This document shows, one piece after another, positions 1 through 64,000 of a stretch of 64,000 nucleotides of DNA. Both the position numbers and the translations under genes were made by a program. Position 1 is the first letter of the stretch, and each line of letters opens with the position of its first letter. Below the pieces are notes generated by a model, which was not told where the DNA came from, made no database searches, and saw only the letters and a list, made by a program, of their open reading frames with translations. This DNA is from Bacteroidaceae bacterium. Its GTDB lineage: Bacteria; Bacteroidota; Bacteroidia; Bacteroidales; Bacteroidaceae. The stretch spans positions 1-64,000 of the forward strand of contig JAFZWQ010000031.1 in the NCBI GenBank assembly GCA_017617235.1. Reading direction: 5' to 3'.

Positions 1-227
1 ACAATGGTACAATGGTACAATACGGTGTATGGTACATCTAAATCTAACTGCCATCTGCCATCTGCCCGGAACGACGTTCCTGAGGAAGCGTCCCAACGCT
101 AGCGACGGAGCGTTGTGACGCGAGGCGCGGAGCGTTGCAACGCTAGGCAGGTAGGGATAGTATCGCTTGGCTTGTCACACAGCTGTGTGTCAAGAGGAAC
201 GGAGTTTTGTAGGTTTTTGTAAAAAGG
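1..227. repeat. Gene-free repeat cluster with nested palindromes
   Basis: No coding region was found here. The stretch is packed with dyad symmetry: a triloop hairpin GGAAC-GAC-GTTCC at 78-90; a long stem whose arms are GCGTC..CAACGCT and AGCGTTG..GACGC (about 88-122); AGCGTTGCAACGCT near 131-146; and a 24-base near-perfect palindrome at about 171-194 that starts CTTGTCACACAG and ends GTGTGTCAAG. The same palindrome type occurs twice at 57.78-57.88 kb, and both places also share GACGTTCCTG and AGTATCGCT. It looks like an extragenic repeat family downstream of pyrD. Confidence 0.6.
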
Positions 228-258
228 AAAGAAAGCGACCTGAGGGGCCGCTTTCTTT
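221..258 (-). terminator. Intrinsic terminator after pyrD
   Basis: A 10-bp stem, AAAGAAAGCG at 228-237 with CGCTTTCTTT at 249-258, is followed on the minus strand by five T residues (221-225). It lies directly beyond the pyrD stop codon. Confidence 0.75.
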
Positions 259-1160
259 TATTCGAGGGTGCCAATGATTTCCTGGACGGAATGGAAGCCG
301 TGGCGCTGGAGGTAGGCCTCGATGCCCTCTACGACCTTTACGGTTACGGCTGGGTCGAGGAAATTGGCGGTTCCTATCTCGACAGCGGATGCACCGGCCA
401 GAAGGAATTCTATGGCGTCTGTGGCCGTGGTGATGCCGCCCAGACCCACAACGGGTATCTTTACGGCCTGGGCCACCTGATAGACCATGCGCAGGGCTAC
501 GGGCTTTACGGCTGGTCCGCTGAGTCCGCCCGTGCCGATGCTGAGTATCTTCTTCCTGCGTTCGGCATCGATGGCCATTCCCATCAGCGTGTTGATGAGG
601 GATACAGAATCTGCACCCTCGGCTTCCACAGCACGGGCTATCTCGGCGATATCCGTAACGTTGGGCGAGAGTTTCACAATCAGCGTCTTGGGATAAGCCT
701 GCCTGACGGCCTTCGTTACCGCCGCAGCGCCCTCGCATGTCACACCAAAGGCCATACCGCCCTGACGCACGTTAGGACACGAGATGTTGAGTTCTATGGC
801 GGGAATGCGCTCCAGTTCGCCTATGCGACGTGCACATTCCACATAGTCGTCGATGCTGGAGCCGCTGACGTTGACGATAACGTTCGTATCAATGTCGCGA
901 ATGCGGGGGTAGATGTTTTCGCAGAAGTAATCGACACCCTTGTTCTGCAGCCCTACGCAGTTGAGCATGCCGCCAGACGTCTCTGCCATGCGCGGATAAG
1001 GGTTACCTTCGCGTGGATGCAGGGTGGTGCCCTTGACGATGATTCCTCCCAGACGACTCAAGTCCACGAAGTCCTCGAACTCCAAGCCGTAGCCAAACGT
1101 TCCGCTGGCCGTCATCACGGGGTTGCGCAGTTCCAATGCGCCTATCTTTGTATTTAACAT
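258..1160 (-). CDS. pyrD: Dihydroorotate dehydrogenase, class 1B catalytic subunit
   Basis: Oxidises dihydroorotate to orotate, the fourth step of UMP synthesis, in the cytoplasm using FMN. The 300-residue TIM barrel has the class 1 signatures: GLQNKG at 70-75, the catalytic loop NISCPN with Cys128 (Cys rather than Ser marks class 1), and the phosphate-binding [11 protein letters not shown] segment near 240-250. The cysteine and the neighbouring pyrK identify the NAD-dependent 1B heterotetramer type. It lies 36 bases downstream of pyrK in the same direction. The gap consists almost entirely of TTGAAGA-type heptamers. It is followed by a strong terminator. Confidence 0.96.
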
Positions 1161-1198
1161 ATTGAAGATTGAAGATTGAAGATGGGATATTGAAAATT
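1161..1198. repeat. Heptamer array in the pyrK-pyrD gap
   Basis: The spacer reads as consecutive 7-base units of the type TTGAAGA / TTGAAAA (plus strand), so it is the leader immediately upstream of the pyrD start on the minus strand. Similar period-7 arrays occur at many other gene starts in this window. Confidence 0.7.
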
Positions 1199-1970
1199 AG
1201 CGCCAATTAAGCTCCTGGATGTTAAAGACGGGACCTTCTGTGCAGACACAATGGTTGTGCCCGTCGGCCAGTTCCTCCACACAACACAGACAGGCACCCA
1301 CGCCACAGGCCATGCGGTTTTCCAGCGATGCCTCGCAATCCAGGCCACGCTCGACAGCCAAGCGGGCCACAGCCTTCATCATGGGGCCAGGTCCGCAGGT
1401 GTATATCATCGAGAAACGGGATTCGCCCGCCCAGATGCTGTGCTGAGTGACAAAGCCCTGCTCGCCCTCGCTGCCGTCTTCTGTGGTTACCAGCACACGG
1501 CCTACCTGGCGGAAAGCATCGAGCCTGAGCAACTGAGCACGCGAACGTGCACCCAGCAGGAACGTGGGCTGTATGCCCTTCGCCTTCAGCTTCTTACCCA
1601 AATACAGCAGGGGAGCCACACCCACGCCACCACCAATGAGCAGCACATCACCGTCCGTCTCCTCAGCATACACGGTGAATCCGTGACCCAGAGGCAATAC
1701 GGCATTCAACGTGTCGCCAGGCTTCAGTTCTCCCAACCAGCGCGTACCGTCGCCCACCACCTGTACGAGGAACGAGATGGTGTCGTCCTCGACATCGTGG
1801 ATGCTGATGGGACGTCGCAGGAGCACATTGGGCGCATCCACACGCAACTGGGCGAACTGACCCGGTTGGCACTCGGGCAAACGCCCCTCCAGGGGCTTGG
1901 CCTGTAACAGCACACAACCGGCTCCTACACACTCGCTGTGGGTTATCTTCAAGTCCAGAATTACTTTCAT
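1197..1970 (-). CDS. pyrK: Dihydroorotate dehydrogenase electron transfer subunit
   Basis: Carries electrons from PyrD to NAD through FAD and a [2Fe-2S] cluster. The 257-residue protein has a ferredoxin-reductase layout: an FAD-binding barrel with RRPISIHD near residues 52-59, an NAD-binding domain with GGGVGVAPL near 111-119, and a C-terminal cysteine cluster (CGVGACLCC plus a later HNHCVC) that ligates the iron-sulfur centre. It is first in the pyrK-pyrD operon. A TATTTTTG box on the minus strand at 2010-2017 is a plausible promoter element. Confidence 0.95.
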   Translation of the reverse strand: MKVILDLKITHSECVGAGCVLLQAKPLEGRLPECQPGQFAQLRVDAPNVLLRRPISIHDVEDDTISFLVQVVGDGTRWLGELKPGDTLNAVLPLGHGFTVYAEETDGDVLLIGGGVGVAPLLYLGKKLKAKGIQPTFLLGARSRAQLLRLDAFRQVGRVLVTTEDGSEGEQGFVTQHSIWAGESRFSMIYTCGPGPMMKAVARLAVERGLDCEASLENRMACGVGACLCCVEELADGHNHCVCTEGPVFNIQELNWR

Positions 1971-2020
1971 ATCTCTATAAAGAACCTATATCATTAGACA
2001 TAACCTTTGCAAAAATACAC

Positions 2021-2049
2021 AAAAAATCCCGATTATGAAGATAACCGGG
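2021..2049 (-). terminator. Intrinsic terminator of the XRE regulator gene
   Basis: A stem of CCCG..TTAT paired with ATAA..CGGG (2028-2049) with a GAAG loop is followed on the minus strand by six T (2021-2026). It separates the regulator from pyrK. Confidence 0.65.
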
Positions 2050-2073
2050 AAGTGTTTTTTATAAAGGTAAGAG

Positions 2074-2544
2074 TTATTTTCCAGGGAAAGTCTCGAAACT
2101 GCCATCGTCGAAAAAGATGGTAATGCTGGTGATACGACGCTGTGGTTTGTCAATATATTTTACCACCTCGCGCATAACGGGCATTCGAGGGGTGCCACTG
2201 GGGATGTCGAATTTCAAATCTGGAGAATCGCCCTTCGACGGGTTTGCCAACCCATCCGCAGCACCACCATCGGCAAACAAGTCGCCAGACAGTACTGCAC
2301 CATCCTCGCCAGACGAACCGCCAGCCTGTCCTTCCTTAATATACATATCTCCTTCGCCAAACATGAGCCAGGACATGTTGAGCCTGGGGAAACGACGATG
2401 GAGAGCTTCGGCATGATTCAACGTGGGACTAGTTCGTCCGTTGAAAATACTTGACAATGTAGCAGGACTGATTCCAGTCGTGGCAGCAAACTCTTTCTGA
2501 TTGAGATGCTCCTGAGCCATGATTTGTTTGATGCGATCTTTCAT
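2074..2544 (-). CDS. XRE-family helix-turn-helix regulator
   Basis: Small DNA-binding protein of unknown target. Residues 1-60 form a Cro/C1-type HTH (KEFAATTGISPATLSSIFNG), followed by a MSWLMFGEG segment common in Bacteroidota XRE proteins. A low-complexity Gly/Ala/Ser linker and a C-terminal part (YIDKPQRRITSITIFFDDGSFETF) come next. The start chosen at 2544 gives 156 residues. An in-frame start at 2577 adds MLGCTPPPNVD, encoded by a GC-rich palindromic repeat, so it may be a repeat-derived extension. A promoter lies at 2598-2629. The family is sometimes prophage-linked, but no phage genes are near. Confidence 0.85.
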   Translation of the reverse strand: MKDRIKQIMAQEHLNQKEFAATTGISPATLSSIFNGRTSPTLNHAEALHRRFPRLNMSWLMFGEGDMYIKEGQAGGSSGEDGAVLSGDLFADGGAADGLANPSKGDSPDLKFDIPSGTPRMPVMREVVKYIDKPQRRITSITIFFDDGSFETFPGK

Positions 2545-2597
2545 GTCCACATTCGGGGGTGGGGTGCACCCCAGCATTTTAGGTTTCTAACTCAATA

Positions 2598-2629
2598 CAA
2601 AGATATAAAATCCAATTCATATTACCAAA
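2598..2629 (-). promoter_or_regulatory. Promoter of the XRE regulator
   Basis: Read on the minus strand: TTTG (2626-2629), exactly 20 bases, then TATCTTTG (2598-2605). This is the Bacteroidota primary-sigma pattern. Confidence 0.75.
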
Positions 2630-3264
2630 TTTTTAAATCGAAAATTAAAATCCTATATTTTGATTTCACGTTTTGACTGATGAATTCATAATGCTAAAAC
2701 AAAAGCGATTTGGAATTCGAATATGGAAAGCGTAATTTGGAGGTATATAATTCGGAGTCTTATAGTATTCACTTTAATAAATTTGCATAAAATATTGGTT
2801 TATAGGCTATAATACCACATAAAAAGAGACGAATATACAATAATGAATATTACATTCCAAAGCCCTGTTGAATAATATAAAGCAAAATAGCATATAAAAA
2901 CAAGAAAAATGCAGATAATCAGTAGTTTAGAGATGCAAAAAGATGCTGAATGAATATTCATTCACTAAATTATATCGCTAAGTGAATGCTTTATAAATCA
3001 GTATTCCAAAACCGATATTGCAACTTTGGCTTTATTAATTCAAAATTCTAAACGGGAGAACCAATATTTTTAGTGATACATTTCTAAATTTATAATTCAG
3101 TGTCGTAAAATTTAGAATACTGAAACCTAAATCGCAAAAAGACGATTTTTCGCGAAATTTGAATCCTGACGATATTTACGGGCAAATAGACAAGCGACAG
3201 ATTCTGCGCGATTCTCAGCGCATGGAAATCATGGGCGAGCCCTTTGTTAATAGGGATTTATGCG
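2606..3264. other. AT-rich gene-free stretch
   Basis: About 660 bases with no credible ORF and markedly more AT than the flanks. Beyond the XRE promoter it holds recurring GTATTCC / GGAATTC / ACATTCCAAA-like motifs (for example about 2710, 2850, 3000 and 3115). These may be operator-like, or merely AT-rich noise. A short open stretch on the plus strand near 3165-3260 has normal GC and could be a gene remnant, but no start or family is recognisable. Confidence 0.5.
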
Positions 3265-3293
3265 AAAAAAATTGCCTCACCGTAGCGAGGCAA
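3265..3293 (-). terminator. Intrinsic terminator of amn-holA
   Basis: Stem TTGCCTC (3272-3278) with GAGGCAA (3287-3293), followed on the minus strand by seven T (3265-3271), just past the holA stop. Confidence 0.75.
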
Positions 3294-3305
3294 ATAGAAC
3301 GAAAA

Positions 3306-4328
3306 TTAGTGAAGAATGAAGAAAACCAACTCCTTCAGGAGGTCTCCAGGCGAGGTTTTGCAGCCCCCTACCCCCTTCGATTTAGCATCAGTTTGGCGTA
3401 TTTCACTCAGAATATCCATCACCTTCTTTCCAGAGTAATTTCTGCGTGCCGGGATAACTGCCTGGCGTGCCACCCAGGTTGTCTTACCCAGATACTGGGC
3501 AATGCCATCATCGGTCTGGTTGGGAGCAAAAAAACCCAGCAGCGCTTCGGAAAAAAGATTAAAGAGAGAAGACAGCGTAACTGGGAGCGCAAATGAGCGC
3601 GGATTACTGTCAAAGTATTTTACTATCTGATTGGCCTTGTAAACATCGCGAAGGGCAAGGGCACTCTGCAGCTCGTAGTTGTTGAAGTCCTTGCTCACTC
3701 CCGTGAGTTCCTCGACCAGGCTCGCCCCTACCCTGGTCTCGCCTTCGGGCAAGGCCATGAGCAGTTTATCCATTTCGGCTGCCAGACGCGAGAGGTCGCT
3801 GCCCACGTGGTCGCACAGCATCTGTACGGCTGCGTCCTCTATGGCTTTCCCCTTTCGCTGCATATAAGCGGTTACGAAGCCTGGCAATTCGCGGTCGTAG
3901 AGTCGTTTCGATTCGAACACCACGCCCTGCTTCTTGATTTCTCCGCCCAGCGCGCGTCTGCCATCCAGTTTCCCGTGTTTGTGGCACAGGATGAGTATGG
4001 TGGAGGGATTGGGACTCTTGACGTAGGCCGTCAGCGTCTCCTTGTCCTGCAGCGACTGGAATTCGCGCACGAGCACTACCCTACGGTCGGCCATCATGGG
4101 ATATTGGCGTGCGATGTTGATGACATCGTTGCCACGCGTCTCTGCCCCGTACATGATGTCGTAGTTCCAATCGCGCTCCTCCGGCTTCAGAGCCTTTTCA
4201 GCAATGAACTGGCTGAGCATATCGATGTAGTAGTCCTCGTCGCCCATGAGCAGATAGACGGGCATAAAATTGCCTGCCTGCACATCGCGAACGATGTCCA
4301 TGTATGTGGGGCCTTCCGATTTTGCCAT
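3306..4328 (-). CDS. holA: DNA polymerase III subunit delta
   Basis: Clamp-loader subunit that opens the sliding clamp during replication. The 340-residue length and the N-terminal pattern (VYLLMGDEDYYIDMLSQFIAEKAL) fit HolA, with a RecA-like N-terminal part and a helical C-terminal collar domain. Its start overlaps the amn stop by one base (TAATG), implying translational coupling. A divergently read HsdR-N-like gene sits on the other side of amn, an arrangement I recall from other Bacteroidota. Confidence 0.92.
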   Translation of the reverse strand: MAKSEGPTYMDIVRDVQAGNFMPVYLLMGDEDYYIDMLSQFIAEKALKPEERDWNYDIMYGAETRGNDVINIARQYPMMADRRVVLVREFQSLQDKETLTAYVKSPNPSTILILCHKHGKLDGRRALGGEIKKQGVVFESKRLYDRELPGFVTAYMQRKGKAIEDAAVQMLCDHVGSDLSRLAAEMDKLLMALPEGETRVGASLVEELTGVSKDFNNYELQSALALRDVYKANQIVKYFDSNPRSFALPVTLSSLFNLFSEALLGFFAPNQTDDGIAQYLGKTTWVARQAVIPARRNYSGKKVMDILSEIRQTDAKSKGVGGCKTSPGDLLKELVFFILH

Positions 4329-5104
4329 TAATAGTCGAACTTCAGGTGCTTGACGGTCTTCTTCTCCTGCTTAATCATTTCCAGGGATTCGATGCCGATT
4401 TCCACATGATCCAGCACAAAGTTTGCCGTAACCAGATTGTCGCTTTCCGTGGTCTTCACGCCTTCGGGAGTCATGGGATTGTCGCTGACCAGCAACAGGG
4501 CGCCAGTGGGAATATGGTTGGCGAATCCGCAGGTAAAGAGCGTGGCCGTCTCCATATCCACAGCCATTGCGCGTGTTTTTCGCAGATACTCCTTGAAGTT
4601 ATCGTCGTGCTCCCACACGCGACGGTTGGTGGTGTACACAGTTCCTGTCCAGTAGTCGTGACCCAGGTCGCGAATAGCAGAGCTGACGGCACGCTGCATC
4701 ATGAACGCAGGCAGCGCAGGCACCTCTGCAGGATAGTAATCGTTGCTGGTTCCTTCGCCACGAATGCCGGCAATGGGCAGGATGAGGTCGCCCTTCTTCG
4801 TCTTCGAGCTGATGCCGCCGCACTTGCCCAGGAACAGACACGCCTTGGGCTTGATGGCCGACAGGAGATCCATGATGATGGCTGCGTTGGGCGAACCCAT
4901 TCCGAAGTTTATCATCGTAATGTCCTCAGCCGTAGCCGACCGCATGTTCGAACGATAGTCGGGATGCTCGATGCCATAGTGGTCGCAAAAGATGTCGACA
5001 TAGTTGTTGAAGTTGGTCAGCAGGATGTACTCGCCGAAATCCTCCAGCGGGCGGTTTGTGTACCTCGGTAACCAATTTTTAACGATTTCTTCCTTCGTCT
5101 TCAT
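4328..5104 (-). CDS. amn: AMP nucleosidase
   Basis: Hydrolyses AMP to adenine and ribose 5-phosphate, balancing adenylate pools. At 258 residues it is the short Bacteroidota form, lacking the long N-terminal domain of the E. coli enzyme. The phosphorylase/nucleosidase fold shows INFGMGSPNAAI, a glycine-rich CLFLGKCGG, and the VDMETATLF segment, whose Met-Glu contacts the ribose in this superfamily. It is the first gene of the amn-holA operon. A TATTTTTG box at 5151-5158 (minus strand) is a possible promoter element. Confidence 0.9.
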   Translation of the reverse strand: MKTKEEIVKNWLPRYTNRPLEDFGEYILLTNFNNYVDIFCDHYGIEHPDYRSNMRSATAEDITMINFGMGSPNAAIIMDLLSAIKPKACLFLGKCGGISSKTKKGDLILPIAGIRGEGTSNDYYPAEVPALPAFMMQRAVSSAIRDLGHDYWTGTVYTTNRRVWEHDDNFKEYLRKTRAMAVDMETATLFTCGFANHIPTGALLLVSDNPMTPEGVKTTESDNLVTANFVLDHVEIGIESLEMIKQEKKTVKHLKFDY

Positions 5105-5167
5105 TGCCGTATTTAAGGATTTAATGATTTTCTATTTTATGATTACTCCGCAAAAATACGAAATTAT

Positions 5168-5199
5168 TATGAATTGTGAATTGTGAATTGTGAATTATT
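5168..5199. repeat. Heptamer array (GAATTGT units)
   Basis: Consecutive GAATTGT units, period 7, lie between the divergent amn and HsdR-N-like genes. They carry the -33 region of the plus-strand promoter. Confidence 0.65.
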
Positions 5200-5211
5200 T
5201 CACTAATTTTG
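5181..5211 (+). promoter_or_regulatory. Promoter giving a probably leaderless transcript
   Basis: TTG (5181-5183), 20 bases, TAATTTTG (5204-5211). The ATG of the following gene begins at 5216, four bases after the box, so the expected start of transcription falls on or next to the start codon. Confidence 0.6.
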
Positions 5212-5215
5212 TGCC

Positions 5216-5671
5216 ATGTTAGCGTTGAATCTGCCACAAGCCGACCTGAAACTGTCGCAACGCGACGGTCAGACCTATGTCTTCGACACCCTGCGTCGCC
5301 GAACCGTTAAACTGACGCCCGAGGAGTGGGTCAGGCAGCATTTCGTGCACTTCCTGATGGAACACAAAGGTTATCCCATGGGACTATTGGCCAACGAAGT
5401 GGCGCTATCCCTGAACGGAACCACAAAGCGTTGCGACACAGTGCTTTACGACCAGCACGCACGCCCCCTGATGATTGTGGAATACAAGGCGCCACAGATT
5501 CAGCTGACCCAACGTGTGTTCGACCAGATTTCGCGCTACAACATCGTCATGCGTGTACCCTACCTCATCGTGTCGAACGGCATAAAACACTACGCTTGCC
5601 ACATCGATTACGAGCGGCAAGCGTATGAGTTCCTTCGTGAAATCCCCTCCTACGAGAGTCTTAACTCTTAA
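5216..5671 (+). CDS. HsdR N-terminal-like PD-(D/E)xK fold protein
   Basis: A 151-residue stand-alone version of the nuclease domain found at the N-terminus of type I restriction R subunits. Candidate catalytic residues are visible: E61 (NEVAL), D74 (KRCDTVLYD) and E89-x-K91 (IVEYKAP), followed by the QISRYN helix. No helicase follows. The family commonly neighbours holA in Bacteroidota and may act in DNA repair or replication rather than restriction; this is inference. The next in-frame Met is about 47 residues in, so the ATG at 5216 is the only sensible start, implying a leaderless mRNA. Confidence 0.85.
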   Translation: MLALNLPQADLKLSQRDGQTYVFDTLRRRTVKLTPEEWVRQHFVHFLMEHKGYPMGLLANEVALSLNGTTKRCDTVLYDQHARPLMIVEYKAPQIQLTQRVFDQISRYNIVMRVPYLIVSNGIKHYACHIDYERQAYEFLREIPSYESLNS

Positions 5672-5835
5672 TTGGGAGTTATGTGCTTCGCACAGGAAGT
5701 TATTGGCCTTCAGCCAAGGAATATTTTCCTTTTTTTACTTCCATTTTTACTCCCTGCTCCGTAGGAGCTTTACTTCCTCCTTTTACTTCCTGACCAAAGG
5801 TCATTACTTCCACGGCCAACGGCCGTTTACTCCCT
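5672..5835. repeat. Triloop hairpin array 1
   Basis: Five short hairpins with different stems are separated by a conserved spacer. GTGC-TTC-GCAC is at 5683-5693, TTGGC-CTTCA-GCCAA at 5703-5717, GCTCC-GTA-GGAGC at 5756-5768, TGACC-AAA-GGTCA at 5791-5803 and ACGGCC-AAC-GGCCGT at 5812-5826. On the left the spacers read GGGAGTTAT / GGAAGTTAT. On the right they read the complement, TTACTTCC / TTTACTCCC. The last spacer supplies the stop codon and final codons of cstA. A sister array lies at 29742-29884. Confidence 0.8.
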
Positions 5836-7290
5836 GTTAATCTTCCATCTTCTGTGCCACAGCCAGAACCACAGGGCGGCAACCACCAGGCAGAGAGCGC
5901 CCAGGGGATAACCCACCGATTCGGGCAGGAAGAGCATCAGCTTAGAAACAAAGAAGAATGTGCTGCAAACAGCCGTCATGAAGAGCGCTGGGATAAGGGT
6001 AATCCAGTAGCTGCGACGCTGACGGACCATATAGACCGTAGCCGTCCATAGCATGATGGTGGCCAACGTCTGGTTCGACCATCCGAAATACTGCCACACC
6101 ACGTTGAACCCATCAGGATTCTCGATTTGCCATACGAGGATGGCAATGGAAGCCAGGAACAGGGGCACGCAGATGAGCAGGCGTTTGGGAATAGGCCGCT
6201 GGTCCAGTTTCAGGCCTTCGGCGATGATGAGTCGAGCTGAACGGAAGGCCGTATCGCCACTGGTGATGGGGGCAGCAACTACGCCCAAGATGGCCAGTAT
6301 GGCTCCGAAGACACCCAGCCAGTTGTTGCACACCAATGTAACGACAGCTGCTGCCGACGTGTGGAAACCATTCGTGGCATCGGCAATCGATGCATAGCCC
6401 GGTTCAGGATTGTTGTAGAAGAACCACGAGGCAACGCTGGCCCAGATGAGGGCCACAATGCCCTCCGTAATCATGGCTCCGTAGAACATGGGGCGTCCCA
6501 TTTTCTCGTGCTGTGTGCAGCGAGCCATCAGCGGAGTTTGCGTAGCGTGGAAGCCCGATATGGCTCCACAGGCTATAGTAATGAACAGACAGGGGAAAAT
6601 CTGATCCGTCCACGACTGGGGTTCCGTGTGGGCGCCCATGTTGTACAGGTGGTCCCAAACTTCAGGAATATCGTACCAGTTGACAAACATCACCACCATC
6701 AGCGCAGCTGCCATAAACAGCAGCGAAAAGGCGAACAGGGGATATATCTTGCCAATAATCTTGTCGATGGGCAACATGGTGGCAACGATGTAATAGACGA
6801 AGATGAGGGCTACCCACATCATCTTACTCCCACACATGCCTCCCAGGATGTCGGCTGGCGAATACACGAACACCGTGCCCACCATCAGCAGTAGGAACAC
6901 CGTGAACAGCAACACCAACACGCGAGTACCACGTCCCAGGTACTGGCCTGCCAACTCGGGCAGACCCACGCCTCCGTGGCGCATCGAGAGCATTCCTGCC
7001 ATATAATCGTGGACAGCGCCCGCAAAGATGCAGCCAAAGACTATCCACAGATAGCTGACAGGGCCAAACTTGGCGCCCATGATGGCTCCGAATATGGGGC
7101 CTGTACCCGCAATGTTGAGGAACTGAATCATGAACACCTTCCAGCCGGGCATCACAATGTAGTCCACCCCATCGGCCTTTGCCACAGCAGGTGTCACACG
7201 GTCGTCAGGTCCGAACACCCTGTCCACCAGACGACCATAGAAAAAGTAGCCCAAAAAGAGGGCTACTAAACTTATCACCAACGAAATCAT
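5827..7290 (-). CDS. cstA: CstA-family carbon starvation / peptide transporter
   Basis: Inner-membrane permease of the CstA family, known for peptide or pyruvate uptake under carbon limitation. It has 487 residues and about a dozen hydrophobic segments. This is shorter than the E. coli protein (about 700) but usual for Bacteroidota. Family signatures include FLNIAGTGPIFGAIMG near the N-terminus and the SGFHATQTPLMARC and ITSGDTAFRSAR loops. It starts three bases after the zinc-ribbon gene and so is last in a nif3 / zinc-ribbon / cstA operon. Its terminal residues INRE and stop are encoded by the hairpin-array spacer. Confidence 0.9.
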   Translation of the reverse strand: MISLVISLVALFLGYFFYGRLVDRVFGPDDRVTPAVAKADGVDYIVMPGWKVFMIQFLNIAGTGPIFGAIMGAKFGPVSYLWIVFGCIFAGAVHDYMAGMLSMRHGGVGLPELAGQYLGRGTRVLVLLFTVFLLLMVGTVFVYSPADILGGMCGSKMMWVALIFVYYIVATMLPIDKIIGKIYPLFAFSLLFMAAALMVVMFVNWYDIPEVWDHLYNMGAHTEPQSWTDQIFPCLFITIACGAISGFHATQTPLMARCTQHEKMGRPMFYGAMITEGIVALIWASVASWFFYNNPEPGYASIADATNGFHTSAAAVVTLVCNNWLGVFGAILAILGVVAAPITSGDTAFRSARLIIAEGLKLDQRPIPKRLLICVPLFLASIAILVWQIENPDGFNVVWQYFGWSNQTLATIMLWTATVYMVRQRRSYWITLIPALFMTAVCSTFFFVSKLMLFLPESVGYPLGALCLVVAALWFWLWHRRWKINRE

Positions 7291-7293
7291 GGT

Positions 7294-8121
7294 TTACTCT
7301 TCCGTTGTCTTCTTCGCTGTGCGACGAGTTCCGCGCTTTGGCTTCTCCTCTGCGGGCTTCTCTATCTTCACACCAGCCAGTTCGGGGTCTATCATGATGC
7401 GTCCGCAGTATTCGCAAACGATAATCTTCTTGCGCATGCGGATGTCCAACTGGCGCTGGGGCGGAATCTTGTTGAAGCAACCACCACAGGCGTCGCGCTG
7501 TACGTAAACGATACCCAGACCGTTGCGCGAGTTGCGACGGATGCGCTTGAAGGCAGCCAACAGACGGGGTTCGATCTGCAGCTCCAGATTCTTCGAACGC
7601 TCGCGCAGCTTCTCCTCCTCGGCCTTCGTCTCAGAGATGATTTCCTCCAGCTCCGATTTCTTGATGTCCAGGTCCGTACGACGCTCCGTAACAGCCTCGC
7701 TGCTCGATGCCAGTTCGTCCGTCTTCTGGCGGATGGCCTCCTCGGCCTCGCGAATCTTCTTCTGGTTCAGCTCAACGTCCAGCTGCTGGTACTCGATTTC
7801 CTTGTTCAGGCTGTCGTATTCGCGATTGTTGCGCACATTGTCCATCTGCTCCTTGTACTTGGCGATGGAGGCGTTGGCCTCGTCGATGGTAGCACGACGG
7901 TCGGCAATCTCGCGCTTCAGTTCCACGATGTCGTTCTGAATCTTCTCGATGCGTGTCGTCAGACCTTCGATTTCGTCCTCCAGGTCCTGAACCTCCAGGG
8001 GAAGTTCACCACGCAGGGTCTTAATCTTGTCAATTTCGCTCAGCATCGTTTGCAGTTGGTAGAGGTTCTTCAGCTTGTCCTCTACGCTCATCTCTGCAGG
8101 ATCTTTTGTTTTTGTTGCCAT
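7294..8121 (-). CDS. Coiled-coil protein with C4-type zinc ribbon
   Basis: A 275-residue protein with a long coiled coil (roughly residues 25-190, rich in E/K/R/L heptads). A zinc ribbon follows: ACGGC...CEYCG near residues 210-240, with two CxxC pairs. The C-terminus is basic (KPKRGTRRTAKK). It matches the zf-RING_7/C4 family found beside nif3 in Bacteroidota and other bacteria. Exact function is unknown; a nucleic-acid or protein scaffold role is plausible. It is in an operon with nif3 upstream and cstA downstream. Confidence 0.88.
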   Translation of the reverse strand: MATKTKDPAEMSVEDKLKNLYQLQTMLSEIDKIKTLRGELPLEVQDLEDEIEGLTTRIEKIQNDIVELKREIADRRATIDEANASIAKYKEQMDNVRNNREYDSLNKEIEYQQLDVELNQKKIREAEEAIRQKTDELASSSEAVTERRTDLDIKKSELEEIISETKAEEEKLRERSKNLELQIEPRLLAAFKRIRRNSRNGLGIVYVQRDACGGCFNKIPPQRQLDIRMRKKIIVCEYCGRIMIDPELAGVKIEKPAEEKPKRGTRRTAKKTTEE

Positions 8122-8160
8122 AATATGTCAAAATTAAAAAATTAAAAGTTAAAAGTGAGA
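8122..8160. repeat. Heptamer-like A/T leader repeat
   Basis: AAAATTA / AAAAGTT / AAAAGTG units with roughly 7-base spacing lie directly upstream (minus strand) of the zinc-ribbon gene start. They resemble the other period-7 leaders in the window. Confidence 0.45.
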
Positions 8161-8216
8161 TAACAGATAAAAATTGAACAATACTTTTATCTTTTCTCTT
8201 ATTCTCTTTTCTCTAT

Positions 8217-9017
8217 CTATAGGTAGTGTATGGGATTTGTGTCTATACTGGTGATGAAGAGGGGCAATTCGGGCGCCAGTTCGCTGATGAGCTGGTAGAA
8301 GATGTCGCGCGTGTACTGCTCGCTCTGGTAGTGACCCATCACGGCAATCTGTATCTCCTGCTCGTGTCCGAAGAACTGGTGATACGACATTTCGCCCGTC
8401 AGGAAGGCATCGGCCTCCAGCCTGATTGCCTCGTCCAGCATGAATGCTCCAGCGCCTCCACACAACGCCACACTCTCGATGGGGCGACCCAGCAGCTCGT
8501 TGTGCTGCAGACACTCGATGTGGAACACTTCCTTTATGCGCTGCAGGAAGGCCAGCGAGTCCTCTGGTACAGGCAGATAACCTATCAGTCCGCTGCCCGC
8601 CGTCACACGTCGCTCCCCTACTGCCACAGGATGTTTCTGCATCATCTGCACGTCCACCAGTCCCAGTTTCTCGGCAATGCGGAAGTTCACACCATCCTCG
8701 GCATTGTCCAAGTTGGTGTGTGCTGCATAGATGGCAATGTCGTTCTGAATGGCCAACCTCACACAACGCTCTACCTGCGTGCGCTCCGTCACTTGTTTCA
8801 GCGAACGGAACAACAGCGGATGATGACTGACGATGAGGTTGCACCCCAGGTCTATGGCCTCGCGAATGACGTCTTCCGTAACGTCTAAACACAACAATGC
8901 CCCTGAGGCCTCCTGCTCCGCTGTCAACCCAACTTGCAGGCCGGCATTATCGTAGCTCTCCTGCAGTGGCAACGGCGCAAAACGTTCAAGGGCGCTAGTA
9001 ATTTCCTTAATTTTCAC
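8217..9017 (-). CDS. Nif3-like dinuclear metal centre protein
   Basis: NIF3/YbgI/DUF34 family, which forms toroidal hexamers with a two-metal site. Its biochemical role is still debated (GTP cyclohydrolase-like fold). The 266-residue protein carries metal-ligand motifs: the N-terminal SYDNAGLQVG, IVSHHPLLF with paired histidines near 65, AAHTNLD, and the C-terminal GHYQSEQ. It is the first gene in the cluster with the zinc-ribbon protein, a frequent pairing. Confidence 0.92.
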   Translation of the reverse strand: MKIKEITSALERFAPLPLQESYDNAGLQVGLTAEQEASGALLCLDVTEDVIREAIDLGCNLIVSHHPLLFRSLKQVTERTQVERCVRLAIQNDIAIYAAHTNLDNAEDGVNFRIAEKLGLVDVQMMQKHPVAVGERRVTAGSGLIGYLPVPEDSLAFLQRIKEVFHIECLQHNELLGRPIESVALCGGAGAFMLDEAIRLEADAFLTGEMSYHQFFGHEQEIQIAVMGHYQSEQYTRDIFYQLISELAPELPLFITSIDTNPIHYL

Positions 9018-9102
9018 GCTGTATGAAATATGTATGGTTCGTAAACCGCTGCGAAATTACGAAATTTCGCGCAAAGCACCAAGAAAACGCTTGAATTTTT
9101 GC

Positions 9103-9567
9103 CTATAATTCTATGCTTTCGATGCGCAACTTCATCTTTCCCACAGGCACCTCTACCTCTACAATGTCCCCCACCTGCTTGTGGAGCAACGCCTGTCCGA
9201 TGGGCGATTTTATGGAAATCTTACCCTCGCGCAGATTCGCCTCGTGGGGACTCACGATGGTGTAGGTCATGCGCACGTTTGTCGTCAGGTTCGTGAATTC
9301 CACCCGACTCAACAGTCCCACGCCATCGCCGCCCAGTCTCGACTTATCCACCACACGTGCAAATTCCAACACACGCTGCTTGAATCGGATACGGCTCAAC
9401 AGCTTCCCCTGCTCGCGCTTGGCGGCATGATACTCGAAATTCTCGCTCAGATCCCCCTTGTCGCGGGCCTCAGCAATCGCCTCCTTCACCTTGGGCAGCT
9501 CTACGTGCTCCAACTGGTGCAATTCCGCTACGAGCTTGTCGTAGCCCTCCTGTGACATATATTCCAT
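9103..9567 (-). CDS. greA: Transcription elongation factor GreA
   Basis: Rescues backtracked RNA polymerase by stimulating transcript cleavage. From the ATG at 9567 it has 154 residues, near the usual 158. The N-terminal coiled coil (YDKLVAELHQLEHVELPKVKEAI) has acidic tip residues in ARDKGDLSENFEYHAAK. The C-terminal FKBP-like domain has PIGQALLHKQVGDIVEVEVP. An open frame extends to 9618 but would add a poorly conserved MHYYSINCNF segment, so 9567 (MEYMSQEG) was preferred. Confidence 0.94.
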   Translation of the reverse strand: MEYMSQEGYDKLVAELHQLEHVELPKVKEAIAEARDKGDLSENFEYHAAKREQGKLLSRIRFKQRVLEFARVVDKSRLGGDGVGLLSRVEFTNLTTNVRMTYTIVSPHEANLREGKISIKSPIGQALLHKQVGDIVEVEVPVGKMKLRIESIEL

Positions 9568-9637
9568 TTCGTGCTGTTTTCGAGCTGTAAAATTACAATT
9601 AATCGAGTAATAATGCAAACGTTATAGATTTTATTTG

Positions 9638-9645
9638 TACCTTTG
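9638..9645 (+). promoter_or_regulatory. -7 box upstream of aguA
   Basis: TACCTTTG at 9638-9645 with no clear -33 TTG. It overlaps an in-frame TTG at 9643, which therefore cannot be the aguA start codon. Confidence 0.55.
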
Positions 9646-9663
9646 TCTCAAAGATTCAAAAAT

Positions 9664-10842
9664 ATGGCAGTACAATATCGTTTGACGACGACGACCATCG
9701 AGGATCTGACGATGGAGTTGAAACCCAACCAGATGGCTGGGCCCGAACAAAGCGAAATCCGCACCACCTACCTGCCAGCTGAATGGGAACGACAGAGCGG
9801 TGTGCAGCTGACGTGGCCCCACGAGGGTACGGACTGGGCCCCTGTGCTGAAGGAGGTAACGGAATGTTACATCCATATGGCGCTGGAGATTGCCCTGAGG
9901 GAGCGGCTCATCATCGTTACGCCAGAATCCGAACAGGTGCAGCAGCTGCTGCAGGAACGTCTGCCCCAACGCGTATTGCCCAACATCACCCTGTGCCAGG
10001 CACCCACCAACGACACCTGGGCACGCGACCACGGATTCATCACCCTTCAAACCTCAACAGGCCACCTGCTGTTGGACTTCCAGTTCAACGGATGGGGGCG
10101 GAAGTTCCCTGCCGAGCTGGACAACCAAATCTGTCGTCGCATGATGGAACAGGGCGTGTTGCAGGGACAGTACGAAGACCATCTGGACTTCGTGCTCGAG
10201 GGCGGCAGCATAGAAAGCGACGGCAAGGGCACTATCCTCACCACCAGTCAATGTTTGCTGGCCCCAAACAGGAACCAGCCCTTGAGTCAGACGGAAATCG
10301 AAGAACGCCTAAAGCGCTACCTGCGGGCGGAACGTGTCCTGTGGTTGGACTATGGTTATCTGGCAGGCGACGACACGGACTCGCACATCGACACGCTGGC
10401 CCGTCTGTGTCCCAACGATACCTTATTATACGTGCAATGCGCGGACGCGCGCGATGAGCACTACGAGGAACTCCGTCGCATGGAGGAACAGCTGCAGGGC
10501 TTCCGCACCATCGACGGACGTCCCTATCGCCTCATTCCCCTGCCCATGACAAGCGCCCAGTACGACGACGAGGGACAACGGTTGCCAGCAACGTATGCCA
10601 ATTTCTTGGTGATAAACGGGGCTGTGCTGATGCCCACCTATCGCGACCCGCAGACGGACGAACGGGCACGTCAACAGTTGCAACTGGCTTTCCCACGACA
10701 CGAGATAGTGCCCATCGACTGCCGTGTCCTCATCGAACAACACGGCTCGCTGCATTGCTGCACGATGCAGTTCCCACAGGGAGTGCTACCTCCCCCTACC
10801 CCCTCCCAAGGAGGAGGCATGAGCCACAAAAACAAAAAATAA
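9664..10842 (+). CDS. aguA: Agmatine deiminase
   Basis: Converts agmatine to N-carbamoylputrescine plus ammonia. The pentein-fold protein has 392 residues, with DTWARDHGFI, EGGSIESDG, a catalytic-His segment DDTDSHIDTLARL, and the C-terminal nucleophile region GSLHCCTMQFP. The N-terminus has about 35 residues before the usual start (LPAEWERQSGVQLTWP); a later ATG at 9712 is possible. The C-terminal tail after QFP (PPPTPSQGGG) is encoded by a REP-like GC-rich repeat. aguB follows, so this is a two-gene putrescine pathway. Confidence 0.93.
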   Translation: MAVQYRLTTTTIEDLTMELKPNQMAGPEQSEIRTTYLPAEWERQSGVQLTWPHEGTDWAPVLKEVTECYIHMALEIALRERLIIVTPESEQVQQLLQERLPQRVLPNITLCQAPTNDTWARDHGFITLQTSTGHLLLDFQFNGWGRKFPAELDNQICRRMMEQGVLQGQYEDHLDFVLEGGSIESDGKGTILTTSQCLLAPNRNQPLSQTEIEERLKRYLRAERVLWLDYGYLAGDDTDSHIDTLARLCPNDTLLYVQCADARDEHYEELRRMEEQLQGFRTIDGRPYRLIPLPMTSAQYDDEGQRLPATYANFLVINGAVLMPTYRDPQTDERARQQLQLAFPRHEIVPIDCRVLIEQHGSLHCCTMQFPQGVLPPPTPSQGGGMSHKNKK

Positions 10843-10922
10843 AAACAGACAACAATATAATGAATATCACAGAATCATCGCAGGCAGTTCATGTCCCCTC
10901 CTTGGGAGGGGATAAGGGGAGG
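10789..10922. repeat. REP-like inverted pair between aguA and aguB
   Basis: Two 26-base GC-rich copies in opposite orientation at 10789-10814 and 10897-10922 match at 24 of 26 positions when one is reverse-complemented. Each contains its own palindrome (CTCCCAAGGAGG type). The left copy encodes the C-terminus of AguA and the right copy encodes residues of the AguB N-terminus, so the mRNA between them could form a large stem-loop. Confidence 0.8.
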
Positions 10923-11804
10923 TTGAAGATAGGAATCATACAACAAACGTGTGGGGCCGATGTGGAGACCAACAAGCAGAAACTGGCCCAGAACATAGCC
11001 GATGTGGCCCAGAAGGGCGCACAGCTGGTGGTGCTGCAGGAGCTACACAACTCGCTATACTTCTGCCAAGTGGAGAACGTGGACAACTGCAATCTGGCAG
11101 AACCCATTCCTGGTCCCTCGACGGAGTTCTATGGCAGGCTGGCGCGCGAGCATCATATCGTGCTCGTCACAAGTCTCTTCGAACGACGTGCCGCAGGCCT
11201 GTACCACAACACGGCTGTGGTGTTCGACACAGACGGCTCGATAGCCGGCAAGTATCGCAAGATGCACATCCCCGACGACCCTGCCTATTACGAGAAGTTC
11301 TACTTCACCCCAGGCGACCTGGGTTTCCAACCCATACAGACGTCGATAGGTAAGTTGGGCGTGCAGGTGTGCTGGGACCAATGGTACCCCGAAGGCGCCC
11401 GACTGATGGCGCTGGCTGGAGCAGAAATCCTCATCTACCCCACTGCCATCGGATACGAGAGCAGCGACACGCCAGAGGAACAGGAACGTCAACGCGAAGC
11501 CTGGACCACCGTGCAACGCGGACATGCCGTTGCCAACGGACTGCCCGTAGTTACTGTAAATCGAGTGGGACTGGAGCCCGACCCCAGCGGACAGACCAAT
11601 GGTATCCAGTTCTGGGGTTCGAGTTTCGTGGCTGGTCCACAGGGCGAACTATTATATCGTGCGTCCAAGAATCAGGAAGAGAATGCTATCGTGGAGGTGG
11701 ATATGCAGCGCAGCGAACAGGTACGTCGCTGGTGGCCGTTCCTACGCGACCGTCGCATCGACCATTTCGATGGCCTCCTCCAGCGCTTCCTCAATGACGA
11801 CTAA
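10860..11804 (+). CDS. aguB: N-carbamoylputrescine amidase
   Basis: Nitrilase-superfamily enzyme that hydrolyses N-carbamoylputrescine to putrescine. The catalytic triad is visible: Glu in LVVLQELHNSLYF, Lys in YRKMHIPDD, Cys in GVQVCWDQWYPE. The protein has 314 residues from the ATG at 10860. The first 22 residues (up to GGDKGRL) precede the normal KIGIIQQTC start and include a repeat-encoded segment. It lies 17 bases after aguA. Confidence 0.94.
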   Translation: MNITESSQAVHVPSLGGDKGRLKIGIIQQTCGADVETNKQKLAQNIADVAQKGAQLVVLQELHNSLYFCQVENVDNCNLAEPIPGPSTEFYGRLAREHHIVLVTSLFERRAAGLYHNTAVVFDTDGSIAGKYRKMHIPDDPAYYEKFYFTPGDLGFQPIQTSIGKLGVQVCWDQWYPEGARLMALAGAEILIYPTAIGYESSDTPEEQERQREAWTTVQRGHAVANGLPVVTVNRVGLEPDPSGQTNGIQFWGSSFVAGPQGELLYRASKNQEENAIVEVDMQRSEQVRRWWPFLRDRRIDHFDGLLQRFLNDD

Positions 11805-11858
11805 CGACAAAGGGCAAACGGCAAAGGGCGAACGACGCCTTTAGCCTTTAGCCAAAAA

Positions 11859-14081
11859 TTATTTCGACATGACGAAGTCGAGGGTGCCGCCGGCTGCGAT
11901 TTGCTGGTGAGTGAGGCGCAGGTCCTTCAGGGGAGCACCATTCAACTTCACACTCTTCACGTGAACCCGTTCAGGCGTTTTGTTGGGGGCAGAGATGACG
12001 AAATCCTTGCCGCCTGCCATATGCATGGTGGCCTTCGTAAATAGCGGTGTGCCAATGACATACTCCGCTGAGCCCGCATTGAAGGGATAGAAACCCAGAG
12101 CCGAGAACACGTACCAAGCCGACATCTGTCCGCAGTCGTCGTTGCCAGCATAGCCACAGGGCGAGGCACGATAGAACTCGCTACGTACCTGTTCCACCAA
12201 TTCCTGTGTGCGCTGGGGTTTCCCTGCAAAGTTATACAGATAAACCGTATGGTGACTGGGTTCGTTTCCATGGGCATACTGTCCGATGAAGCCGCTGGCA
12301 TTACCGTTCACCTCGCCACTGGTAGCCGTCAGCGAGAAATTCTCGTCCAGTTTCTTCAGGAAGCCCTTTGTGCCACCCAGCAGTTCGATAAGACCCTGCG
12401 GATTCTGGGGCACGAACCACATATACTGCCAGGCGTTGCCCTCGATGAATGAGGGTTCCTTGTAGCTGAGCGGGTCGAAAGGTTCTATCCACTCGCCCTT
12501 GTCGTTCTTGGGGCGGAAGAAACCAATCGAGGGGTCGAACAGGTTACGGTAGAACTCGCTGCGCGTCAGGAAACGCTCGTATTCGGCCGTACGTCCCAAT
12601 TTCTTGGCAACGGCAGCCACGCACCAATCGTCGAAGGCCTGTTCCAGGGTGATGCTCACGCTGGTTCCCTGCAGATTCTCAGGCATGTAGCCGTAATGTT
12701 CCCATATCTCGAAGGGCGAGTTACGATGGTTGCGGGCGCTGCTCTGCACCATAGCGCGATAGGCCTCCTCGACATTGATGCCAGGCAAATCGGCAAGGAT
12801 GGCGTACGAGAGCACGGGGATAGCGTGATTGCCAATCATGCAATAGTTGTCCTGTCCCCACAGATCCCAGATGGGCAGATAGCCGTAGGTCTTGTGATGG
12901 AGCACCATATCACGCACGAACTGGGCAGCCTTGTCAGGAGCAATCAACGCATACAGCGGATGGGCAGCACGGAAGGTGTCCCACAGACTGAAGGTGCTGT
13001 GGTAGTCCTGTCCCCTGGGCATGCGCTTCACCTCGTAGTTGGTGTCGATGTATCGTCCGTCGGCATCGCTCATGGTGTTGGGTTGCAACAACAGGTGGTA
13101 GAGTCCCGTATAGAAGATGGTCTTCTGCTCGTCCGTAGCCTCGATATCGATGCACGACAGTTCCTGTTCCCACACATCGTGAGCCGCCTTCTTATAGGTG
13201 TCGAAGTCCCACGACTGGGCCTCCGCCTTCATGTTCCGCTGGGCACCTGTGATGTCCACAGGCGAGATGGTGACCTTCACCGTCAGTTCGCGTCCGCCAT
13301 CGGGGGCAAACGTCAGGGCTGCACGCAGACTTCTGCCATTCACCACATCGCTCTTGCCACGCTGGTCCCTTCCGTCCATCAACAGGCGGCTGGCTATGGG
13401 GCGCGAGAATTCGGCACGGAAATACACTTTGCGCAACTTGGCCCATCCCGTAATGATGCGATAGCCCTCGATGGTTTTTTTGTCCACCTGTCGAATCTGG
13501 GCCTGGATGATGTCGTAGGCACGACGACCCGTGTAGTAGGCATCGCCACGATAGGTGCTGCGGTCCATATCCAGTATCACCGTCTGCGGTTTACCTTCTG
13601 GGAAGGTGTAACGATGGATGCCCGCATGCTTGGTAGCCGACAGTTCCACCTTCACGCCGCTCTCCTGCAGCTGTACCCAGTAATAACCCGGCTCTGCCCC
13701 TTCCTGTTGGTGCGAGAAGCGCTGTCCGAAGTTACCCTTGCTCAGTTCCTGCGACTTTACCTCCCAGGAGACGGGCATCAGGCTGACGTCAAAAAGGTCC
13801 GTGCAACCCGTTCCGCTCAGGTGCGTGTGCGTGAATCCATAGATACTGTCGCGGTCGTAGTCGTATCCGCTGCAGGGGTCCCATGTGACGTAGTTCTCCG
13901 TTTCTGGGCTCAACTGCACCATACCCAAGGGCACGGAGGCACCAGGGAACGTACTGCCGCTGAGGGCTCCCGTAGAATCCGTCTGGGTGCCGATAAATGG
14001 ATTTACAAACCGCGTGTGGTCCTCTGCCCACAAAGTTGTGCCCAAAGCACATAGCAACAAGGCAAAAATCTTTGTTCTCAT
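11859..14081 (-). CDS. GH92-family alpha-mannosidase
   Basis: Calcium-dependent exo-alpha-mannosidase family acting on mannans or N-glycans in the periplasm or at the surface. The 740-residue protein has a signal peptide ending ALGTTLWA, then VNPFIGTQTDS and FPGASVPLGMVQLSPET. It also has FTHTHLSGTGC, SLWDTFRAAHPLY and GYAGNDDCGQMSAWYVFSALGFYP, all characteristic of GH92. It is transcribed divergently from the GH43 gene, with a 150-base AT-rich control region between. Linkage specificity (alpha-1,2, -1,3 or -1,6) cannot be read from sequence alone. Confidence 0.93.
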   Translation of the reverse strand: MRTKIFALLLCALGTTLWAEDHTRFVNPFIGTQTDSTGALSGSTFPGASVPLGMVQLSPETENYVTWDPCSGYDYDRDSIYGFTHTHLSGTGCTDLFDVSLMPVSWEVKSQELSKGNFGQRFSHQQEGAEPGYYWVQLQESGVKVELSATKHAGIHRYTFPEGKPQTVILDMDRSTYRGDAYYTGRRAYDIIQAQIRQVDKKTIEGYRIITGWAKLRKVYFRAEFSRPIASRLLMDGRDQRGKSDVVNGRSLRAALTFAPDGGRELTVKVTISPVDITGAQRNMKAEAQSWDFDTYKKAAHDVWEQELSCIDIEATDEQKTIFYTGLYHLLLQPNTMSDADGRYIDTNYEVKRMPRGQDYHSTFSLWDTFRAAHPLYALIAPDKAAQFVRDMVLHHKTYGYLPIWDLWGQDNYCMIGNHAIPVLSYAILADLPGINVEEAYRAMVQSSARNHRNSPFEIWEHYGYMPENLQGTSVSITLEQAFDDWCVAAVAKKLGRTAEYERFLTRSEFYRNLFDPSIGFFRPKNDKGEWIEPFDPLSYKEPSFIEGNAWQYMWFVPQNPQGLIELLGGTKGFLKKLDENFSLTATSGEVNGNASGFIGQYAHGNEPSHHTVYLYNFAGKPQRTQELVEQVRSEFYRASPCGYAGNDDCGQMSAWYVFSALGFYPFNAGSAEYVIGTPLFTKATMHMAGGKDFVISAPNKTPERVHVKSVKLNGAPLKDLRLTHQQIAAGGTLDFVMSK

Positions 14082-14200
14082 GATTCAATGTTTTCTTTCG
14101 CGACACAAAAATAGCAAATTTTTCCTGAACAGCAAAGCATTTCGTTGCCCTATAAAAAGTTTTTGAGACATAAGTGAAAATGACTTTTTAGAAAAAAGAA

Positions 14201-14208
14201 TAACTTTG
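14201..14208 (+). promoter_or_regulatory. -7 box upstream of the GH43 gene
   Basis: TAACTTTG at 14201-14208, 24 bases before the GH43 start. No clear -33 TTG at the usual spacing, so expression may need an activator. Confidence 0.5.
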
Positions 14209-14231
14209 CAGCAAATTTAAAACGTAAAAAC

Positions 14232-16283
14232 ATGAAACGCATTGCATTTTTCATTTTCAACTTTTTCATCTCGACGCAGTTGTTTGCCCAGAATCCCTAT
14301 CTGCCTCTGTGGGAACACCTGCCCGACGGCGAACCCCGTGTGTTCGAAGACCCCGACAACCCAGGAAAGCTGCGTGCCTACATCATCGGCTCGCACGACA
14401 CCCACTACAACGAATATTGCGGAAACGATGTCCGCATGTGGTCGGCTCCCGTCGAGGATTTGAGCCAGTGGCGCGACGAAGGCCCCATCTTCTCGTGGTT
14501 CGTGGACGGACGCTGGGACACCATGTTTGCCCCCGATTTGGTGGAGGTGAAGGACAAGCAGACGGGTAAGAAGACCTATTACCTGTATCCCCACAGCCGC
14601 GGATGGCGCCGTGTGGCAATGGTATGCAAGAGCGACCGTCCCAACGGTCCCTTCAAGCCCGTGAATCTGACGGAGGACGGCAGAGCCTGTCTGCCCGGTT
14701 CGCTCATCGATTTCGACCCCAGCGTGTTCGTCGAGAACATTACGGACAAGAAAGACCCCGACTTCGACAAAGGCTTCCGTGCCTATGTATTCTATGGTTT
14801 CCAGCATTCTACGGCTTGCGAGCTCGACCAGAATACGATGTACAGCCAGCGTCCCGGTACGGAGTTGATAGACCCCTTCATCCCTGCCAGCAGTCACGAC
14901 GGACGCCTGTTGGACAGAGTAGGCAGCGAATATAAAGCCCTGTATTCGGGTCAGAACCCTCTGGACTTCAACTTCTTCGAGGCTTCCAGCATCCGTCAGG
15001 TGGGTAACAAGTACGTGATGGTGTTCAGCGGCTACAGCGGCAAGGAATACGGCCTGGGCAACACCAACAGCGCCCTGCGCTATGCCTATGGCGATTCGCC
15101 TCTGGGCCCCTGGCGTTCAGGCGGTGTGCTGGTGGATTCGCGTGGTGTGGTTCCCAACGAGGACGGCACCCATCTGACCACCACAAATGCGGCCCACAAC
15201 ACCCACGGTTCGCTGCAGGAAATCAACGGCCAGTGGTATGTTTTCTATCATCGTCCCCCACGCGGCTTCGCCAATGCCCGTCAGCCTATGGTGGCCCCTG
15301 TGAAGATTGTTTGGGACAAGAAGCCCGTAGCCAAGGGCGGACAGGTGCATATCGTGGCCTACGACCCTTATACACAGGGCAATGAGTGGACAGCAAAAGC
15401 CAGCGATGGCAACGAATATACAGGTGCCGAGGTAACCAGCGAGGGCTTCCAGATTTACGGTCTTCCCCCCTATCAGTACTATAGCGCAGGTATTGCCTGC
15501 TATATGGCTGGTCCTGGTGCCAACAACTGGATGCAGGACAACCACGACGTATGGTCGAACCACATGGACCTGGCCGGCATCAAGAACGGCGGCATCGTGG
15601 GCTTCAAGTACTTCGGCTTTGGCGGTCTGGCACAAGACAGCAAGGGTGTGAAGGCCTTCGAGGGCACCCAGAAGGGCGACGGCACAAAGCTCTGCCTGAA
15701 CCTTACGCCCAGCGGCAAAGGTGCATTCAAGATTCACGTCATGCTCGACGGTCCCTATGCCAACAGCACCTGGAACGGACGCGAGATTGGCGCCATCTCT
15801 GTACCTGCTGATGCCAAGACACAACAGGGATACGAGATTCCCGTACCGGATGTCGAGGGTCTCACGGGCAAGCACGCAATCTACCTTGTTGTGGAAGGTC
15901 CTGAAATCCCAGAGCCTCAGAACGACCGTCAGCAATGGGGTCGTCGCCAGCAGCCCCAGCGTCCACAGGGCCTGTTCGACCTGCACGGAATTGGTTTCTC
16001 GAAGACAGGTACCCCCTGCAAGGCTCCCACAGTTCCCACCATCAGCATTACCGCCGATGGCAAGCAGTTGAACCTGCCCACAACCCCCATCTACACCAGC
16101 AACGCCAACGGCTATACCGAGTGCAACCACTATCAGGTGTATGGTCCTCTGAAGGACAACAGCACGTTGAAAGCCACGTCCGACAATCCCGAAGTGAAGT
16201 TCCAGGTTAGCCGCATCAGCGAGGGACGTGCCACCATAACATGTAAGTATAGAGGTAAAGAGAAAGTTTACCTGATTAACTAA
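14232..16283 (+). CDS. GH43-family glycoside hydrolase with C-terminal extra domains
   Basis: Secreted beta-propeller hydrolase, likely an arabinofuranosidase or xylosidase type acting on plant polysaccharide. The 683 residues start with a signal peptide ending FAQ. The propeller has an early acidic residue in GEPRVFEDPDN, an Asp in FDPSVFVE, a general-acid Glu in FFEASSIR, and NTHGSL with the metal-site histidine. Residues from about 400 onwards form a jelly-roll carbohydrate-binding region, and the last 80 form an Ig-like tail. The signal-peptide codons are made of TTTTCA-type repeats. Substrate is inference. Confidence 0.88.
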   Translation: MKRIAFFIFNFFISTQLFAQNPYLPLWEHLPDGEPRVFEDPDNPGKLRAYIIGSHDTHYNEYCGNDVRMWSAPVEDLSQWRDEGPIFSWFVDGRWDTMFAPDLVEVKDKQTGKKTYYLYPHSRGWRRVAMVCKSDRPNGPFKPVNLTEDGRACLPGSLIDFDPSVFVENITDKKDPDFDKGFRAYVFYGFQHSTACELDQNTMYSQRPGTELIDPFIPASSHDGRLLDRVGSEYKALYSGQNPLDFNFFEASSIRQVGNKYVMVFSGYSGKEYGLGNTNSALRYAYGDSPLGPWRSGGVLVDSRGVVPNEDGTHLTTTNAAHNTHGSLQEINGQWYVFYHRPPRGFANARQPMVAPVKIVWDKKPVAKGGQVHIVAYDPYTQGNEWTAKASDGNEYTGAEVTSEGFQIYGLPPYQYYSAGIACYMAGPGANNWMQDNHDVWSNHMDLAGIKNGGIVGFKYFGFGGLAQDSKGVKAFEGTQKGDGTKLCLNLTPSGKGAFKIHVMLDGPYANSTWNGREIGAISVPADAKTQQGYEIPVPDVEGLTGKHAIYLVVEGPEIPEPQNDRQQWGRRQQPQRPQGLFDLHGIGFSKTGTPCKAPTVPTISITADGKQLNLPTTPIYTSNANGYTECNHYQVYGPLKDNSTLKATSDNPEVKFQVSRISEGRATITCKYRGKEKVYLIN

Positions 16284-16311
16284 TCATAATCAGAAAGAGG
16301 AATAACTATGG

Positions 16312-16350
16312 AATATTTCCGTGCCAGTGATGGTGCGGAAATATTTTTTT
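16312..16350 (+). terminator. Intrinsic terminator after the GH43 gene
   Basis: Stem AATATTTCCG (16312-16321) with CGGAAATATT (16336-16345), then a T-run to 16350. Confidence 0.8.
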
Positions 16351-16386
16351 GTTCAAGGGGTTCAAGGGGTTTAAGGAGTTCAAGAA
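16351..16386. repeat. 9-bp tandem repeat at the islet border
   Basis: Four consecutive 9-base units of the type GTTCAAGGG (the last two diverged), directly before the duplicated uvrB end. An AAGAAT-CGG-ATTCTT triloop hairpin at 16382-16396 straddles the junction. Confidence 0.65.
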
Positions 16387-16391
16387 TCGGA

Positions 16392-16607
16392 TTCTTCCTT
16401 TTCGTCGAGCAGGGAAGTCAGACGAAGGATTTCGTCGCGATACTGGGCAGCCTCCAGGAAATCCAACCGCTTGGCGGCCTCCTGCATCAGTCGACGGGTA
16501 TTCTCGATGCTCTTGCGCAACTGCTTGGGTGTCATGCTCTCCACAATGGGGTCGGCAGCCATTGGAATCTGAGGCTGTTCGACAACGTAGGCCCGTTGTT
16601 CGTGCTG
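16392..16607 (-). pseudogene. Duplicated 3' end of uvrB (UVR domain fragment)
   Basis: This 216-base segment matches 18674-18889 without gaps and with only three substitutions (16416, 16449, 16551). It encodes the last residues of UvrB, the UVR motif that contacts UvrC (MTPKQLRKSIENTRRL..). Similarity stops abruptly at 16608, so it has no start, helicase or promoter and is a truncated copy. With the intact uvrB it forms a direct repeat around a 2.07-kb segment. The open frame can be extended upstream to 16778, but that part is unrelated. Confidence 0.9.
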
Positions 16608-16612
16608 GTGAG

Positions 16613-16762
16613 ATGTCGATGCTTCAGGCCTGGGCTGAAAAGGTGAGAAAATGTAAACACAATTACGAGTGGAAGGATGGCAGGCGCGTCTGCACGAAAT
16701 GCGGTCTTGAAGACCCCGACTCCCTGTCGATAGAAGAAAAATGGGCTGAGGCATGGTTGTAA
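16613..16762 (+). CDS. Small Cys/His protein at the islet edge
   Basis: A 49-residue ORF beginning five bases after the uvrB-fragment junction. The composition looks protein-like: charged, Trp-rich (WAEKV, YEWKDG, EKWAEAW), with a CKH...CTKCG pattern that could bind zinc. No family was recognised. Its start has no evident promoter, so it may be the tail of a gene cut by the rearrangement. A second start at 16619 is possible. Confidence 0.45.
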   Translation: MSMLQAWAEKVRKCKHNYEWKDGRRVCTKCGLEDPDSLSIEEKWAEAWL

Positions 16763-16817
16763 AAAAGCTCCCGCACAAAAAAACTTGTATTTCCTTTTGA
16801 TATTCGAAAATAAGTGG

Positions 16818-16825
16818 TAAATTTG
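16818..16825 (+). promoter_or_regulatory. -7 box upstream of the lipoprotein gene
   Basis: TAAATTTG at 16818-16825 with TTTG at 16796-16799; the 18-base spacing is slightly short. Confidence 0.45.
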
Positions 16826-16871
16826 CAACGTGCTAATTATCTGCTCATTGTATAACTCTTAATCATACGTT

Positions 16872-17822
16872 ATGAAAAAAACTAATTATTGGAGCTTACT
16901 CGCCATCATGATGGTGGCTGTGCTGAGCATCGGATTCACATCATGCGGCGACGACGATGAAGAAGTCACACCATCTGAGCAACAAAAGCCCGAAGACGAG
17001 GCACCAAAGCCCGACCGCTACAAAAGCATGGTTACCAAAGAATGGTACTGGATAACGGAAAACAAAGACACCATCGACCTCCACTACATGGAGATAAACA
17101 CCAGCGGTTACTACTACATCTACAACTACCACCTAGGTGCCAGCGACAACTTCAAAACCGTGTATAAGGATACCGAATTAGGAAAATACACCATCGCGGG
17201 CGACACACTGGTATTTGCTTGTACAAGTAGAAAGTGGGAAGTCAACTACGTAGAAGTAGCCTCATCGACGGACATGGTGAAAACCACCATCATCTTCTCG
17301 CCAGAAGACATTACTGACTTCGGGCGACTCAACTGCACCTTCCCAGGTACGGACAGAGCAGCAGAATCGTTCTTAGTCTGGTCGAAAGGCAACCGCGGCA
17401 CCTATTTGGAAACCGTTCGTGACAAATACCAAGACAAAGACCAAATTCTCCGTGAACAATGGATAGGACGCTGGCGTCCCACAACAACAATGATCGAATA
17501 CTACAAGAATGGTAACAGCACCACCTACGTAGACCTCCTGCCCCAGCACGAACTCACGCTGTCCGACGACGGAGTGATGACGCTGAAAGTTTCGAGCGAA
17601 GACAATCCGTACCTCAATGAGGACGTATTCCTGACCACAACGTTCGAAATAAAGGACGGCAAGATAAAATTCGACCTCTACGACCACGACCTGCTGACTA
17701 TGCAAGTCAACTCGTTAGAAGGTAATGAATTAGACGTGGAATTGACATGGAGAACAAAATCCGGCGTCAGCACCTACCAACCTCAAAAAGTCAGCGGCGT
17801 TTTCTACAAGACTGCCAACTGA
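16872..17822 (+). CDS. Putative surface lipoprotein, unknown function
   Basis: A 316-residue protein with a type II signal peptide: MKKTNYW, a hydrophobic core, and a lipobox ending GFTSC at about residue 26. The acidic stretch GDDDEE after the cysteine resembles the Bacteroidota lipoprotein export signal for the cell surface. The mature part has two similar-looking halves rich in Tyr, Trp and Thr (KEWYWITENKDT; WIGRWRPTTTMIEYY), suggesting a duplicated beta-sandwich or lipocalin-like unit. No family was recognised. It lies inside the islet bounded by the uvrB duplication and has its own terminator. Confidence 0.8.
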   Translation: MKKTNYWSLLAIMMVAVLSIGFTSCGDDDEEVTPSEQQKPEDEAPKPDRYKSMVTKEWYWITENKDTIDLHYMEINTSGYYYIYNYHLGASDNFKTVYKDTELGKYTIAGDTLVFACTSRKWEVNYVEVASSTDMVKTTIIFSPEDITDFGRLNCTFPGTDRAAESFLVWSKGNRGTYLETVRDKYQDKDQILREQWIGRWRPTTTMIEYYKNGNSTTYVDLLPQHELTLSDDGVMTLKVSSEDNPYLNEDVFLTTTFEIKDGKIKFDLYDHDLLTMQVNSLEGNELDVELTWRTKSGVSTYQPQKVSGVFYKTAN

Positions 17823-17862
17823 CCACCACCGCATCGCTGCGGTTCTTAGACCTTTATCACAC

Positions 17863-17898
17863 AAAAGCTCCTGCACCCACTCGAGTACAGGAGCTTTT
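17863..17898 (+). terminator. Intrinsic terminator after the lipoprotein gene
   Basis: Perfect 11-bp stem AAAAGCTCCTG (17863-17873) with CAGGAGCTTTT (17888-17898). It can act on both strands. Confidence 0.8.
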
Positions 17899-18019
17899 AA
17901 TTGTGCATTCTTGCTCCTCTACGCTACGCAAGCGTCCCTTGGGGCCGAGCGCACGAACCTTTGGCCGTAAGTCCAGCAACTTGTAGCGATAACCTCACTA
18001 ACCTTGCGGCGGGAGCTGG

Positions 18020-18469
18020 TTAGGGAAGGGCATCGTAGTATTTGTCGAGCCACATCTCGCGGTAATCGGCGCGCATGCGGCGTGCCCAGTTTGCCATTTC
18101 GGGGTGACCGATGAGGTGCCAGGCTTTGTCGATACGGCGACCGAGGGTTACGGCTTCCTTTTCGGAAACGAGGTCATCGAAGCGGACGAAGGAGGGGTTG
18201 ATGGGTTCATATACCCAGCGGTAGTCCATCGCCACAAGGTGATTGGCTGCGGCTCGCCAAATCTGTATGGCTCTCATGGGACAGCCCGAAGCCATGCAGG
18301 CGTCGCCCAGTTCCACTGCCCGTTGTGCCATCTTACGCGTGTTGGTTTCACGCCAGAGGGCCGCTTCCTGCTCCTCGACAATTTGGTTTAACACTTGGAC
18401 ATCCATTGTGCGGATGTCGCCTCGCGGTGTACAGCTACACACGCGGATAAATCGTTTTTGTCTTGCCAT
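18020..18469 (-). CDS. Conserved-looking protein of unknown function
   Basis: A 149-residue basic, helical protein (MARQKRFIRVCSCTP at the start, RRMRADYREMWLDKYYDALP at the end). It has Trp-rich middle segments (QIWRAAANHL, DYRWVYEPINPSFVRFDDL) and no signal peptide or membrane segment. I do not recognise the family. It is inside the uvrB-flanked islet. The upstream region carries a TGCATAT-AAAA-ATATGCA inverted repeat (18509-18526) and a larger hairpin. A second Met at residue 22 could be the true start. Confidence 0.6.
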   Translation of the reverse strand: MARQKRFIRVCSCTPRGDIRTMDVQVLNQIVEEQEAALWRETNTRKMAQRAVELGDACMASGCPMRAIQIWRAAANHLVAMDYRWVYEPINPSFVRFDDLVSEKEAVTLGRRIDKAWHLIGHPEMANWARRMRADYREMWLDKYYDALP

Positions 18470-18508
18470 AATACAACTTTCAATAAGTAAAACATCGCGG
18501 TGGAAAGT

Positions 18509-18574
18509 TGCATATAAAAATATGCACCAATCCCATGTCGGGCTGCTTGCACAGCCGTCTGCATGTGATTGGTG
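18509..18574 (-). other. Stacked hairpins between uvrB and the 149-residue gene
   Basis: A perfect TGCATAT-AAAA-ATATGCA hairpin (18509-18526) overlaps a longer imperfect stem-loop at 18525-18574: CACCAATC pairs with GATTGGTG, then CATG with CATG, then GGCTG with CAGCC. Read on the minus strand it sits after uvrB and before the 149-residue gene. It may be the uvrB terminator or a structured 5' leader. On that strand it is followed by CATATTTTTATATG, which has only a short T-run. Confidence 0.5.
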
Positions 18575-18667
18575 TCAAATTTCTGAGGGCAAAGTTATGA
18601 AATAATCGTCAATTGGCAATGAGGAATTGACATTTTTTCGATTCAGACGGTTTACAGTTTACAGTTT

Positions 18668-20695
18668 TCATTTTTCTTCCTTTTCGTCGAGCAGGGAGGT
18701 CAGACGAAGGATTTCGTCGCGATACTGGGCGGCCTCCAGGAAATCCAACCGCTTGGCGGCCTCCTGCATCAGTCGACGGGTATTCTCGATGCTCTTGCGC
18801 AACTGCTTGGGTGTCATGCTCTCCACAATGGGATCGGCAGCCATTGGAATCTGAGGCTGTTCGACAACGTAGGCCCGTTGTTCGTGCTGTTTTGTCGGGG
18901 ACCCCATCTCGGCCTGCGCCAGTTCCTTCTTCACGGCATGTGGCGTAATGCCGTGTTCCTGATTGTATTGCAGCTGCACCTCGCGCCTGTGGTTGGTCTC
19001 CTCGATGCAGGCCGCCATACTCCTCGTAATCTTGTCGGCATAGAAGATGGCCTTACCGTGAACATGACGGGCCGCACGACCAATAGTCTGCGTCAGCGAC
19101 GTCTTGCTGCGCAGGAAACCCTCTTGGTCGGCATCCAGAATGCCCACCAGCGACACTTCGGGCAGGTCCAGTCCCTCGCGCAACAGGTTCACGCCCACCA
19201 GCACGTCGTATTCTCCCTTGCGCAGGCTGTCCATAATCTGCACGCGTTCCATCGTGTCCACCTCGTGGTGGATGTAGCACGAATTGATGCCCGAACGCAG
19301 GAGGTAGGCGCTGAATTCCTCGGCCTGACGTTTGCTGAGGGTGGTCACCAGCACACGTTCGCCCACATCCACACGCTGTACGATTTCGTCCAGCAGGTCG
19401 TCGGCTTCGTGTTCGCGCGGACGCACCTCGATGATGGGGTCGAGCAGTCCTGTGGGTCGGATAAGTTGCTCAACGACAACACCTTCCGCCTCATTCAGTT
19501 CATAGTCGGCAGGGGTTGCCGACACATACACTATCTGGTGGGTGAGCTGCTGGAACTCCTCGAACTTCAGGGGGCGGTTGTCCATAGCTGCAGGCAGACG
19601 GAATCCGTACTGCACCAGGTTCACCTTGCGGGCACGGTCTCCGCCATACATGCCGCTTATCTGGGGCACAGAGACGTGACTCTCGTCGATGAACATCAGG
19701 AAGTCCTTGGGGAAGAAGTCCAGCAGACAGAAAGGTCGTGTTCCTGCCTCACGTCCGTCGAAATAGCGGCTGTAGTTCTCGATGCCCGAACAATGTCCCA
19801 GTTCGCGAATCATCTCCACGTCATAGGTCACGCGTTCCTGCAATCGTTTGGCTTCCAGCGTCTTGCCTTCTTCCTCGAAACGGTTGACCTCGATGGCCAG
19901 GTCGTCCTCAATCTGTCGCACAGCACGTTCCTGCGTGTCCTTGGTGGTCATGAACAGGTTGGCCGGATAGATGTGGTATTCGTCGAACGAACTCACGCGT
20001 TGCATCGTCTCCGGGTCAACCTCCTCGATACTTTCTATTTCCTCCCCCCAATAGGTGATGCGCAGCAAGTTGTCGCTATAGGCAAGGGCGATGTCCACGG
20101 TGTCTCCTTTCACCCGGACTTCCCCTCGATTCAGACTTACATCATTACGTACATAAAGGCTATCCATCAGCTTGCGTAACAGCACGTTACGGTCTATCTC
20201 CTGACCCACCTTTACTGTGATTACGCTCTCGTAGAAAGCAGCCGGATTTCCCATGCCGTAGATACAGCTGACGGAGCAGACGACAATCACGTCGCGACGT
20301 CCGCTCAACAGGGCGCTGGTGGCTGCCAGACGCAATTTGTCTATCTCGTCGTTAATGGCCAGGTCCTTCTCGATGTAGGTGTCCGTCGAAGGGATATAGG
20401 CCTCGGGCTGGTAATAGTCGTAGTACGAGACGTAATACTCTACGGCATTGTGGGGAAAGAACCCCTTCATCTCGCGATAGAGCTGTGCGGCCAGGGTCTT
20501 GTTGTGACTGAGGATGAGGGTCGGACGCCCCACCTGTGCGATGACGTTGGCCATAGTAAACGTCTTACCGCTTCCCGTAACGCCCAGCAGCACCTGTGCC
20601 GGGTCGCCACGTTTCACGCCAGCCACCAGCTGCTCGATGGCCTGCGGCTGGTCGCCCGTGGGCTGGAAGGGAGATGTAAGACTGAATACTGCCAT
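18668..20695 (-). CDS. uvrB: Excinuclease ABC subunit B
   Basis: Damage-verification helicase of nucleotide excision repair. The 675 residues show Walker A GVTGSGKT at 38-45, the beta-hairpin region YYDYYQPEAYIP, MFIDESHVSVPQ (motif II), and the helicase motifs LLREGLDLPEVSLVGILDAD and QTIGRAARH. A C-terminal UVR domain closes the protein. The last 216 coding and flanking bases (18674-18889) are duplicated at 16392-16607. uvrA lies 6 kb away on the plus strand, so the two are not co-transcribed. Confidence 0.97.
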   Translation of the reverse strand: MAVFSLTSPFQPTGDQPQAIEQLVAGVKRGDPAQVLLGVTGSGKTFTMANVIAQVGRPTLILSHNKTLAAQLYREMKGFFPHNAVEYYVSYYDYYQPEAYIPSTDTYIEKDLAINDEIDKLRLAATSALLSGRRDVIVVCSVSCIYGMGNPAAFYESVITVKVGQEIDRNVLLRKLMDSLYVRNDVSLNRGEVRVKGDTVDIALAYSDNLLRITYWGEEIESIEEVDPETMQRVSSFDEYHIYPANLFMTTKDTQERAVRQIEDDLAIEVNRFEEEGKTLEAKRLQERVTYDVEMIRELGHCSGIENYSRYFDGREAGTRPFCLLDFFPKDFLMFIDESHVSVPQISGMYGGDRARKVNLVQYGFRLPAAMDNRPLKFEEFQQLTHQIVYVSATPADYELNEAEGVVVEQLIRPTGLLDPIIEVRPREHEADDLLDEIVQRVDVGERVLVTTLSKRQAEEFSAYLLRSGINSCYIHHEVDTMERVQIMDSLRKGEYDVLVGVNLLREGLDLPEVSLVGILDADQEGFLRSKTSLTQTIGRAARHVHGKAIFYADKITRSMAACIEETNHRREVQLQYNQEHGITPHAVKKELAQAEMGSPTKQHEQRAYVVEQPQIPMAADPIVESMTPKQLRKSIENTRRLMQEAAKRLDFLEAAQYRDEILRLTSLLDEKEEK

Positions 20696-20723
20696 AACCC
20701 TGCAAAGATAGTCATTTTATATG

Positions 20724-20746
20724 GAAAATTGAAGATTGAAGATGGA
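20724..20746. repeat. Heptamer array upstream of bamD
   Basis: TTGAAGA / TTGAAAA-type units in the gap between divergent uvrB and bamD. Confidence 0.5.
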
Positions 20747-20832
20747 AAATGCCTTTTATTATCGTAAAAATCATTAAATATCGCTTGATTCATTCAAGAA
20801 TTTTTAATTCCGCTCGAAAATATCCAAATTCA

Positions 20833-20864
20833 TTTGGTATTTTGCTCGCTTATTCGTATCTTTG
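20833..20864 (+). promoter_or_regulatory. Promoter of bamD (shared promoter module)
   Basis: TTTG (20833-20836), 20 bases, TATCTTTG (20857-20864). The spacer (TATTTTGCTCGCTTATTCG) is nearly the same as in the lysS and yraN promoters. A CCAAAT-TC-ATTTGG palindrome overlaps the -33 box. Confidence 0.8.
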
Positions 20865-20889
20865 TCGCCCAAATGCGCATAAAGAGAGT

Positions 20890-21750
20890 ATGAAGAGAGT
20901 ATTTCCATCCTGCTTTGCAGCCCTGATGTGTTTGTTGCTGACGTCCTGCGGCGAGTATGCCCTGTTGCAGAAAACTGCCGACTACGAGTACAAATACGAG
21001 GCCGCGAAAGCATATTACATGGAGGGAAAATACAGCAAAGCCTCGATGCTATTCTACGACCTGCTGGCCATCATGAAAGGAACGGCAAACGGCGAGGAAT
21101 CTCTTTATCTGACGGCCATGAGCGAGTACGGCAACAAGAACTACGACATGGCGCACAACAACTTCAAGAAATACTTCCAGACCTATCCCAAGGGCCTGTA
21201 TGCCGAACCGGCACACTTCTACTCTGCCCTGTCGCTGTTCAACCAGACGCCCGACCCGCGTTTGGACCAGACCAGCACCATCGAGGCCATGGGCGAGTTT
21301 CAGGACTTCCTGGAGCTCTATCCCTATACCCCGCTCAGGGAGCAGACACAGGAGATGATTTTCGCCCTGCAGGATAAGCTGGTGGAAAAGGAATGCATGT
21401 CCGCCCAACTGTATTACAACCTGGGTTCGTACATCGGAAACAGCACCTACGGAGGCAGCAACTACGAGGCCTGCGTGGTTACGGCACAGAACGCCCTGCG
21501 CGACTATCCCTATGCCGCTGCCGAAAGGCGCGAAATGCTCTCCATCCTGGTGTTGCGGGCCAAATACCAGTTGGCAACAAGGAGTGTGGAAGAAAGGCGC
21601 ATGGAACGTTTCCGCGACACCATCGACGAATACTATGCCTTCGCCAACGACTTCCCCGAATCGAAGTACCTGAAGGAGGCTAAGGGACTGTTCCAGCAAG
21701 CTGAGAAAATCGTAAAACGAAAAAACATTAATATTGAGATTGAAGATTGA
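20890..21750 (+). CDS. bamD: Outer membrane assembly lipoprotein BamD
   Basis: Component of the beta-barrel assembly machine, with TPR-like repeats, anchored by lipid to the outer membrane. From the ATG at 20890 it has 286 residues, with a type II signal peptide ending LLLTSC. Helical repeats follow: EYKYEAAKAYYMEGKYSKA, NKNYDMAHNNFKKYFQTYPKG, LYNLGSYIGNSTYGGSNYEA-type segments. An upstream in-frame start at 20749 is rejected because it precedes the promoter at 20833-20864. It is likely co-transcribed with the downstream rpoZ-like and DUF4293 genes. Confidence 0.92.
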   Translation: MKRVFPSCFAALMCLLLTSCGEYALLQKTADYEYKYEAAKAYYMEGKYSKASMLFYDLLAIMKGTANGEESLYLTAMSEYGNKNYDMAHNNFKKYFQTYPKGLYAEPAHFYSALSLFNQTPDPRLDQTSTIEAMGEFQDFLELYPYTPLREQTQEMIFALQDKLVEKECMSAQLYYNLGSYIGNSTYGGSNYEACVVTAQNALRDYPYAAAERREMLSILVLRAKYQLATRSVEERRMERFRDTIDEYYAFANDFPESKYLKEAKGLFQQAEKIVKRKNINIEIED

Positions 21751-21797
21751 AAATTGAAGATTGAAGATTGAAGATTGAAAATTGAAAATTGAAAGCT
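21733..21797. repeat. Heptamer array between bamD and rpoZ
   Basis: About nine consecutive TTGAAGA / TTGAAAA units with strict 7-base periodicity, just after the bamD stop codon. Confidence 0.75.
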
Positions 21798-21895
21798 GCG
21801 AGTAAGCGAGAGCAGACGAAAACTTGTTTTCAGTATGCCGAGCGGAAGCAGGTTAGACCAAAGGTCAAAATTAAAAATAAATCGTAAATAAATTC
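21798..21895 (+). other. Structured leader of the rpoZ-like gene
   Basis: Contains GAAAACTTGTTTTC (a self-complementary hairpin near 21818-21831) and the triloop GACC-AAA-GGTC at 21856-21866. The latter has the same core as hairpin 4 of array 1. Confidence 0.45.
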
Positions 21896-22234
21896 ATGGA
21901 TTACAAAAAGACAAACGCACCTACCAACACGGTAACACGCGACATCATGAACCTCTGCAAGGAGACCGGTAACATCTACGAAAGCATTGCCATCATCGGC
22001 AAACGCGCCAACCAGATTTCTACGGAAATCAAGCAGGAACTTTCGCAGAAACTGCAGGAATTTGCCTCCTCTACAGACAACCTCGACGAAGTGTTCGAGA
22101 ACCGCGAACAAATCGAAATCTCTCGTTACTACGAGAAACTGCCGAAGCCCTCGCTCATTGCCACACAGGAATTCATCGACGGCAAGATCTACTTCCGCAA
22201 TCCTGCTGCCGAGACCGCAATGGAAGACCTCTAA
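21896..22234 (+). CDS. rpoZ: RNA polymerase omega subunit, Bacteroidota type
   Basis: A 112-residue RpoZ/RPB6-like protein (DUF3276-free, omega fold) that helps assemble RNA polymerase. The helix SIAIIGKRANQISTEIKQEL matches the omega signature in Bacteroidota, with NTVTRDIMNLCKETGN preceding it. It follows bamD with a heptamer-rich leader and is six bases upstream of the DUF4293 gene, a conserved order in Bacteroidales. Confidence 0.88.
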   Translation: MDYKKTNAPTNTVTRDIMNLCKETGNIYESIAIIGKRANQISTEIKQELSQKLQEFASSTDNLDEVFENREQIEISRYYEKLPKPSLIATQEFIDGKIYFRNPAAETAMEDL

Positions 22235-22240
22235 GGGAGT

Positions 22241-22699
22241 ATGATACAGAGAATACAGAGCCTCTACATGCTGGTTTCCACCATCCTGGGCGTGGTATGC
22301 CTGAGCATGCCGCTGGGATACTTCACCACCCAGGAAGGCGAACGCGTCTCCGAATTCTTCAACCTGTGGACACGCAGCGTGGAAACTGGGGCGCACGACT
22401 TCTCGCCATGGGCGCTGTTTGCCCTGTTGGTGCTGGTCACCACCCTCACCTTCCTCGGCATCTTCCTCTTCACACGCCGTGCCCTGCAGATGCGCCTGCT
22501 CACGCTGTGCATGATACTCCTGGTGGGTTACTACCTCTACTTGGGATTCTGCATCTACCTGGCTAAAGGTAACGACTACACCTATACCCCCAGCCTCACG
22601 GCAGCCTTCCCCTTCGTCTGCATCGTACTCGACTATCTGGCCTTCCGCGGCATCCTGAAGGACGAACTCCTCGTCCGTTCCCTCGACCGCCTGCGCTAA
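22241..22699 (+). CDS. DUF4293-family membrane protein
   Basis: A 152-residue inner-membrane protein with four hydrophobic segments, near residues 5-25, 58-80, 88-110 and 122-138. It has the family start MIQRIQSLYML and the soluble loop after TRSVETGAHDFSPW. Function is unknown. It regularly follows rpoZ in Bacteroidales and ends with a strong terminator here. Confidence 0.85.
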   Translation: MIQRIQSLYMLVSTILGVVCLSMPLGYFTTQEGERVSEFFNLWTRSVETGAHDFSPWALFALLVLVTTLTFLGIFLFTRRALQMRLLTLCMILLVGYYLYLGFCIYLAKGNDYTYTPSLTAAFPFVCIVLDYLAFRGILKDELLVRSLDRLR

Positions 22700-22717
22700 G
22701 TCCGCACCCCCACACAT

Positions 22718-22749
22718 AAAGGCGCTACTCCCCCCGGAATAGCGCCTTT
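22718..22749 (+). terminator. Intrinsic terminator of bamD-rpoZ-DUF4293
   Basis: Perfect 10-bp stem AAAGGCGCTA (22718-22727) with TAGCGCCTTT (22740-22749), then CTT. Confidence 0.8.
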
Positions 22750-22858
22750 CTTGTCACGATATTCAACCAATGCAAATTTGCATCCGTTAACTTTTTCCCA
22801 CGCAGGTTCCATGTTACGCATGAACCATAATCCGGAGAGCTGTGCAAATCTGAGGCCA

Positions 22859-22895
22859 ATAATCTCAGATTATTCTCAGATTATTTCAGATTATA
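22859..22895. repeat. TCAGATTAT direct repeats
   Basis: Three copies of TCAGATTAT within about 30 bases, in the gene-free stretch before the large palindrome. Confidence 0.6.
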
Positions 22896-22915
22896 GGCTA
22901 ATGACGCACGACGTG

Positions 22916-23110
22916 GCGCCGTACCGCCGTACCGCCGTGTCATCGTGTCACGCACAATCCGACGTAGCAAGGGTATCTATTATTAAATAATAATTTTTAC
23001 TTATATATATTATTATTAATAATAATATATATAAGTAAAGGACACATACACTTATAAAAACACACCAAACGCCACACACATCGTGCAACGGCGGTACGGC
23101 GGTACGGCGC
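22916..23110. repeat. Nested inverted repeats: GC arms around a 44-bp AT palindrome
   Basis: The outer arms are 23 bases each (22916-22938 and 23088-23110), exact reverse complements, built on CCGTACCGCCGTACCGCC. Inside sits a perfect 44-base palindrome at 22996-23039, made only of A and T apart from one C/G pair near each end, with the centre between 23017 and 23018. No ORF is present. It could be a cruciform, a protein-binding centre or the remains of a small inverted-repeat element. Confidence 0.85.
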
Positions 23111-23227
23111 AACGGCGTTTGGATTGCAGAGACAACTTTATTTGCCACTAAATAATTGATTTATAACACGTTCTGCATGAGCGCATGGAACACGTTGCCC
23201 TAATGCGAAGCATATTTACAAAAATAC

Positions 23228-23258
23228 TTGATTTCGCCTCCGTTATTTAGTATCTTTG
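23228..23258 (+). promoter_or_regulatory. Orphan promoter driving a non-coding stretch
   Basis: TTG (23228-23230), exactly 20 bases, TATCTTTG (23251-23258). No plus-strand ORF follows before the convergent gene ending at 23520. Confidence 0.7.
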
Positions 23259-23264
23259 CCATTG

Positions 23265-23420
23265 CAACGAGATGCAATTGCGACTGCGGGCTGCGGCTCA
23301 GCGAAGGCCAAGCGAGCTTGCCTCCGCGTTCACCTTGCACCGCAGTTGCAATGATGTTGGTACTTCGTCGCAATGAAGTTAATACATGAAGTCAGGGCCC
23401 GACAAATGTGAACTCGAGTG
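23265..23420 (+). ncRNA. Candidate structured non-coding RNA
   Basis: Downstream of a good promoter and without an ORF. CATTGCAAC (about 23260-23268) and GCGACTGCGG can pair with CCGCAGTTGCAATG (about 23341-23354), closing a domain of about 95 bases. Inside are further self-complementary parts (GCGG..AGGC..AAGC with GCTTGCCT..CCGC). A second hairpin, ACTTC..GAAGT, follows. No Rfam family was recognised from memory; boundaries are approximate. Confidence 0.45.
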
Positions 23421-23490
23421 AGTTATTACTAATTAAAAGTGAAAAGTGAGAAGAACCTCTCACGTCTCACCTCTCACTAAACCTCAAAGA
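23421..23490. repeat. CTCTCAC heptamers
   Basis: CTCTCAC-GTCTCAC-CTCTCAC and AAAGTGA units, period 7, between the ncRNA candidate and the convergent barrel gene. Confidence 0.5.
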
Positions 23491-23519
23491 GAGGCGCTGG
23501 CCGGGGGATGGCGCTTTTG

Positions 23520-24233
23520 TTATTTTTTGGAGAAAAGGTCGAAGAGGTAGGTGGCTTTGGCGACAATGGCGCCGTTGGCCGAGCGTCCGAAGGTGTCGGA
23601 CTTGCCATCGTGGAAGATGTTGGAGAGGCCGAAATAGTAGCGTCCCTCAATCATGAAATGACCTGCGTGCTTGGTGTTGACCTCCATGCCCAGACCACCC
23701 GTGATGCCGTATTCGAAGTGGTTCTGGATGTCGAGGTCGTATTGCTGGACAACATTGTTGGGACGCAGGGCCAGTGTGGCTGCCGACCACGCGCCACCAC
23801 GACGGTCCTTGTCGGACAGGTAGAAGCCGAGTTGCGGACCAAGGACGAGGTAGCCCATGACGCCCTTTACCTCGCGGCCGAATCCCAGTCGGGCCATCAG
23901 GGGCACCTGTATGTAGTTGACGGTACGGCTGTAGGTGTCGCTGCTGGTTTCGATGACTTCCTTCCATCCCATCTGGGCGTAGTTCACCTCGGCCTGCAGG
24001 GCGCAAAGCATCTTGAAATAGCGTTCGCTGGTATAGCGTATGGTGAGACCGAAGGTGGAGCCCCCGTGATAGGCCTGTTTGATGGTGGGGTCGAAGGATA
24101 CGCGGTTGAACAGATAGCCGCCATTGACGCCAACAGCCAGGGCACTGCGGTATTCGCCGACTTGCGCAAACAAGTTGAAAGTTGAAAATTGAAAATTGAA
24201 AATTATAATGAGAAAGAATGCGAGGCGCTTCAT
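23520..24233 (-). CDS. PorT-like outer membrane beta-barrel protein
   Basis: A 237-residue protein with a signal peptide ending NLFAQ. Alternating amphipathic strands follow (FGLTIRYTSERYFKMLCALQ, YIQVPLMARLGFG, GYLVLGPQLGFYLS), with a terminal aromatic strand AKATYLFDLF, as expected of an eight-stranded PorT-family barrel. PorT proteins are linked with type IX secretion in Bacteroidota, and a T9SS cargo-type gene lies nearby, but true PorT identity is inference. The start overlaps the preceding binding-protein gene by four bases. The signal-peptide codons are built from TTTTCAA heptamers. Confidence 0.75.
   Translation of the reverse strand: MKRLAFFLIIIFNFQFSTFNLFAQVGEYRSALAVGVNGGYLFNRVSFDPTIKQAYHGGSTFGLTIRYTSERYFKMLCALQAEVNYAQMGWKEVIETSSDTYSRTVNYIQVPLMARLGFGREVKGVMGYLVLGPQLGFYLSDKDRRGGAWSAATLALRPNNVVQQYDLDIQNHFEYGITGGLGMEVNTKHAGHFMIEGRYYFGLSNIFHDGKSDTFGRSANGAIVAKATYLFDLFSKK
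24174..24208. repeat. Heptamer array inside a signal-peptide region
   Basis: TTGAAAA units with period 7 encode part of the PorT-like signal peptide (FNFQFSTFNLF) on the minus strand. Confidence 0.65.
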
Positions 24234-25348
24234 CGTACGATTTGGATGGTGTTGTTTGTCGTATAATGAACCAGTTGTACGTTCAGGTTGACATAGCCGC
24301 CCTGATCACCCAACCGCTGGAACTGGAAGGTGTGCTGCAGGGGTTGCTGCTGAAGGCTGCGCTGCGCCACGTCGAAGACATCGCTGCCCAGGGTCACCAG
24401 GCCGTGCATGAAATAATAGCCCAGGTCGTAGCCCAGCATCTCGGCACGCGGATAGGAGAGGCGCGAAGGGGTGTTGAAATTCTGCTGGTACTGCTGTTCG
24501 AACTTCACTACCCGACCGCTGAGGGGATTACGGTAATAGGGCGAGAAGACGCGTGTGTCGAACTGATAGAAGTCGTGAATCATGGTCTGCACATAGGTGA
24601 GCCATTCGGGATAGCCCAGCAGCACGATTTTGTACTGCGGATATTGGGTCTGGAAGGCTTTGATGCCCGCAAGCATCTGGGTGAGGGCTGGCAGGCTGCG
24701 GCTGTCGGCAATCACCACATTCTGGCGGAACTGGTTGAAGGCACGGTCGTAGGCAAACTCGTCAGCCCCAGCGGCAAGGTTCGTCGTCTGACGTTCGCTG
24801 AGCTGCAACACCTGGTTCAGATGGTTTACAAAGGCCTGGGCACGTGCATCCTGTTCGCCCGTATGGTAGAACACGAAGTTGCTGTTCTCGAGGTCCTTCA
24901 ACACCAACGTGGAAACACCCGGATAGAGCAGTTCCTGAGCCACACCCACCTGATAAATCCAGGGGTTGGTGTAAACCTGCGGACAGGGGGTATTGAAAGG
25001 CAGAACCATGCGAATCCGATGCTGGCGGCAGTATTCCGACAGGCTGGTTACCTGAACGGCATCGGCAGGACCAAAGATGAGGTCCATCGTGGCCAGCTGC
25101 TCGTTGGCAAGCACCTGCTGCATACTGCTCTCAGACGTGCCGCAGTCCATAGCGTAGAGTTCGACATTCGTGCCCTCGCTCTTCACCTGTTCGACAGCCA
25201 TCAGCAAGCCCCTGTAGAACTCGACGAAGGTGGTTCCACGAGCCGACGACTCTTTCAGGGGAAGCAAGACCCCCACACGAACCGTTGTGGCAGCGTACAA
25301 ACAACCGCCAATGACACATACGAGCAACAGAAAAAATATGCGTTTCAT
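24230..25348 (-). CDS. Type I periplasmic binding-protein-like protein
   Basis: A 372-residue exported protein with an N-terminal signal (MKRIFFLLLVCVIGGCLYA; the Cys might be lipidated). The two-lobed fold resembles LivJ/LppC-type receptors: VRVGVLLPLKESSARGTTFVEFYRGLLMAV, then DLIFGPADAVQV and MVLPFNTPCP. No ABC permease is nearby, so it may be a structural or envelope receptor rather than an importer component. Ligand unknown. It lies upstream of and overlaps the barrel gene, suggesting joint action in the envelope. Confidence 0.78.
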   Translation of the reverse strand: MKRIFFLLLVCVIGGCLYAATTVRVGVLLPLKESSARGTTFVEFYRGLLMAVEQVKSEGTNVELYAMDCGTSESSMQQVLANEQLATMDLIFGPADAVQVTSLSEYCRQHRIRMVLPFNTPCPQVYTNPWIYQVGVAQELLYPGVSTLVLKDLENSNFVFYHTGEQDARAQAFVNHLNQVLQLSERQTTNLAAGADEFAYDRAFNQFRQNVVIADSRSLPALTQMLAGIKAFQTQYPQYKIVLLGYPEWLTYVQTMIHDFYQFDTRVFSPYYRNPLSGRVVKFEQQYQQNFNTPSRLSYPRAEMLGYDLGYYFMHGLVTLGSDVFDVAQRSLQQQPLQHTFQFQRLGDQGGYVNLNVQLVHYTTNNTIQIVR

Positions 25349-25386
25349 ACCATATCCGTTTAATATTTCCTACAAAGGTAGTAAAT

Positions 25387-25476
25387 AAATTGAAAATTGA
25401 AGATTGAAAATTGAAAATTAACTGAAAATAAATTGAAAATTGAAGATTGAAGATTGAAAATTGAAAATTAATTAAA
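25387..25476. repeat. Heptamer arrays in a divergent control region
   Basis: Two runs of TTGAAAA / TTGAAGA units separated by AACTGAAAATAAA, between the binding-protein gene and the T9SS cargo gene. Confidence 0.75.
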
Positions 25477-25514
25477 AATTAAAGATTATTGTGGCGTCTG
25501 TCATAATTATTTCC

Positions 25515-25522
25515 TACCTTTG
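25515..25522 (+). promoter_or_regulatory. -7 box upstream of the T9SS-domain gene
   Basis: TACCTTTG at 25515-25522. It rules out the in-frame TTG at 25520 as the start. Confidence 0.55.
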
Positions 25523-25540
25523 TACGTTATTATGTATATG

Positions 25541-26266
25541 ATGAAACAGCGAATCCTATACCTCGTTCTTTTGTGCGCTATGTGCGTACGTGCATCGGCA
25601 CAGGCCACTTTGCTCCCCAGTGTTGACCCTAAAGCATTGTACACCACCATAAAAGGCGACGAGATAGAGGACGCCAGCGAGTCGCAGGAAGCCCCGCTGA
25701 TAGCCCGCTTTACCGCCAACCCCAGCAACCTGGGGAACTATACGGCCCGATACGAGTGGAAAATCTATCGCAGGGGCGAGGAGAAAAGTCCGCTGGTACA
25801 CCGATTCGAAGAGGACCTGGACTACACCTTTACGGAGAGCGGCACCTTCCTGGTGCAACTGTATGCCACCTTCGTGCTGGGCAACGACACCATTGCCTAT
25901 CCCGAGGAGGGCGAAGAAAATCCCTTCACGGTGAGCATCAGCGACAGCAAACTGACCTTCCCCAACGCCTTCTCTCCAAACAAAACGCCAGACGGGTTCA
26001 ACGATGAACTGAAGGCCAAAGAGTACCAGAGCATCGTGGAGTTCAAGGCTGCCGTCTTCAACCGCTGGGGACAGAAGATTTACACCTGGGACAAGGTGGA
26101 AGGAGGTTGGGACGGAAAGTGGAACGGACGACTGGTGAAGGATGGCGTGTATTTCCTGGTAGTGACTGCACGCGGAGCCGATGGCAAGAAATACAACATC
26201 CGCAAAGCCATAACCGTTCTGACAGGCTATAACGACGATTCGAAGGGAGGCAGCACCGATGACTGA
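25541..26266 (+). CDS. Secreted protein with gliding-motility/T9SS type B C-terminal domain
   Basis: A 241-residue protein with a signal peptide ending RASAQ. A central PKD/Ig-like domain includes [14 protein letters not shown] and [17 protein letters not shown]. The C-terminal CHU_C-type sorting domain has [43 protein letters not shown] and [14 protein letters not shown]. The domain normally directs export through the type IX system and surface attachment. ATGs at 25532 and 25538 are alternative starts. The last eight bases overlap uvrA. Confidence 0.85.
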
Positions 26267-29069
26267 GGGCAAGGGAAACATAACCGTCCTGGGTGCACGC
26301 GTCCACAATCTGAAGAATATTGACGTAGAGATTCCGCGAGGCAGTCTGACCGTCATTACAGGCCTGAGCGGAAGCGGTAAGTCCAGCCTGGCCTTCGACA
26401 CCATCTTTGCCGAGGGACAGCGACGATACATCGAGACCTTCTCGGCCTATGCCCGCAATTTCCTGGGCAACATGGAACGGCCCGATGTGGACAAGATAAC
26501 CGGACTGTCGCCCGTCATCAGCATCGAACAGAAAACCACGAATAAGAACCCGCGCTCCACTGTGGGCACAACGACGGAAATCTACGACTTCCTGCGTCTG
26601 CTCTATGCACGTGCCGGCGAGGCATACTCGTACGTGACGGGCGAACGCATGGTGAAATATACCGAGGAACAGATTGTGGACCTGCTGCTGCACGACTATC
26701 TGGGCCGCAAGGTCTATCTGCTGGCACCATTGGTGAAGAACCGCAAGGGACACTACAAGGAGCTGTTCGAGACCGTCATCAAGAAAGGTTATCTCTATGT
26801 ACGCGTAGATGGCGAACTGATGGAGGTGGAACGCGGCATGCACCTGGACCGCTACAAGAACCACACCATAGAAGTGGTTGTGGACCGCCTGGTCGTCAAG
26901 GAGACGGACGACCGCCGACTGCAGAACAGCGTGGCCAACACCCTGAAACAGGGCGAAGGACTGATGTTGGTTTACGATGTGCAGAGCGAGGAGATTCGAC
27001 ACTACAGCCGCAGACTGATGTGCCCCACATCGGGCATTTCCTATACCGACCCTGCACCCCACGACTTCTCGTTCAACTCGCCACAGGGAGCCTGTCCGCG
27101 CTGTAAGGGACTGGGCTACGTATCGCTCATCGACCGCGACCTCATCATCCCCGACAAGAGCCTGAGCATACACGACGGCGCCATCGTGCCCCTGGGCAAA
27201 TGGAAGAGCTCGATGATATTCTGGCAAATCCAAGCCATTCTGGACAAATACGGATTTACGGAAAACGACCCTGTGAGTTCGATTCCCGACGAGGCTCTGG
27301 ACGAGATTTTCAACGGCTCGATAGAACGACTGCGCATCCCCGCAGAAAAGACCAAGACCACGAGCGACTATTACTGCACCTTCGAAGGACTGGTGAAATA
27401 CATCCGCTCGACACAGGAAAACGACCAGAGCGCCACAGCACAGAAGTGGGTGGGACAGTTCAGTCGCGACTGCCAGTGCCCCGAATGTCACGGACAGCGA
27501 CTCAACCAACAGGCCCTCAGTTTCCGCATTGCCGACAAGAACATTGCCGAACTGGCGCAAATGGATTTGGGCGACCTGTACCGATGGCTGGAGGAGGTGG
27601 ACGACAAGCTGACAGAACACCAACGCAAGATTGCTCCCGAAATATTAAAGGAAATCAGGACACGACTGAAGTTCCTGCTGGACGTGGGGCTCGACTACCT
27701 CAGCCTGAATCGAGCCTCAGCCTCCCTGTCTGGCGGCGAGAGCCAGCGCATCCGACTGGCCACACAAATCGGCAGTCAACTGGTGAATGTGCTCTATATC
27801 CTGGACGAACCTAGCATAGGTCTGCACCAGCGCGACAACCAACGACTGATCCATTCCCTGCAGGAACTGCGCGACACAGGAAACACCGTCATCGTGGTGG
27901 AACACGACGAGGAGATGATGCGCTCGGCCGACTGGATTATCGACATCGGACCACGTGCAGGTCGAAAAGGTGGCGAAGTAGTATTCCAAGGCACCTATCC
28001 CGATATGATGAAGGCCAACACGCTAACGGCCCAATACCTGAACGGAGAACGCAAGATAGAGGTGCCCACCCATCGACGTACGGGAACTGGCGAATACCTT
28101 TCCCTGTATGGCTGCAAGGGCAACAACCTGAAGTCGGTGGACATCAGCCTGCCACTGGGCACGCTGGTCTGTGTGACTGGCGTCAGCGGTAGCGGTAAAT
28201 CGACTCTTATCAACGAAACCCTGCAACCCATTCTGTCGCAACGGTTCTACCGTTCCCTGAAAGACCCCCTACCCTACGACCGCATCGAAGGGATGGAACA
28301 TATCGACAAGGTGGTGGACGTGGACCAGAGTCCGTTGGGACGCACACCACGCTCGAATCCAGCCACATACACAGGGGTGTTCAACGACATCCGCGACCTG
28401 TTTGCCCAACTGCCCGAAGCCAAGATTCGCGGCTACAAGCCTGGCCGTTTCTCGTTCAACGTGAAGGGCGGACGTTGCGAGGTTTGTGGCGGAAACGGAT
28501 ACCGCACCATCGAAATGAACTTCCTGCCCGATGTGCTGGTTCCCTGCGAGGAATGTCACGGGAAGCGGTACAACCGCGAGACGCTGGAAGTGCGCTTCAA
28601 GGGCAAGTCGATTGCCGACGTGCTGGACATGACCATAAACCAGGCTGTGGAGTTCTTCGAAAACCAGCCGCAGATTCTGCAGAAGATAAAGGTGCTGCAG
28701 GATGTGGGACTGGGTTACATCAAGTTGGGACAGCCCAGCACCACCCTGTCTGGCGGCGAGAGCCAACGCGTGAAACTGGCAACGGAACTGGCCAAACGCG
28801 ACACGGGACACACGTTGTACATTCTGGACGAACCCACCACGGGTCTGCATTTCGAGGACATACGCGTGCTGCTCTCCGTCCTGAACCGACTGGTTGACAA
28901 GGGGAACACCGTCGTCATCATCGAGCACAACCTGGACATCATCCGTTCTGCCGACTATATCATCGACATGGGACCAGAGGGCGGTCAGCAAGGCGGACAG
29001 CTGCTTTTCCAAGGCACACCCGAAGCCCTGAAAAAGGCCGCCGTTGGCTACACCAGTCAATACCTGTAA
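26259..29069 (+). CDS. uvrA: Excinuclease ABC subunit A
   Basis: DNA-damage sensor ATPase of nucleotide excision repair. The 936 residues have two ABC modules: Walker [13 protein letters not shown] near 33 and [11 protein letters not shown] near 640, each with an ABC signature ([24 protein letters not shown]) and DEP(S/T) Walker B. Zinc modules are CPRCKG..CPECHG in the first half and CEVCGG..CEECHG in the second. The start overlaps the upstream secreted-protein gene by eight bases, an odd pairing of a DNA-repair gene with a surface protein. Confidence 0.97.
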
Positions 29070-29075
29070 ACATTA

Positions 29076-29107
29076 TTTGGTGTTTCTCTTTTTTTTTCGT
29101 ACCTTTG
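29076..29107 (+). promoter_or_regulatory. Promoter of the FKBP gene
   Basis: TTTG (29076-29079), 20 bases, TACCTTTG (29100-29107). Confidence 0.75.
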
Positions 29108-29125
29108 TCTCACTATTATATAATA

Positions 29126-29731
29126 ATGAATATGACAGAAATGAATAAGTATGTGGCAGTAGCCTATCGCCTGTACACGAAAGACAACGAAGGCAAGCGC
29201 GAGCTTGTAGAGGAAGCAACCAAGGAACAGCCGTTCCAGTTCGTAAGCGGACTGGGAATGACACTCGACGATTTCGAGGCCCAGATTGTAGGGCTGGAGA
29301 AGGATGGCGAGTTCGACTTTGAGCTGACACCCGAACAGGCCTACGGGCAGTATGAACAGGAGCGTGTAATCAAGGTTCCACGTTCGACCTTCGAAATCGA
29401 CGGACGACTGGACAAGGACTATATCTTCGAAGGTGCCATCGTGCCTCTGCAGAATGCCGACGGACAACGTTTCAACGGACTCATCCAGCAGATTGGCGAC
29501 ACAGAAGTTACTCTGGACCTGAACCATCCGCTGGCTGGCAAGGCTCTCATCTTTACGGGCGTGGTAACAGAAATCCGCGAGGCCACGAAGGACGAGATTA
29601 CTGCCACGCTGAAGATGATTACAGGCGAAGGCGGTTGTGGTTGCGGTTGTGAGGACTGCAGCGGATGCGACGACCATTGCGAACACGACCATCAGCACGG
29701 CGACCACTGTGGCTGTGGGCACTGCCACTAA
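29126..29731 (+). CDS. FKBP/SlyD-type peptidyl-prolyl isomerase with metal-binding tail
   Basis: A 201-residue isomerase/chaperone. An FKBP domain (VAVAYRLYTKD, PFQFVSGLGMTLDDFEAQIVGL, FDFELTPEQAYG) with an inserted flap leads into a C-terminal tail of about 30 residues dominated by Cys and His (GCGCGCEDCSGCDDHCEHDH onward). SlyD uses such a tail to bind nickel for hydrogenase or urease maturation; here the metal is unknown. The ATG at 29126 follows the promoter; upstream in-frame codons are within it. Triloop hairpin array 2 follows the stop codon. Confidence 0.92.
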   Translation: MNMTEMNKYVAVAYRLYTKDNEGKRELVEEATKEQPFQFVSGLGMTLDDFEAQIVGLEKDGEFDFELTPEQAYGQYEQERVIKVPRSTFEIDGRLDKDYIFEGAIVPLQNADGQRFNGLIQQIGDTEVTLDLNHPLAGKALIFTGVVTEIREATKDEITATLKMITGEGGCGCGCEDCSGCDDHCEHDHQHGDHCGCGHCH

Positions 29732-29741
29732 GAAGAATAGA

Positions 29742-29884
29742 AAGGAAGTTAAAAAGAAGTTATGTTCCTTCGGAACGAAGTTATGTGCTTCGCACGACGA
29801 ATATATTTGAGAGGCAGATGTAGCGTCCCTTTAACTTCCCTTTAACTTCTTGGCCGTAGGCCATTAACTCCCAATTTAACTCCA
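29742..29884. repeat. Triloop hairpin array 2
   Basis: GTTCC-TTC-GGAAC (29764-29776), GTGC-TTC-GCAC (29785-29795) and TGGCC-GTA-GGCCA (29851-29863). GGAAGTTA / GAAGTTAT spacers lie on the left and TTTAACTTCC / TTAACTCC on the right, so the outer spacers are themselves complementary. The same build and one identical hairpin occur in array 1. It lies between the FKBP gene and aroC and runs up to the aroC start. Confidence 0.8.
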
Positions 29885-29891
29885 TTTGAAT

Positions 29892-30974
29892 ATGAGGAAC
29901 ACGTTCGGACATATTTTCAGGCTGACAAGTTTTGGCGAGAGTCACGGGGCAGCCATAGGCGGTGTCATTGACGGCATGCCGGCTGGCATCGAGGTTGACC
30001 TGGACTTCATCCAGCACGAGTTGGACCGCCGCAAACCAGGACAAAGCAAACTGGTGACCGCCCGAAAAGAAGCAGACCAGGTGGAATTGCTGAGCGGTAT
30101 ATTCGAGGGCAAAACCACAGGACAGCCCATAGGTTTCCTGGTGCGCAACGAAAACCAGCACAGCAACGACTACGAGAATCTGCGCAATGTGTTCCGTCCC
30201 AGTCATGCCGACTTCACCTACTGGCAAAAATACGGCATTCGCGACCATAGAGGCGGCGGACGCAGTTCGGCTCGCGAAACCATCAGTCGTGTAGTGGCTG
30301 GAGCCTTTGCCAAACTGGCCCTGCAGCAACTGGGAATCACCATCCAGGCCTACACCCAACAAGTGGGCGACATCTGCCTTGCAGGCACATACGAGGACTA
30401 CGACCTCGCCCTGACGGAAACCAACGATGTGCGTTGTCCCGACCCGGAGACTGCTAATCGCATGGCCCAACTCATTAGCGAGGTAAAGGCCGAAGGCGAC
30501 ACCATAGGAGGCGTAATAGCCTGTGTTGTGAAGGGTTGTCCCATAGGTTTGGGCGAGCCTGCCTTTGGCAAACTGCATGCCGAACTGGGGCACGCCATGC
30601 TCTCGATTAATGCCGCAAAGGGATTCGAATACGGTATGGGATTCGCTGGTGTCACAGAGCGTGGTTCCCAACAGAACGACATATTCATACCCGACGAGGA
30701 CGGAGGAATCACCACACGCACCAACCACAGCGGCGGCATACAGGGCGGCATCTCGAACGGACAAGACATATACTTCCGCGTAGCCTTTAAACCCGTTGCC
30801 ACCCTGCTGCGCGAACAGCAGACGGTGAACATCGAAGGCGAAGCCACAACCCTGACAGCCCGTGGGCGTCACGATGCCTGCGTGTTGCCACGTGCAGTGC
30901 CCGTGGTGGAGGCAATGGCTGCCATCACCCTGCTCGACAATTACCTGCTGAACAAAACAACCCAGTTGATTTAA
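29892..30974 (+). CDS. aroC: Chorismate synthase
   Basis: Last shikimate-pathway step, making chorismate from EPSP with reduced FMN. The 360 residues contain [49 protein letters not shown] and the C-terminal [20 protein letters not shown]. The ATG at 29892 was chosen over the in-frame TTG at 29886. Its leader is the right edge of hairpin array 2. Confidence 0.97.
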
Positions 30975-30994
30975 AGATTTTAGGATTTGATGCC

Positions 30995-31837
30995 ATGAAA
31001 CGATTATTTCTCATTATCTCATTTTCTCAATTTCTCATTTTCAATTTTGCTCACGCTCAGTATCTGAACAAGGCAGTCGAGATTTGGCCCAAAGAAGTGC
31101 CAGGAGAAACAGAAAAGAAAGACCTGGTGTGGAGTGAGCGGCCTGGCGACGGACGTTGTTTCTTTGGTGTAACAAGTCCCACACTGGAGGCCTTTACCCC
31201 TGACGTTTCGAAGAGTAATGGCAAAGCCGTTATCGTATGTCCAGGCGGAGGATACGGCATGTTGGCCTACGAGAAAGAAGGACAGGAAGTGGCGCAATGG
31301 TTGGCAGGACTGGGTTATAACGCCTACGTGCTGGCCTATCGCGTTCCCAACAACCGTTTGGGTGCCCTGCAAGACATACAGCGAGCCATTCGTCTGGTAC
31401 GTAGCAAAGGAGCCTCCCAGATAGGCGTTATCGGCTTTTCGGCTGGCGCCAGTCTCTCGTGCCGCGCTTGCACCCGTTGGAGCGAACCCGCCTACGAAGC
31501 GAATCCCAAGGATAAGGTGGACACCCTGTCGTGCCGACCAGATTTCGGCATCCTCATCTACCCAGCCTATCTCGATGAAGGACCAAACCACACGCTCACC
31601 CCAGAACTTACCGTCACCAAGGACACCCCTCCCCTGTTCGTATTCGGAACAGAGGACGACGTGCGATACAGTGGTCCGTCCACACCCGTCATCATGCAAG
31701 CCATGCAACAGGCAGGTGCACCCATAGAAGTACACTACCTCACGAAGGGTGGACACGGCTATGGAATGCGTCACGGAGCAGGACTCCTGTGGCCCGTTCT
31801 GGCCGCACAATGGCTTACAAACCCTCCCGTAAGATGA
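30995..31837 (+). CDS. Secreted alpha/beta hydrolase (esterase-like)
   Basis: A 280-residue exported protein with a signal peptide ending FAHAQ. The esterase/lipase fold shows VIVCPGGGYGMLAYEKEG (oxyanion region), nucleophile elbow GFSAGA, acid in FVFGTEDD and base in TKGGHGYGM. It resembles the BD-FAE/axe-like carbohydrate esterases of Bacteroidota, so deacetylation of a plant polysaccharide is likely; the substrate is inference. The signal-peptide codons consist of TTTCTCA-like repeats. It overlaps the next gene by four bases (ATGA). Confidence 0.85.
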   Translation: MKRLFLIISFSQFLIFNFAHAQYLNKAVEIWPKEVPGETEKKDLVWSERPGDGRCFFGVTSPTLEAFTPDVSKSNGKAVIVCPGGGYGMLAYEKEGQEVAQWLAGLGYNAYVLAYRVPNNRLGALQDIQRAIRLVRSKGASQIGVIGFSAGASLSCRACTRWSEPAYEANPKDKVDTLSCRPDFGILIYPAYLDEGPNHTLTPELTVTKDTPPLFVFGTEDDVRYSGPSTPVIMQAMQQAGAPIEVHYLTKGGHGYGMRHGAGLLWPVLAAQWLTNPPVR

Positions 31838-32145
31838 ATGTCAAAGAGGCACAGGAGTTTCAGAAGGCTGTGCTGGACATTGTCAGTCAGATACCACGCG
31901 GACGGGTCACAACCTATGGCACCATAGCCGCATTAGCAGGGTGGCCAGACCACTCACGCATGGTGGGACACATCCTACGTTATACTGTCGAAGCCGCAAA
32001 GCTACCCTGTCATCGTGTCGTGAATGCAGCAGGGCGCACAGCCCCCGGCTGGTTACAACACCGTCCCCTGCTCGAAGCCGAGGGTGTCCACTTTCTCCCC
32101 AATGGCCACGCGGACATCAAACAACATCTTTGGCTGTTAGAATAA
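31834..32145 (+). CDS. MGMT/ATL-family DNA-binding protein
   Basis: A 103-residue protein equal to only the C-terminal domain of O6-alkylguanine alkyltransferase. It has the HTH (RGRVTTYGTIAALAGWPDHSRMVG, with the arginine finger in SRMVG) and LPCHRVVNAAGR. The acceptor cysteine is retained, unlike many alkyltransferase-like proteins in which it is Trp or Ala. It may therefore be either an active short alkyltransferase or a damage-flagging ATL protein. Coupled to the preceding esterase by overlap. Confidence 0.85.
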   Translation: MNVKEAQEFQKAVLDIVSQIPRGRVTTYGTIAALAGWPDHSRMVGHILRYTVEAAKLPCHRVVNAAGRTAPGWLQHRPLLEAEGVHFLPNGHADIKQHLWLLE

Positions 32146-32154
32146 ATACGGATT

Positions 32155-32205
32155 GAAATACTATATCAGGCGGACGTCCTCGATGTGCTGGATTTCGGGC
32201 TCTGT
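32155..32205. repeat. Left direct repeat of the defence island (yraN 3' end copy)
   Basis: These 51 bases are identical to 45327-45377, which span the stop codon and last codons of yraN plus six bases beyond. The sequence diverges immediately on both sides (32154 and 32206). It looks like an attachment-site duplication or a recombination scar. Confidence 0.9.
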
Positions 32206-32245
32206 CGGCATTTTTTATTCCCTTTATTAATTAATTGAGTATTTG

Positions 32246-32280
32246 TTTGCAGATGTAAGATATTATATCTACATTTGCAG
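32246..32280 (+). promoter_or_regulatory. Promoter of the restriction operon with overlapping inverted repeat
   Basis: TTTG (32246-32249), 20 bases, TACATTTG (32270-32277). The spacer and -7 box form an imperfect inverted repeat: TGCAGATGTAAGATA on the left against TATCTACATTTGCA on the right. A dimeric repressor could bind there. Confidence 0.65.
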
Positions 32281-32281
32281 C

Positions 32282-32863
32282 ATGAACACATCGAGTAACT
32301 CAATTACTAAAGAAAAAATGAGCTTAAAAAGGCTTGCAAACATACAATCGGGGGTTTACATAAAGGGGACCCCCACAGGAAACGTTGCCTGTTTGCAGGT
32401 CAAGGACATCATTCTGTCTTCTCCAGAGAAGACGGCTATCCACGTAGAGTTTTCACCAAAGATTGAAAACTATATTCTTCGCAAAGGTGATTTGCTGTTT
32501 GCCGGAAAGGGCACTACGTACTTGTGTCAAGTATTTAACTTCGACATCCTGGCAATTCCTTCTACCACATTGTACGCTATTCGACTACGGACAAACAAAG
32601 TTTCTCCAGAATATCTGTGCTGGTATATGAATCATCCCAAGGTTAGGGCTATGGTTAAATCGGCACAAGTAGGGACAGGCTCTCCTTTGATTCACAAATC
32701 GACATTGGAGAATTTGGAAATCATTGTTCCCGACAGAGAGACACAACAACAGATCGTAGAGTTAGCCAACTTACAAAAGCGGGAGGCTTATCTTATTAAC
32801 CAAATAATGGAAAGGAAAACACAAATCACCAATCAGATACTTATTAATGAATTAAATAAATAA
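32282..32863 (+). CDS. Half-size type I restriction specificity subunit
   Basis: A 193-residue HsdS-like protein with a single target-recognition domain (KRLANIQSGVYIKG start, LRKGDLLFAGKGTTY, KSTLENLEIIVPDRETQQQIVELA) and one helical spacer. Full HsdS has two of each, so two copies would have to pair, or it contributes an alternative half-site. The ATG at 32282 lies only four bases after the -7 box. A start at 32318 (MSLKRLANIQ, 181 residues) gives a normal leader and may be the real one. It is the first gene of the operon, six bases before hsdM. Confidence 0.85.
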   Translation: MNTSSNSITKEKMSLKRLANIQSGVYIKGTPTGNVACLQVKDIILSSPEKTAIHVEFSPKIENYILRKGDLLFAGKGTTYLCQVFNFDILAIPSTTLYAIRLRTNKVSPEYLCWYMNHPKVRAMVKSAQVGTGSPLIHKSTLENLEIIVPDRETQQQIVELANLQKREAYLINQIMERKTQITNQILINELNK

Positions 32864-32868
32864 CAGAT

Positions 32869-34398
32869 ATGGATACGACAAAAATTAGTCAGGAGGACAT
32901 TAACCGCACCGTATGGAAGGCCTGCGATACGTTTCGAGGAGTGATTGACCCCAGCCAGTACAAAGACTATATTCTTACGATGTTGTTCTTGAAGTATGTG
33001 AGCGATGTCTACAAGTCGAAACTGAGCGACTATCTTATTAAATATAATGGTGACAAGGAGCGTGCTGAACGTGCCATGCGGCATGAACGTTTTGTCGTGC
33101 CAGAGAGAAGTTCGTTTGATTTCCTTTATGATAATAGGAATGCCACCAATATCGGAGAACTGATTGATGAGGCATTGGCAGACCTTGAGGATGCCAATCG
33201 TGAGAAGATGAGCAGCGAGGACGGTAGCAGTATCTTCCGCAATATTAGTTTCAATAGTGCCAACTTGGGTGAACCGAAAGAGAAGAATGCCCGTCTGAAG
33301 AACCTGTTGCAAGACTTTCGCGAGTTGGATTTGGACGAATCGCATTTGGAGAACAACGATATCATCGGTGATGCCTACATGTATCTTGTTTCTACCTTTG
33401 CAGGAGAGGCAGGCAAAAAAGCTGGAGACTTCTTCACGCCAGCAGAGGTTTCTACCCTATTGGCAAAACTGACGAAAAGTAAGCCTGGCGCTCGTATCTG
33501 TGATGTTACATGCGGTTCTGGCTCATTGTTGATTAAGGCGGGCAAGGAAGTAGAGAACAAAAATTTCTCACTCTATGGTCAGGAAGTGAACGGCAGCACA
33601 TGGGCGCTCGCCATGATGAACATGTTCCTACATGGTTTCGACAATGCTGTCATTCGTTGGGGTGACACATTGCGTAATCCTAAACTGAAGGTCAACGACA
33701 AACTCATGAAGTTTGATACTGTGGTGGCCAATCCCCCTTTCTCTCTCGATAAGTGGGGAGCCGAGGATGCTGCCAGCGACCCCTATAACCGTTTCTGGCG
33801 TGGCATCCCTCCCAAGAGCAAGGGCGACTGGGCTTTCATCAGTCACATGTTGGAGGTGGCTGACGACAATACGGGCAAGGTGGGTGTCATCATTCCTCAT
33901 GGTGTCCTCTTCCGTGGAGGCAGCGAGGGAAAGATACGTCAGTACATCTTAGAGAACGAACATACTTTGGAAGCAGTTATTGGCCTGCCTGCCAACCTAT
34001 TCTATGGTACTGGCATTCCTGCCGCTATTGCCATCTTCCGTAAGGGCCGCAACTCCGAAAACGTGTTGTTCATCGACGCCAGCCGTGAGTATGAGAATGG
34101 CAAGAACCAGAACAAACTGCGCCCGCAGGATATAGAGCATATCGTCACCACTTATCGCAAGTTCGCTGATGGAGAGTTTGCTCCTGGTGTAGCCGAAGAC
34201 AAATATGCCTTTGTTGCCACCCCTGATGACATCCGAGAGAATGACTTCAACCTCAATATCCCCCGTTATGTTGATACATACGAGGAAGAAGCCGAGATTG
34301 ACATCCCTGCTGTTCAGAAGGAAATAGAGCAGCTAGAAACTGAACTTGCAGAAGTGCAGGTGAAGATGAAAGAGTATTTAAAGCAATTAGGTTATTAA
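32869..34398 (+). CDS. hsdM: Type I restriction-modification DNA methyltransferase
   Basis: Methylates adenine N6 in the recognition site together with HsdS. The 509 residues have the helical HsdM_N domain (SQEDINRTVWKACDTFRG, ILTMLFLKYVSD). SAM motif I is DVTCGSGSLLIKAG near 208-220 and catalytic motif IV is NPPFSLDKWG near 287. A C-terminal coiled tail (VQKEIEQLETELAEVQVKMKEYL) contacts HsdS. GC is visibly lower than in the flanking chromosome. Confidence 0.95.
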   Translation: MDTTKISQEDINRTVWKACDTFRGVIDPSQYKDYILTMLFLKYVSDVYKSKLSDYLIKYNGDKERAERAMRHERFVVPERSSFDFLYDNRNATNIGELIDEALADLEDANREKMSSEDGSSIFRNISFNSANLGEPKEKNARLKNLLQDFRELDLDESHLENNDIIGDAYMYLVSTFAGEAGKKAGDFFTPAEVSTLLAKLTKSKPGARICDVTCGSGSLLIKAGKEVENKNFSLYGQEVNGSTWALAMMNMFLHGFDNAVIRWGDTLRNPKLKVNDKLMKFDTVVANPPFSLDKWGAEDAASDPYNRFWRGIPPKSKGDWAFISHMLEVADDNTGKVGVIIPHGVLFRGGSEGKIRQYILENEHTLEAVIGLPANLFYGTGIPAAIAIFRKGRNSENVLFIDASREYENGKNQNKLRPQDIEHIVTTYRKFADGEFAPGVAEDKYAFVATPDDIRENDFNLNIPRYVDTYEEEAEIDIPAVQKEIEQLETELAEVQVKMKEYLKQLGY

Positions 34399-34417
34399 CA
34401 CAAAGTGGATTTACGAA

Positions 34418-35431
34418 ATGCAAAATCTAATTATTAATTTCTTGTCCAATTATACATTGAGTATTGCAATGGTTCACTTCATTGCTGCTGTTGTTTTGTT
34501 TTACTTAGTCAACTGGGTTGGTGCTCGTTCAATATCTGTCGGTTATATGCAGATGTCTATTATCGCAAAAGAAGAAACAGCGCCAGCGTTTAATTTTCTA
34601 TTCAAGGTACTTTCTCCTATAGTTTTTCTTATCCTGTTTATTGTAGTCGTCCAAACACTTAATCACAAAGAATTCGTTCAAGCAAGTTATCTAATTGTAG
34701 TATATTATTGGTTATTTCGTACATTCGTCATTATACTTTTAGGGCGTAGAAGATTGACAAATTGGAAATTGCACTTTATATACTGGGTGGTATCTATTGT
34801 TCTGTCAATCTGGATTTATTCTCTTGTTGAACAGGTAGATAAACTTTTACCTACTCCTCGCTCTCTATTAGATCAGATGTGGATACTGATAATCATGTTT
34901 CTCTATAGTGTGTTTAACAACATTGAACTCTCACGTGCTGGAATACTAAAACGAAAAGAGGATTATATCTGTCACCAGTATGCTTATTTCAAAAAGAAAT
35001 ACGGTGTTATTATATCAAAGCATTGTGAAAACGATTTTTATGAAGTGGCTACTTATTCTATCTTGATATGTGAGAATTTTAACCGCCCCACGATTGTTCG
35101 TTGGGTTGAGTATTTACGTTTCTTTTTAACCCGAACACCTCATACATTAGGCGTAATGCAGGTACGCACGAATAAATATATCAATGATGGTAAATCCATA
35201 GTTAAAGCCATTGATATTATAAAACAGGCGGGCTTAAAACATAAGCAAAAGGTAGCGACAGAGAAAAATGAATATAGTTATGATTCTCCTAATTCTGCGC
35301 TCTACGAAATAGCTGGATGCTACAATTGCAACAACGTGGACTATCAGTCTGAAGTTTGCAGTATCTATGAAACGGTAAAAGAAAATTATGACTATGTTGA
35401 AAGAGACTATGAAAGCATTGTTGTAGTGTAG
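34418..35431 (+). CDS. Membrane protein with lysozyme-like motif, in restriction operon
   Basis: A 337-residue protein of no recognised family. Five hydrophobic segments (about 15-35, 60-80, 88-109, 118-138, 152-170) precede a soluble part (175-337). That part holds ICENFNRPTI (Glu219) followed 26 residues later by TLGVMQV (244-249). This spacing and the GxMQ pattern recall the catalytic Glu and GLMQ motif of SLT lytic transglycosylases; the resemblance is by eye only. It sits between hsdM and hsdS, where a classical system has no gene. It could be an effector, an anchor or an unrelated passenger. Confidence 0.7.
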   Translation: MQNLIINFLSNYTLSIAMVHFIAAVVLFYLVNWVGARSISVGYMQMSIIAKEETAPAFNFLFKVLSPIVFLILFIVVVQTLNHKEFVQASYLIVVYYWLFRTFVIILLGRRRLTNWKLHFIYWVVSIVLSIWIYSLVEQVDKLLPTPRSLLDQMWILIIMFLYSVFNNIELSRAGILKRKEDYICHQYAYFKKKYGVIISKHCENDFYEVATYSILICENFNRPTIVRWVEYLRFFLTRTPHTLGVMQVRTNKYINDGKSIVKAIDIIKQAGLKHKQKVATEKNEYSYDSPNSALYEIAGCYNCNNVDYQSEVCSIYETVKENYDYVERDYESIVVV

Positions 35432-35475
35432 TGGAATGACGGTATGAGTATTAGACAAAATATAGTGTAAATAAA

Positions 35476-36711
35476 ATGAATAAAGAAAGGGTTATACCAC
35501 AAGGCTATAAAGACTCTCCACTTGGTATCATTCCAAAGGAATGGGAAGTGAAGAGGTTGGGAGACTATGTTACTATAACAAGTGGGGAGAGTCCGTCATT
35601 ATATGAATTAAGGGAAACAGGGTTATACCCTTATGTCAAAGTTGAAGACTTGAATAACTGTTCAAAATATCAAATTGAAAGCAGAGAGTATTCTAATGAC
35701 ACTAGAAATATCATACCGAAAGGAAGTATTATTTTTCCGAAGAGAGGTGCTGCGATTCTAAACAATAAAGTACGGATAGCACAGACAGATATTCTTATGG
35801 ATAGTAATATGATGGCAATTACTGTAAAAGATAGCTGTCTTGATTATGAGTTTCTATATTATACGATTATTAGAGAGCAATTATACAAAATTGCTGATAC
35901 TTCTACTATACCACAAATAAATAATAAACACATTATACCATATCGCTTTTGTTTGCCATTAATGGACGAACAAAAGAATATTGTATCTTTATTGATAACA
36001 TGGGATGTTGCCATAGAGAAACAATCTAAATTGATTGAAAAACTCACTTTGCGCAAACGTGCATTGATGCAGCAACTCCTCACTGGCAAGAAACGTCTGC
36101 CAGGATTTAGTGAGGATTGGAAAGAAGTAAAATTGGGAGAATTTGGGACTTTTTTCAAAGGTGGCGGTGTTCCAAAAGACAAGATAATTGGAGAAGGACA
36201 TAAATGCTTAACATACGGAGACCTTTACACTAAATATGATTTCGTAATTTCTGACGTACAATCTTATATTGACGATGAAACGGCAAATGAAAGTACGGAA
36301 ATCCAATATGGTGACATTTGCTTTGCTGGCTCAGGTGAAACCAAAGAGGAGATAGGCAAATGCGCTACATTTATCGATGGAGAATATGGTTATGCTGGAG
36401 GAGATATTATCGTATATAGAGCAAAGGGTGTAAACCCTATCACGCTTTCGTATATTCTTAACTCTGATAATGTCATTAGACAAAAAAGCAATATGGGGCA
36501 AGGACATTCTGTTGTACACATTTATCCATACCAACTGGAGAAAATCTCAATAAAACTGCCTCCTAAGGAGGAGCAAGATGCTATTGCTTCTATTCTTATG
36601 AAAGCAGACAAAGAAATAGGACTCGCCAATGAGGAACTAACAAACCTAGAATCTCAAAAGCGAGGCTTAATGCAGCAATTATTAACTGGTAAAAAAAGAG
36701 TAATAGGATAA
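35476..36711 (+). CDS. hsdS: Type I restriction specificity subunit
   Basis: A 411-residue full-length HsdS that directs the HsdM/HsdR complex to a bipartite site. It has two target-recognition domains (WEVKRLGDYVTITSGES onward; WKEVKLGEFGTFFKGGG onward). Each is followed by a conserved helix ending in a near-identical LMQQLLTGKKR repeat (about residues 197-206 and 398-408). These internal repeats are where domain shuffling usually occurs. A separate half-size S gene exists at 32282. Confidence 0.94.
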   Translation: MNKERVIPQGYKDSPLGIIPKEWEVKRLGDYVTITSGESPSLYELRETGLYPYVKVEDLNNCSKYQIESREYSNDTRNIIPKGSIIFPKRGAAILNNKVRIAQTDILMDSNMMAITVKDSCLDYEFLYYTIIREQLYKIADTSTIPQINNKHIIPYRFCLPLMDEQKNIVSLLITWDVAIEKQSKLIEKLTLRKRALMQQLLTGKKRLPGFSEDWKEVKLGEFGTFFKGGGVPKDKIIGEGHKCLTYGDLYTKYDFVISDVQSYIDDETANESTEIQYGDICFAGSGETKEEIGKCATFIDGEYGYAGGDIIVYRAKGVNPITLSYILNSDNVIRQKSNMGQGHSVVHIYPYQLEKISIKLPPKEEQDAIASILMKADKEIGLANEELTNLESQKRGLMQQLLTGKKRVIG

Positions 36712-36713
36712 GT

Positions 36714-37502
36714 ATGGAATCAAATATCGCAAAATATCAAAAGGATATTGAGTCTCTATCCCAAAGAGGTCGTCTGCTTTTATTTGGTTTGTATAATGAA
36801 TTAGGGAAAGAATATAAAATTCCCAATAATGTGCCAGAAAAAGAAAAAACGCTCTTCAAATCACTTACTTTCATAGACAAATACAATTCATGGTACAACG
36901 AGGCTTTAATTGTTGTTAAGCAATTAATGCCTGAAAGACTTATTGATTTTATTTCTTATTATAAAATAGAGAAGAGGAAAGATATTGATTATGAGACATA
37001 CACAATCAGTGATTATCTTATCAATCTTAGAGTAACTCAAGGTGCCCGTGTATTAGTTGACACTTCTTCTGTTCTCAATAAGTATACCCAGCAATATTTT
37101 ATAGTAGAGTCATTAAAAGATAGATTCTCAAGTTCTCTATATAACATCAAACAGTTATTGCAAGCTGATTTATTTGATTCAGAGATAGATGCTGCAAGAG
37201 AATTATGTAAGAAAGGTTTTTATAGAGCATCTGGTGCAATTTATGGTGTTGTCATCGAGAAACACCTGAGTGAAATATGCACACAAAGAGAAATTAAAGT
37301 CAGTAAAAAGAATCCCGCAATAAATGACTACAATCAGTTATTAAAAGATAATGATGTGATAGACACCCCAACATGGCGATATATTCAGAGGCTTGGAGAC
37401 CTTCGAAACTTATGTGACCATAAGAAAGCAGAAGAACCAACAGAAAATAATATTAAAGATTTGATAGAAGGTACGGATAAAGTAATAAAGACAGTTTATT
37501 GA
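36714..37502 (+). CDS. HEPN-like protein in restriction operon
   Basis: A 262-residue, mostly helical protein. The C-terminal half (about 150-262) has the pattern of HEPN domains: a helix ARELCKKGFYRASGAIYGVVIEKHL, then GDLRNLCDHKK, which supplies the R-x4-H motif (R231, H236) used by HEPN ribonucleases. The N-terminal half is unassigned. HEPN nucleases such as PrrC and RloC act as back-up effectors beside type I systems, and this gene is two bases after hsdS. RNase activity is therefore a reasonable inference, but HEPN domains also occur as inactive scaffolds. Confidence 0.7.
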   Translation: MESNIAKYQKDIESLSQRGRLLLFGLYNELGKEYKIPNNVPEKEKTLFKSLTFIDKYNSWYNEALIVVKQLMPERLIDFISYYKIEKRKDIDYETYTISDYLINLRVTQGARVLVDTSSVLNKYTQQYFIVESLKDRFSSSLYNIKQLLQADLFDSEIDAARELCKKGFYRASGAIYGVVIEKHLSEICTQREIKVSKKNPAINDYNQLLKDNDVIDTPTWRYIQRLGDLRNLCDHKKAEEPTENNIKDLIEGTDKVIKTVY

Positions 37503-37508
37503 TTTGCA

Positions 37509-38390
37509 ATGAGTCTTGGCACATTTATAATAGACTTCTTCACATCAAGGGAATGGGCATCCATTACTCTGATTGCATTATTTGTCCTTCTGTCAGCAAG
37601 GGCAAAAAGTGTTAGAGGAAGTATATTAGGAGTCGTAAAAGCATTCTTCCATTGGAAGATACTCCTGCCTATTATTTGTGCCCAGATATATTTATCCATA
37701 TTTGCATACGCTCTCTATAAATATGGTTTGTGGAATACAACAATCTTACGAGAGACAATATTCTTTTTGTTCTACACAAGCATAGCACTTATAATTAAGT
37801 ATAACAATAACGATGACCGTATCACAAGCATCAAGGGGATTGTTGAAGATACAGTAAAGGCAACACTGGTCATAGAGTTTTACCTTAACATTCATACCTT
37901 TTCATATGGAGTTGAATTAACCATTCAGTTCCTTCTTTGTATTTTATATTTAATGGGGACATTTAATAAAAGAGATACAAAAGAATTGCAGAAAGTAGAT
38001 GGTTGCACTCAAACTATATTCTATTGTCTCTCAATATATTTATTAACCTACAGTATTTACATGTCCATAAACCAATGGAGGGAGAATTTTATGCCACAAA
38101 ATGTCATATCGCTATTATTCCCTATTGTAGCAACAATAGCATATTGGCCCTTTTTTTATCTATTCTCGGTTATAAAAGCTTATGAAGAATGGTTTGTTAG
38201 AATGAGGTTTGCGTCAAACAAAGAAGAATATGGGTTTAGAAAGAAACAAGTCTTTAAAACCTGTAGAATAAATTTGGGCATGATTAATTTTGTGAGTAAA
38301 GACTTTCATGTATATATACCACAAACACAAGAACAGTTCGTGGAAGACTTAATTAAATCGGTTGAGAAATACAAAACAAAGAAAATATGA
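37509..38390 (+). CDS. Multi-spanning membrane protein in restriction operon
   Basis: A 293-residue protein with about seven hydrophobic segments (16-32, 51-70, 78-97, 116-130, 133-151, 168-187, 199-221). A basic cytoplasmic-looking tail of about 70 residues follows (EEYGFRKKQVFKTCRINLGM, then TQEQFVEDLIKSVEKYKTKK). I do not recognise the family. It starts six bases after the HEPN-like gene and overlaps the AlbA_2 gene by four bases, so it is translated with them. A membrane effector or sensor role is conjecture. Confidence 0.7.
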   Translation: MSLGTFIIDFFTSREWASITLIALFVLLSARAKSVRGSILGVVKAFFHWKILLPIICAQIYLSIFAYALYKYGLWNTTILRETIFFLFYTSIALIIKYNNNDDRITSIKGIVEDTVKATLVIEFYLNIHTFSYGVELTIQFLLCILYLMGTFNKRDTKELQKVDGCTQTIFYCLSIYLLTYSIYMSINQWRENFMPQNVISLLFPIVATIAYWPFFYLFSVIKAYEEWFVRMRFASNKEEYGFRKKQVFKTCRINLGMINFVSKDFHVYIPQTQEQFVEDLIKSVEKYKTKKI

Positions 38391-39829
38391 TAACTAAGGA
38401 CGAATTACAGGAATTATTGCAAAGTACCGAGACATATCGGGTGGAGCGTACAACCTCTACTGGCGATATGGATAAGTTTCAAGAAGCAATCTGTGCTTTT
38501 TCCAATGACTTGCCAAACTCCCGAAAGAATGGATATTTAATTATTGGGGCTCACGATAATGGTACGTTGTCAGGACTAAAAGTAGATGATGCCTTGATGA
38601 AAAAGATTGCAGCCATCCGTTCTGATGGAAACATCTTGCCATTGCCGATTATGTCTGTTGAGCGTTTTGAGTTTCCAGAAGGTGATTTGCTTGTAGCTGA
38701 GGTGTCCCCTTCTTTACTCCCACCCGTTCGCTATCGTGGAAGGACCTTTGTGCGCGTTGGTCCTCGTCGGGATATTGCAACAGAAGCCGAAGAAAGAATA
38801 TTATTAGAACGTAGAACTTCATATATGGCGACTTTTGATGCTATGCCTTGCCTGGGGGCAAGCATCAATGATGTTGATACAAACTATATCAAACAGGACT
38901 ATCTTCCACAGGTGATTGATACTGAAGTGTTAGCAAGTGACAGGCGTGATATAAAGGAGCAACTGGCCTCCATACATCTTTACGACCTGACACACGATTG
39001 TCCGACCAATGCAGCAATTATTCTTTTTGGTAACAATCCACGTCATTTTTTGCCAGGCTTTTACATTCAATTTGTTCGCTTTGCAGGAAAAACCATTGGA
39101 GGGCAGGTCCTCAATGAAAAACGATTCCAAGGACCACTCTATCGGCTTCTGCCTGAATTGGAATTGTTTGTAAGCAATGCCATTATTACTCAGAGGCCGA
39201 TTGCGATAAGTCTGTTTCGCGAAAAAGCAGTCATCAACTATCCCAACAACGCACTACGCGAATTGTTGATGAATGCGTGTATGCATCGTGATTATCAGTC
39301 GAACATGCCTATTCGTCTATATCAGTTTGACGACCATATTGAGATTATGAATGCTGGCGGACTATATGGTGAAGCACGTCCTGAGAATTTCCCTACAGTC
39401 AATGACTATCGGAATCCTATCATTGCAGAAGCCATGAAGGAGATGAAATACGTTAATATGTTTAATCAGGGTATCAGGCGTGTACAAGAAATGCTTCAAG
39501 ACAACAATAACAAGGAAGCTGTTTTTGATGTTTCTAAGTTAACCGTTTTTGAAGTGAATGTTTTCTCAACAGTTGAAGATGTCCCTCAAGGTGATACCCA
39601 AGGTGATACTCATGATGATACTCAAGATGATACTCAAGGTGGTACTCAAGAGAATAATCTTGATTTATGGATAGAGAATCAGATAAAGAAAAATCCCAAA
39701 GTGACAACAGAGGAGTTGGCAAGTTTGAGTAATAAAGGAGTAGCAACGATTAAACGTCATCTTGCAAAACTCTCCCATATCAAATATGTGGGAAGCGGTT
39801 ATAGTGGACACTGGGAAATAGAAGAATAG
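38387..39829 (+). CDS. AlbA_2 (Schlafen-like) and HATPase-type regulator
   Basis: A 480-residue protein with an N-terminal AlbA_2/DUF4062-type nucleic-acid-binding domain (GYLIIGAHDNGTLSGLKVDD, RYRGRTFVRVGPRR). A C-terminal ATPase-like domain (NALRELLMNACMHRDYQ, DHIEIMNAGGLYG) follows. A linker of five 12-base repeats encodes GDTQ/DDTQ, then a winged helix (NPKVTTEELASLSNKGVATIKRHLAKL). Such proteins are annotated as transcriptional regulators or RNA-binding proteins and often occur in defence islands. It lies directly before hsdR. Confidence 0.85.
   Translation: MITKDELQELLQSTETYRVERTTSTGDMDKFQEAICAFSNDLPNSRKNGYLIIGAHDNGTLSGLKVDDALMKKIAAIRSDGNILPLPIMSVERFEFPEGDLLVAEVSPSLLPPVRYRGRTFVRVGPRRDIATEAEERILLERRTSYMATFDAMPCLGASINDVDTNYIKQDYLPQVIDTEVLASDRRDIKEQLASIHLYDLTHDCPTNAAIILFGNNPRHFLPGFYIQFVRFAGKTIGGQVLNEKRFQGPLYRLLPELELFVSNAIITQRPIAISLFREKAVINYPNNALRELLMNACMHRDYQSNMPIRLYQFDDHIEIMNAGGLYGEARPENFPTVNDYRNPIIAEAMKEMKYVNMFNQGIRRVQEMLQDNNNKEAVFDVSKLTVFEVNVFSTVEDVPQGDTQGDTHDDTQDDTQGGTQENNLDLWIENQIKKNPKVTTEELASLSNKGVATIKRHLAKLSHIKYVGSGYSGHWEIEE
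39590..39649 (+). repeat. 12-bp tandem repeat encoding GDTQ/DDTQ
   Basis: Five consecutive 12-base units of the type GGTGATACTCAA keep the reading frame, so copy-number change would lengthen the linker four residues at a time. Confidence 0.85.
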
Positions 39830-39836
39830 GTCAGAT

Positions 39837-42800
39837 ATGGATAGGATATCATTCAAGGAAAACGATATTAGCCAGAGGCCGGCAGTAGAGTTATTACAGA
39901 AGCTGGGGTATCAATATATCTCGCCAGATGAGGCTTTGGCTATGCGTGGCGGAAAGACTTCCAATGTACTATTGGAGGAAGTGCTGAGGCGGCAGTTACG
40001 AGAACTAAACTCTATCAGAATAGGTACGCATAAGGAGGCACGCTTCTCAGAACAGAACATCGAGAACGGCGTGGTTGCCATGAAAAATGTACCCATGCAG
40101 GGCGGTTATCTCAGTGGCAATGAGGCAGTCTATAACATGCTAACATTGGGCAAGGCTTTTGAGCAGAGTATTGATGGCGATAAGAAAAGTTACACGATGC
40201 GGTATATAGATTGGGAACATCCAGAGAATAACGTCTATCATGTAACAGAGGAGTTTGCTGTAACCCGCACAGGTTCATCAGACACCTATCGTCCTGACAT
40301 TGTCCTGTTTGTAAACGGAATTCCACTGGTCGTTATTGAATGTAAACGACCTGACATCAAAGGGGCAGAGGAACAGGCGATTTCCCAACACCTACGTAAT
40401 CAGCTGGACGATGGAATCAGGGGGCTCTATGTATATAGTGCCATGCTGTTAGTCGTAGGAAATAATTTTGGGCGCTACGGGACAACGGGATCCGCAGCTC
40501 AGTTCTGGGGAAGCTGGCATGAGATGTTCATCAACAAGGAAGAAGAACAAATGTATCATAAAAAAATCTCGACCATCGTAAACGACAGTTGCGAGGAAGA
40601 GCGCATCCCTACCCTACAAGATGAATACATCTACAATCTTTGCCGCCCCCAAAGACTACTGGAACTTACTTATCATTTTACGATATATGATGCTGGAATA
40701 AAGAAACTAGCTCGCTATCAACAATACTTTACAGTAAAAGAAACAGTAGAACGTATAAAGCAGATTGAGACCGGCAAGCGCAATGGAGGCGTAGTCTGGC
40801 ATACACAGGGAAGCGGAAAGTCATTGACGATGGTCATGCTGGCACAGAAGATAGCTACCGTAGTGCAAAATCCCCGCATTATTTTAGTAACGGATCGTAC
40901 AGACTTAGACGCACAAATCACTAAGACCTTCCGCAAATGTGGCAAGGACGTAAAAAATGCTACAACGGGTAAGATGTTGGTGGAACTGCTGGAAAGCAAT
41001 ACGGATTCTGTGGTTACGACTATCATCAACAAATTTGCTACTGCCATTAAGAAAATAAAGCAGCCGTTGACAGACCCGAACATCTTTGTGCTGATAGACG
41101 AAGCACATCGTAGCCAGTATAAAGAGATGGCAATACAGATGAACCGAGTATTGCCCAATGCCTGTAAGATAGCTTTTACGGGTACACCGTTGATGAAGAA
41201 AGACAAAAACACGGCACTTACCTTTGGCGGTATCATCAAGCCTGTATATACTGTAAGGCAGGCCGTGGAAGACCATGCTGTCGTTCCTCTGCTTTACGAA
41301 GGGCGAATCGTACCACAGCTTGTTACAGAAGGCCCAATAGATAGTTTCTTTGACCGTGTCTGCGAGGACTTGACAGAGGAACAATCAGTTGACTTGAAAA
41401 AGAAGTTCTCGCGTACCGATGTACTTAATCAGACTGAGCAACGCATCTATTCCATCGCTATGGACATTTCCGACCACTTTGCCAATAGATGGAAAAATAC
41501 AGGATTCAAGGCAATGCTAGTAACCCCAAAGAAACGAGTAGCCATATTGTACAAAAAGTTTCTGGATGAAATAGGCAAAGTTTCATCCGAAGTGCTGATT
41601 ACAGCACCCGATGACCGAGAAGGAGAGGAAACGGCCTACGGAGGGACATCGGAAGAGGTGAAAATGTTTTGGAAAGAAATGATTGACGAGCACGGAACAC
41701 CTAAGAAATATCAGGATAACTTGATTGCACGATATAAAGGACAGGCAGAACCTGAGATAATGATTGTCGTGGATAAACTATTGACGGGATTTGACGAACC
41801 AAAGGTTGCAGTGATGTATCTCGACCGTCATCTGTGTGGACACACATTATTACAAGCCGTAGCTCGTGTAAACCGCACTTGCGAAGATAAGGAATACGGA
41901 TATATCATAGACTATTATGGAGTATTGGCAGAACTGGATAATGCCCTAAGTATTTACTCTGAATACGACGAAGAAGACAAGGAGGTATTCCGCGAGACCC
42001 TGACACCCGTCAGTGATAAAATCTTCGAGCTGCCACAAAAGAATGCCGAGCTATGGGATATGTTCGAGACGATTCCTAACAAACGGGATTTGGAGGCATA
42101 TGCACAATACCTTCGGCCCGCAGACCGCCGTCATGAGTTCTATGACCGTTTGACCGCATTTTCATCGACTCTTCAACTGGCTCTTTCGACAAAAGAGTTC
42201 TTTGAGCATACTGATGAGAAAAACATTCAACGATATAAGGATGATTTGAGGATGTTTGCCAAGCTCCGAACGTCTGTCCAACTGCGCTATTCAGATGCCG
42301 TCGATTATAAAAAATATGAAAGCCGGATTGAGAAATTAATTAATCGTCATGTAGAAAGTGACGAGGTTAAGGTTATTACGAATCTGGTCAACATCTTTGA
42401 TACTGAAAACTTCCAAAAAGAGGTTGATAACATAGTTGGTATTGCAGCGAAAGCTGATACCATAGCATCACGTACTGCTAAATATATTAAGGAGAACATG
42501 GACTCCGACCCAGCGTTCTATAAAAAGTTCTCTCAACTCATAAAGGAGACCATAGAAGCTTACGAACAAGGACGGCTTAGTGATAATGAATATCTGGAAC
42601 GAATGATAAAGGCAAAAGGAGATGTTTTGAATCATACAGATAATGAGATACCCATAGAACTGAAACATAGCAATACGGGAAAAGCCTACTATGGTATTGC
42701 GTTAGAGAACTATAAGCGATTATTCCCCGATCAGGACGTTAAGAAAATAGCACTCAAAACTGCTAAAGCATTTGACCAAATCATTCAAGGTATGGTAGTT

Positions 42801-42983
42801 GTCGACAATTCCGTGATTATTGATTGGCAGACGAATTCAAACCTTATCGGCCAGGTGAAGATTGCATTAGAGGATGAGCTCATTGACAACGTCAAGCGAA
42901 AGTATGAACTTGACTTCTCATTTGACGATATGGATGCGATTATTAACGCGTGTGTCGATGTTGCAAAAATATGGATCAAGTGA
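39837..42983 (+). CDS. hsdR: Type I restriction endonuclease and translocase subunit
   Basis: Translocates and cleaves unmethylated DNA. The 1048 residues have an N-terminal nuclease domain (TYRPDIVLFVNGIPLVVIECKRP, with D and E-x-K). Walker A is GSGKSLTMVM near 324, the DEAH box LIDEAHRSQYKEM near 420, FTGTPLMKKDK is motif III, and the second RecA lobe includes LLTGFDEPKVAVMYLDRHL and QAVARVNRTC. A helical HsdM-contact C-terminus follows. It appears intact, so restriction should be active. The last 13 bases overlap the protease gene. Confidence 0.96.
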   Translation: MDRISFKENDISQRPAVELLQKLGYQYISPDEALAMRGGKTSNVLLEEVLRRQLRELNSIRIGTHKEARFSEQNIENGVVAMKNVPMQGGYLSGNEAVYNMLTLGKAFEQSIDGDKKSYTMRYIDWEHPENNVYHVTEEFAVTRTGSSDTYRPDIVLFVNGIPLVVIECKRPDIKGAEEQAISQHLRNQLDDGIRGLYVYSAMLLVVGNNFGRYGTTGSAAQFWGSWHEMFINKEEEQMYHKKISTIVNDSCEEERIPTLQDEYIYNLCRPQRLLELTYHFTIYDAGIKKLARYQQYFTVKETVERIKQIETGKRNGGVVWHTQGSGKSLTMVMLAQKIATVVQNPRIILVTDRTDLDAQITKTFRKCGKDVKNATTGKMLVELLESNTDSVVTTIINKFATAIKKIKQPLTDPNIFVLIDEAHRSQYKEMAIQMNRVLPNACKIAFTGTPLMKKDKNTALTFGGIIKPVYTVRQAVEDHAVVPLLYEGRIVPQLVTEGPIDSFFDRVCEDLTEEQSVDLKKKFSRTDVLNQTEQRIYSIAMDISDHFANRWKNTGFKAMLVTPKKRVAILYKKFLDEIGKVSSEVLITAPDDREGEETAYGGTSEEVKMFWKEMIDEHGTPKKYQDNLIARYKGQAEPEIMIVVDKLLTGFDEPKVAVMYLDRHLCGHTLLQAVARVNRTCEDKEYGYIIDYYGVLAELDNALSIYSEYDEEDKEVFRETLTPVSDKIFELPQKNAELWDMFETIPNKRDLEAYAQYLRPADRRHEFYDRLTAFSSTLQLALSTKEFFEHTDEKNIQRYKDDLRMFAKLRTSVQLRYSDAVDYKKYESRIEKLINRHVESDEVKVITNLVNIFDTENFQKEVDNIVGIAAKADTIASRTAKYIKENMDSDPAFYKKFSQLIKETIEAYEQGRLSDNEYLERMIKAKGDVLNHTDNEIPIELKHSNTGKAYYGIALENYKRLFPDQDVKKIALKTAKAFDQIIQGMVVVDNSVIIDWQTNSNLIGQVKIALEDELIDNVKRKYELDFSFDDMDAIINACVDVAKIWIK

Positions 42984-43678
42984 TACACGACAGCATTCAA
43001 TATGGGACAACTACAATAGAATACGACTTCGATCTTGTCCCAAGAAAGACATTGGGTATCTATGTACATCCTAATGGGAATGTGTTGTTGAAAGCTCCTC
43101 TTGATTCCACATTAGAAGCTATCAGGGAGAAAGTTGAAAAGAAAGCGATGTGGATATTACGGCAAAAACGTTTTTTTGCGTCTTTTACCCCCTCCACTAT
43201 AGAACGTCGTTATGTAAGCGGGGAATCTCATCTATATTTGGGGAGACAATATATGCTGAGAATAAAGGAGAGCGAAATTAATGCCGTTCACTATCAAAGC
43301 AACGTCATTGAGATAGAATGCCGTCAAAAAAAGAATGCTGGTATTTTGCTACAAACATGGTACAGGAAACGTGCAAACATTAAGTTCTTAGAATATGCAC
43401 AGCCTATTATTGAACAATTTGCTGTTTATGGTGTATCACCCAAAAGCATTTCGATAAAGATAATGCAAAGGCGATGGGGATATTGTTCTTCGAATGGAGA
43501 AATTACATTAAATCCCAGACTTATCTGTGCCCCCAGATGTTGTATAGAATATGTAATTACCCATGAAATGTGTCATCTAATTTACCGTAATCATAACAAA
43601 AAATTCTACACCCTGCTTACAAAGGAAATGCCCCATTGGGAGAAATGGAAGGCTAAACTGGAAAGAATGTTAGCCTAA
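42971..43678 (+). CDS. YgjP/DUF45-type zinc metallopeptidase
   Basis: A 235-residue protein with the SprT/YgjP metal site HEMCHLIYRNHNKKFY (HExxH plus a downstream His) and the family motif MQRRWGYCSSNGEITLNPRLI. Genes of this family commonly follow hsdR in type I loci. They may process or regulate the restriction complex, which is inference. The ATG at 42971 overlaps hsdR, which suggests coupling. Confidence 0.9.
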   Translation: MDQVIHDSIQYGTTTIEYDFDLVPRKTLGIYVHPNGNVLLKAPLDSTLEAIREKVEKKAMWILRQKRFFASFTPSTIERRYVSGESHLYLGRQYMLRIKESEINAVHYQSNVIEIECRQKKNAGILLQTWYRKRANIKFLEYAQPIIEQFAVYGVSPKSISIKIMQRRWGYCSSNGEITLNPRLICAPRCCIEYVITHEMCHLIYRNHNKKFYTLLTKEMPHWEKWKAKLERMLA

Positions 43679-43730
43679 ATTACACGCATACTAGGACACT
43701 TATTCCCTATAATACATATTATTAAGACGG

Positions 43731-44360
43731 ATGAAAGAGCAACGCCTGTACACAATCGGTCATTCCGACCACTCTCAAGAGGAATTCATATCCATGCTTC
43801 GCCAATACGAAATTGATTGTATTGTCGATGTTCGAAGTGTACCTGCCAGCAAACACGTTCCTCAATATAACCAAGAAGAACTGAAATGGCTATTGAAACA
43901 AAATGGAATAGCATATCTGCATTTTGGTAATGAATTCGGAGCACGACGAACAGATTGTATAAATATAGACGGACAGGTTGATTTTGAACGAACCACAGAA
44001 ACACCTGCTTTCAAGAAGGGGATATTAAGAATAAATAAGGGGCTGGAAAGAGGCTTTCATATTGCATTAATGTGTTCTGAGGCCAATCCCTTGGAATGTC
44101 ACAGATATTCGCTTGTTGCACGTTTTTTTTATGAACATGGATATGACGTACAACATATTCTACATGACGGGACATCGGTATCGCATGCTATACTTGAAAG
44201 AAAGATGATTGAAGAGCTTCTGCATTCTAGAAAATATCATCTTGCAAAGACAGATCCCCTGTTTGGATCTTACACAGAGGAGGAACAACGAACAGATGCA
44301 TATCGGCTGAAGAATAAGGAAATCGGCTACCGTCCGCAGGAAGAATATGAAATCGACTAA
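43731..44360 (+). CDS. DUF488-family protein
   Basis: A 209-residue protein with the DUF488 start LYTIGHSDHSQEEF, IVDVRSVPASKHVPQYN, and the cysteine loop MCSEANPLECHRYSLVA. Biochemical role unknown. Members turn up in defence islands and pair with dual-OB proteins. The stop overlaps the next start by one base (TAATG). Confidence 0.88.
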   Translation: MKEQRLYTIGHSDHSQEEFISMLRQYEIDCIVDVRSVPASKHVPQYNQEELKWLLKQNGIAYLHFGNEFGARRTDCINIDGQVDFERTTETPAFKKGILRINKGLERGFHIALMCSEANPLECHRYSLVARFFYEHGYDVQHILHDGTSVSHAILERKMIEELLHSRKYHLAKTDPLFGSYTEEEQRTDAYRLKNKEIGYRPQEEYEID

Positions 44361-45316
44361 TGGATAAAACTTTTATTTGTCTTGCTAATTCATATAAACG
44401 CGGGGGACGTTGCATTGCCGGTGTTGAGGTCATGATTGATGAGAACCGACATTGGACAGTTGTTCGCAATCCCAATGGCACTCCCCACTGGATACGACCA
44501 ATTGACAACACCACAGAGTTTGGAGAAATTCCCGAATTCGAAGCTGTACCTATTCGTCTGCTATCTGTTATACGTCTTAGAGATGTTACTCCTTGTTTAT
44601 GTAAGGCTCATTCCGAGGATGTCAGTTTTTCACGAATGGAAATTATAGGGAGTATACTCCCCTGCAAAGCGGCCTTAGAGGAAATGGCAGATTTTCTTCA
44701 TCATGAAATCTTTTACAATAATGAAAGTGCCATATCACTTGACATTTATGCCCAAGGAAACTATTCTCTAATGCTCGTTCGTCCGGAAAGGATTGAATTA
44801 CGTCCCGATATGACCAAACTGAGAGCAAAATACCGAATGATTATATCATATCATGGGACAACTTATGATCTGCCTGTTACTGACCCTGATTATCTTCGAG
44901 AATTAGAGAACACCCCATCTACGCCTATTCCACCTCATGAGGCATATCTGTGTCTTTCACTCGGAATGGAGTTTGAAGGACAACATCACAAACTAATAGC
45001 TGGTGTTATCATTCCATCGGACAGGAATGTAAGTACACCCCATATCATCAAAGGAAATGATGCCACACTATGGGAAACATTTGAGATCCGTCCTTTCACA
45101 TTATGGGAACGCCTAACTATAAAATCAGCCACATATATCCCCTCTTATAGAGGCCCCTCCATCTACCTGCGTAAATGGAACGGAGATGAATTATTTCTAC
45201 CTTTTGAAAATGCGCCTAAGTTGGAAGCATGGACAAAAATCAGTTTACGAAAGACGCTCCTCGTGACCTACGAAGACGAAAGTGGGACCAAAGTTCAAAG
45301 AATTCGGCTGAAATAG
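44360..45316 (+). CDS. Dual-OB-domain-like protein
   Basis: A 318-residue beta-rich protein starting FICLANSYKRGGRCIAGVEV, which resembles proteins annotated as dual-OB-containing. A first OB-like unit covers about 1-100 and a second about 190-318 (EAYLCLSLGMEFEGQHHKLIAGVI). These are thought to bind nucleic acid or nucleotides. It is coupled to the DUF488 gene and is the last gene of the island, ending ten bases before the right direct repeat. Confidence 0.65.
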   Translation: MDKTFICLANSYKRGGRCIAGVEVMIDENRHWTVVRNPNGTPHWIRPIDNTTEFGEIPEFEAVPIRLLSVIRLRDVTPCLCKAHSEDVSFSRMEIIGSILPCKAALEEMADFLHHEIFYNNESAISLDIYAQGNYSLMLVRPERIELRPDMTKLRAKYRMIISYHGTTYDLPVTDPDYLRELENTPSTPIPPHEAYLCLSLGMEFEGQHHKLIAGVIIPSDRNVSTPHIIKGNDATLWETFEIRPFTLWERLTIKSATYIPSYRGPSIYLRKWNGDELFLPFENAPKLEAWTKISLRKTLLVTYEDESGTKVQRIRLK

Positions 45317-45326
45317 ATATATTGTA

Positions 45327-45377
45327 GAAATACTATATCAGGCGGACGTCCTCGATGTGCTGGATTTCGGGCTCTGT
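45327..45377. repeat. Right direct repeat of the defence island
   Basis: Identical to 32155-32205. This copy is the natural 3' end of yraN, so the intact target gene lies on this side. Confidence 0.9.
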
Positions 45378-45692
45378 GGTGTTATGGAGAACGACGGAGA
45401 TGATATCGAAACGCACATTGAGGTCGATGCGTTTATAACGGATATAATGGTTGATGGCGGCTATCAGGTTGCGTTGCTTGCTGTAGTTAATGGCCTCGTA
45501 GGGCTCGCCGAAGTCACGATTGCGGCGTGTCTTCACCTCCACGAAAACGATGGAGTCCGCAGTTCGGGCAATGATGTCAATGTCGCGATGACCCGATTTC
45601 CAGTCGCGTTCCAGTATCATATACCCCTTACGCTCCAGATAGTCTATTGCCAAATCTTCGCCCCAGCGCCCCAGTTCGTTGTGTGCTGCCAT
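45333..45692 (-). CDS. yraN: YraN/UPF0102 endonuclease-like protein
   Basis: A 119-residue PD-(D/E)xK-fold protein: GEDLAIDYLERKGYMIL, DIDIIARTADSIVFVEVKTRRN (D, E-x-K). Often linked with DNA processing or RNase HII genes; exact function unknown. The last 45 bases are the repeat duplicated at the far end of the defence island, so island insertion left this gene whole. A shared-module promoter lies upstream. Confidence 0.92.
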   Translation of the reverse strand: MAAHNELGRWGEDLAIDYLERKGYMILERDWKSGHRDIDIIARTADSIVFVEVKTRRNRDFGEPYEAINYSKQRNLIAAINHYIRYKRIDLNVRFDIISVVLHNTTEPEIQHIEDVRLI

Positions 45693-45719
45693 GTTACACT
45701 TAATTATCGATTACAGGGA

Positions 45720-45751
45720 CAAAAATACGAATAAGTGAGCGAAATACCAAA
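45720..45751 (-). promoter_or_regulatory. Promoter of yraN (shared promoter module)
   Basis: Minus strand: TTTG (45748-45751), 20 bases, TATTTTTG (45720-45727). The spacer TATTTCGCTCACTTATTCG is almost identical to those of bamD and lysS. Confidence 0.75.
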
Positions 45752-45753
45752 TT

Positions 45754-45785
45754 TTTCACTTTTCACTTTTCACATTTCACTTTAT
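45754..45785. repeat. CACTTTT heptamers
   Basis: CACTTTT-CACTTTT-CACATTT-CACTTTA, period 7, between divergent yraN and lysS. Confidence 0.65.
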
Positions 45786-45789
45786 TTCG

Positions 45790-45797
45790 TATCTTTG
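45790..45797 (+). promoter_or_regulatory. Upstream -7 box before lysS
   Basis: TATCTTTG at 45790-45797, without a clear -33 element. It may be a weak second promoter. Confidence 0.4.
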
Positions 45798-45843
45798 AGA
45801 GAAAAGTCTCTAAAATACTCCCGTTCGGAAAAACCCAAATAAA

Positions 45844-45875
45844 TTTGGTTTTTCGCTCACTTATTCGTATCTTTG
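45844..45875 (+). promoter_or_regulatory. Promoter of lysS (shared promoter module)
   Basis: TTTG (45844-45847), 20 bases, TATCTTTG (45868-45875). A CCAAAT-AA-ATTTGG palindrome overlaps the -33 box as at bamD. Confidence 0.8.
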
Positions 45876-45887
45876 CACGCGACACAT

Positions 45888-45926
45888 ATAAATTGTAAAT
45901 AGTAAATCGTAAAATTGTAAATTATC
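45888..45926. repeat. TAAATTG heptamers in the lysS leader
   Basis: GTAAATT / GTAAATA / GTAAATC units, mostly period 7, ending a few bases before the lysS ATG. Confidence 0.65.
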
Positions 45927-45929
45927 TCG

Positions 45930-47705
45930 ATGAATATATTGGAACTGAGCGAACAGGAGATAGTTCGCAGAAACAATCTTCAGCAACTGCGCGACCTGGG
46001 CATCGACCCCTACCCCGCTGCAGAATATCCCGTAACAGCTTGGAGCACGGACATCATTCAGGACTTCGTTGACCTGCCCATTATCGGCAAGGACGAAGAG
46101 GGCAATGATGTGCGCGAGACTGCCACACCAGAGAACAGCCCCGTTGTAAGCGTAGCTGGTCGTATCATGAGCAAGCGCATCATGGGTAAGGCTGCCTTTG
46201 CCGAATTACAGGACTCAAAGGGCCGCATCCAGGTGTACGTACAGCGTGACGCCATCTGTCCTGACGAGAACAAGGACCTCTACAATATCGTCTTCAAGAA
46301 GTGCCTGGACCTGGGTGACTTCATTGGTGTGAAGGGTTATGTCTTCCGCACCAAGACGGGTGAGATTAGCGTCCACGTAATGGAGATGACCGTGCTGAGC
46401 AAGAGCCTGAAGCCTCTGCCTATCGTAAAGACGGATGCCGAGGGTAACGTGTTCGACTCATTCGATGACCCTGAGCTCCGCTATCGTCAGCGTTACGTTG
46501 ACCTTATCGTGAACAACGGTGTAAAGGAAACCTTCCTGAAGCGTGCCACCATCATCCGCACCATGCGTAAGATTCTGGACGATGCAGGATATACCGAAGT
46601 GGATACTCCTATCCTGCAGAACATCCCCGGTGGTGCCAGTGCCCGTCCCTTCATGACTCACTTCAACGCCCTGAACCAAGACATGTACATGCGTATCGCC
46701 ACAGAGTTGTACCTGAAGCGTCTGATTGTAGGCGGCTTCGAGGGCGTGTACGAGATGGGCAAGAATTTCCGCAACGAAGGAATGGACAAGACCCACAACC
46801 CCGAATTTACCTGCATGGAGCTGTACATCAGCTACAAGGACCTGAACTGGGGAATGACCTTTACGGAGAATATGCTGGAGCAGATCTGTACAGCCGTCAA
46901 CGGTAAGCCCGAGGTGGAGATTGACGGTAAGGTTATCTCTTTTAAGGCTCCTTTCCGCCGTCTGCCTATCCTGGATGCCATCAAGGAGAAGACAGGCTAC
47001 GACCTTTATCCCATGAACGAGGATGAGATTCGTGAGGTGGCCAAGAAACTGAACATCGAGGTTGACGAGACCATGGGTAAGGGCAAGCTGATTGACGAGA
47101 TCTTCGGTGAAACCTGCGAGGGAACTTTCATCCAACCCACCTTCATAACCGACTATCCTGTTGAGATGTCTCCCCTGACCAAGATGCATCGCAGCAAGCC
47201 CGGTCTGACTGAGCGCTTCGAGTTGATGGTGAACGGTAAGGAGTTGGCCAACGCCTACTCTGAGTTGAACGACCCCATCGATCAGGAAGAGCGCTTCATC
47301 GAGCAAATGAAACTGGCAGACAAGGGTGATGACGAAGCTATGATTATCGACCAGGATTTCCTGCGTGCCCTGCAGTACGGTATGCCTCCCACCTTTGGTA
47401 TCGGTATCGGTATCGACCGTTTGGTGATGCTGCTCACAGGTAAGTTTGCCATTGGCGAGGTCATGCTGTTCCCCCAGATGAAGCCCGAGGTAAAGGCTCC
47501 ACGCGACAAGGATGAGCTGTTCCTGGAGAAAGGCATTCCTGCCGAGATTATCCCCATCCTGCGTAAGGCTGGATACAATCTGGTAAGTACACTAAAGGAT
47601 GAAAATCCCGCCAAGATTCAACAACAGATTATCGAAATCATAAAGAAATACAAGCTGGAAGTTGAGCGTCCATCGCAAGACGAGATAAAAGTCTGGACGG
47701 AGTGA
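45930..47705 (+). CDS. lysS: Lysyl-tRNA synthetase
   Basis: Class II synthetase charging tRNA-Lys. The 591 residues comprise an OB anticodon-binding domain (SVAGRIMSKRIMGKAAFAEL) and a catalytic core with FMTHFNALNQDMYMRIATELYLKRL (motif 2 region) and FGIGIGIDRLVMLLTG (motif 3). A C-terminal extension of about 85 residues ends in IIEIIKKYKLEVERPSQDE; E. coli LysS lacks this but it is common in Bacteroidota. Confidence 0.96.
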   Translation: MNILELSEQEIVRRNNLQQLRDLGIDPYPAAEYPVTAWSTDIIQDFVDLPIIGKDEEGNDVRETATPENSPVVSVAGRIMSKRIMGKAAFAELQDSKGRIQVYVQRDAICPDENKDLYNIVFKKCLDLGDFIGVKGYVFRTKTGEISVHVMEMTVLSKSLKPLPIVKTDAEGNVFDSFDDPELRYRQRYVDLIVNNGVKETFLKRATIIRTMRKILDDAGYTEVDTPILQNIPGGASARPFMTHFNALNQDMYMRIATELYLKRLIVGGFEGVYEMGKNFRNEGMDKTHNPEFTCMELYISYKDLNWGMTFTENMLEQICTAVNGKPEVEIDGKVISFKAPFRRLPILDAIKEKTGYDLYPMNEDEIREVAKKLNIEVDETMGKGKLIDEIFGETCEGTFIQPTFITDYPVEMSPLTKMHRSKPGLTERFELMVNGKELANAYSELNDPIDQEERFIEQMKLADKGDDEAMIIDQDFLRALQYGMPPTFGIGIGIDRLVMLLTGKFAIGEVMLFPQMKPEVKAPRDKDELFLEKGIPAEIIPILRKAGYNLVSTLKDENPAKIQQQIIEIIKKYKLEVERPSQDEIKVWTE

Positions 47706-47833
47706 CCCCACCCCCAATCCCCTCCCGAGGGAGGGCCATAGATACGAACACAAAGATATATGAATATAGGAATGGGCATAAGCGGCAATAGTAACCACTC
47801 CTCCCCCTCGGGGGAGGTTGGAAAGGGGGTCGG
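47706..47833. repeat. REP-like inverted pair between lysS and gpsA
   Basis: A GC-rich copy at 47706-47735 (CCCACCCCCAATCCCCTCCC then GAGGGAGGG) and a related inverted copy at 47800-47833. The second lies inside the gpsA reading frame and encodes residues around SSPSGEVGKGVG. Same family as the aguA-aguB pair. Confidence 0.75.
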
Positions 47834-48815
47834 TAAGATAGCCATTATGGGCGGAGGTTCGTGGGCAACGGCCATCGCCAAGATAATGTTAGAGAGTACC
47901 GACGAGATTTGGTGGTACATGCGTCGTGACGACCGTATCGAAGAGTTCCGTCGCCTGTCGCACAACCCCGCGTACCTCACCAGTGTGCACTTCGACGTCA
48001 ACCGCATCCACTTCTCCAGCGACATCAACGAGGTAGTGAATGTTTGTCAGACGCTTATCTTCGTCACTCCCTCACCTTACATGAAGAGCCACCTGAAGAA
48101 GTTGAAGGTGCGCCTACGCGACAAGTTCATCATCACAGCCATCAAAGGTATCGTACCCGACGAGAACCTCGTGGTCAGCGAATACTTCCATCAGGTGTAT
48201 AGTGTGCCCGACGAGAATCTGGCCGTGTTAGGCGGTCCCAGTCATGCCGAAGAAGTGGCGCTGCGCCGTCTGACCTACCTGACTGTGGGTTGTGCCGATT
48301 TGGAGAAGGCAGAAGAGTTTGCCGACCTCATAGCTAGCGATTACATCAAGACAAAGACCTCGGACGATGTGCTGGGCATCGAATATGCCAGCGTGCTGAA
48401 GAATGTATATGCCATTGCTGCCGGCATCTGTAACGGCCTTAAATATGGCGACAACTTCCAAGCCGTACTGATGACCAATGCCGCACAGGAGATGGAACGT
48501 TTCCTGCGTGCCGTGCATCCCATCGACCGCAACATCATCGACTCCGTATATATGGGCGACCTGCTCGTAACTGGTTACTCGAACTTCTCGCGCAATCGTG
48601 TCTTTGGTACGATGATAGGCAAGGGGTACTCTGTGAAGAGTGCACAGGTGGAAATGGAGATGATAGCCGAAGGTTACTTTGGCACCAAGTGTATGAAGGA
48701 CATCAACCGCCACATGCACGTAAACATGCCCATCCTGGATGCCATGTACAACATCCTTTACGAACGCATTGCTCCCAGCATCGAAATCAAACTGCTTACG
48801 GATTCTTTCCGCTAA
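47760..48815 (+). CDS. gpsA: Glycerol-3-phosphate dehydrogenase [NAD(P)+]
   Basis: Makes sn-glycerol 3-phosphate for phospholipid synthesis. The Rossmann motif KIAIMGGGSWATAIAKIML starts only at about residue 28. The preceding residues (MNIGMGISGNSNHSSPSGEV) are encoded partly by a REP-like repeat and have no counterpart in the family. Further motifs: AIKGIVPDENLVVSEYFHQ, VLGGPSHAEEVA, EYASVLKNVYAIAAGICNGL. Total 351 residues. Confidence 0.94.
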   Translation: MNIGMGISGNSNHSSPSGEVGKGVGKIAIMGGGSWATAIAKIMLESTDEIWWYMRRDDRIEEFRRLSHNPAYLTSVHFDVNRIHFSSDINEVVNVCQTLIFVTPSPYMKSHLKKLKVRLRDKFIITAIKGIVPDENLVVSEYFHQVYSVPDENLAVLGGPSHAEEVALRRLTYLTVGCADLEKAEEFADLIASDYIKTKTSDDVLGIEYASVLKNVYAIAAGICNGLKYGDNFQAVLMTNAAQEMERFLRAVHPIDRNIIDSVYMGDLLVTGYSNFSRNRVFGTMIGKGYSVKSAQVEMEMIAEGYFGTKCMKDINRHMHVNMPILDAMYNILYERIAPSIEIKLLTDSFR

Positions 48816-48855
48816 GCAGTTTTTATATGACAACAAACTATAAAACACATAAAAA

Positions 48856-50172
48856 ATGAAACTTGACATTACAAAGGTGACCCCGTTCGTGGGTCTCGAC
48901 ACTATTAATGGTTACAAAGTTCGTGCTACAGAGGCACAGAAGACACTGGAAAACGGCACCTGCCCCGGCAACGATTTCCTCGGTTGGCTGCATCTACCCA
49001 GCAGCATCACGCCTGAGTTCCTCGGCGAGGTGAAAGCTGTGGCCCAGACGCTGCGCGAGGAGTGCGACGCTGTGGTCGTAGCTGGTATCGGTGGGTCGTA
49101 CCTGGGTGCCAAGGCTGTTATCGAAGCCCTGAGCAACAGTTTCCAGTGGTTGGTTAACGACGGCAAGAATCCCGTTATCCTGTTCGCCGGCAACAACATC
49201 GGCGAGGATTATCTCTACGAACTGACACAATACCTGCAGGGCAAGAAATTCGGCGTCATCAACATCTCCAAGTCGGGTACCACGACGGAGACGGCTCTGG
49301 CTTTCCGTCTGCTGAAAAAACAGTGCGAGGAACAGCGCGGTAAGGAGGTTGCCAAGAAGGTTATCGTGGCTATTACCGATGCCAAGCGTGGTGCTGCACG
49401 TACCTGTGCCGATAAGGAAGGTTACAAATCGTTCATCATCCCCGACAATGTGGGTGGTCGTTTCTCTGTCCTCACTCCCGTAGGTCTGCTGCCCATCGCA
49501 GTAGCTGGCTTCGATGTTGACGCTTTGGTGAAGGGTGCTCAGGATATGGAGAAGACTCCCGCTCTGGCTGCCGAGTATGCAGCAACCCGCTATGCTCTGT
49601 ATGCCGAGGGTAAGAAGATTGAGATTCTGGCCAACTACCAGCCCAAGCTGCACTTCATTGCCGAATGGTGGAAGCAGTTGTACGGCGAGAGCGAGGGTAA
49701 GGATAACAAGGGTATCTATCCCGCTAGCGTTGACCTCACCACCGACTTGCACTCTATGGGTCAGTGGATTCAGGAAGGCGAACGCACCATCTTCGAAACC
49801 GTCATCAGCGTGGAGAATGCCGAGCACAAGCTGCTCTTCCCCAGCGACGAGGAGAATCTGGACGGTCTGAACTTCCTGGCTGGCAAGCGTGTTGACGAAG
49901 TGAACAAGATGGCAGAGTTAGGCACACAGCTGGCTCATGTCGATGGAGGTGTTCCCAACATCCGCATCAGCATCGATCGTGTGGATGCCTACAACCTTGG
50001 TCAACTCATCTACTTCTTCGAACTCGGTTGTGGTCTCTATTGCCAACTGCTGGGTGTGAATGCCTTCAACCAACCTGGCGTAGAGGCTTACAAGAAGAAT
50101 ATGTTTGCCCTTCTTGGCAAACCTGGTTACGAGAAGGAGACAGAAGCAATCAAGGCTCGTCTCGCTCGCTAA
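48856..50172 (+). CDS. pgi: Glucose-6-phosphate isomerase
   Basis: Interconverts glucose 6-phosphate and fructose 6-phosphate. The 438 residues belong to the short bacterial form. Signatures: [39 protein letters not shown] (phosphate loop), [15 protein letters not shown] and [16 protein letters not shown]. It ends TAATG with the next gene, so translation is coupled. Confidence 0.97.
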
Positions 50173-50876
50173 TGCTGAATAAACTTGAATTAACAGGACG
50201 GCTACGTGCCGTCCTGTTCGATATGGACGGTGTGCTGTTCGACAGCATGCCGAACCATGCATATGCCTGGAGTCATGCTATGACGGACTTCGGCCTGAAG
50301 ATGGAACCGGAAGAAGTCTATATGAACGAGGGACGTACGGGCAAAGGCACCATCAACATCCTGTCGAACCGCTATTGGGGTCGCAACGCGACGGACGAGG
50401 AGGTGCAACAGATATACGATGCTAAAAGTGCCCTTTTCAATTCATTACCCGAAGCACGACCCATGCCTGGTGCTATGGAATTGCTGCAGAAGATTCGCAC
50501 GCAAGGACTGATGCGCGTCATCGTTACCGGTAGCGCCACCCATGCCCTACTCGACCGCGTGAATGCGGCCTTCCCCGACATTTTCTCGCCAGAACTGATG
50601 GTGACAGCCTTTGATGTGCGACAGGGCAAGCCCAATCCCGAGCCCTACCTGATGGGACTGAAAAAGGCAAACATAAATGCAGATGAAGCCATCGTTGTGG
50701 AGAATGCACCCTTAGGTGTTCAGGCCGCCCGTGCTGCCGGCATCTTCACCATCGCCGTCAATACCGGTCCATTGAAGGATGAAGTGCTGAAGCAGGCTGG
50801 TGCCAACCTCGTCCTCCCATCGATGCAACACCTCGCCGACCACTGGGAAGAAGTCTTTCTTCAGATTTCTCAATAA
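50172..50876 (+). CDS. HAD-superfamily sugar-phosphate phosphatase / mutase-like
   Basis: A 234-residue subfamily IA HAD protein: AVLFDMDGVLFDSMPNH (nucleophile Asp, motif I), VIVTGSATH (motif II), KPNPEPYLMGLKKA (motif III Lys) and VVENAPLGVQAARAAG (motif IV). The cap helices resemble beta-phosphoglucomutase and DOG phosphatases. Coupling to pgi suggests a sugar phosphate substrate, but specificity is unknown. Confidence 0.88.
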   Translation: MLNKLELTGRLRAVLFDMDGVLFDSMPNHAYAWSHAMTDFGLKMEPEEVYMNEGRTGKGTINILSNRYWGRNATDEEVQQIYDAKSALFNSLPEARPMPGAMELLQKIRTQGLMRVIVTGSATHALLDRVNAAFPDIFSPELMVTAFDVRQGKPNPEPYLMGLKKANINADEAIVVENAPLGVQAARAAGIFTIAVNTGPLKDEVLKQAGANLVLPSMQHLADHWEEVFLQISQ

Positions 50877-50887
50877 ATCCTTACAGA

Positions 50888-51676
50888 TTAACGAATGCCA
50901 CGGGCGCGGAAAATGCGGTCCTTGGCATCTGCGATTTCCTGGAAGCGACGCTCGGCTTGGCGACGGATGTCCTCGCCAAGGGAAGCCACGCGGTCAGGAT
51001 GGTTCTCGCGAGCCATGCGCTTGTAGGCCTGACGAACCTCTTCGTCCGTAGCCTCGGGGGTAAGACCCAGTACACGATAGGCATCGTCGAGCGACTCACC
51101 ACCCAAACCCAGCATCTGCTCGGCAGTACCACCATCCAATCCCATATTCAGGCAAACCTGTTGCAACGCTTCGCGTTCTTCCGGCTGTATGGTTCCATCG
51201 GCTTTGGCAATCTCGCACAGCATAGCCACGAGTTGCAAACGTTGCTCCATAGGCATAGCATAGGCCAACTGTTGGCACACAGCCACGATTTGCCTGAGCC
51301 ACGCCTCGTCGCCCATGCGTTTCTTCTCGTCGAAAAGTTTCAACAGGATGCTTTCCCCTTCGCGCTCGGCATCGGCAGAGAAATTGGTGCGCAGGAACAG
51401 GCGGACGTATTCCATCTCGGAATGCATGACCCGTCGGTCGGCATGGATAATGTGTGCCGCCAACACCATCAGCGAGAACAGGAAACCATTGCGGGCTCCT
51501 ATCTCATCGCGACTTCTCTGGTATGTATACGCCCTGCTGCCTGCCGTGGGCTGAATGTAATTATCTGAATCGAATACCGAATCTGCCACAGCACCCAGTA
51601 CAATGCCTGCCAGCATTCCCAACGGACCGCCGCTGAGCAGTCCCAGGAAGCCTCCTATCCATTTTCCTATTGCCAT
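50888..51676 (-). CDS. TerB and DnaJ domain protein (DjlA-like)
   Basis: A 262-residue co-chaperone-like protein. A glycine-rich membrane-associating N-terminus (IGGFLGLLSGGPLGMLAGIVLGAV), a TerB-type helical middle (about 60-165) and a C-terminal J domain (DDAYRVLGLTPEATDEEVRQ with the HPD motif NHPDRVASLG) fit DjlA. It probably recruits DnaK at the membrane. The ATG at 51676 was chosen because upstream in-frame codons overlap a TACCTTTG promoter box at 51702-51709. Confidence 0.88.
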   Translation of the reverse strand: MAIGKWIGGFLGLLSGGPLGMLAGIVLGAVADSVFDSDNYIQPTAGSRAYTYQRSRDEIGARNGFLFSLMVLAAHIIHADRRVMHSEMEYVRLFLRTNFSADAEREGESILLKLFDEKKRMGDEAWLRQIVAVCQQLAYAMPMEQRLQLVAMLCEIAKADGTIQPEEREALQQVCLNMGLDGGTAEQMLGLGGESLDDAYRVLGLTPEATDEEVRQAYKRMARENHPDRVASLGEDIRRQAERRFQEIADAKDRIFRARGIR

Positions 51677-51792
51677 CTTTGTGATTTTCGAATTGTGGGT
51701 GCAAAGGTACGAATCTTTTTTCCTATTCCTCATCGAATAACTAATAATAAGTGTTAAATAATATCCTTTTCTCGTAAAAACCTTTCCTTTTG

Positions 51793-51848
51793 TTTGATAT
51801 TACTAAATGTTTAGTTTTACCTTTGCATCAAACAACTAAGAACTTAGT
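51793..51848 (+). promoter_or_regulatory. Promoter and twin BlaI-type operators
   Basis: TTTG (51793-51796), 21 bases, TACCTTTG (51818-51825). Two perfect 6-2-6 palindromes flank the -7 box: ACTAAA-TG-TTTAGT (51802-51815, in the spacer) and ACTAAG-AA-CTTAGT (51835-51848). Their centres are 33 bases apart, about three helical turns, so the repressor dimers would sit on one face. Confidence 0.85.
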
Positions 51849-51851
51849 AAT

Positions 51852-52229
51852 ATGAAAGACAAAAACGGATACACTTTGACAAAGAGCGAAATGCAGGTAA
51901 TGAAAGCCCTTTGGTCGGCAGGAAAGGCGTTGGACGTACACGAGGTGGTGGCACAATACGACGAGCCCCAACCCGCATACACCACCATATCGACCTTCCT
52001 GAAGATTCTTTCTACTAAAGGTTTCGTAGATTTCAAGAAGGGCAATGGCAAGCAATACCTCTACTTCCCCCTAATCTCGCAAGCCCAGTACACCAGTCGT
52101 GTAATGAAGGAGGTTAAGAACAGTTTCTTCGGCGGCAGCGTGAAATCCATGCTCAGCTATTTCGTTCAAGAAGAGAACCTTTCGGAAGACGAAATCAAGG
52201 AACTGCTTGATTTAATTCATAATTCATAA
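51852..52229 (+). CDS. BlaI/MecI-family repressor
   Basis: A 125-residue winged-helix repressor: LTKSEMQVMKALWSAGKALD, YTTISTFLKILSTKGFVDFK (recognition helix and wing), C-terminal dimerisation helices. In the family, the partner BlaR1-type protease triggers cleavage of the repressor. The two ACTAAR palindromes at its promoter indicate autorepression. The M56 partner follows 15 bases later. Confidence 0.93.
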   Translation: MKDKNGYTLTKSEMQVMKALWSAGKALDVHEVVAQYDEPQPAYTTISTFLKILSTKGFVDFKKGNGKQYLYFPLISQAQYTSRVMKEVKNSFFGGSVKSMLSYFVQEENLSEDEIKELLDLIHNS

Positions 52230-52246
52230 TGCATAATTCTTAATAT
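52214..52246. repeat. TAATTCA heptamers before the M56 gene
   Basis: TAATTCA-TAATTCA-TAATGCA-TAATTCT-TAATATG, strict period 7, spanning the blaI stop and the M56 start. Confidence 0.75.
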
Positions 52247-54062
52247 GTCAAATCTATTAATGTATTCCCTGAAATCGGCAATGGTGCTGGCCCTACTCTA
52301 TCTGCCGTATATGCTCATGCTGCGTCGCGAGAGTTTCTTCCGCTTCAACCGCCTGATGCTGCTCGCCATCATGGTTTTGTCGCTACTGCTGCCCCTGTGC
52401 AACATTCCCGGTATGTCGCTCGACCGTCAGCCTGTGATGCATGCCGCCCAGGTTCAGATGATAGAACTAGGTATTCCTGTACACATGTTGCCCGAACTGC
52501 AGGTTACTGCCGACACGCCGTCCCAAACCGCCATCAGCATCTTCATGCTCGTCAGCCTCCTATATATTATAGGTATGGTGATGGTGTTGGTGACGAGACT
52601 TTGGCAAGTGGGTCGCCTGTGGTACGGGTTGAAGCGCGGTTCGCTGTGGCAGCAGCAGGAGGATGGCATCACCGTATGCTGTCATGCCGAACAGGTTATG
52701 CCCTTCAGTTGGATGAACAGCATCGTCATTAGCGAACAGGACTACCGCGAGGCAGGTCGCGAGATTGTCTTGCACGAGACAGGTCACATCCGCGGCGGCC
52801 ATTCGTGGGACGTACTCATGCTCACGCTGGTGCAGATGGTGCAGTGGTGGAATCCGCTGGTCTATGTGCTGGGTATCAGCCTGCGCGATGTCCACGAGTA
52901 CGAAGCCGACGACTACGTGCTGCGACAGGGCGTTTCGGCCCAGGAGTATCAACTGTTGCTCATTAAAAAAGCTGTTGGTTCAGGTTCCTACGCTTTTGCC
53001 AACAACTTCAACCATAGTTTAACCAAAAAACGTATCACTATGATGAAGAAATCAAAATCTAATCCGTGGATGCTGAGCAAGGCGCTCTACGTCATCCCTG
53101 TGGCTGCGTTGGCACTCAGCGCCTTCGCCACGCCCAAGTTCATCGCTCCCATCGAGAGCGCAGTATCGAAACTCGAAGGAATGAGCACGGAGAATGTTGA
53201 CGAGAAATTAGTCTCTTTTAAACCCGGTGACCCGTCCCGCATAGGTTTTACAATCCTTAAGGGCACATGGGTAGAGCAAGAAGTAGATGGCAAGAACAGT
53301 TCTTTTATTGAGGAGAAAACAACTACGACACCTTATCTTCCTATCAATTCCGTTACCATAAAACTTGATGGCAAAGTAGTAGACGTCAATGACCTGTGCG
53401 ATATGCCAGCTTCTGCCTTGAAGAAGTTCGAAAAGAAGTTCCCTGAACGCGAAGTCAATCTTGTGACTACGTCCGAAACAACAGACAAGAAGATGATTAA
53501 TGTGAAGGAAGGTAGCCTGAAGGTCGTTGTCGATGGAGAGGAGATGACAGAGCAAGAGGCCGTGAAAGCCGTGGAAGGCAAGGAAATCAAGAACGCCGTC
53601 AGCATGCAGTCCGATGGTACGGCTGTGCTTGAAACCACGACAGCCGAACCCGATGACGAGCCTGTAGTCGACAAACCCGAAGTACTGCCCGAGTACCCTG
53701 GTGGCCAGAACGAATTCTGGACTTACATGCGCCAGACAGTCAAGTACCCGAAGGAGGCCTTGGAATGGGGTGTAGAGGGACGCATCTACGTGGAGTTCGT
53801 CGTGGAGAAGGACGGCAGCATCACGAACATCAAGGTCATTAAAGGCGCTGGTGAACTCAAGGAGGTCGTGGTTATGGCTCGCAAGGCCAAGGACGACTCG
53901 CCCGAGGAGATAAGGAAAGAGCATGAGGACAAGGGGCGCATCGCCCTGCAAGAAGAGGCAATGCGCGTAGTGAAAGCCATGCCGAAGTGGACGCCTGGTC
54001 GCCATAATGGCAAACCCGTTCGCACCAAGTTCGTCCTCCCCGTTTCCTTCCGCCTAAGATAA
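52245..54062 (+). CDS. BlaR1-like M56 metallopeptidase with TonB C-terminal domain
   Basis: A 605-residue inner-membrane sensor protease. N-terminal membrane helices (near 5-22, 35-52, 96-118) surround the zinc site HETGHIRGGHSWD near 177. A last helix lies near 280-297, then a long periplasmic region. The final part is a TonB_C domain (PEYPGGQNEFWTYM, IYVEFVVEKDGSITNIKVIKG, VVKAMPKWTPGRHNGKPV). An unusual insert of about 30 charged residues (KEVVVMARKAKDD onward) splits this domain. The signal it senses is unknown. Confidence 0.88.
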   Translation: MSNLLMYSLKSAMVLALLYLPYMLMLRRESFFRFNRLMLLAIMVLSLLLPLCNIPGMSLDRQPVMHAAQVQMIELGIPVHMLPELQVTADTPSQTAISIFMLVSLLYIIGMVMVLVTRLWQVGRLWYGLKRGSLWQQQEDGITVCCHAEQVMPFSWMNSIVISEQDYREAGREIVLHETGHIRGGHSWDVLMLTLVQMVQWWNPLVYVLGISLRDVHEYEADDYVLRQGVSAQEYQLLLIKKAVGSGSYAFANNFNHSLTKKRITMMKKSKSNPWMLSKALYVIPVAALALSAFATPKFIAPIESAVSKLEGMSTENVDEKLVSFKPGDPSRIGFTILKGTWVEQEVDGKNSSFIEEKTTTTPYLPINSVTIKLDGKVVDVNDLCDMPASALKKFEKKFPEREVNLVTTSETTDKKMINVKEGSLKVVVDGEEMTEQEAVKAVEGKEIKNAVSMQSDGTAVLETTTAEPDDEPVVDKPEVLPEYPGGQNEFWTYMRQTVKYPKEALEWGVEGRIYVEFVVEKDGSITNIKVIKGAGELKEVVVMARKAKDDSPEEIRKEHEDKGRIALQEEAMRVVKAMPKWTPGRHNGKPVRTKFVLPVSFRLR

Positions 54063-54176
54063 TATCGTCCGAAGGCGGTCAGCGCCAAACTTTGCAAATC
54101 CGGTCCCGGCATTTTGTCTGGTCCGGATTTTTTTGTACCTTAGCACCATCATTTACAATAAAGAAGGAAAAACGAT

Positions 54177-54794
54177 ATGAAAGTATTGCTTATCAACGGA
54201 AGTCCACGCGAACAGGGGAACACCTTTACGGCCCTCTCGGAAGTGGCAAAGGCGCTGAATGCCGAAGGCGTGGAGACAGAAATCATCAGCATCGGCAAGA
54301 AGGCTGTGCAGGGTTGCATCGCCTGCGGATGGTGTGGAAGGGAAGGCAGATGCACGTTCCGCGACGACCTGTACTTCAAGGTATGGCGGGCTGTGAAAGA
54401 CGGCATCGACGGACTCGTCATTGGCTCACCCGTCTATTATGGCGGTCCTAACGGTTCGCTTTGCGCCCTACTCGATCGCGTGTTCTACTCGCTTGGGGCC
54501 GACCTTCGCTTCAAGCCTGGAGCCAGCGTGGTTGTCTGCCGCAGAGGTGGTGCTTCGGCTGCCTTCGACCGCTTGAATAAATACTTCACCATCCTGAATA
54601 TGCCCGTTGTCAGTTCGCAATACTGGAACATGGCCTACGGACAGACACCCGGTCAAGCCGCACAGGACGAGGAAGGCATGCAGACGATGCGCACCCTGGG
54701 CCGCAACATGGCGTGGATGATAAAGAAACTGGATGTCCGCAACGAGGGGCACCCGGAAATCGAGCCCCAGGTCCGCACCAACTTCATTCGATAA
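54177..54794 (+). CDS. Flavodoxin-fold NAD(P)H-dependent oxidoreductase
   Basis: A 205-residue FMN reductase/iron-sulfur flavoprotein type. The FMN phosphate loop is LINGSPREQGNTF, followed by CIACGWCGREGRCTFRDD with a cluster of cysteines (a possible metal or redox site) and IDGLVIGSPVYYGGPNGSLCALLDR. It may reduce quinones or metals; its substrate is not determinable. Single gene with its own terminator. Confidence 0.88.
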   Translation: MKVLLINGSPREQGNTFTALSEVAKALNAEGVETEIISIGKKAVQGCIACGWCGREGRCTFRDDLYFKVWRAVKDGIDGLVIGSPVYYGGPNGSLCALLDRVFYSLGADLRFKPGASVVVCRRGGASAAFDRLNKYFTILNMPVVSSQYWNMAYGQTPGQAAQDEEGMQTMRTLGRNMAWMIKKLDVRNEGHPEIEPQVRTNFIR

Positions 54795-54811
54795 TCAGTA
54801 AGGACAAACAG

Positions 54812-54845
54812 AAACGGCCCCCGATTGGAGGCCGTTTGTTTTTTA
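54812..54845. terminator. Bidirectional terminator
   Basis: AAACGGCC (54812-54819) pairs with GGCCGTTT (54830-54837), followed by GTTTTTTATT. It lies between convergent genes. Confidence 0.75.
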
Positions 54846-54872
54846 TTCGATGGGAAACGTGGGAAGGCGTTG

Positions 54873-55430
54873 TCAGACACCATCGTCGCTGAGGTAGATG
54901 GAGTCGCCTTCCTCCAGGTCGAGGTTCTCGTCCTTAACAAAGGAGAAAGAGCCGCTGTCGGTGATGGTCATGAGAAAAGGCACGGACATGTCGCTGTCGG
55001 GATAGCTGACGGCAAAGGAAAAGACCAGTCCCTGTCCGGGTTCCACCTTCAGGAATCGAATGCCGTCCAGCATGGCGTTCTGGTAAAAGCTCTTATCCAT
55101 GCTTGCGGCGAATGTGGCCTTGGTAAACGTCTTGTCGAAGAACACGTTCCCATCGCGACGAATCGTCAGCCGTATGGTGTTGTCGAGATACAGGTCTCCC
55201 ATGTCGTCCTTCACCTTTGCCAACGAGTCGCAGGGTGTGCGCAGGATTTCGTAAACGTACTGACGGCCAGCCAGTCGCACGCTGTCCTTCACCTGCAGGT
55301 CAGGCAACTGCCGCGTCACCGCTTCGTGTTCGGGTGCCACCCAGGCATCTTCCTTCTTGTTCCCATTGCCGCAACTGGCCAGCACCATTGCCGCCACCGC
55401 CAGCACCATCCATAGTTTCATGTGATTCAT
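54873..55430 (-). CDS. Putative lipoprotein, DUF4738-like
   Basis: A 185-residue protein with a type II signal (MKLWMVLAVAAMVLASC; Cys about residue 20). The beta-rich mature region includes RQYVYEILRTPCDSLAKV, IRLTIRRDGNVFFDKTFTK and a terminal acidic DLEEGDSIYLSDDGV. It resembles the Bacteroidales DUF4738 family from memory. Function unknown. The start at 55430 or the ATG three codons later (MKLW) is equally likely. Confidence 0.72.
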   Translation of the reverse strand: MNHMKLWMVLAVAAMVLASCGNGNKKEDAWVAPEHEAVTRQLPDLQVKDSVRLAGRQYVYEILRTPCDSLAKVKDDMGDLYLDNTIRLTIRRDGNVFFDKTFTKATFAASMDKSFYQNAMLDGIRFLKVEPGQGLVFSFAVSYPDSDMSVPFLMTITDSGSFSFVKDENLDLEEGDSIYLSDDGV

Positions 55431-55522
55431 GCGAATTAAACGATTGTTTTCTTGCGATTGATAAGATTTCTAGCGACAAAGTTACGAATAAATCCCAGAA
55501 TAAGCAAGGTAACTGATTGATT

Positions 55523-57130
55523 TTAGCGGATTCCGCCGCCGAAGCCGCCTCCCGAGAAGCCGCCTCCGCCGCCCCACGACGATGAGCCGCCTTTGCCGGA
55601 GGCGCGAGCTTCGCGTTCTGCCTTGCTCATGGCTGCGCGGGCTGTACTGCGATGCATGGTCGAGCGGATGATGGGCAATGTGGTTTCGTTGGCCATCTGT
55701 TGTGCCACTTGGTCCATGTTGAAGTATTCGGGGTTGATGCGCTTCATTTCGCGGATGACCTGTTCGGCTATTCCGAAGAGGGTGGCGTATATCATGTAGT
55801 CTTTCCAGAGGCCTACTTCGCCCACGCTGCGTTCGTCCAGCAGGGTGAATTCCTGCAGGAATTTGCGGAGGCCGAATACCTTGCGCACCTCGTCCTCTTC
55901 GTTATGGTATTTGTAGAGGCTGGTTTTGGTGTGCAGGGTTTGTACGAACGAGTCGGTGTAGGACTGGTTTTGGTTGCTCTTCATCCACGCTTTCAGTTCG
56001 CGAGGTTCCAGTATGGTGTCTTTGCCAGCGGCGTCACGGAATATCTTGTGCACCATTTTCAGGAGTTGGGGGTAATTCGCGTCCTGGGGCAGTTGGTGTA
56101 TGACGAAGCGCTGGTTTTCGATGCTGATGGCGCCGTCGTTGATGAGTCGCAGGATGCATGCCGACAGCAGGTTGTTGTAGTCGGCTCCGAAGTATTTGTA
56201 GGCATTCAGCACATCGTTGGCCTGTTGCAGATTGCCGCCATAGGGCAGGTCGCGGTACCAGAGGAGGTCTTTCATGATGCGCCTGCGCTTGCGCCACACG
56301 TAGAAGATGTATCCGAAGAAGCAGAGCAGGGGGAAGACGACGAATGCCAGGATGGTGAAGATGAGTGCAACGATGTCCTCACGAGTCATTTCATCTGTAT
56401 AGTCGCTGTTTTCGAAGGCTCGTGTCTTCAGTTCCTCGAAGGTGCCTTCGCCTGCGAGTGTGGGCTGGAAGACGCCTTTTTCGAAGCGGGCCATCACTAT
56501 CATGGCGCTGCGGCTTTGGAAGGGTTCGCTGCTTTCGGCTATGATGCTGTCGCCTTGGAAATTGATGTCGCCGATGTAGCGGAAGGCCCATATGCGGGCT
56601 GTGTCGGCAGACAGGTCGATACCGGGTTCGGGGACGATGACGAGGCGTACGTGTTCAGGGCTGGGTTTGATGCCTTCTGCCACGAACATGTACAGGAAGC
56701 CGTCGGCATCGGGATAGCTGCGCAGCAGGCCGCTGACGGTATATCGGGCCGTATAGGTGCGTTTGCCCCGTTCGCCGATTCCCCAGCAGAGTTCGTATCC
56801 GTCGCGGGTCGTGACGATGCCGCAGCGGTTGGTCTTCCACTGGCGGCTCTGGTCGATGTCCCACGTGGGCTGCAGTTCATAGGTCTGTCCCGTTTCGTCT
56901 GTGACGCTGAAATCGCTCAGCCGGCTGTCGCCCAGGTTTCCCACGACGATGTAGCACTCGGTGCCCTGCGAGTCGATGGTCATGTGTCGCGTCTCCGTGA
57001 TGCGTGCATCGCCGTTGCGCTGCAGGACGACGTGGATGTCGAGGTCGTGCAGTTGGGGTTGGGCGAAGGCCGTCGCTGCCGCTGCCCACAGCACAAGGGC
57101 CGCGAGGAGTTTATTTCTTGAAAGCTTCAT
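55523..57130 (-). CDS. DUF2207-family membrane protein
   Basis: A 535-residue protein with a signal peptide ending ATAFAQ. The extracytoplasmic DUF2207 domain (DLDIHVVLQRNGDARITETRHM, VSGLLRSYPDADGFLYMFVA) is followed by a membrane helix (DIVALIFTILAFVVFPLLCFFGYIF) and a cytoplasmic part. It ends in a glycine-rich tail (SSSWGGGGGFSGGGFGGG). It overlaps the lemA stop by 20 bases. LemA and DUF2207/TPM proteins commonly occur together; function in envelope homeostasis is presumed. Confidence 0.9.
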   Translation of the reverse strand: MKLSRNKLLAALVLWAAAATAFAQPQLHDLDIHVVLQRNGDARITETRHMTIDSQGTECYIVVGNLGDSRLSDFSVTDETGQTYELQPTWDIDQSRQWKTNRCGIVTTRDGYELCWGIGERGKRTYTARYTVSGLLRSYPDADGFLYMFVAEGIKPSPEHVRLVIVPEPGIDLSADTARIWAFRYIGDINFQGDSIIAESSEPFQSRSAMIVMARFEKGVFQPTLAGEGTFEELKTRAFENSDYTDEMTREDIVALIFTILAFVVFPLLCFFGYIFYVWRKRRRIMKDLLWYRDLPYGGNLQQANDVLNAYKYFGADYNNLLSACILRLINDGAISIENQRFVIHQLPQDANYPQLLKMVHKIFRDAAGKDTILEPRELKAWMKSNQNQSYTDSFVQTLHTKTSLYKYHNEEDEVRKVFGLRKFLQEFTLLDERSVGEVGLWKDYMIYATLFGIAEQVIREMKRINPEYFNMDQVAQQMANETTLPIIRSTMHRSTARAAMSKAEREARASGKGGSSSWGGGGGFSGGGFGGGIR

Positions 57131-57671
57131 CGAGGTTGGGATAGTTCTTCTTCTCTTCATTATCCACACGCAGGTACTCCTTCTGTTCGAAGTGGAGCAG
57201 CGAGGCCACGATGCTCGAGGGCCACTGGCGAACCATACGGTTCATCTTCGTGGCGGTGTCGTTGTACACCATTCTCGACAGACGCACGTTTTCCTCGTAC
57301 TGCTTCATGCCGCTCATGGCCTCCTGATAGAGGCTGGCTGCCTTCAGGTCGGGATATGCCTCACCGATGGCTATCAGGCGACCCATCACCTCGTTCAGCG
57401 CCGAGGTCTGCTCGTTGACGGCCTCAGGCGTGTTCACCTGTTCGCCGCGACGCTGCTGGATTACCTCCACCAGGGTCTCCGACTCGTGTTTCGCATACTG
57501 GGCGGCAGTCTTCGCTAGAGCCAGAACGGCGTCCCAACGCGAGTTCAACTGCACCTCGATTTGGCTGAGGGCATTCTTGCAGAGTTCATCGAGATTGACC
57601 AGCGAGCGCTGGGTCATAATGAAATAACCGATGACGATTACCGCCACGACAATAAGAATAATTGCTACCAT
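57111..57671 (-). CDS. lemA: LemA-family protein
   Basis: A 186-residue protein with an N-terminal membrane helix (VAIILIVVAVIVIGYFIM) and a four-helix LemA domain (NLDELCKNALSQIEVQLNSRWDAVLALAKTA, EENVRLSRMVYNDTATKMNRMV). Function uncertain. It is the first of a two-gene operon with DUF2207. Confidence 0.93.
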   Translation of the reverse strand: MVAIILIVVAVIVIGYFIMTQRSLVNLDELCKNALSQIEVQLNSRWDAVLALAKTAAQYAKHESETLVEVIQQRRGEQVNTPEAVNEQTSALNEVMGRLIAIGEAYPDLKAASLYQEAMSGMKQYEENVRLSRMVYNDTATKMNRMVRQWPSSIVASLLHFEQKEYLRVDNEEKKNYPNLDEAFKK

Positions 57672-57754
57672 TTTTCTATTCGTTTTAAAGGTTTTGCGAC
57701 ATCAAAGTTACGATAAACCGCGGAGAATACAAAGTCTTCGGCCGATTTTTATGA

Positions 57755-57895
57755 CGTTCCTGGCGGAGGGTTGCAAGGCTTCGCTTGACACACAGCTGTG
57801 TGACAAGAGAAACGACGCATCGTTAGGCGCCTAGGAATAGTAATCCTTCCCTTGTCACACAATTGTGTGTCAAGAAGAAGAAAGTATCGCTCCGC
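57755..57895. repeat. Extragenic repeat cluster with two 24-bp palindromes
   Basis: Two palindromes at about 57782-57805 (CTTGACACACAG..GTGTGACAAG) and 57850-57873 (CTTGTCACACAA..GTGTGTCAAG) are related to the one at about 171-194. The flanks share GACGTTCCTG, TAGGAATAGT and AGTATCGCT with that region. It lies between lemA and the HU-like gene. Confidence 0.75.
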
Positions 57896-57896
57896 G

Positions 57897-57928
57897 TTTG
57901 GAAATGTGACGGAAAAGCCGTAACTTTG
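57897..57928 (+). promoter_or_regulatory. Promoter of the HU-like gene
   Basis: TTTG (57897-57900), 20 bases, TAACTTTG (57921-57928). Confidence 0.75.
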
Positions 57929-57950
57929 TTTGGCTTTAATTCAAACGACT

Positions 57951-58571
57951 ATGTCCATTCATCACTACGACTACATCATTGCGGCCAATCCGCCTGCCTC
58001 GCGTGGGGCAGACTCGGCCGAACCCCTCAGCCACCATGTAAGGCTGTTGCATTCGACGTGCGTTCCTGCCAACCAGTTGATGGAAGAGATGCACCGTCAG
58101 GAACCGACCCTGAGCGTGGGAACCTGCATTGCCGCCGTTTCTGCCTTGGCCCGTGCGCTGGGTCAGCTGCTGGCAGACGGCCATTCGGTGGAGATTCCTG
58201 ATGTGGGAGTCTTGCAACCCAGCATCTCTGGTCGCGTTTCGGAGACGGCCCGCGGACCTGTCGCCAGCGACGTGCACATCAGCGGCATCCGCTTCACTCC
58301 CAGCACGGAACTGCTGGCAGAGGCCAACGAGGGAAAGGCAACCTTCAATCCCCACGGCATGCGCCAACAGCCGACTGACAACGAGGTGCAGGCCTTCCTC
58401 GCGGAACACTTCGCCCAGCACCCCACACTCAGCCGCAAACAGCTTGTCGGGCGTTTCAACCTCACTCGCTATCAGGCACTTGTGCTCCTGCGCCGCCTCG
58501 TATCCGAGGGGCAGTTACAACCTGCAGGCTCGCGTTCTACAGCCTGCTACACCCGTTCCACACAAGGGTAA
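57951..58571 (+). CDS. HU-like DNA-binding protein with C-terminal helix-turn-helix
   Basis: A 206-residue protein. The N-terminal half resembles Bacteroidota HU-family proteins: helices LSVGTCIAAVSALARALGQLLADGHSV, then IPDVGVLQPSISG and a beta arm near IRFTPSTELL. The C-terminal part (QHPTLSRKQLVGRFNLTRYQALVLLRRL) looks like a winged helix. It probably binds DNA as a nucleoid-associated or regulatory protein. The ATG at 57951 follows the promoter; upstream in-frame MALIQTT is possible but too close to it. Confidence 0.82.
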   Translation: MSIHHYDYIIAANPPASRGADSAEPLSHHVRLLHSTCVPANQLMEEMHRQEPTLSVGTCIAAVSALARALGQLLADGHSVEIPDVGVLQPSISGRVSETARGPVASDVHISGIRFTPSTELLAEANEGKATFNPHGMRQQPTDNEVQAFLAEHFAQHPTLSRKQLVGRFNLTRYQALVLLRRLVSEGQLQPAGSRSTACYTRSTQG

Positions 58572-59504
58572 TTACTCGAGGAACGAACGCAGGCGGCTCA
58601 GGTATTCAGCCGTATAATCTCGATAGGAAAGGGCATGTTCCGTGCCTGGCGTCACCCACAGGGACTTGGGTGCGGGCTTTGCCTCGTACAGCGGCTTCAC
58701 CATCCATGAAGGTACGAAATGGTCGTTGTCGCCATGAATGAACAGCATCGGCCAACGGCACTTAGCGACCTGTCGCAGAGGGCTGGCCTCGCCAAAGCTC
58801 CACCCGTTTCGCAGGCGGCACAACAGCGAAGTGCTGTACATCAGCGGGAAATCGGGCAATCCGAACTCATCCTTCAGTTCATAGCTGAACTCGTCCCACA
58901 CGCTGGTGTAGCCGCAATCCTCCACAAACCGCACCTCCTTCACTTCCTCGGGCATCTCTTCGCCGCTCACATTCATCGTTGTGGCAGCACCCATCGACAC
59001 CCCGTGAACCACGAAACTGTCGGAACGGAACAATCCTGCAGCCACACGCATCCAACAGAGCACGTCGAGCCGCTCCTTCCAACCCATGCCGATAACCTCG
59101 CCCTCGCTCAACCCATGAGCATGCAGGTCGGGCATCAGCACGTTGTACCCCAATTCCTGGTGGTAAAGCCGTCCGATATACATAAAGTCGATAGCGCAGT
59201 TGCGCCACCCGTGCAGCACAATAGCGACGGGACTTCCAGGCCGACTCGAAACAAAATAACCATGATGTCGTTCGCCCGTTGGCATCGTCACGAACGTATC
59301 TCGCAAACCATCCGTGCAGCGAAGGCTGTCCAGCCAATCCGCCAGCTCCGGGTGCTGCTCCACAAGATGTCTGAAACAGCGGGCCGTATCCTCGCGCTCA
59401 CCCTCAGGTGCCAACGAGTACCTCAACATATACACCCCGCCGCCCAGCAGCAATCCCACAATCACCGCCACCAGCGCCCCCACCGCATACCAAACCTTCC
59501 TCAT
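58572..59504 (-). CDS. Membrane-anchored alpha/beta hydrolase
   Basis: A 310-residue protein with an N-terminal hydrophobic anchor (VGALVAVIVGLLLGGGVYML). The hydrolase fold has VLHGWRNCAIDFMY, nucleophile elbow GVSMGAA, acid FIHGDNDHFVP and His in PGTEHALSY. Resembles BAAT/peptidase-like esterases of Bacteroidota. Substrate unknown. It overlaps the transporter gene by four bases and may belong to the glucuronate operon. Confidence 0.85.
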   Translation of the reverse strand: MRKVWYAVGALVAVIVGLLLGGGVYMLRYSLAPEGEREDTARCFRHLVEQHPELADWLDSLRCTDGLRDTFVTMPTGERHHGYFVSSRPGSPVAIVLHGWRNCAIDFMYIGRLYHQELGYNVLMPDLHAHGLSEGEVIGMGWKERLDVLCWMRVAAGLFRSDSFVVHGVSMGAATTMNVSGEEMPEEVKEVRFVEDCGYTSVWDEFSYELKDEFGLPDFPLMYSTSLLCRLRNGWSFGEASPLRQVAKCRWPMLFIHGDNDHFVPSWMVKPLYEAKPAPKSLWVTPGTEHALSYRDYTAEYLSRLRSFLE

Positions 59505-60907
59505 TCAGTTATCTTCTGGAAGCGGGGGACGAGGGATTTCATGACGGTCCAGGCTACGAGGTAACCCACGGCGCAGAGGCAGAAGACAATCATGTAGCTG
59601 GCTTCCTTGCCTTCGAATCCGGCAAAGGAGAACTGGCTGCCCTGCGCCTCGGCATAGTCGAAGAAGAGACCCGCCCCCCAGTTGATGGCGAAGGATGCAA
59701 TGCCGCCTGCCATAGTGCCGATACCCGTGATGGTGGCTACTGTGGAACGGGGGAACATATCGCCGATGGTGGAATAGAGATTCGCCGACCAAGATTGGTG
59801 ACCGGCTCCTGCCAAACCGATGATGACGGCAGGGAACCAGGCGCTATACACGCCCAGCGGCTGAGCCAGCAATGCCGTCAGGGGGAAGAAGGCAAAAAGC
59901 AGCATGGCTCGCATGCGGCCTGCATAGGCCTCCATGCCTCGCTTCTCTACAAAGTATTTGGGCAGATAGCCGCCGCCAATGCTCAGGAGCGTTACGATGA
60001 GGTAAAGCACGAAGATGAGCATTACGGCCTGGGGCGAATCGCTGCGGTAGCCGTACTGGTCGCTGAAGTATGCCGGTGCCCAGAACAGGAAGAACCACCA
60101 GACTCCGTCGGTAAAGAACTTGCCGGCAATGAAGGACCATGTCTGCCTGTAGCAGAAGCAGCGCAGGAAGGGGATTTGCGGCTCATCGGCACTCGTCTCC
60201 TTTGCCGCAACAGTTTCGCTGCCTACGGGGCTGTCGTCCTGACGGATGTAGGCCAGCTCTGCCTCGTTCACATGGCGGCTCAGCGACGGTTTCTCGTACA
60301 TCGACATCCAGAAGAACATCCACACAAAGCCCAGTGCACCGATGATGATGAAAGCCATCTCCCAGCCGAACAAACGTGCCAGATAAGGAATGGAGGCAGG
60401 TGCCAGCAAGGCTCCAATCGAAGCACCGGCGTTAAAGATACTGGTGGCCAGCGCACGGTCCTTGCGAGGGAAATATTCCGCCGTCACCTTGATGGCAGCA
60501 GGGAAATTGCCCGCCTCGCCCAACGCCAGCACAAAGCGGCAGAAGAGGAACAGATAGACGGACAGCGTGCCGGCAGTCAGCGTCAGCAGCGAGGCCATAC
60601 GCAAGGCCCCCCAACCGCAGACGGCATGTAGACAGGCACCCAGACTCCACACGAAGATGGCAATCAGATAGCCCTTTCGCGTCCCCATCCAGTCGATGAA
60701 GCGACCCGCGAACAAACTGATGCCGGCGTATGCCAACGAGAAGAAGCCCGTAATCAGTCCGTAATCGGCAGACGACCATCCAAACTCCGGAGCGATAAAA
60801 TCCTTCCACGTCAGCGAAAGCACCTGACGGTCCATATAGTTCACCATGGTGGCAACAAACAGCAGGCTGCAAATCCACCACCGCCAATTAGTCTTGATGT
60901 TATTCAT
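59501..60907 (-). CDS. exuT: MFS hexuronate transporter (ExuT-type)
   Basis: A 468-residue major-facilitator symporter with about 12 membrane helices. It has the family start NWRWWICSLLFVATMVNYMDRQVLSLTWKD and the motif GRFIDWMGTRKGYL between helices 2 and 3. It belongs to the anion:cation symporter branch (hexuronate, galactonate). Position between uxaC and the hydrolase supports glucuronate or galacturonate import. Confidence 0.9.
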   Translation of the reverse strand: MNNIKTNWRWWICSLLFVATMVNYMDRQVLSLTWKDFIAPEFGWSSADYGLITGFFSLAYAGISLFAGRFIDWMGTRKGYLIAIFVWSLGACLHAVCGWGALRMASLLTLTAGTLSVYLFLFCRFVLALGEAGNFPAAIKVTAEYFPRKDRALATSIFNAGASIGALLAPASIPYLARLFGWEMAFIIIGALGFVWMFFWMSMYEKPSLSRHVNEAELAYIRQDDSPVGSETVAAKETSADEPQIPFLRCFCYRQTWSFIAGKFFTDGVWWFFLFWAPAYFSDQYGYRSDSPQAVMLIFVLYLIVTLLSIGGGYLPKYFVEKRGMEAYAGRMRAMLLFAFFPLTALLAQPLGVYSAWFPAVIIGLAGAGHQSWSANLYSTIGDMFPRSTVATITGIGTMAGGIASFAINWGAGLFFDYAEAQGSQFSFAGFEGKEASYMIVFCLCAVGYLVAWTVMKSLVPRFQKITE

Positions 60908-60909
60908 GA

Positions 60910-62346
60910 TTAGAAATTAAAGTATCGTTTTGCATTGTAATAGCATATGTCCTCCACCATCTGGTCGACACGTGCCTTCTCGTACCCGTCATACGGCACT
61001 TCGCCGCGTTCGATGTCTTCCCCGATGAGGTTGCACAGCACGCGACGGAAATACTCGTGGCGAGTGTAGGAAACAAAGGAGCGAGAATCCGTGAGCATGC
61101 CCACGAAGCGGCTCAGCAGGCCCAGCACCGACAGCGTGTTCATCTGCTCCTGCATGCCCTTTATCTGGTCCATGAACCACCATCCCGAGCCCCATTGCAT
61201 CTTGCCCGGAATCGAGCCGTCCTGAAAGTTGCCAATCATCGTGGCCACCATCTCATTGTCGGCAGGATTCAGGTTGTAAACGATACTCTTGGCCAGTTTT
61301 CCCTTGGAATCCAGACGGTCGAACAGTCGCGCCATAGCCTGGGAATTTATCCCCTGCCCGATGCTGTCGAAGCCCGTATCAGGACCCGCCAGTTGCATCA
61401 GGCGGCTGTTATTGTTGCGTTGGGGACCATAGTGGAATTGCTGTGCCCAACCCATCTCGTGGTTCATCTCGCAGAACAGTTCCAGCATCGCCGTCTTGAA
61501 CTTTGCCGTCTGTTCCTGGTTCAGTTCCTTTCCGCTGCGGATTTGGCCGAAGATGGCATCAATCTCCGCCTGCGTGTAGGGTTCCGAGAAGAAGTCGCCC
61601 AGCCCATGGTCGCTCAGTCGGCAGCCCACCTCGTGGAAATACTGCTGACGACGGCGCAGGGCATCCGCCATACGGGGGAACGTATCAATCGACACATCGG
61701 CAACCTCCGCCAGACGGTCCACATACTGGTTCCAGGCCTGTACGTTCTCCACAGCCATCGCCTTGTCCGGACGCCAAGCCGGCAACATCAAGGTGGATTT
61801 ACGATTTGACGATTCATTCTTTCCTATTTCCTCTGCATAGGCGCGATGGAAACGCAGGTCGTCCACGGGGTCGTCCGTGGTGCAAACCACCTCCACCCCA
61901 TAGCGGCGCATCAGTCCACGTGCCGTCATCTCAGGGTCGTTCTGCAGGCGGTCGTTACATGTATCGAAGATTTCCCTGGCGGTTTCGGGGTTCAGACGTT
62001 TGTCGATACCAAAGGCCGTCTTCAGCTCCAGGTGCGTCCAGTGGTACAGGGGGTTACGCATGCAGTAAGGCACGGTTTCCGCCCACGCCTGGAACTTTTC
62101 CCAATCCGAGCCGTCGCCCGTCACCAACCGTTCCGGAACACCATTGGCACGCAAGGCCCGCCATTTGTAATGGTCGCCGCTAAGCCACAAATCCGTGATA
62201 CTGCGGAAACGATAGTCCTCGGCCACCTGTTGGGGATTCAGGTGACAATGGTAGTCGATGATGGGAAGCCGACTGGCGTGTTCGTGATAGAGCCGTTGCG
62301 CTGTCTCGCTTTGCAACAGGAAGTTCTCGTCCATGAAAGGTTTCAT
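60910..62346 (-). CDS. uxaC: Glucuronate isomerase
   Basis: Converts D-glucuronate to D-fructuronate (and galacturonate to tagaturonate). The 478 residues contain the amidohydrolase-like metal motif IIDYHCHLNPQQVAEDY, DDPVDDLRFH and MLTDSRSFVSYTRHEYFRRV. The ATG at 62346 was chosen over a TTG two codons earlier. It is followed by the transporter two bases later. Confidence 0.96.
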   Translation of the reverse strand: MKPFMDENFLLQSETAQRLYHEHASRLPIIDYHCHLNPQQVAEDYRFRSITDLWLSGDHYKWRALRANGVPERLVTGDGSDWEKFQAWAETVPYCMRNPLYHWTHLELKTAFGIDKRLNPETAREIFDTCNDRLQNDPEMTARGLMRRYGVEVVCTTDDPVDDLRFHRAYAEEIGKNESSNRKSTLMLPAWRPDKAMAVENVQAWNQYVDRLAEVADVSIDTFPRMADALRRRQQYFHEVGCRLSDHGLGDFFSEPYTQAEIDAIFGQIRSGKELNQEQTAKFKTAMLELFCEMNHEMGWAQQFHYGPQRNNNSRLMQLAGPDTGFDSIGQGINSQAMARLFDRLDSKGKLAKSIVYNLNPADNEMVATMIGNFQDGSIPGKMQWGSGWWFMDQIKGMQEQMNTLSVLGLLSRFVGMLTDSRSFVSYTRHEYFRRVLCNLIGEDIERGEVPYDGYEKARVDQMVEDICYYNAKRYFNF

Positions 62347-62362
62347 ACACAAAGGGCTTTAG

Positions 62363-63178
62363 TTACATGGCAAAGGCATTGAAGCCGCCATCCACCACAG
62401 CGACGGTTCCCGTTACGAAACGCGCTGCGTCGGACATCAGGTAATGAATGGTTCCGCACAGTTCCTCGGGCTCTCCCATGCGACCGAACGGTGTCTGTCG
62501 GATGACGTCCTGTCCGCGCTGGGTGAAGCTGCCGTCGGGATTCGTCAGCAGGGCCCTGTTCTGCTCGGTGATGAAGAAACCAGGGGCTATGGCATTCACG
62601 CGGATTCCCTCGCCGAACTTCTTGGCGCACTCTGTTGCCATGTATGCCGTAAAGTTCGATATGCCAGCCTTTGCTGCAGCATAACCGCAAACGCGGGTCA
62701 TGGGACGGAAGGCTGCCATCGACGAGAAGTTGATAATGCTGCCCTTGCCCTGCTTCACCATGGGTTCGAGGAAGACTTGTGTGGGAATGACCGTTCCCGT
62801 CAGATTCAGGTTCAATACCGTCTGGAACTGTTCGGGGTCGAGGTCGAAAAAGGTCTTGTCAGGAGCAATCGTTGCACCGGGCATGTTACCTCCCGCCGCA
62901 TTCAACAACGTGTCGATACGACCGTAGCGGGCCAGGATGTCCGCCAAGTTCTGCTTCAGGATGCTGGCATTCATCACATCCGTCTTCAGGAAAAGGGCCT
63001 CGCCCCCTGCCTTGCGGATGTCTGCTACGATGGTCTCTCCCACTTCTTGTTTGCGTCCCAAAATGACAACTTTGGCGCCCTCGGCAGCCAGATACTTGGC
63101 GATGGCACGACCCAGTACGCCGGTGCCACCCGTTATTACCACGACATTGTCGCGGATATCAAAAAGCATGTTATTCAT
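62363..63178 (-). CDS. SDR oxidoreductase, probable fructuronate reductase
   Basis: A 271-residue short-chain dehydrogenase: VVVITGGTGVLGRAIAKYLA (cofactor loop), NAAGGNMPGA, catalytic NFSSMAAF and YAAAKAG, and C-terminal GTVAVVDGGFNAF. In this position, between uxuA and uxaC, it most likely reduces D-fructuronate to D-mannonate. That would be in place of the unrelated long-chain UxuB; this is inference from context. It overlaps uxuA by eight bases. Confidence 0.88.
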   Translation of the reverse strand: MNNMLFDIRDNVVVITGGTGVLGRAIAKYLAAEGAKVVILGRKQEVGETIVADIRKAGGEALFLKTDVMNASILKQNLADILARYGRIDTLLNAAGGNMPGATIAPDKTFFDLDPEQFQTVLNLNLTGTVIPTQVFLEPMVKQGKGSIINFSSMAAFRPMTRVCGYAAAKAGISNFTAYMATECAKKFGEGIRVNAIAPGFFITEQNRALLTNPDGSFTQRGQDVIRQTPFGRMGEPEELCGTIHYLMSDAARFVTGTVAVVDGGFNAFAM

Positions 63179-64000
63179 AAAATCCTGGTTGTTTATAATC
63201 GATTCCTAATTCACGGTCCACGGTGGCCAGTATGCCCTGCACCTGTCCCATGGCAAACATGCGGCCCAACAGCGTGTAGCCGGCATTGTGTCCGTGACTG
63301 CTTTCATCAAAGATGCCGCCTGGCTCGTCGGTGAATGTCATGCCGTGATCCACCCTCATGGGCACATGATGTGCTTCTTTTTCGAAGATGCGGCATAGTT
63401 CCACCAAGTCGGCACGTCCGCCCAGATGACTGGCTTCCGTAAAGTCGCCGTTGGGGAAGATGTGGCACGAGCGAAGGTGAACGAAGTGGGTACGCGAGGT
63501 AAACTTTCTGGCCATCTCCACTACATTATTGTAAGCCCCTGCCGACAGGCTGCCAGCGCAGAAGGTCAAACCGTTGTGTGGATTAGGCACAGCATCCAGG
63601 AACCACTGGATATCCTCCTCGGTCCGCACGATACGCGGCAGTCCCAGAATCTCGATGGGAGGGTCGTCGGGGTGCACACACATGTTCATGTCGCACTCTT
63701 CGCAAACGGGCATGATAGCTTCGAGGAAATATTTCATATTCTCTCGTAACTTATTCTTATCTACATCTTTATACAGCTCCAAAAAGTCGCGAAACTTCTG
63801 AATAGGCGCTTCGTCGTTCTCGCTGAAGTTACCCGATACAAAGCCCTGCGTCTTGATGACTATATTCTCCACCAACTTATGCTCTTTCTCGGGTGTCATC
63901 GTTGCTGCCAGCGCATCAGCCTCTGCCAAAACGTTGCGTCCTGGGAAGTCACAGAACGAGGCCCATTCCTCGCGCGCGCCCTCGCGCCGTAGAATAAAGA
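63171..64000 (-). CDS. uxuA: Mannonate dehydratase (N-terminus beyond window)
   Basis: Dehydrates D-mannonate to 2-keto-3-deoxygluconate. The frame stays open to the window edge (REGAREEWASFCDFPGRNV is visible), so the 5' end is missing. About 276 C-terminal codons are present, with MCVHPDDPPIEILGLPRIVRT, CAGSLSAGAYN, FVHLRSCHIFPNG and VDHGMTF. It is the first known gene of the glucuronate operon. Confidence 0.95.
   Translation of the reverse strand, partial: FILRREGAREEWASFCDFPGRNVLAEADALAATMTPEKEHKLVENIVIKTQGFVSGNFSENDEAPIQKFRDFLELYKDVDKNKLRENMKYFLEAIMPVCEECDMNMCVHPDDPPIEILGLPRIVRTEEDIQWFLDAVPNPHNGLTFCAGSLSAGAYNNVVEMARKFTSRTHFVHLRSCHIFPNGDFTEASHLGGRADLVELCRIFEKEAHHVPMRVDHGMTFTDEPGGIFDESSHGHNAGYTLLGRMFAMGQVQGILATVDRELGIDYKQPGFYE

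Follow-up and report, generated by a model that had tools for sequence, protein, structure and literature searches.

The genome analysed here (G000) carries an island of eleven genes which, judged by protein family matches, make up a full type I restriction operon together with a set of accessory genes. The same island is found in G095/RUG12681, which belongs to another species (contig CACZJU010000002.1, uncultured Bacteroidales bacterium), and the island appears to have moved recently between these two related species. We assign a probability of about 0.5 to a transfer in which homologous recombination took place at lysS and the left side was joined irregularly. The window, which is the whole 64-kb stretch of DNA that was analysed, shows the island between two exact copies of the 3' end of yraN. 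The features of the island and its surroundings are listed below.

32155..32205, plus strand: 51-nt repeat, left copy, an isolated piece of the 3' end of yraN (repeat search)
32215..32275, plus strand: promoter-like segment where the homology with G095 begins on the left (comparison with G095)
32243..32863, plus strand: half-length HsdS with one specificity domain, 206 aa as listed, start uncertain (Pfam PF01420; PADLOC Specificity_I)
32869..34398, plus strand: HsdM, type I methyltransferase, 509 aa (TIGR00497; PADLOC)
34418..35431, plus strand: 337-aa protein, probably a membrane protein (hydrophobic N-terminus by eye), no family above the cut-off
35476..36711, plus strand: full-length HsdS, 411 aa (Pfam; PADLOC); G095 has a different HsdS here
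36714..37502, plus strand: 262-aa protein, weak HEPN match below the cut-off (E 0.055, 14.1 bits, cut-off 22)
37509..38390, plus strand: 293-aa protein, probably a membrane protein (by eye), no family above the cut-off
38387..39829, plus strand: SLFN_AlbA_2 and RecG-C-terminal-like protein, 480 aa (Pfam)
39837..42983, plus strand: HsdR, type I restriction subunit, 1048 aa (TIGR00348; PADLOC)
42968..43678, plus strand: YgjP-like metallopeptidase, start uncertain, between 42950 and 42974 (Pfam)
43731..44360, plus strand: DUF488 protein, PADLOC candidate PDC-M45B (Pfam; PADLOC)
44360..45316, plus strand: dual-OB (DuOB) protein, PADLOC candidate PDC-M45A (Pfam; PADLOC); the homology with G095 stops on the right at the end of this gene
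45327..45377, plus strand: right copy of the 51-nt repeat, comprising the last 14 codons of yraN, its stop and 6 nt 3' (sequence read)
45333..45692, minus strand: intact yraN, 119 aa (YraN family match; UPF0102 match)
45851..45976, plus strand: promoter and opening codons of lysS, 126 nt with a single mismatch against G095

The exact 51-nt direct repeat was found where the original prediction had placed it, with a start-to-start spacing of 13,172. The right copy was confirmed as the genuine end of yraN, and it includes the TAG stop of that gene. The left copy had been described as a lone fragment, which agrees with its start 9 nt past the stop of the MGMT-like gene and with its position outside any listed ORF of at least 80 aa. 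The bases immediately inside the two copies are different. A dispersed repeat unrelated to yraN was ruled out, as the 2.54 Mb genome assembly holds just these two copies when up to 3 mismatches are allowed. The island is not the only place in the window with a long exact direct repeat, as a longer one (101 nt, 16450/18732) is present elsewhere.

The 13,121 bp between the repeat copies consist of 11 plus-strand genes, with hsdR, hsdM and hsdS all present (Pfam, PADLOC, NCBIfam). The GC content is 0.398 between the copies against 0.533 in the rest of the window, which bears out the AT-rich block of eleven co-directional genes that had been noticed earlier. Per kilobase, GC ranges from 0.34 to 0.48 inside the island and from 0.48 to 0.60 elsewhere, save for the interval at 2-3 kb (0.387) and the junction at 45-46 kb (0.430). 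The segment at 32215..32275 resembles a Bacteroidota-type promoter (TTTG ... TAcaTTTG) and is presumed to be that of the operon. No recombinase family was matched by the eleven island proteins at E <= 0.001, where Pfam was applied to nine of them and PADLOC and NCBIfam to HsdM and HsdR; the claim that the island holds no recombinase is upheld to that extent. No tRNA was found in the 64-kb window.

The distribution of the island was compared among 139 congeneric genomes, G000 included, which are fragmented; none of the others is known to be of the same species as G000. HsdR (E <= 1e-200) and the 293-aa protein (E <= 1e-10) were each found only in G000 and G095, and both of these carriers are fragmented assemblies. 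The DNA of the left end likewise gave a long match only in these two genomes, with short weak matches in G015 and G078. The contig scan for island copies returned one locus, which is the one of G095. The DuOB protein is more widespread, with matches in 8 of the 139 genomes at E <= 1e-20 and, at E <= 1e-80, in 3 of 399 genomes sampled from the family, the third at 48%; it had no match among 72,556 plasmid records. Carriage of the 293-aa protein on plasmids or viruses was also checked, and three matches of 23-25% identity were obtained, with no type I operon beside them in the two neighbourhoods that were opened. Two relatives of HsdR were found in viral contigs (49% and 37%).

The island of G095 sits between ABH and lysS, as does that of G000, but to its left there are two extra genes, which look by eye like a lipoprotein gene and an epimerase gene. 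The yraN gene of G095 is about 8 kb beyond the island and none is adjacent to it. The 51-bp repeat is absent around this island, and no direct repeat of at least 12 nt was found between its flanks (about 1 kb compared on each side). The homology between G000 and G095 starts at 32215, shortly before the putative promoter of the operon, and stops at the stop codon of the last gene, with 45314 as the final shared base. Both edges of the shared unit thus fall inward of the repeat copies and at the edges of the operon. The immediate left flanks of the two islands differ, which is a non-homologous join on that side.

The dS values between G000 and G095 are 0-0.44 for the eight island genes other than the two HsdS genes and the 262-aa gene, against 1.47 for aroC, 2.47 for ABH, 1.51 for lysS, 0.95 for gpsA and 0.87 for pgi outside the island. 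The half-length HsdS genes show 6 differences in 621 nt. In 250-nt steps, identity is 92-99% over 32251-34250, 86-90% over 34251-35500, 77-98% over 37501-40250 and 98.4-100% over 40251-45250, with a trough of 48-78% over 35501-37500. In G095 this trough is occupied by a different HsdS and by a 239-aa ORF that is unrelated to the 262-aa gene. Exchange of the cargo within constant flanks had been named as a supporting observation, and it is borne out only in a modified form, in which the full-length HsdS and its neighbour differ within arms that are otherwise shared.

Near-identity between G000 and G095 resumes beyond yraN, over the lysS promoter and the 5' coding sequence of lysS. This tract ends within codon 16, and the remaining part of lysS is 83.2% identical. 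Upstream of lysS, 79 of 80 positions are identical between G000 and G095, and eight other relatives share 19-50 of 80 with G000. Among these eight, G008 and G056 have lysS directly after ABH. Some stretches of this upstream sequence are motifs found repeatedly within the genus, where G131 reaches 50/80. As a control, 27 ORF pairs were compared in the same way, 15 of them outside the island. The lysS pair (79/80) was followed by an ORF antisense to aroC with 66 and by another ORF with 63, and the remaining 12 outside pairs reached at most 52/80 ungapped and up to 65 with gaps. On sequence identity, the near-identical arms and the lysS promoter of the two genomes share a recent common ancestry, and we infer that the right-hand exchange passed through lysS. 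In G000, unlike G095, yraN with the right copy of the repeat stands between the island and the lysS tract. One of the two genomes would therefore have changed after the exchange, which counts against its simplest form.

The left join in G095 also looks irregular. It is marked by a 24-nt perfect inverted repeat that covers the end of the epimerase gene and reaches 8 nt into the shared unit, and this sequence was not found after six other copies of the epimerase gene. Perfect arms of at least 20 nt with loops of at most 20 nt were found at 3 of 60 loci screened (0.92 Mb). The inverted repeat may be a simple terminator.

The gene order of relatives was compared at the same locus. An empty site with one repeat copy between the MGMT-like gene and yraN had been predicted, and no such single-copy junction was found among the places listed in the 139 congeneric genomes; MGMT places were listed for 73 of them and were compared by eye with the yraN places. 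This speaks against the prediction, although the genomes are fragmented. The nearest MGMT-yraN pairs are those of G108, G109, G081 and G111 (0.8-4.2 kb apart), and other ORFs lie between the two genes in G108, G109 and G111, the three for which ORFs were listed. Two island-free genomes, G103 and G058, instead have ABH facing a single yraN 3' end, with lysS on the other side and no MGMT between; the distance from the yraN stop to the edge of the ABH match is 32 and 33 nt, respectively. ABH and lysS are directly adjacent in G008, G056 and G063. About 2.4 kb of other DNA, which is helicase-like by eye, separates them in G131, and lysS-gpsA is turned round in G025 and G118. The gene order around lysS is fluid, which makes irregular joins at this locus plausible.

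On the basis of these comparisons, we propose how the island was transferred, in which direction, and where the 51-bp copy came from. The restriction operon would have spread between species as a passenger of ordinary homologous recombination, without an integrase. On the right side, the exchange would have taken place within the conserved lysS gene, with the result that the lysS promoter moved along with the island. On the left side, where there is no common flank, the incoming end would have been joined by homology-facilitated illegitimate recombination. In G000 this join would have landed within the 3' end of the yraN gene already in place, of which the left repeat copy would be the stump. 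The intact yraN on the right would have arrived with the island from a donor strain with the same yraN end; yraN would thus have been part of the donor block and later lost beside the island of G095. Once in place, the near-identical outer arms could allow the specificity centre to be swapped. The identical 51-nt copies need a donor with the same yraN end, and the yraN DNA of G000 is only 68-71% identical to that of six relatives, which counts against this part of the explanation.

The alternative that comes next in probability, although it is unlikely, is a long target duplication, in which an accident of replication or break repair would have placed the operon in the yraN 3' end and doubled 51 bp of the target, with no need for a donor yraN. 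The exact identity of the repeat copies is directly expected under this alternative, and the pattern has been described for restriction genes of Helicobacter pylori in the available text of PMC3031569 and PMC1643837. Taken alone, however, it gives no account of the lysS promoter tract that G000 has in common with G095.

Site-specific integration at the yraN 3' end is rather improbable. The integrase would have acted in trans or been lost, the two copies would be attL and attR, and G095 would later have recombined with a G000-like donor. The geometry that had suggested this reading is present, namely an intact gene, an exact repeat at its 3' end and 13 kb of foreign composition between the copies, but an integrase, one of the options raised for it, gains little from the other yraN loci and from G095, where the repeat is missing. 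A yraN match was obtained in 114 of the 139 genomes including G000, and 60 of the 113 others entered the count with 61 loci, each with at least 3 kb and up to 20 kb of downstream DNA; nine entries with less than 3 kb downstream were dropped, among them the locus of the window itself and another stretch of G095. A duplicated yraN 3' end was found at none of these 61 loci, and an integrase site at yraN is not preferred for this reason. In none of them did an exact downstream repeat of the gene's own 3' end exceed 13 nt. The repeat in G000 goes beyond a chance match: the last 45 nt of yraN match their own downstream DNA at 45 of 45 positions here and at 27 of 45 at best elsewhere, in an ungapped scan of 68 stretches that cover the 61 other loci and in which a reversed-query control reached 28. 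Among the literature matches listed for integration sites and genomic islands, none mentions yraN.

The recombinases of G000 also argue against site-specific integration, as do the edges of the unit shared with G095, which stop inside the repeats at the edges of the operon. No recombinase family is matched within the island. The G000 assembly has one PF00589 (Phage_integrase) match, a 334-aa frame beside an rsgA-like gene (by eye), which is Xer-like by its position. No PF00239 resolvase was found in this assembly (85.53% complete) at E <= 0.001, and the same search gave matches in 10 of 14 control genomes. An integrase may still be encoded by a plasmid or by the part of the genome that the assembly lacks. 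Among an integrase acting in trans, a lost integrase and homologous exchange, which the original prediction had left side by side, the evidence favours homologous exchange, because the G095 island has neither the repeat nor an adjacent yraN, the lysS promoter is shared and none of the 61 other loci is duplicated.

A misassembly of the left copy or of the entire join is very unlikely. In its favour, the G000 contig comes from a draft genome (50 contigs, 85.53% complete) and repeats are where assemblers err. Against it, the separate, possibly non-independent assembly of G095 also has the island between ABH and lysS, and the two repeat copies adjoin different bases on their inner sides.

A more general form of the transfer at lysS may be considered, although we regard it as doubtful. 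The recombinase-free operon would travel as an exact unit from promoter to stop with a swappable specificity core. It would be anchored by one homologous arm and joined irregularly time and again, and each landing would leave a host duplication at the left edge, direct in G000 and inverted in G095.

The findings in this work describe a two-species case where a restriction operon has apparently been exchanged without a recombinase of its own, with its edges placed within a few bases. A piece of the host flank seems to have moved with the island. They also caution against taking direct repeats at gene 3' ends for proof of an integrase.

The insertion of restriction-modification genes with long target duplication was reportedly described by Nobusato et al. 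in 2000 for Helicobacter pylori. The island transfer would be close to this known long target duplication of restriction genes, a pattern that is described in the available text of PMC3031569, PMC1643837 and PMC4978471. The likeness to H. pylori, as far as that text goes, lies in restriction genes within a long exact repeat of host sequence and with no recombinase matched. Unlike the H. pylori cases presented there, the island consists of a type I system with seven accessory genes and is found in a Bacteroidales genome. The pattern in H. pylori is defined there by an insert-free allele, whereas for the island G103 and G058 have one yraN end beside ABH, without MGMT.

Integration aided by one homologous flank is described in the accessible part of PMC2884548. 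Homology-facilitated illegitimate recombination, as outlined there for Streptococcus pneumoniae, Acinetobacter and Pseudomonas stutzeri, likewise has one anchor and one irregular join; for the island, where lysS would be the anchor, the process is read from the sequence, and yraN separates the lysS tract from the island in G000. SGI1 at trmE (PMC8409611, in the text available) is like the island in that the gene is intact and the repeat is at its 3' end. The island differs from SGI1 as portrayed there in that no integrase and no reuse of the site were found and no repeat is present in G095. The immigration control region of Escherichia coli and hotspot 37 are likewise cases in which restriction genes are replaced at a fixed locus, according to the portion of PMC12707154 that was available.

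The genes of the island that are treated here are as follows.

32243-32863, plus strand, half-length HsdS
36714-37502, plus strand, 262-aa protein
43731-45316, plus strand, DUF488 and dual-OB (DuOB) genes

The DUF488 and DuOB genes adjoin in all six of the other loci that were checked for both. This count takes in the loci of G095 (the second species that carries the same island), G029, G254, G051, G092, and G023, and leaves out those of the genomes G016 and G127. The pair is located within 2.4 kb of pgi in both G029 and G254, the latter belonging to another genus. HsdS, HsdM, and HsdR of the island operon were not matched around the pair in the stretch that was covered at either locus.

The half-length HsdS precedes HsdM, and its protein is 99% identical between the window and G095; the corresponding value for the full-length HsdS is 37%. 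Where the island begins on the left in G095, there is a perfect inverted repeat of 24 nt (L067:4762-4822, in the coordinates of the G095 locus) that overlaps the end of an epimerase-like gene.

Two other repeats were identified in the window. An exact direct repeat of 101 nt (16450-16550 and 18732-18832) exceeds the 51-nt repeat of the island in length. An inverted repeat of 35 nt (94%; arms at 45720-45754 and 45841-45875) is located between yraN and lysS, and the regions upstream of lysS in several relatives exhibit promoter-like motifs of a similar kind.

The HEPN match of the 262-aa protein is weak (E 0.055, under the cut-off). This protein contains an RNLCDH motif, which agrees with the HEPN RNase pattern.
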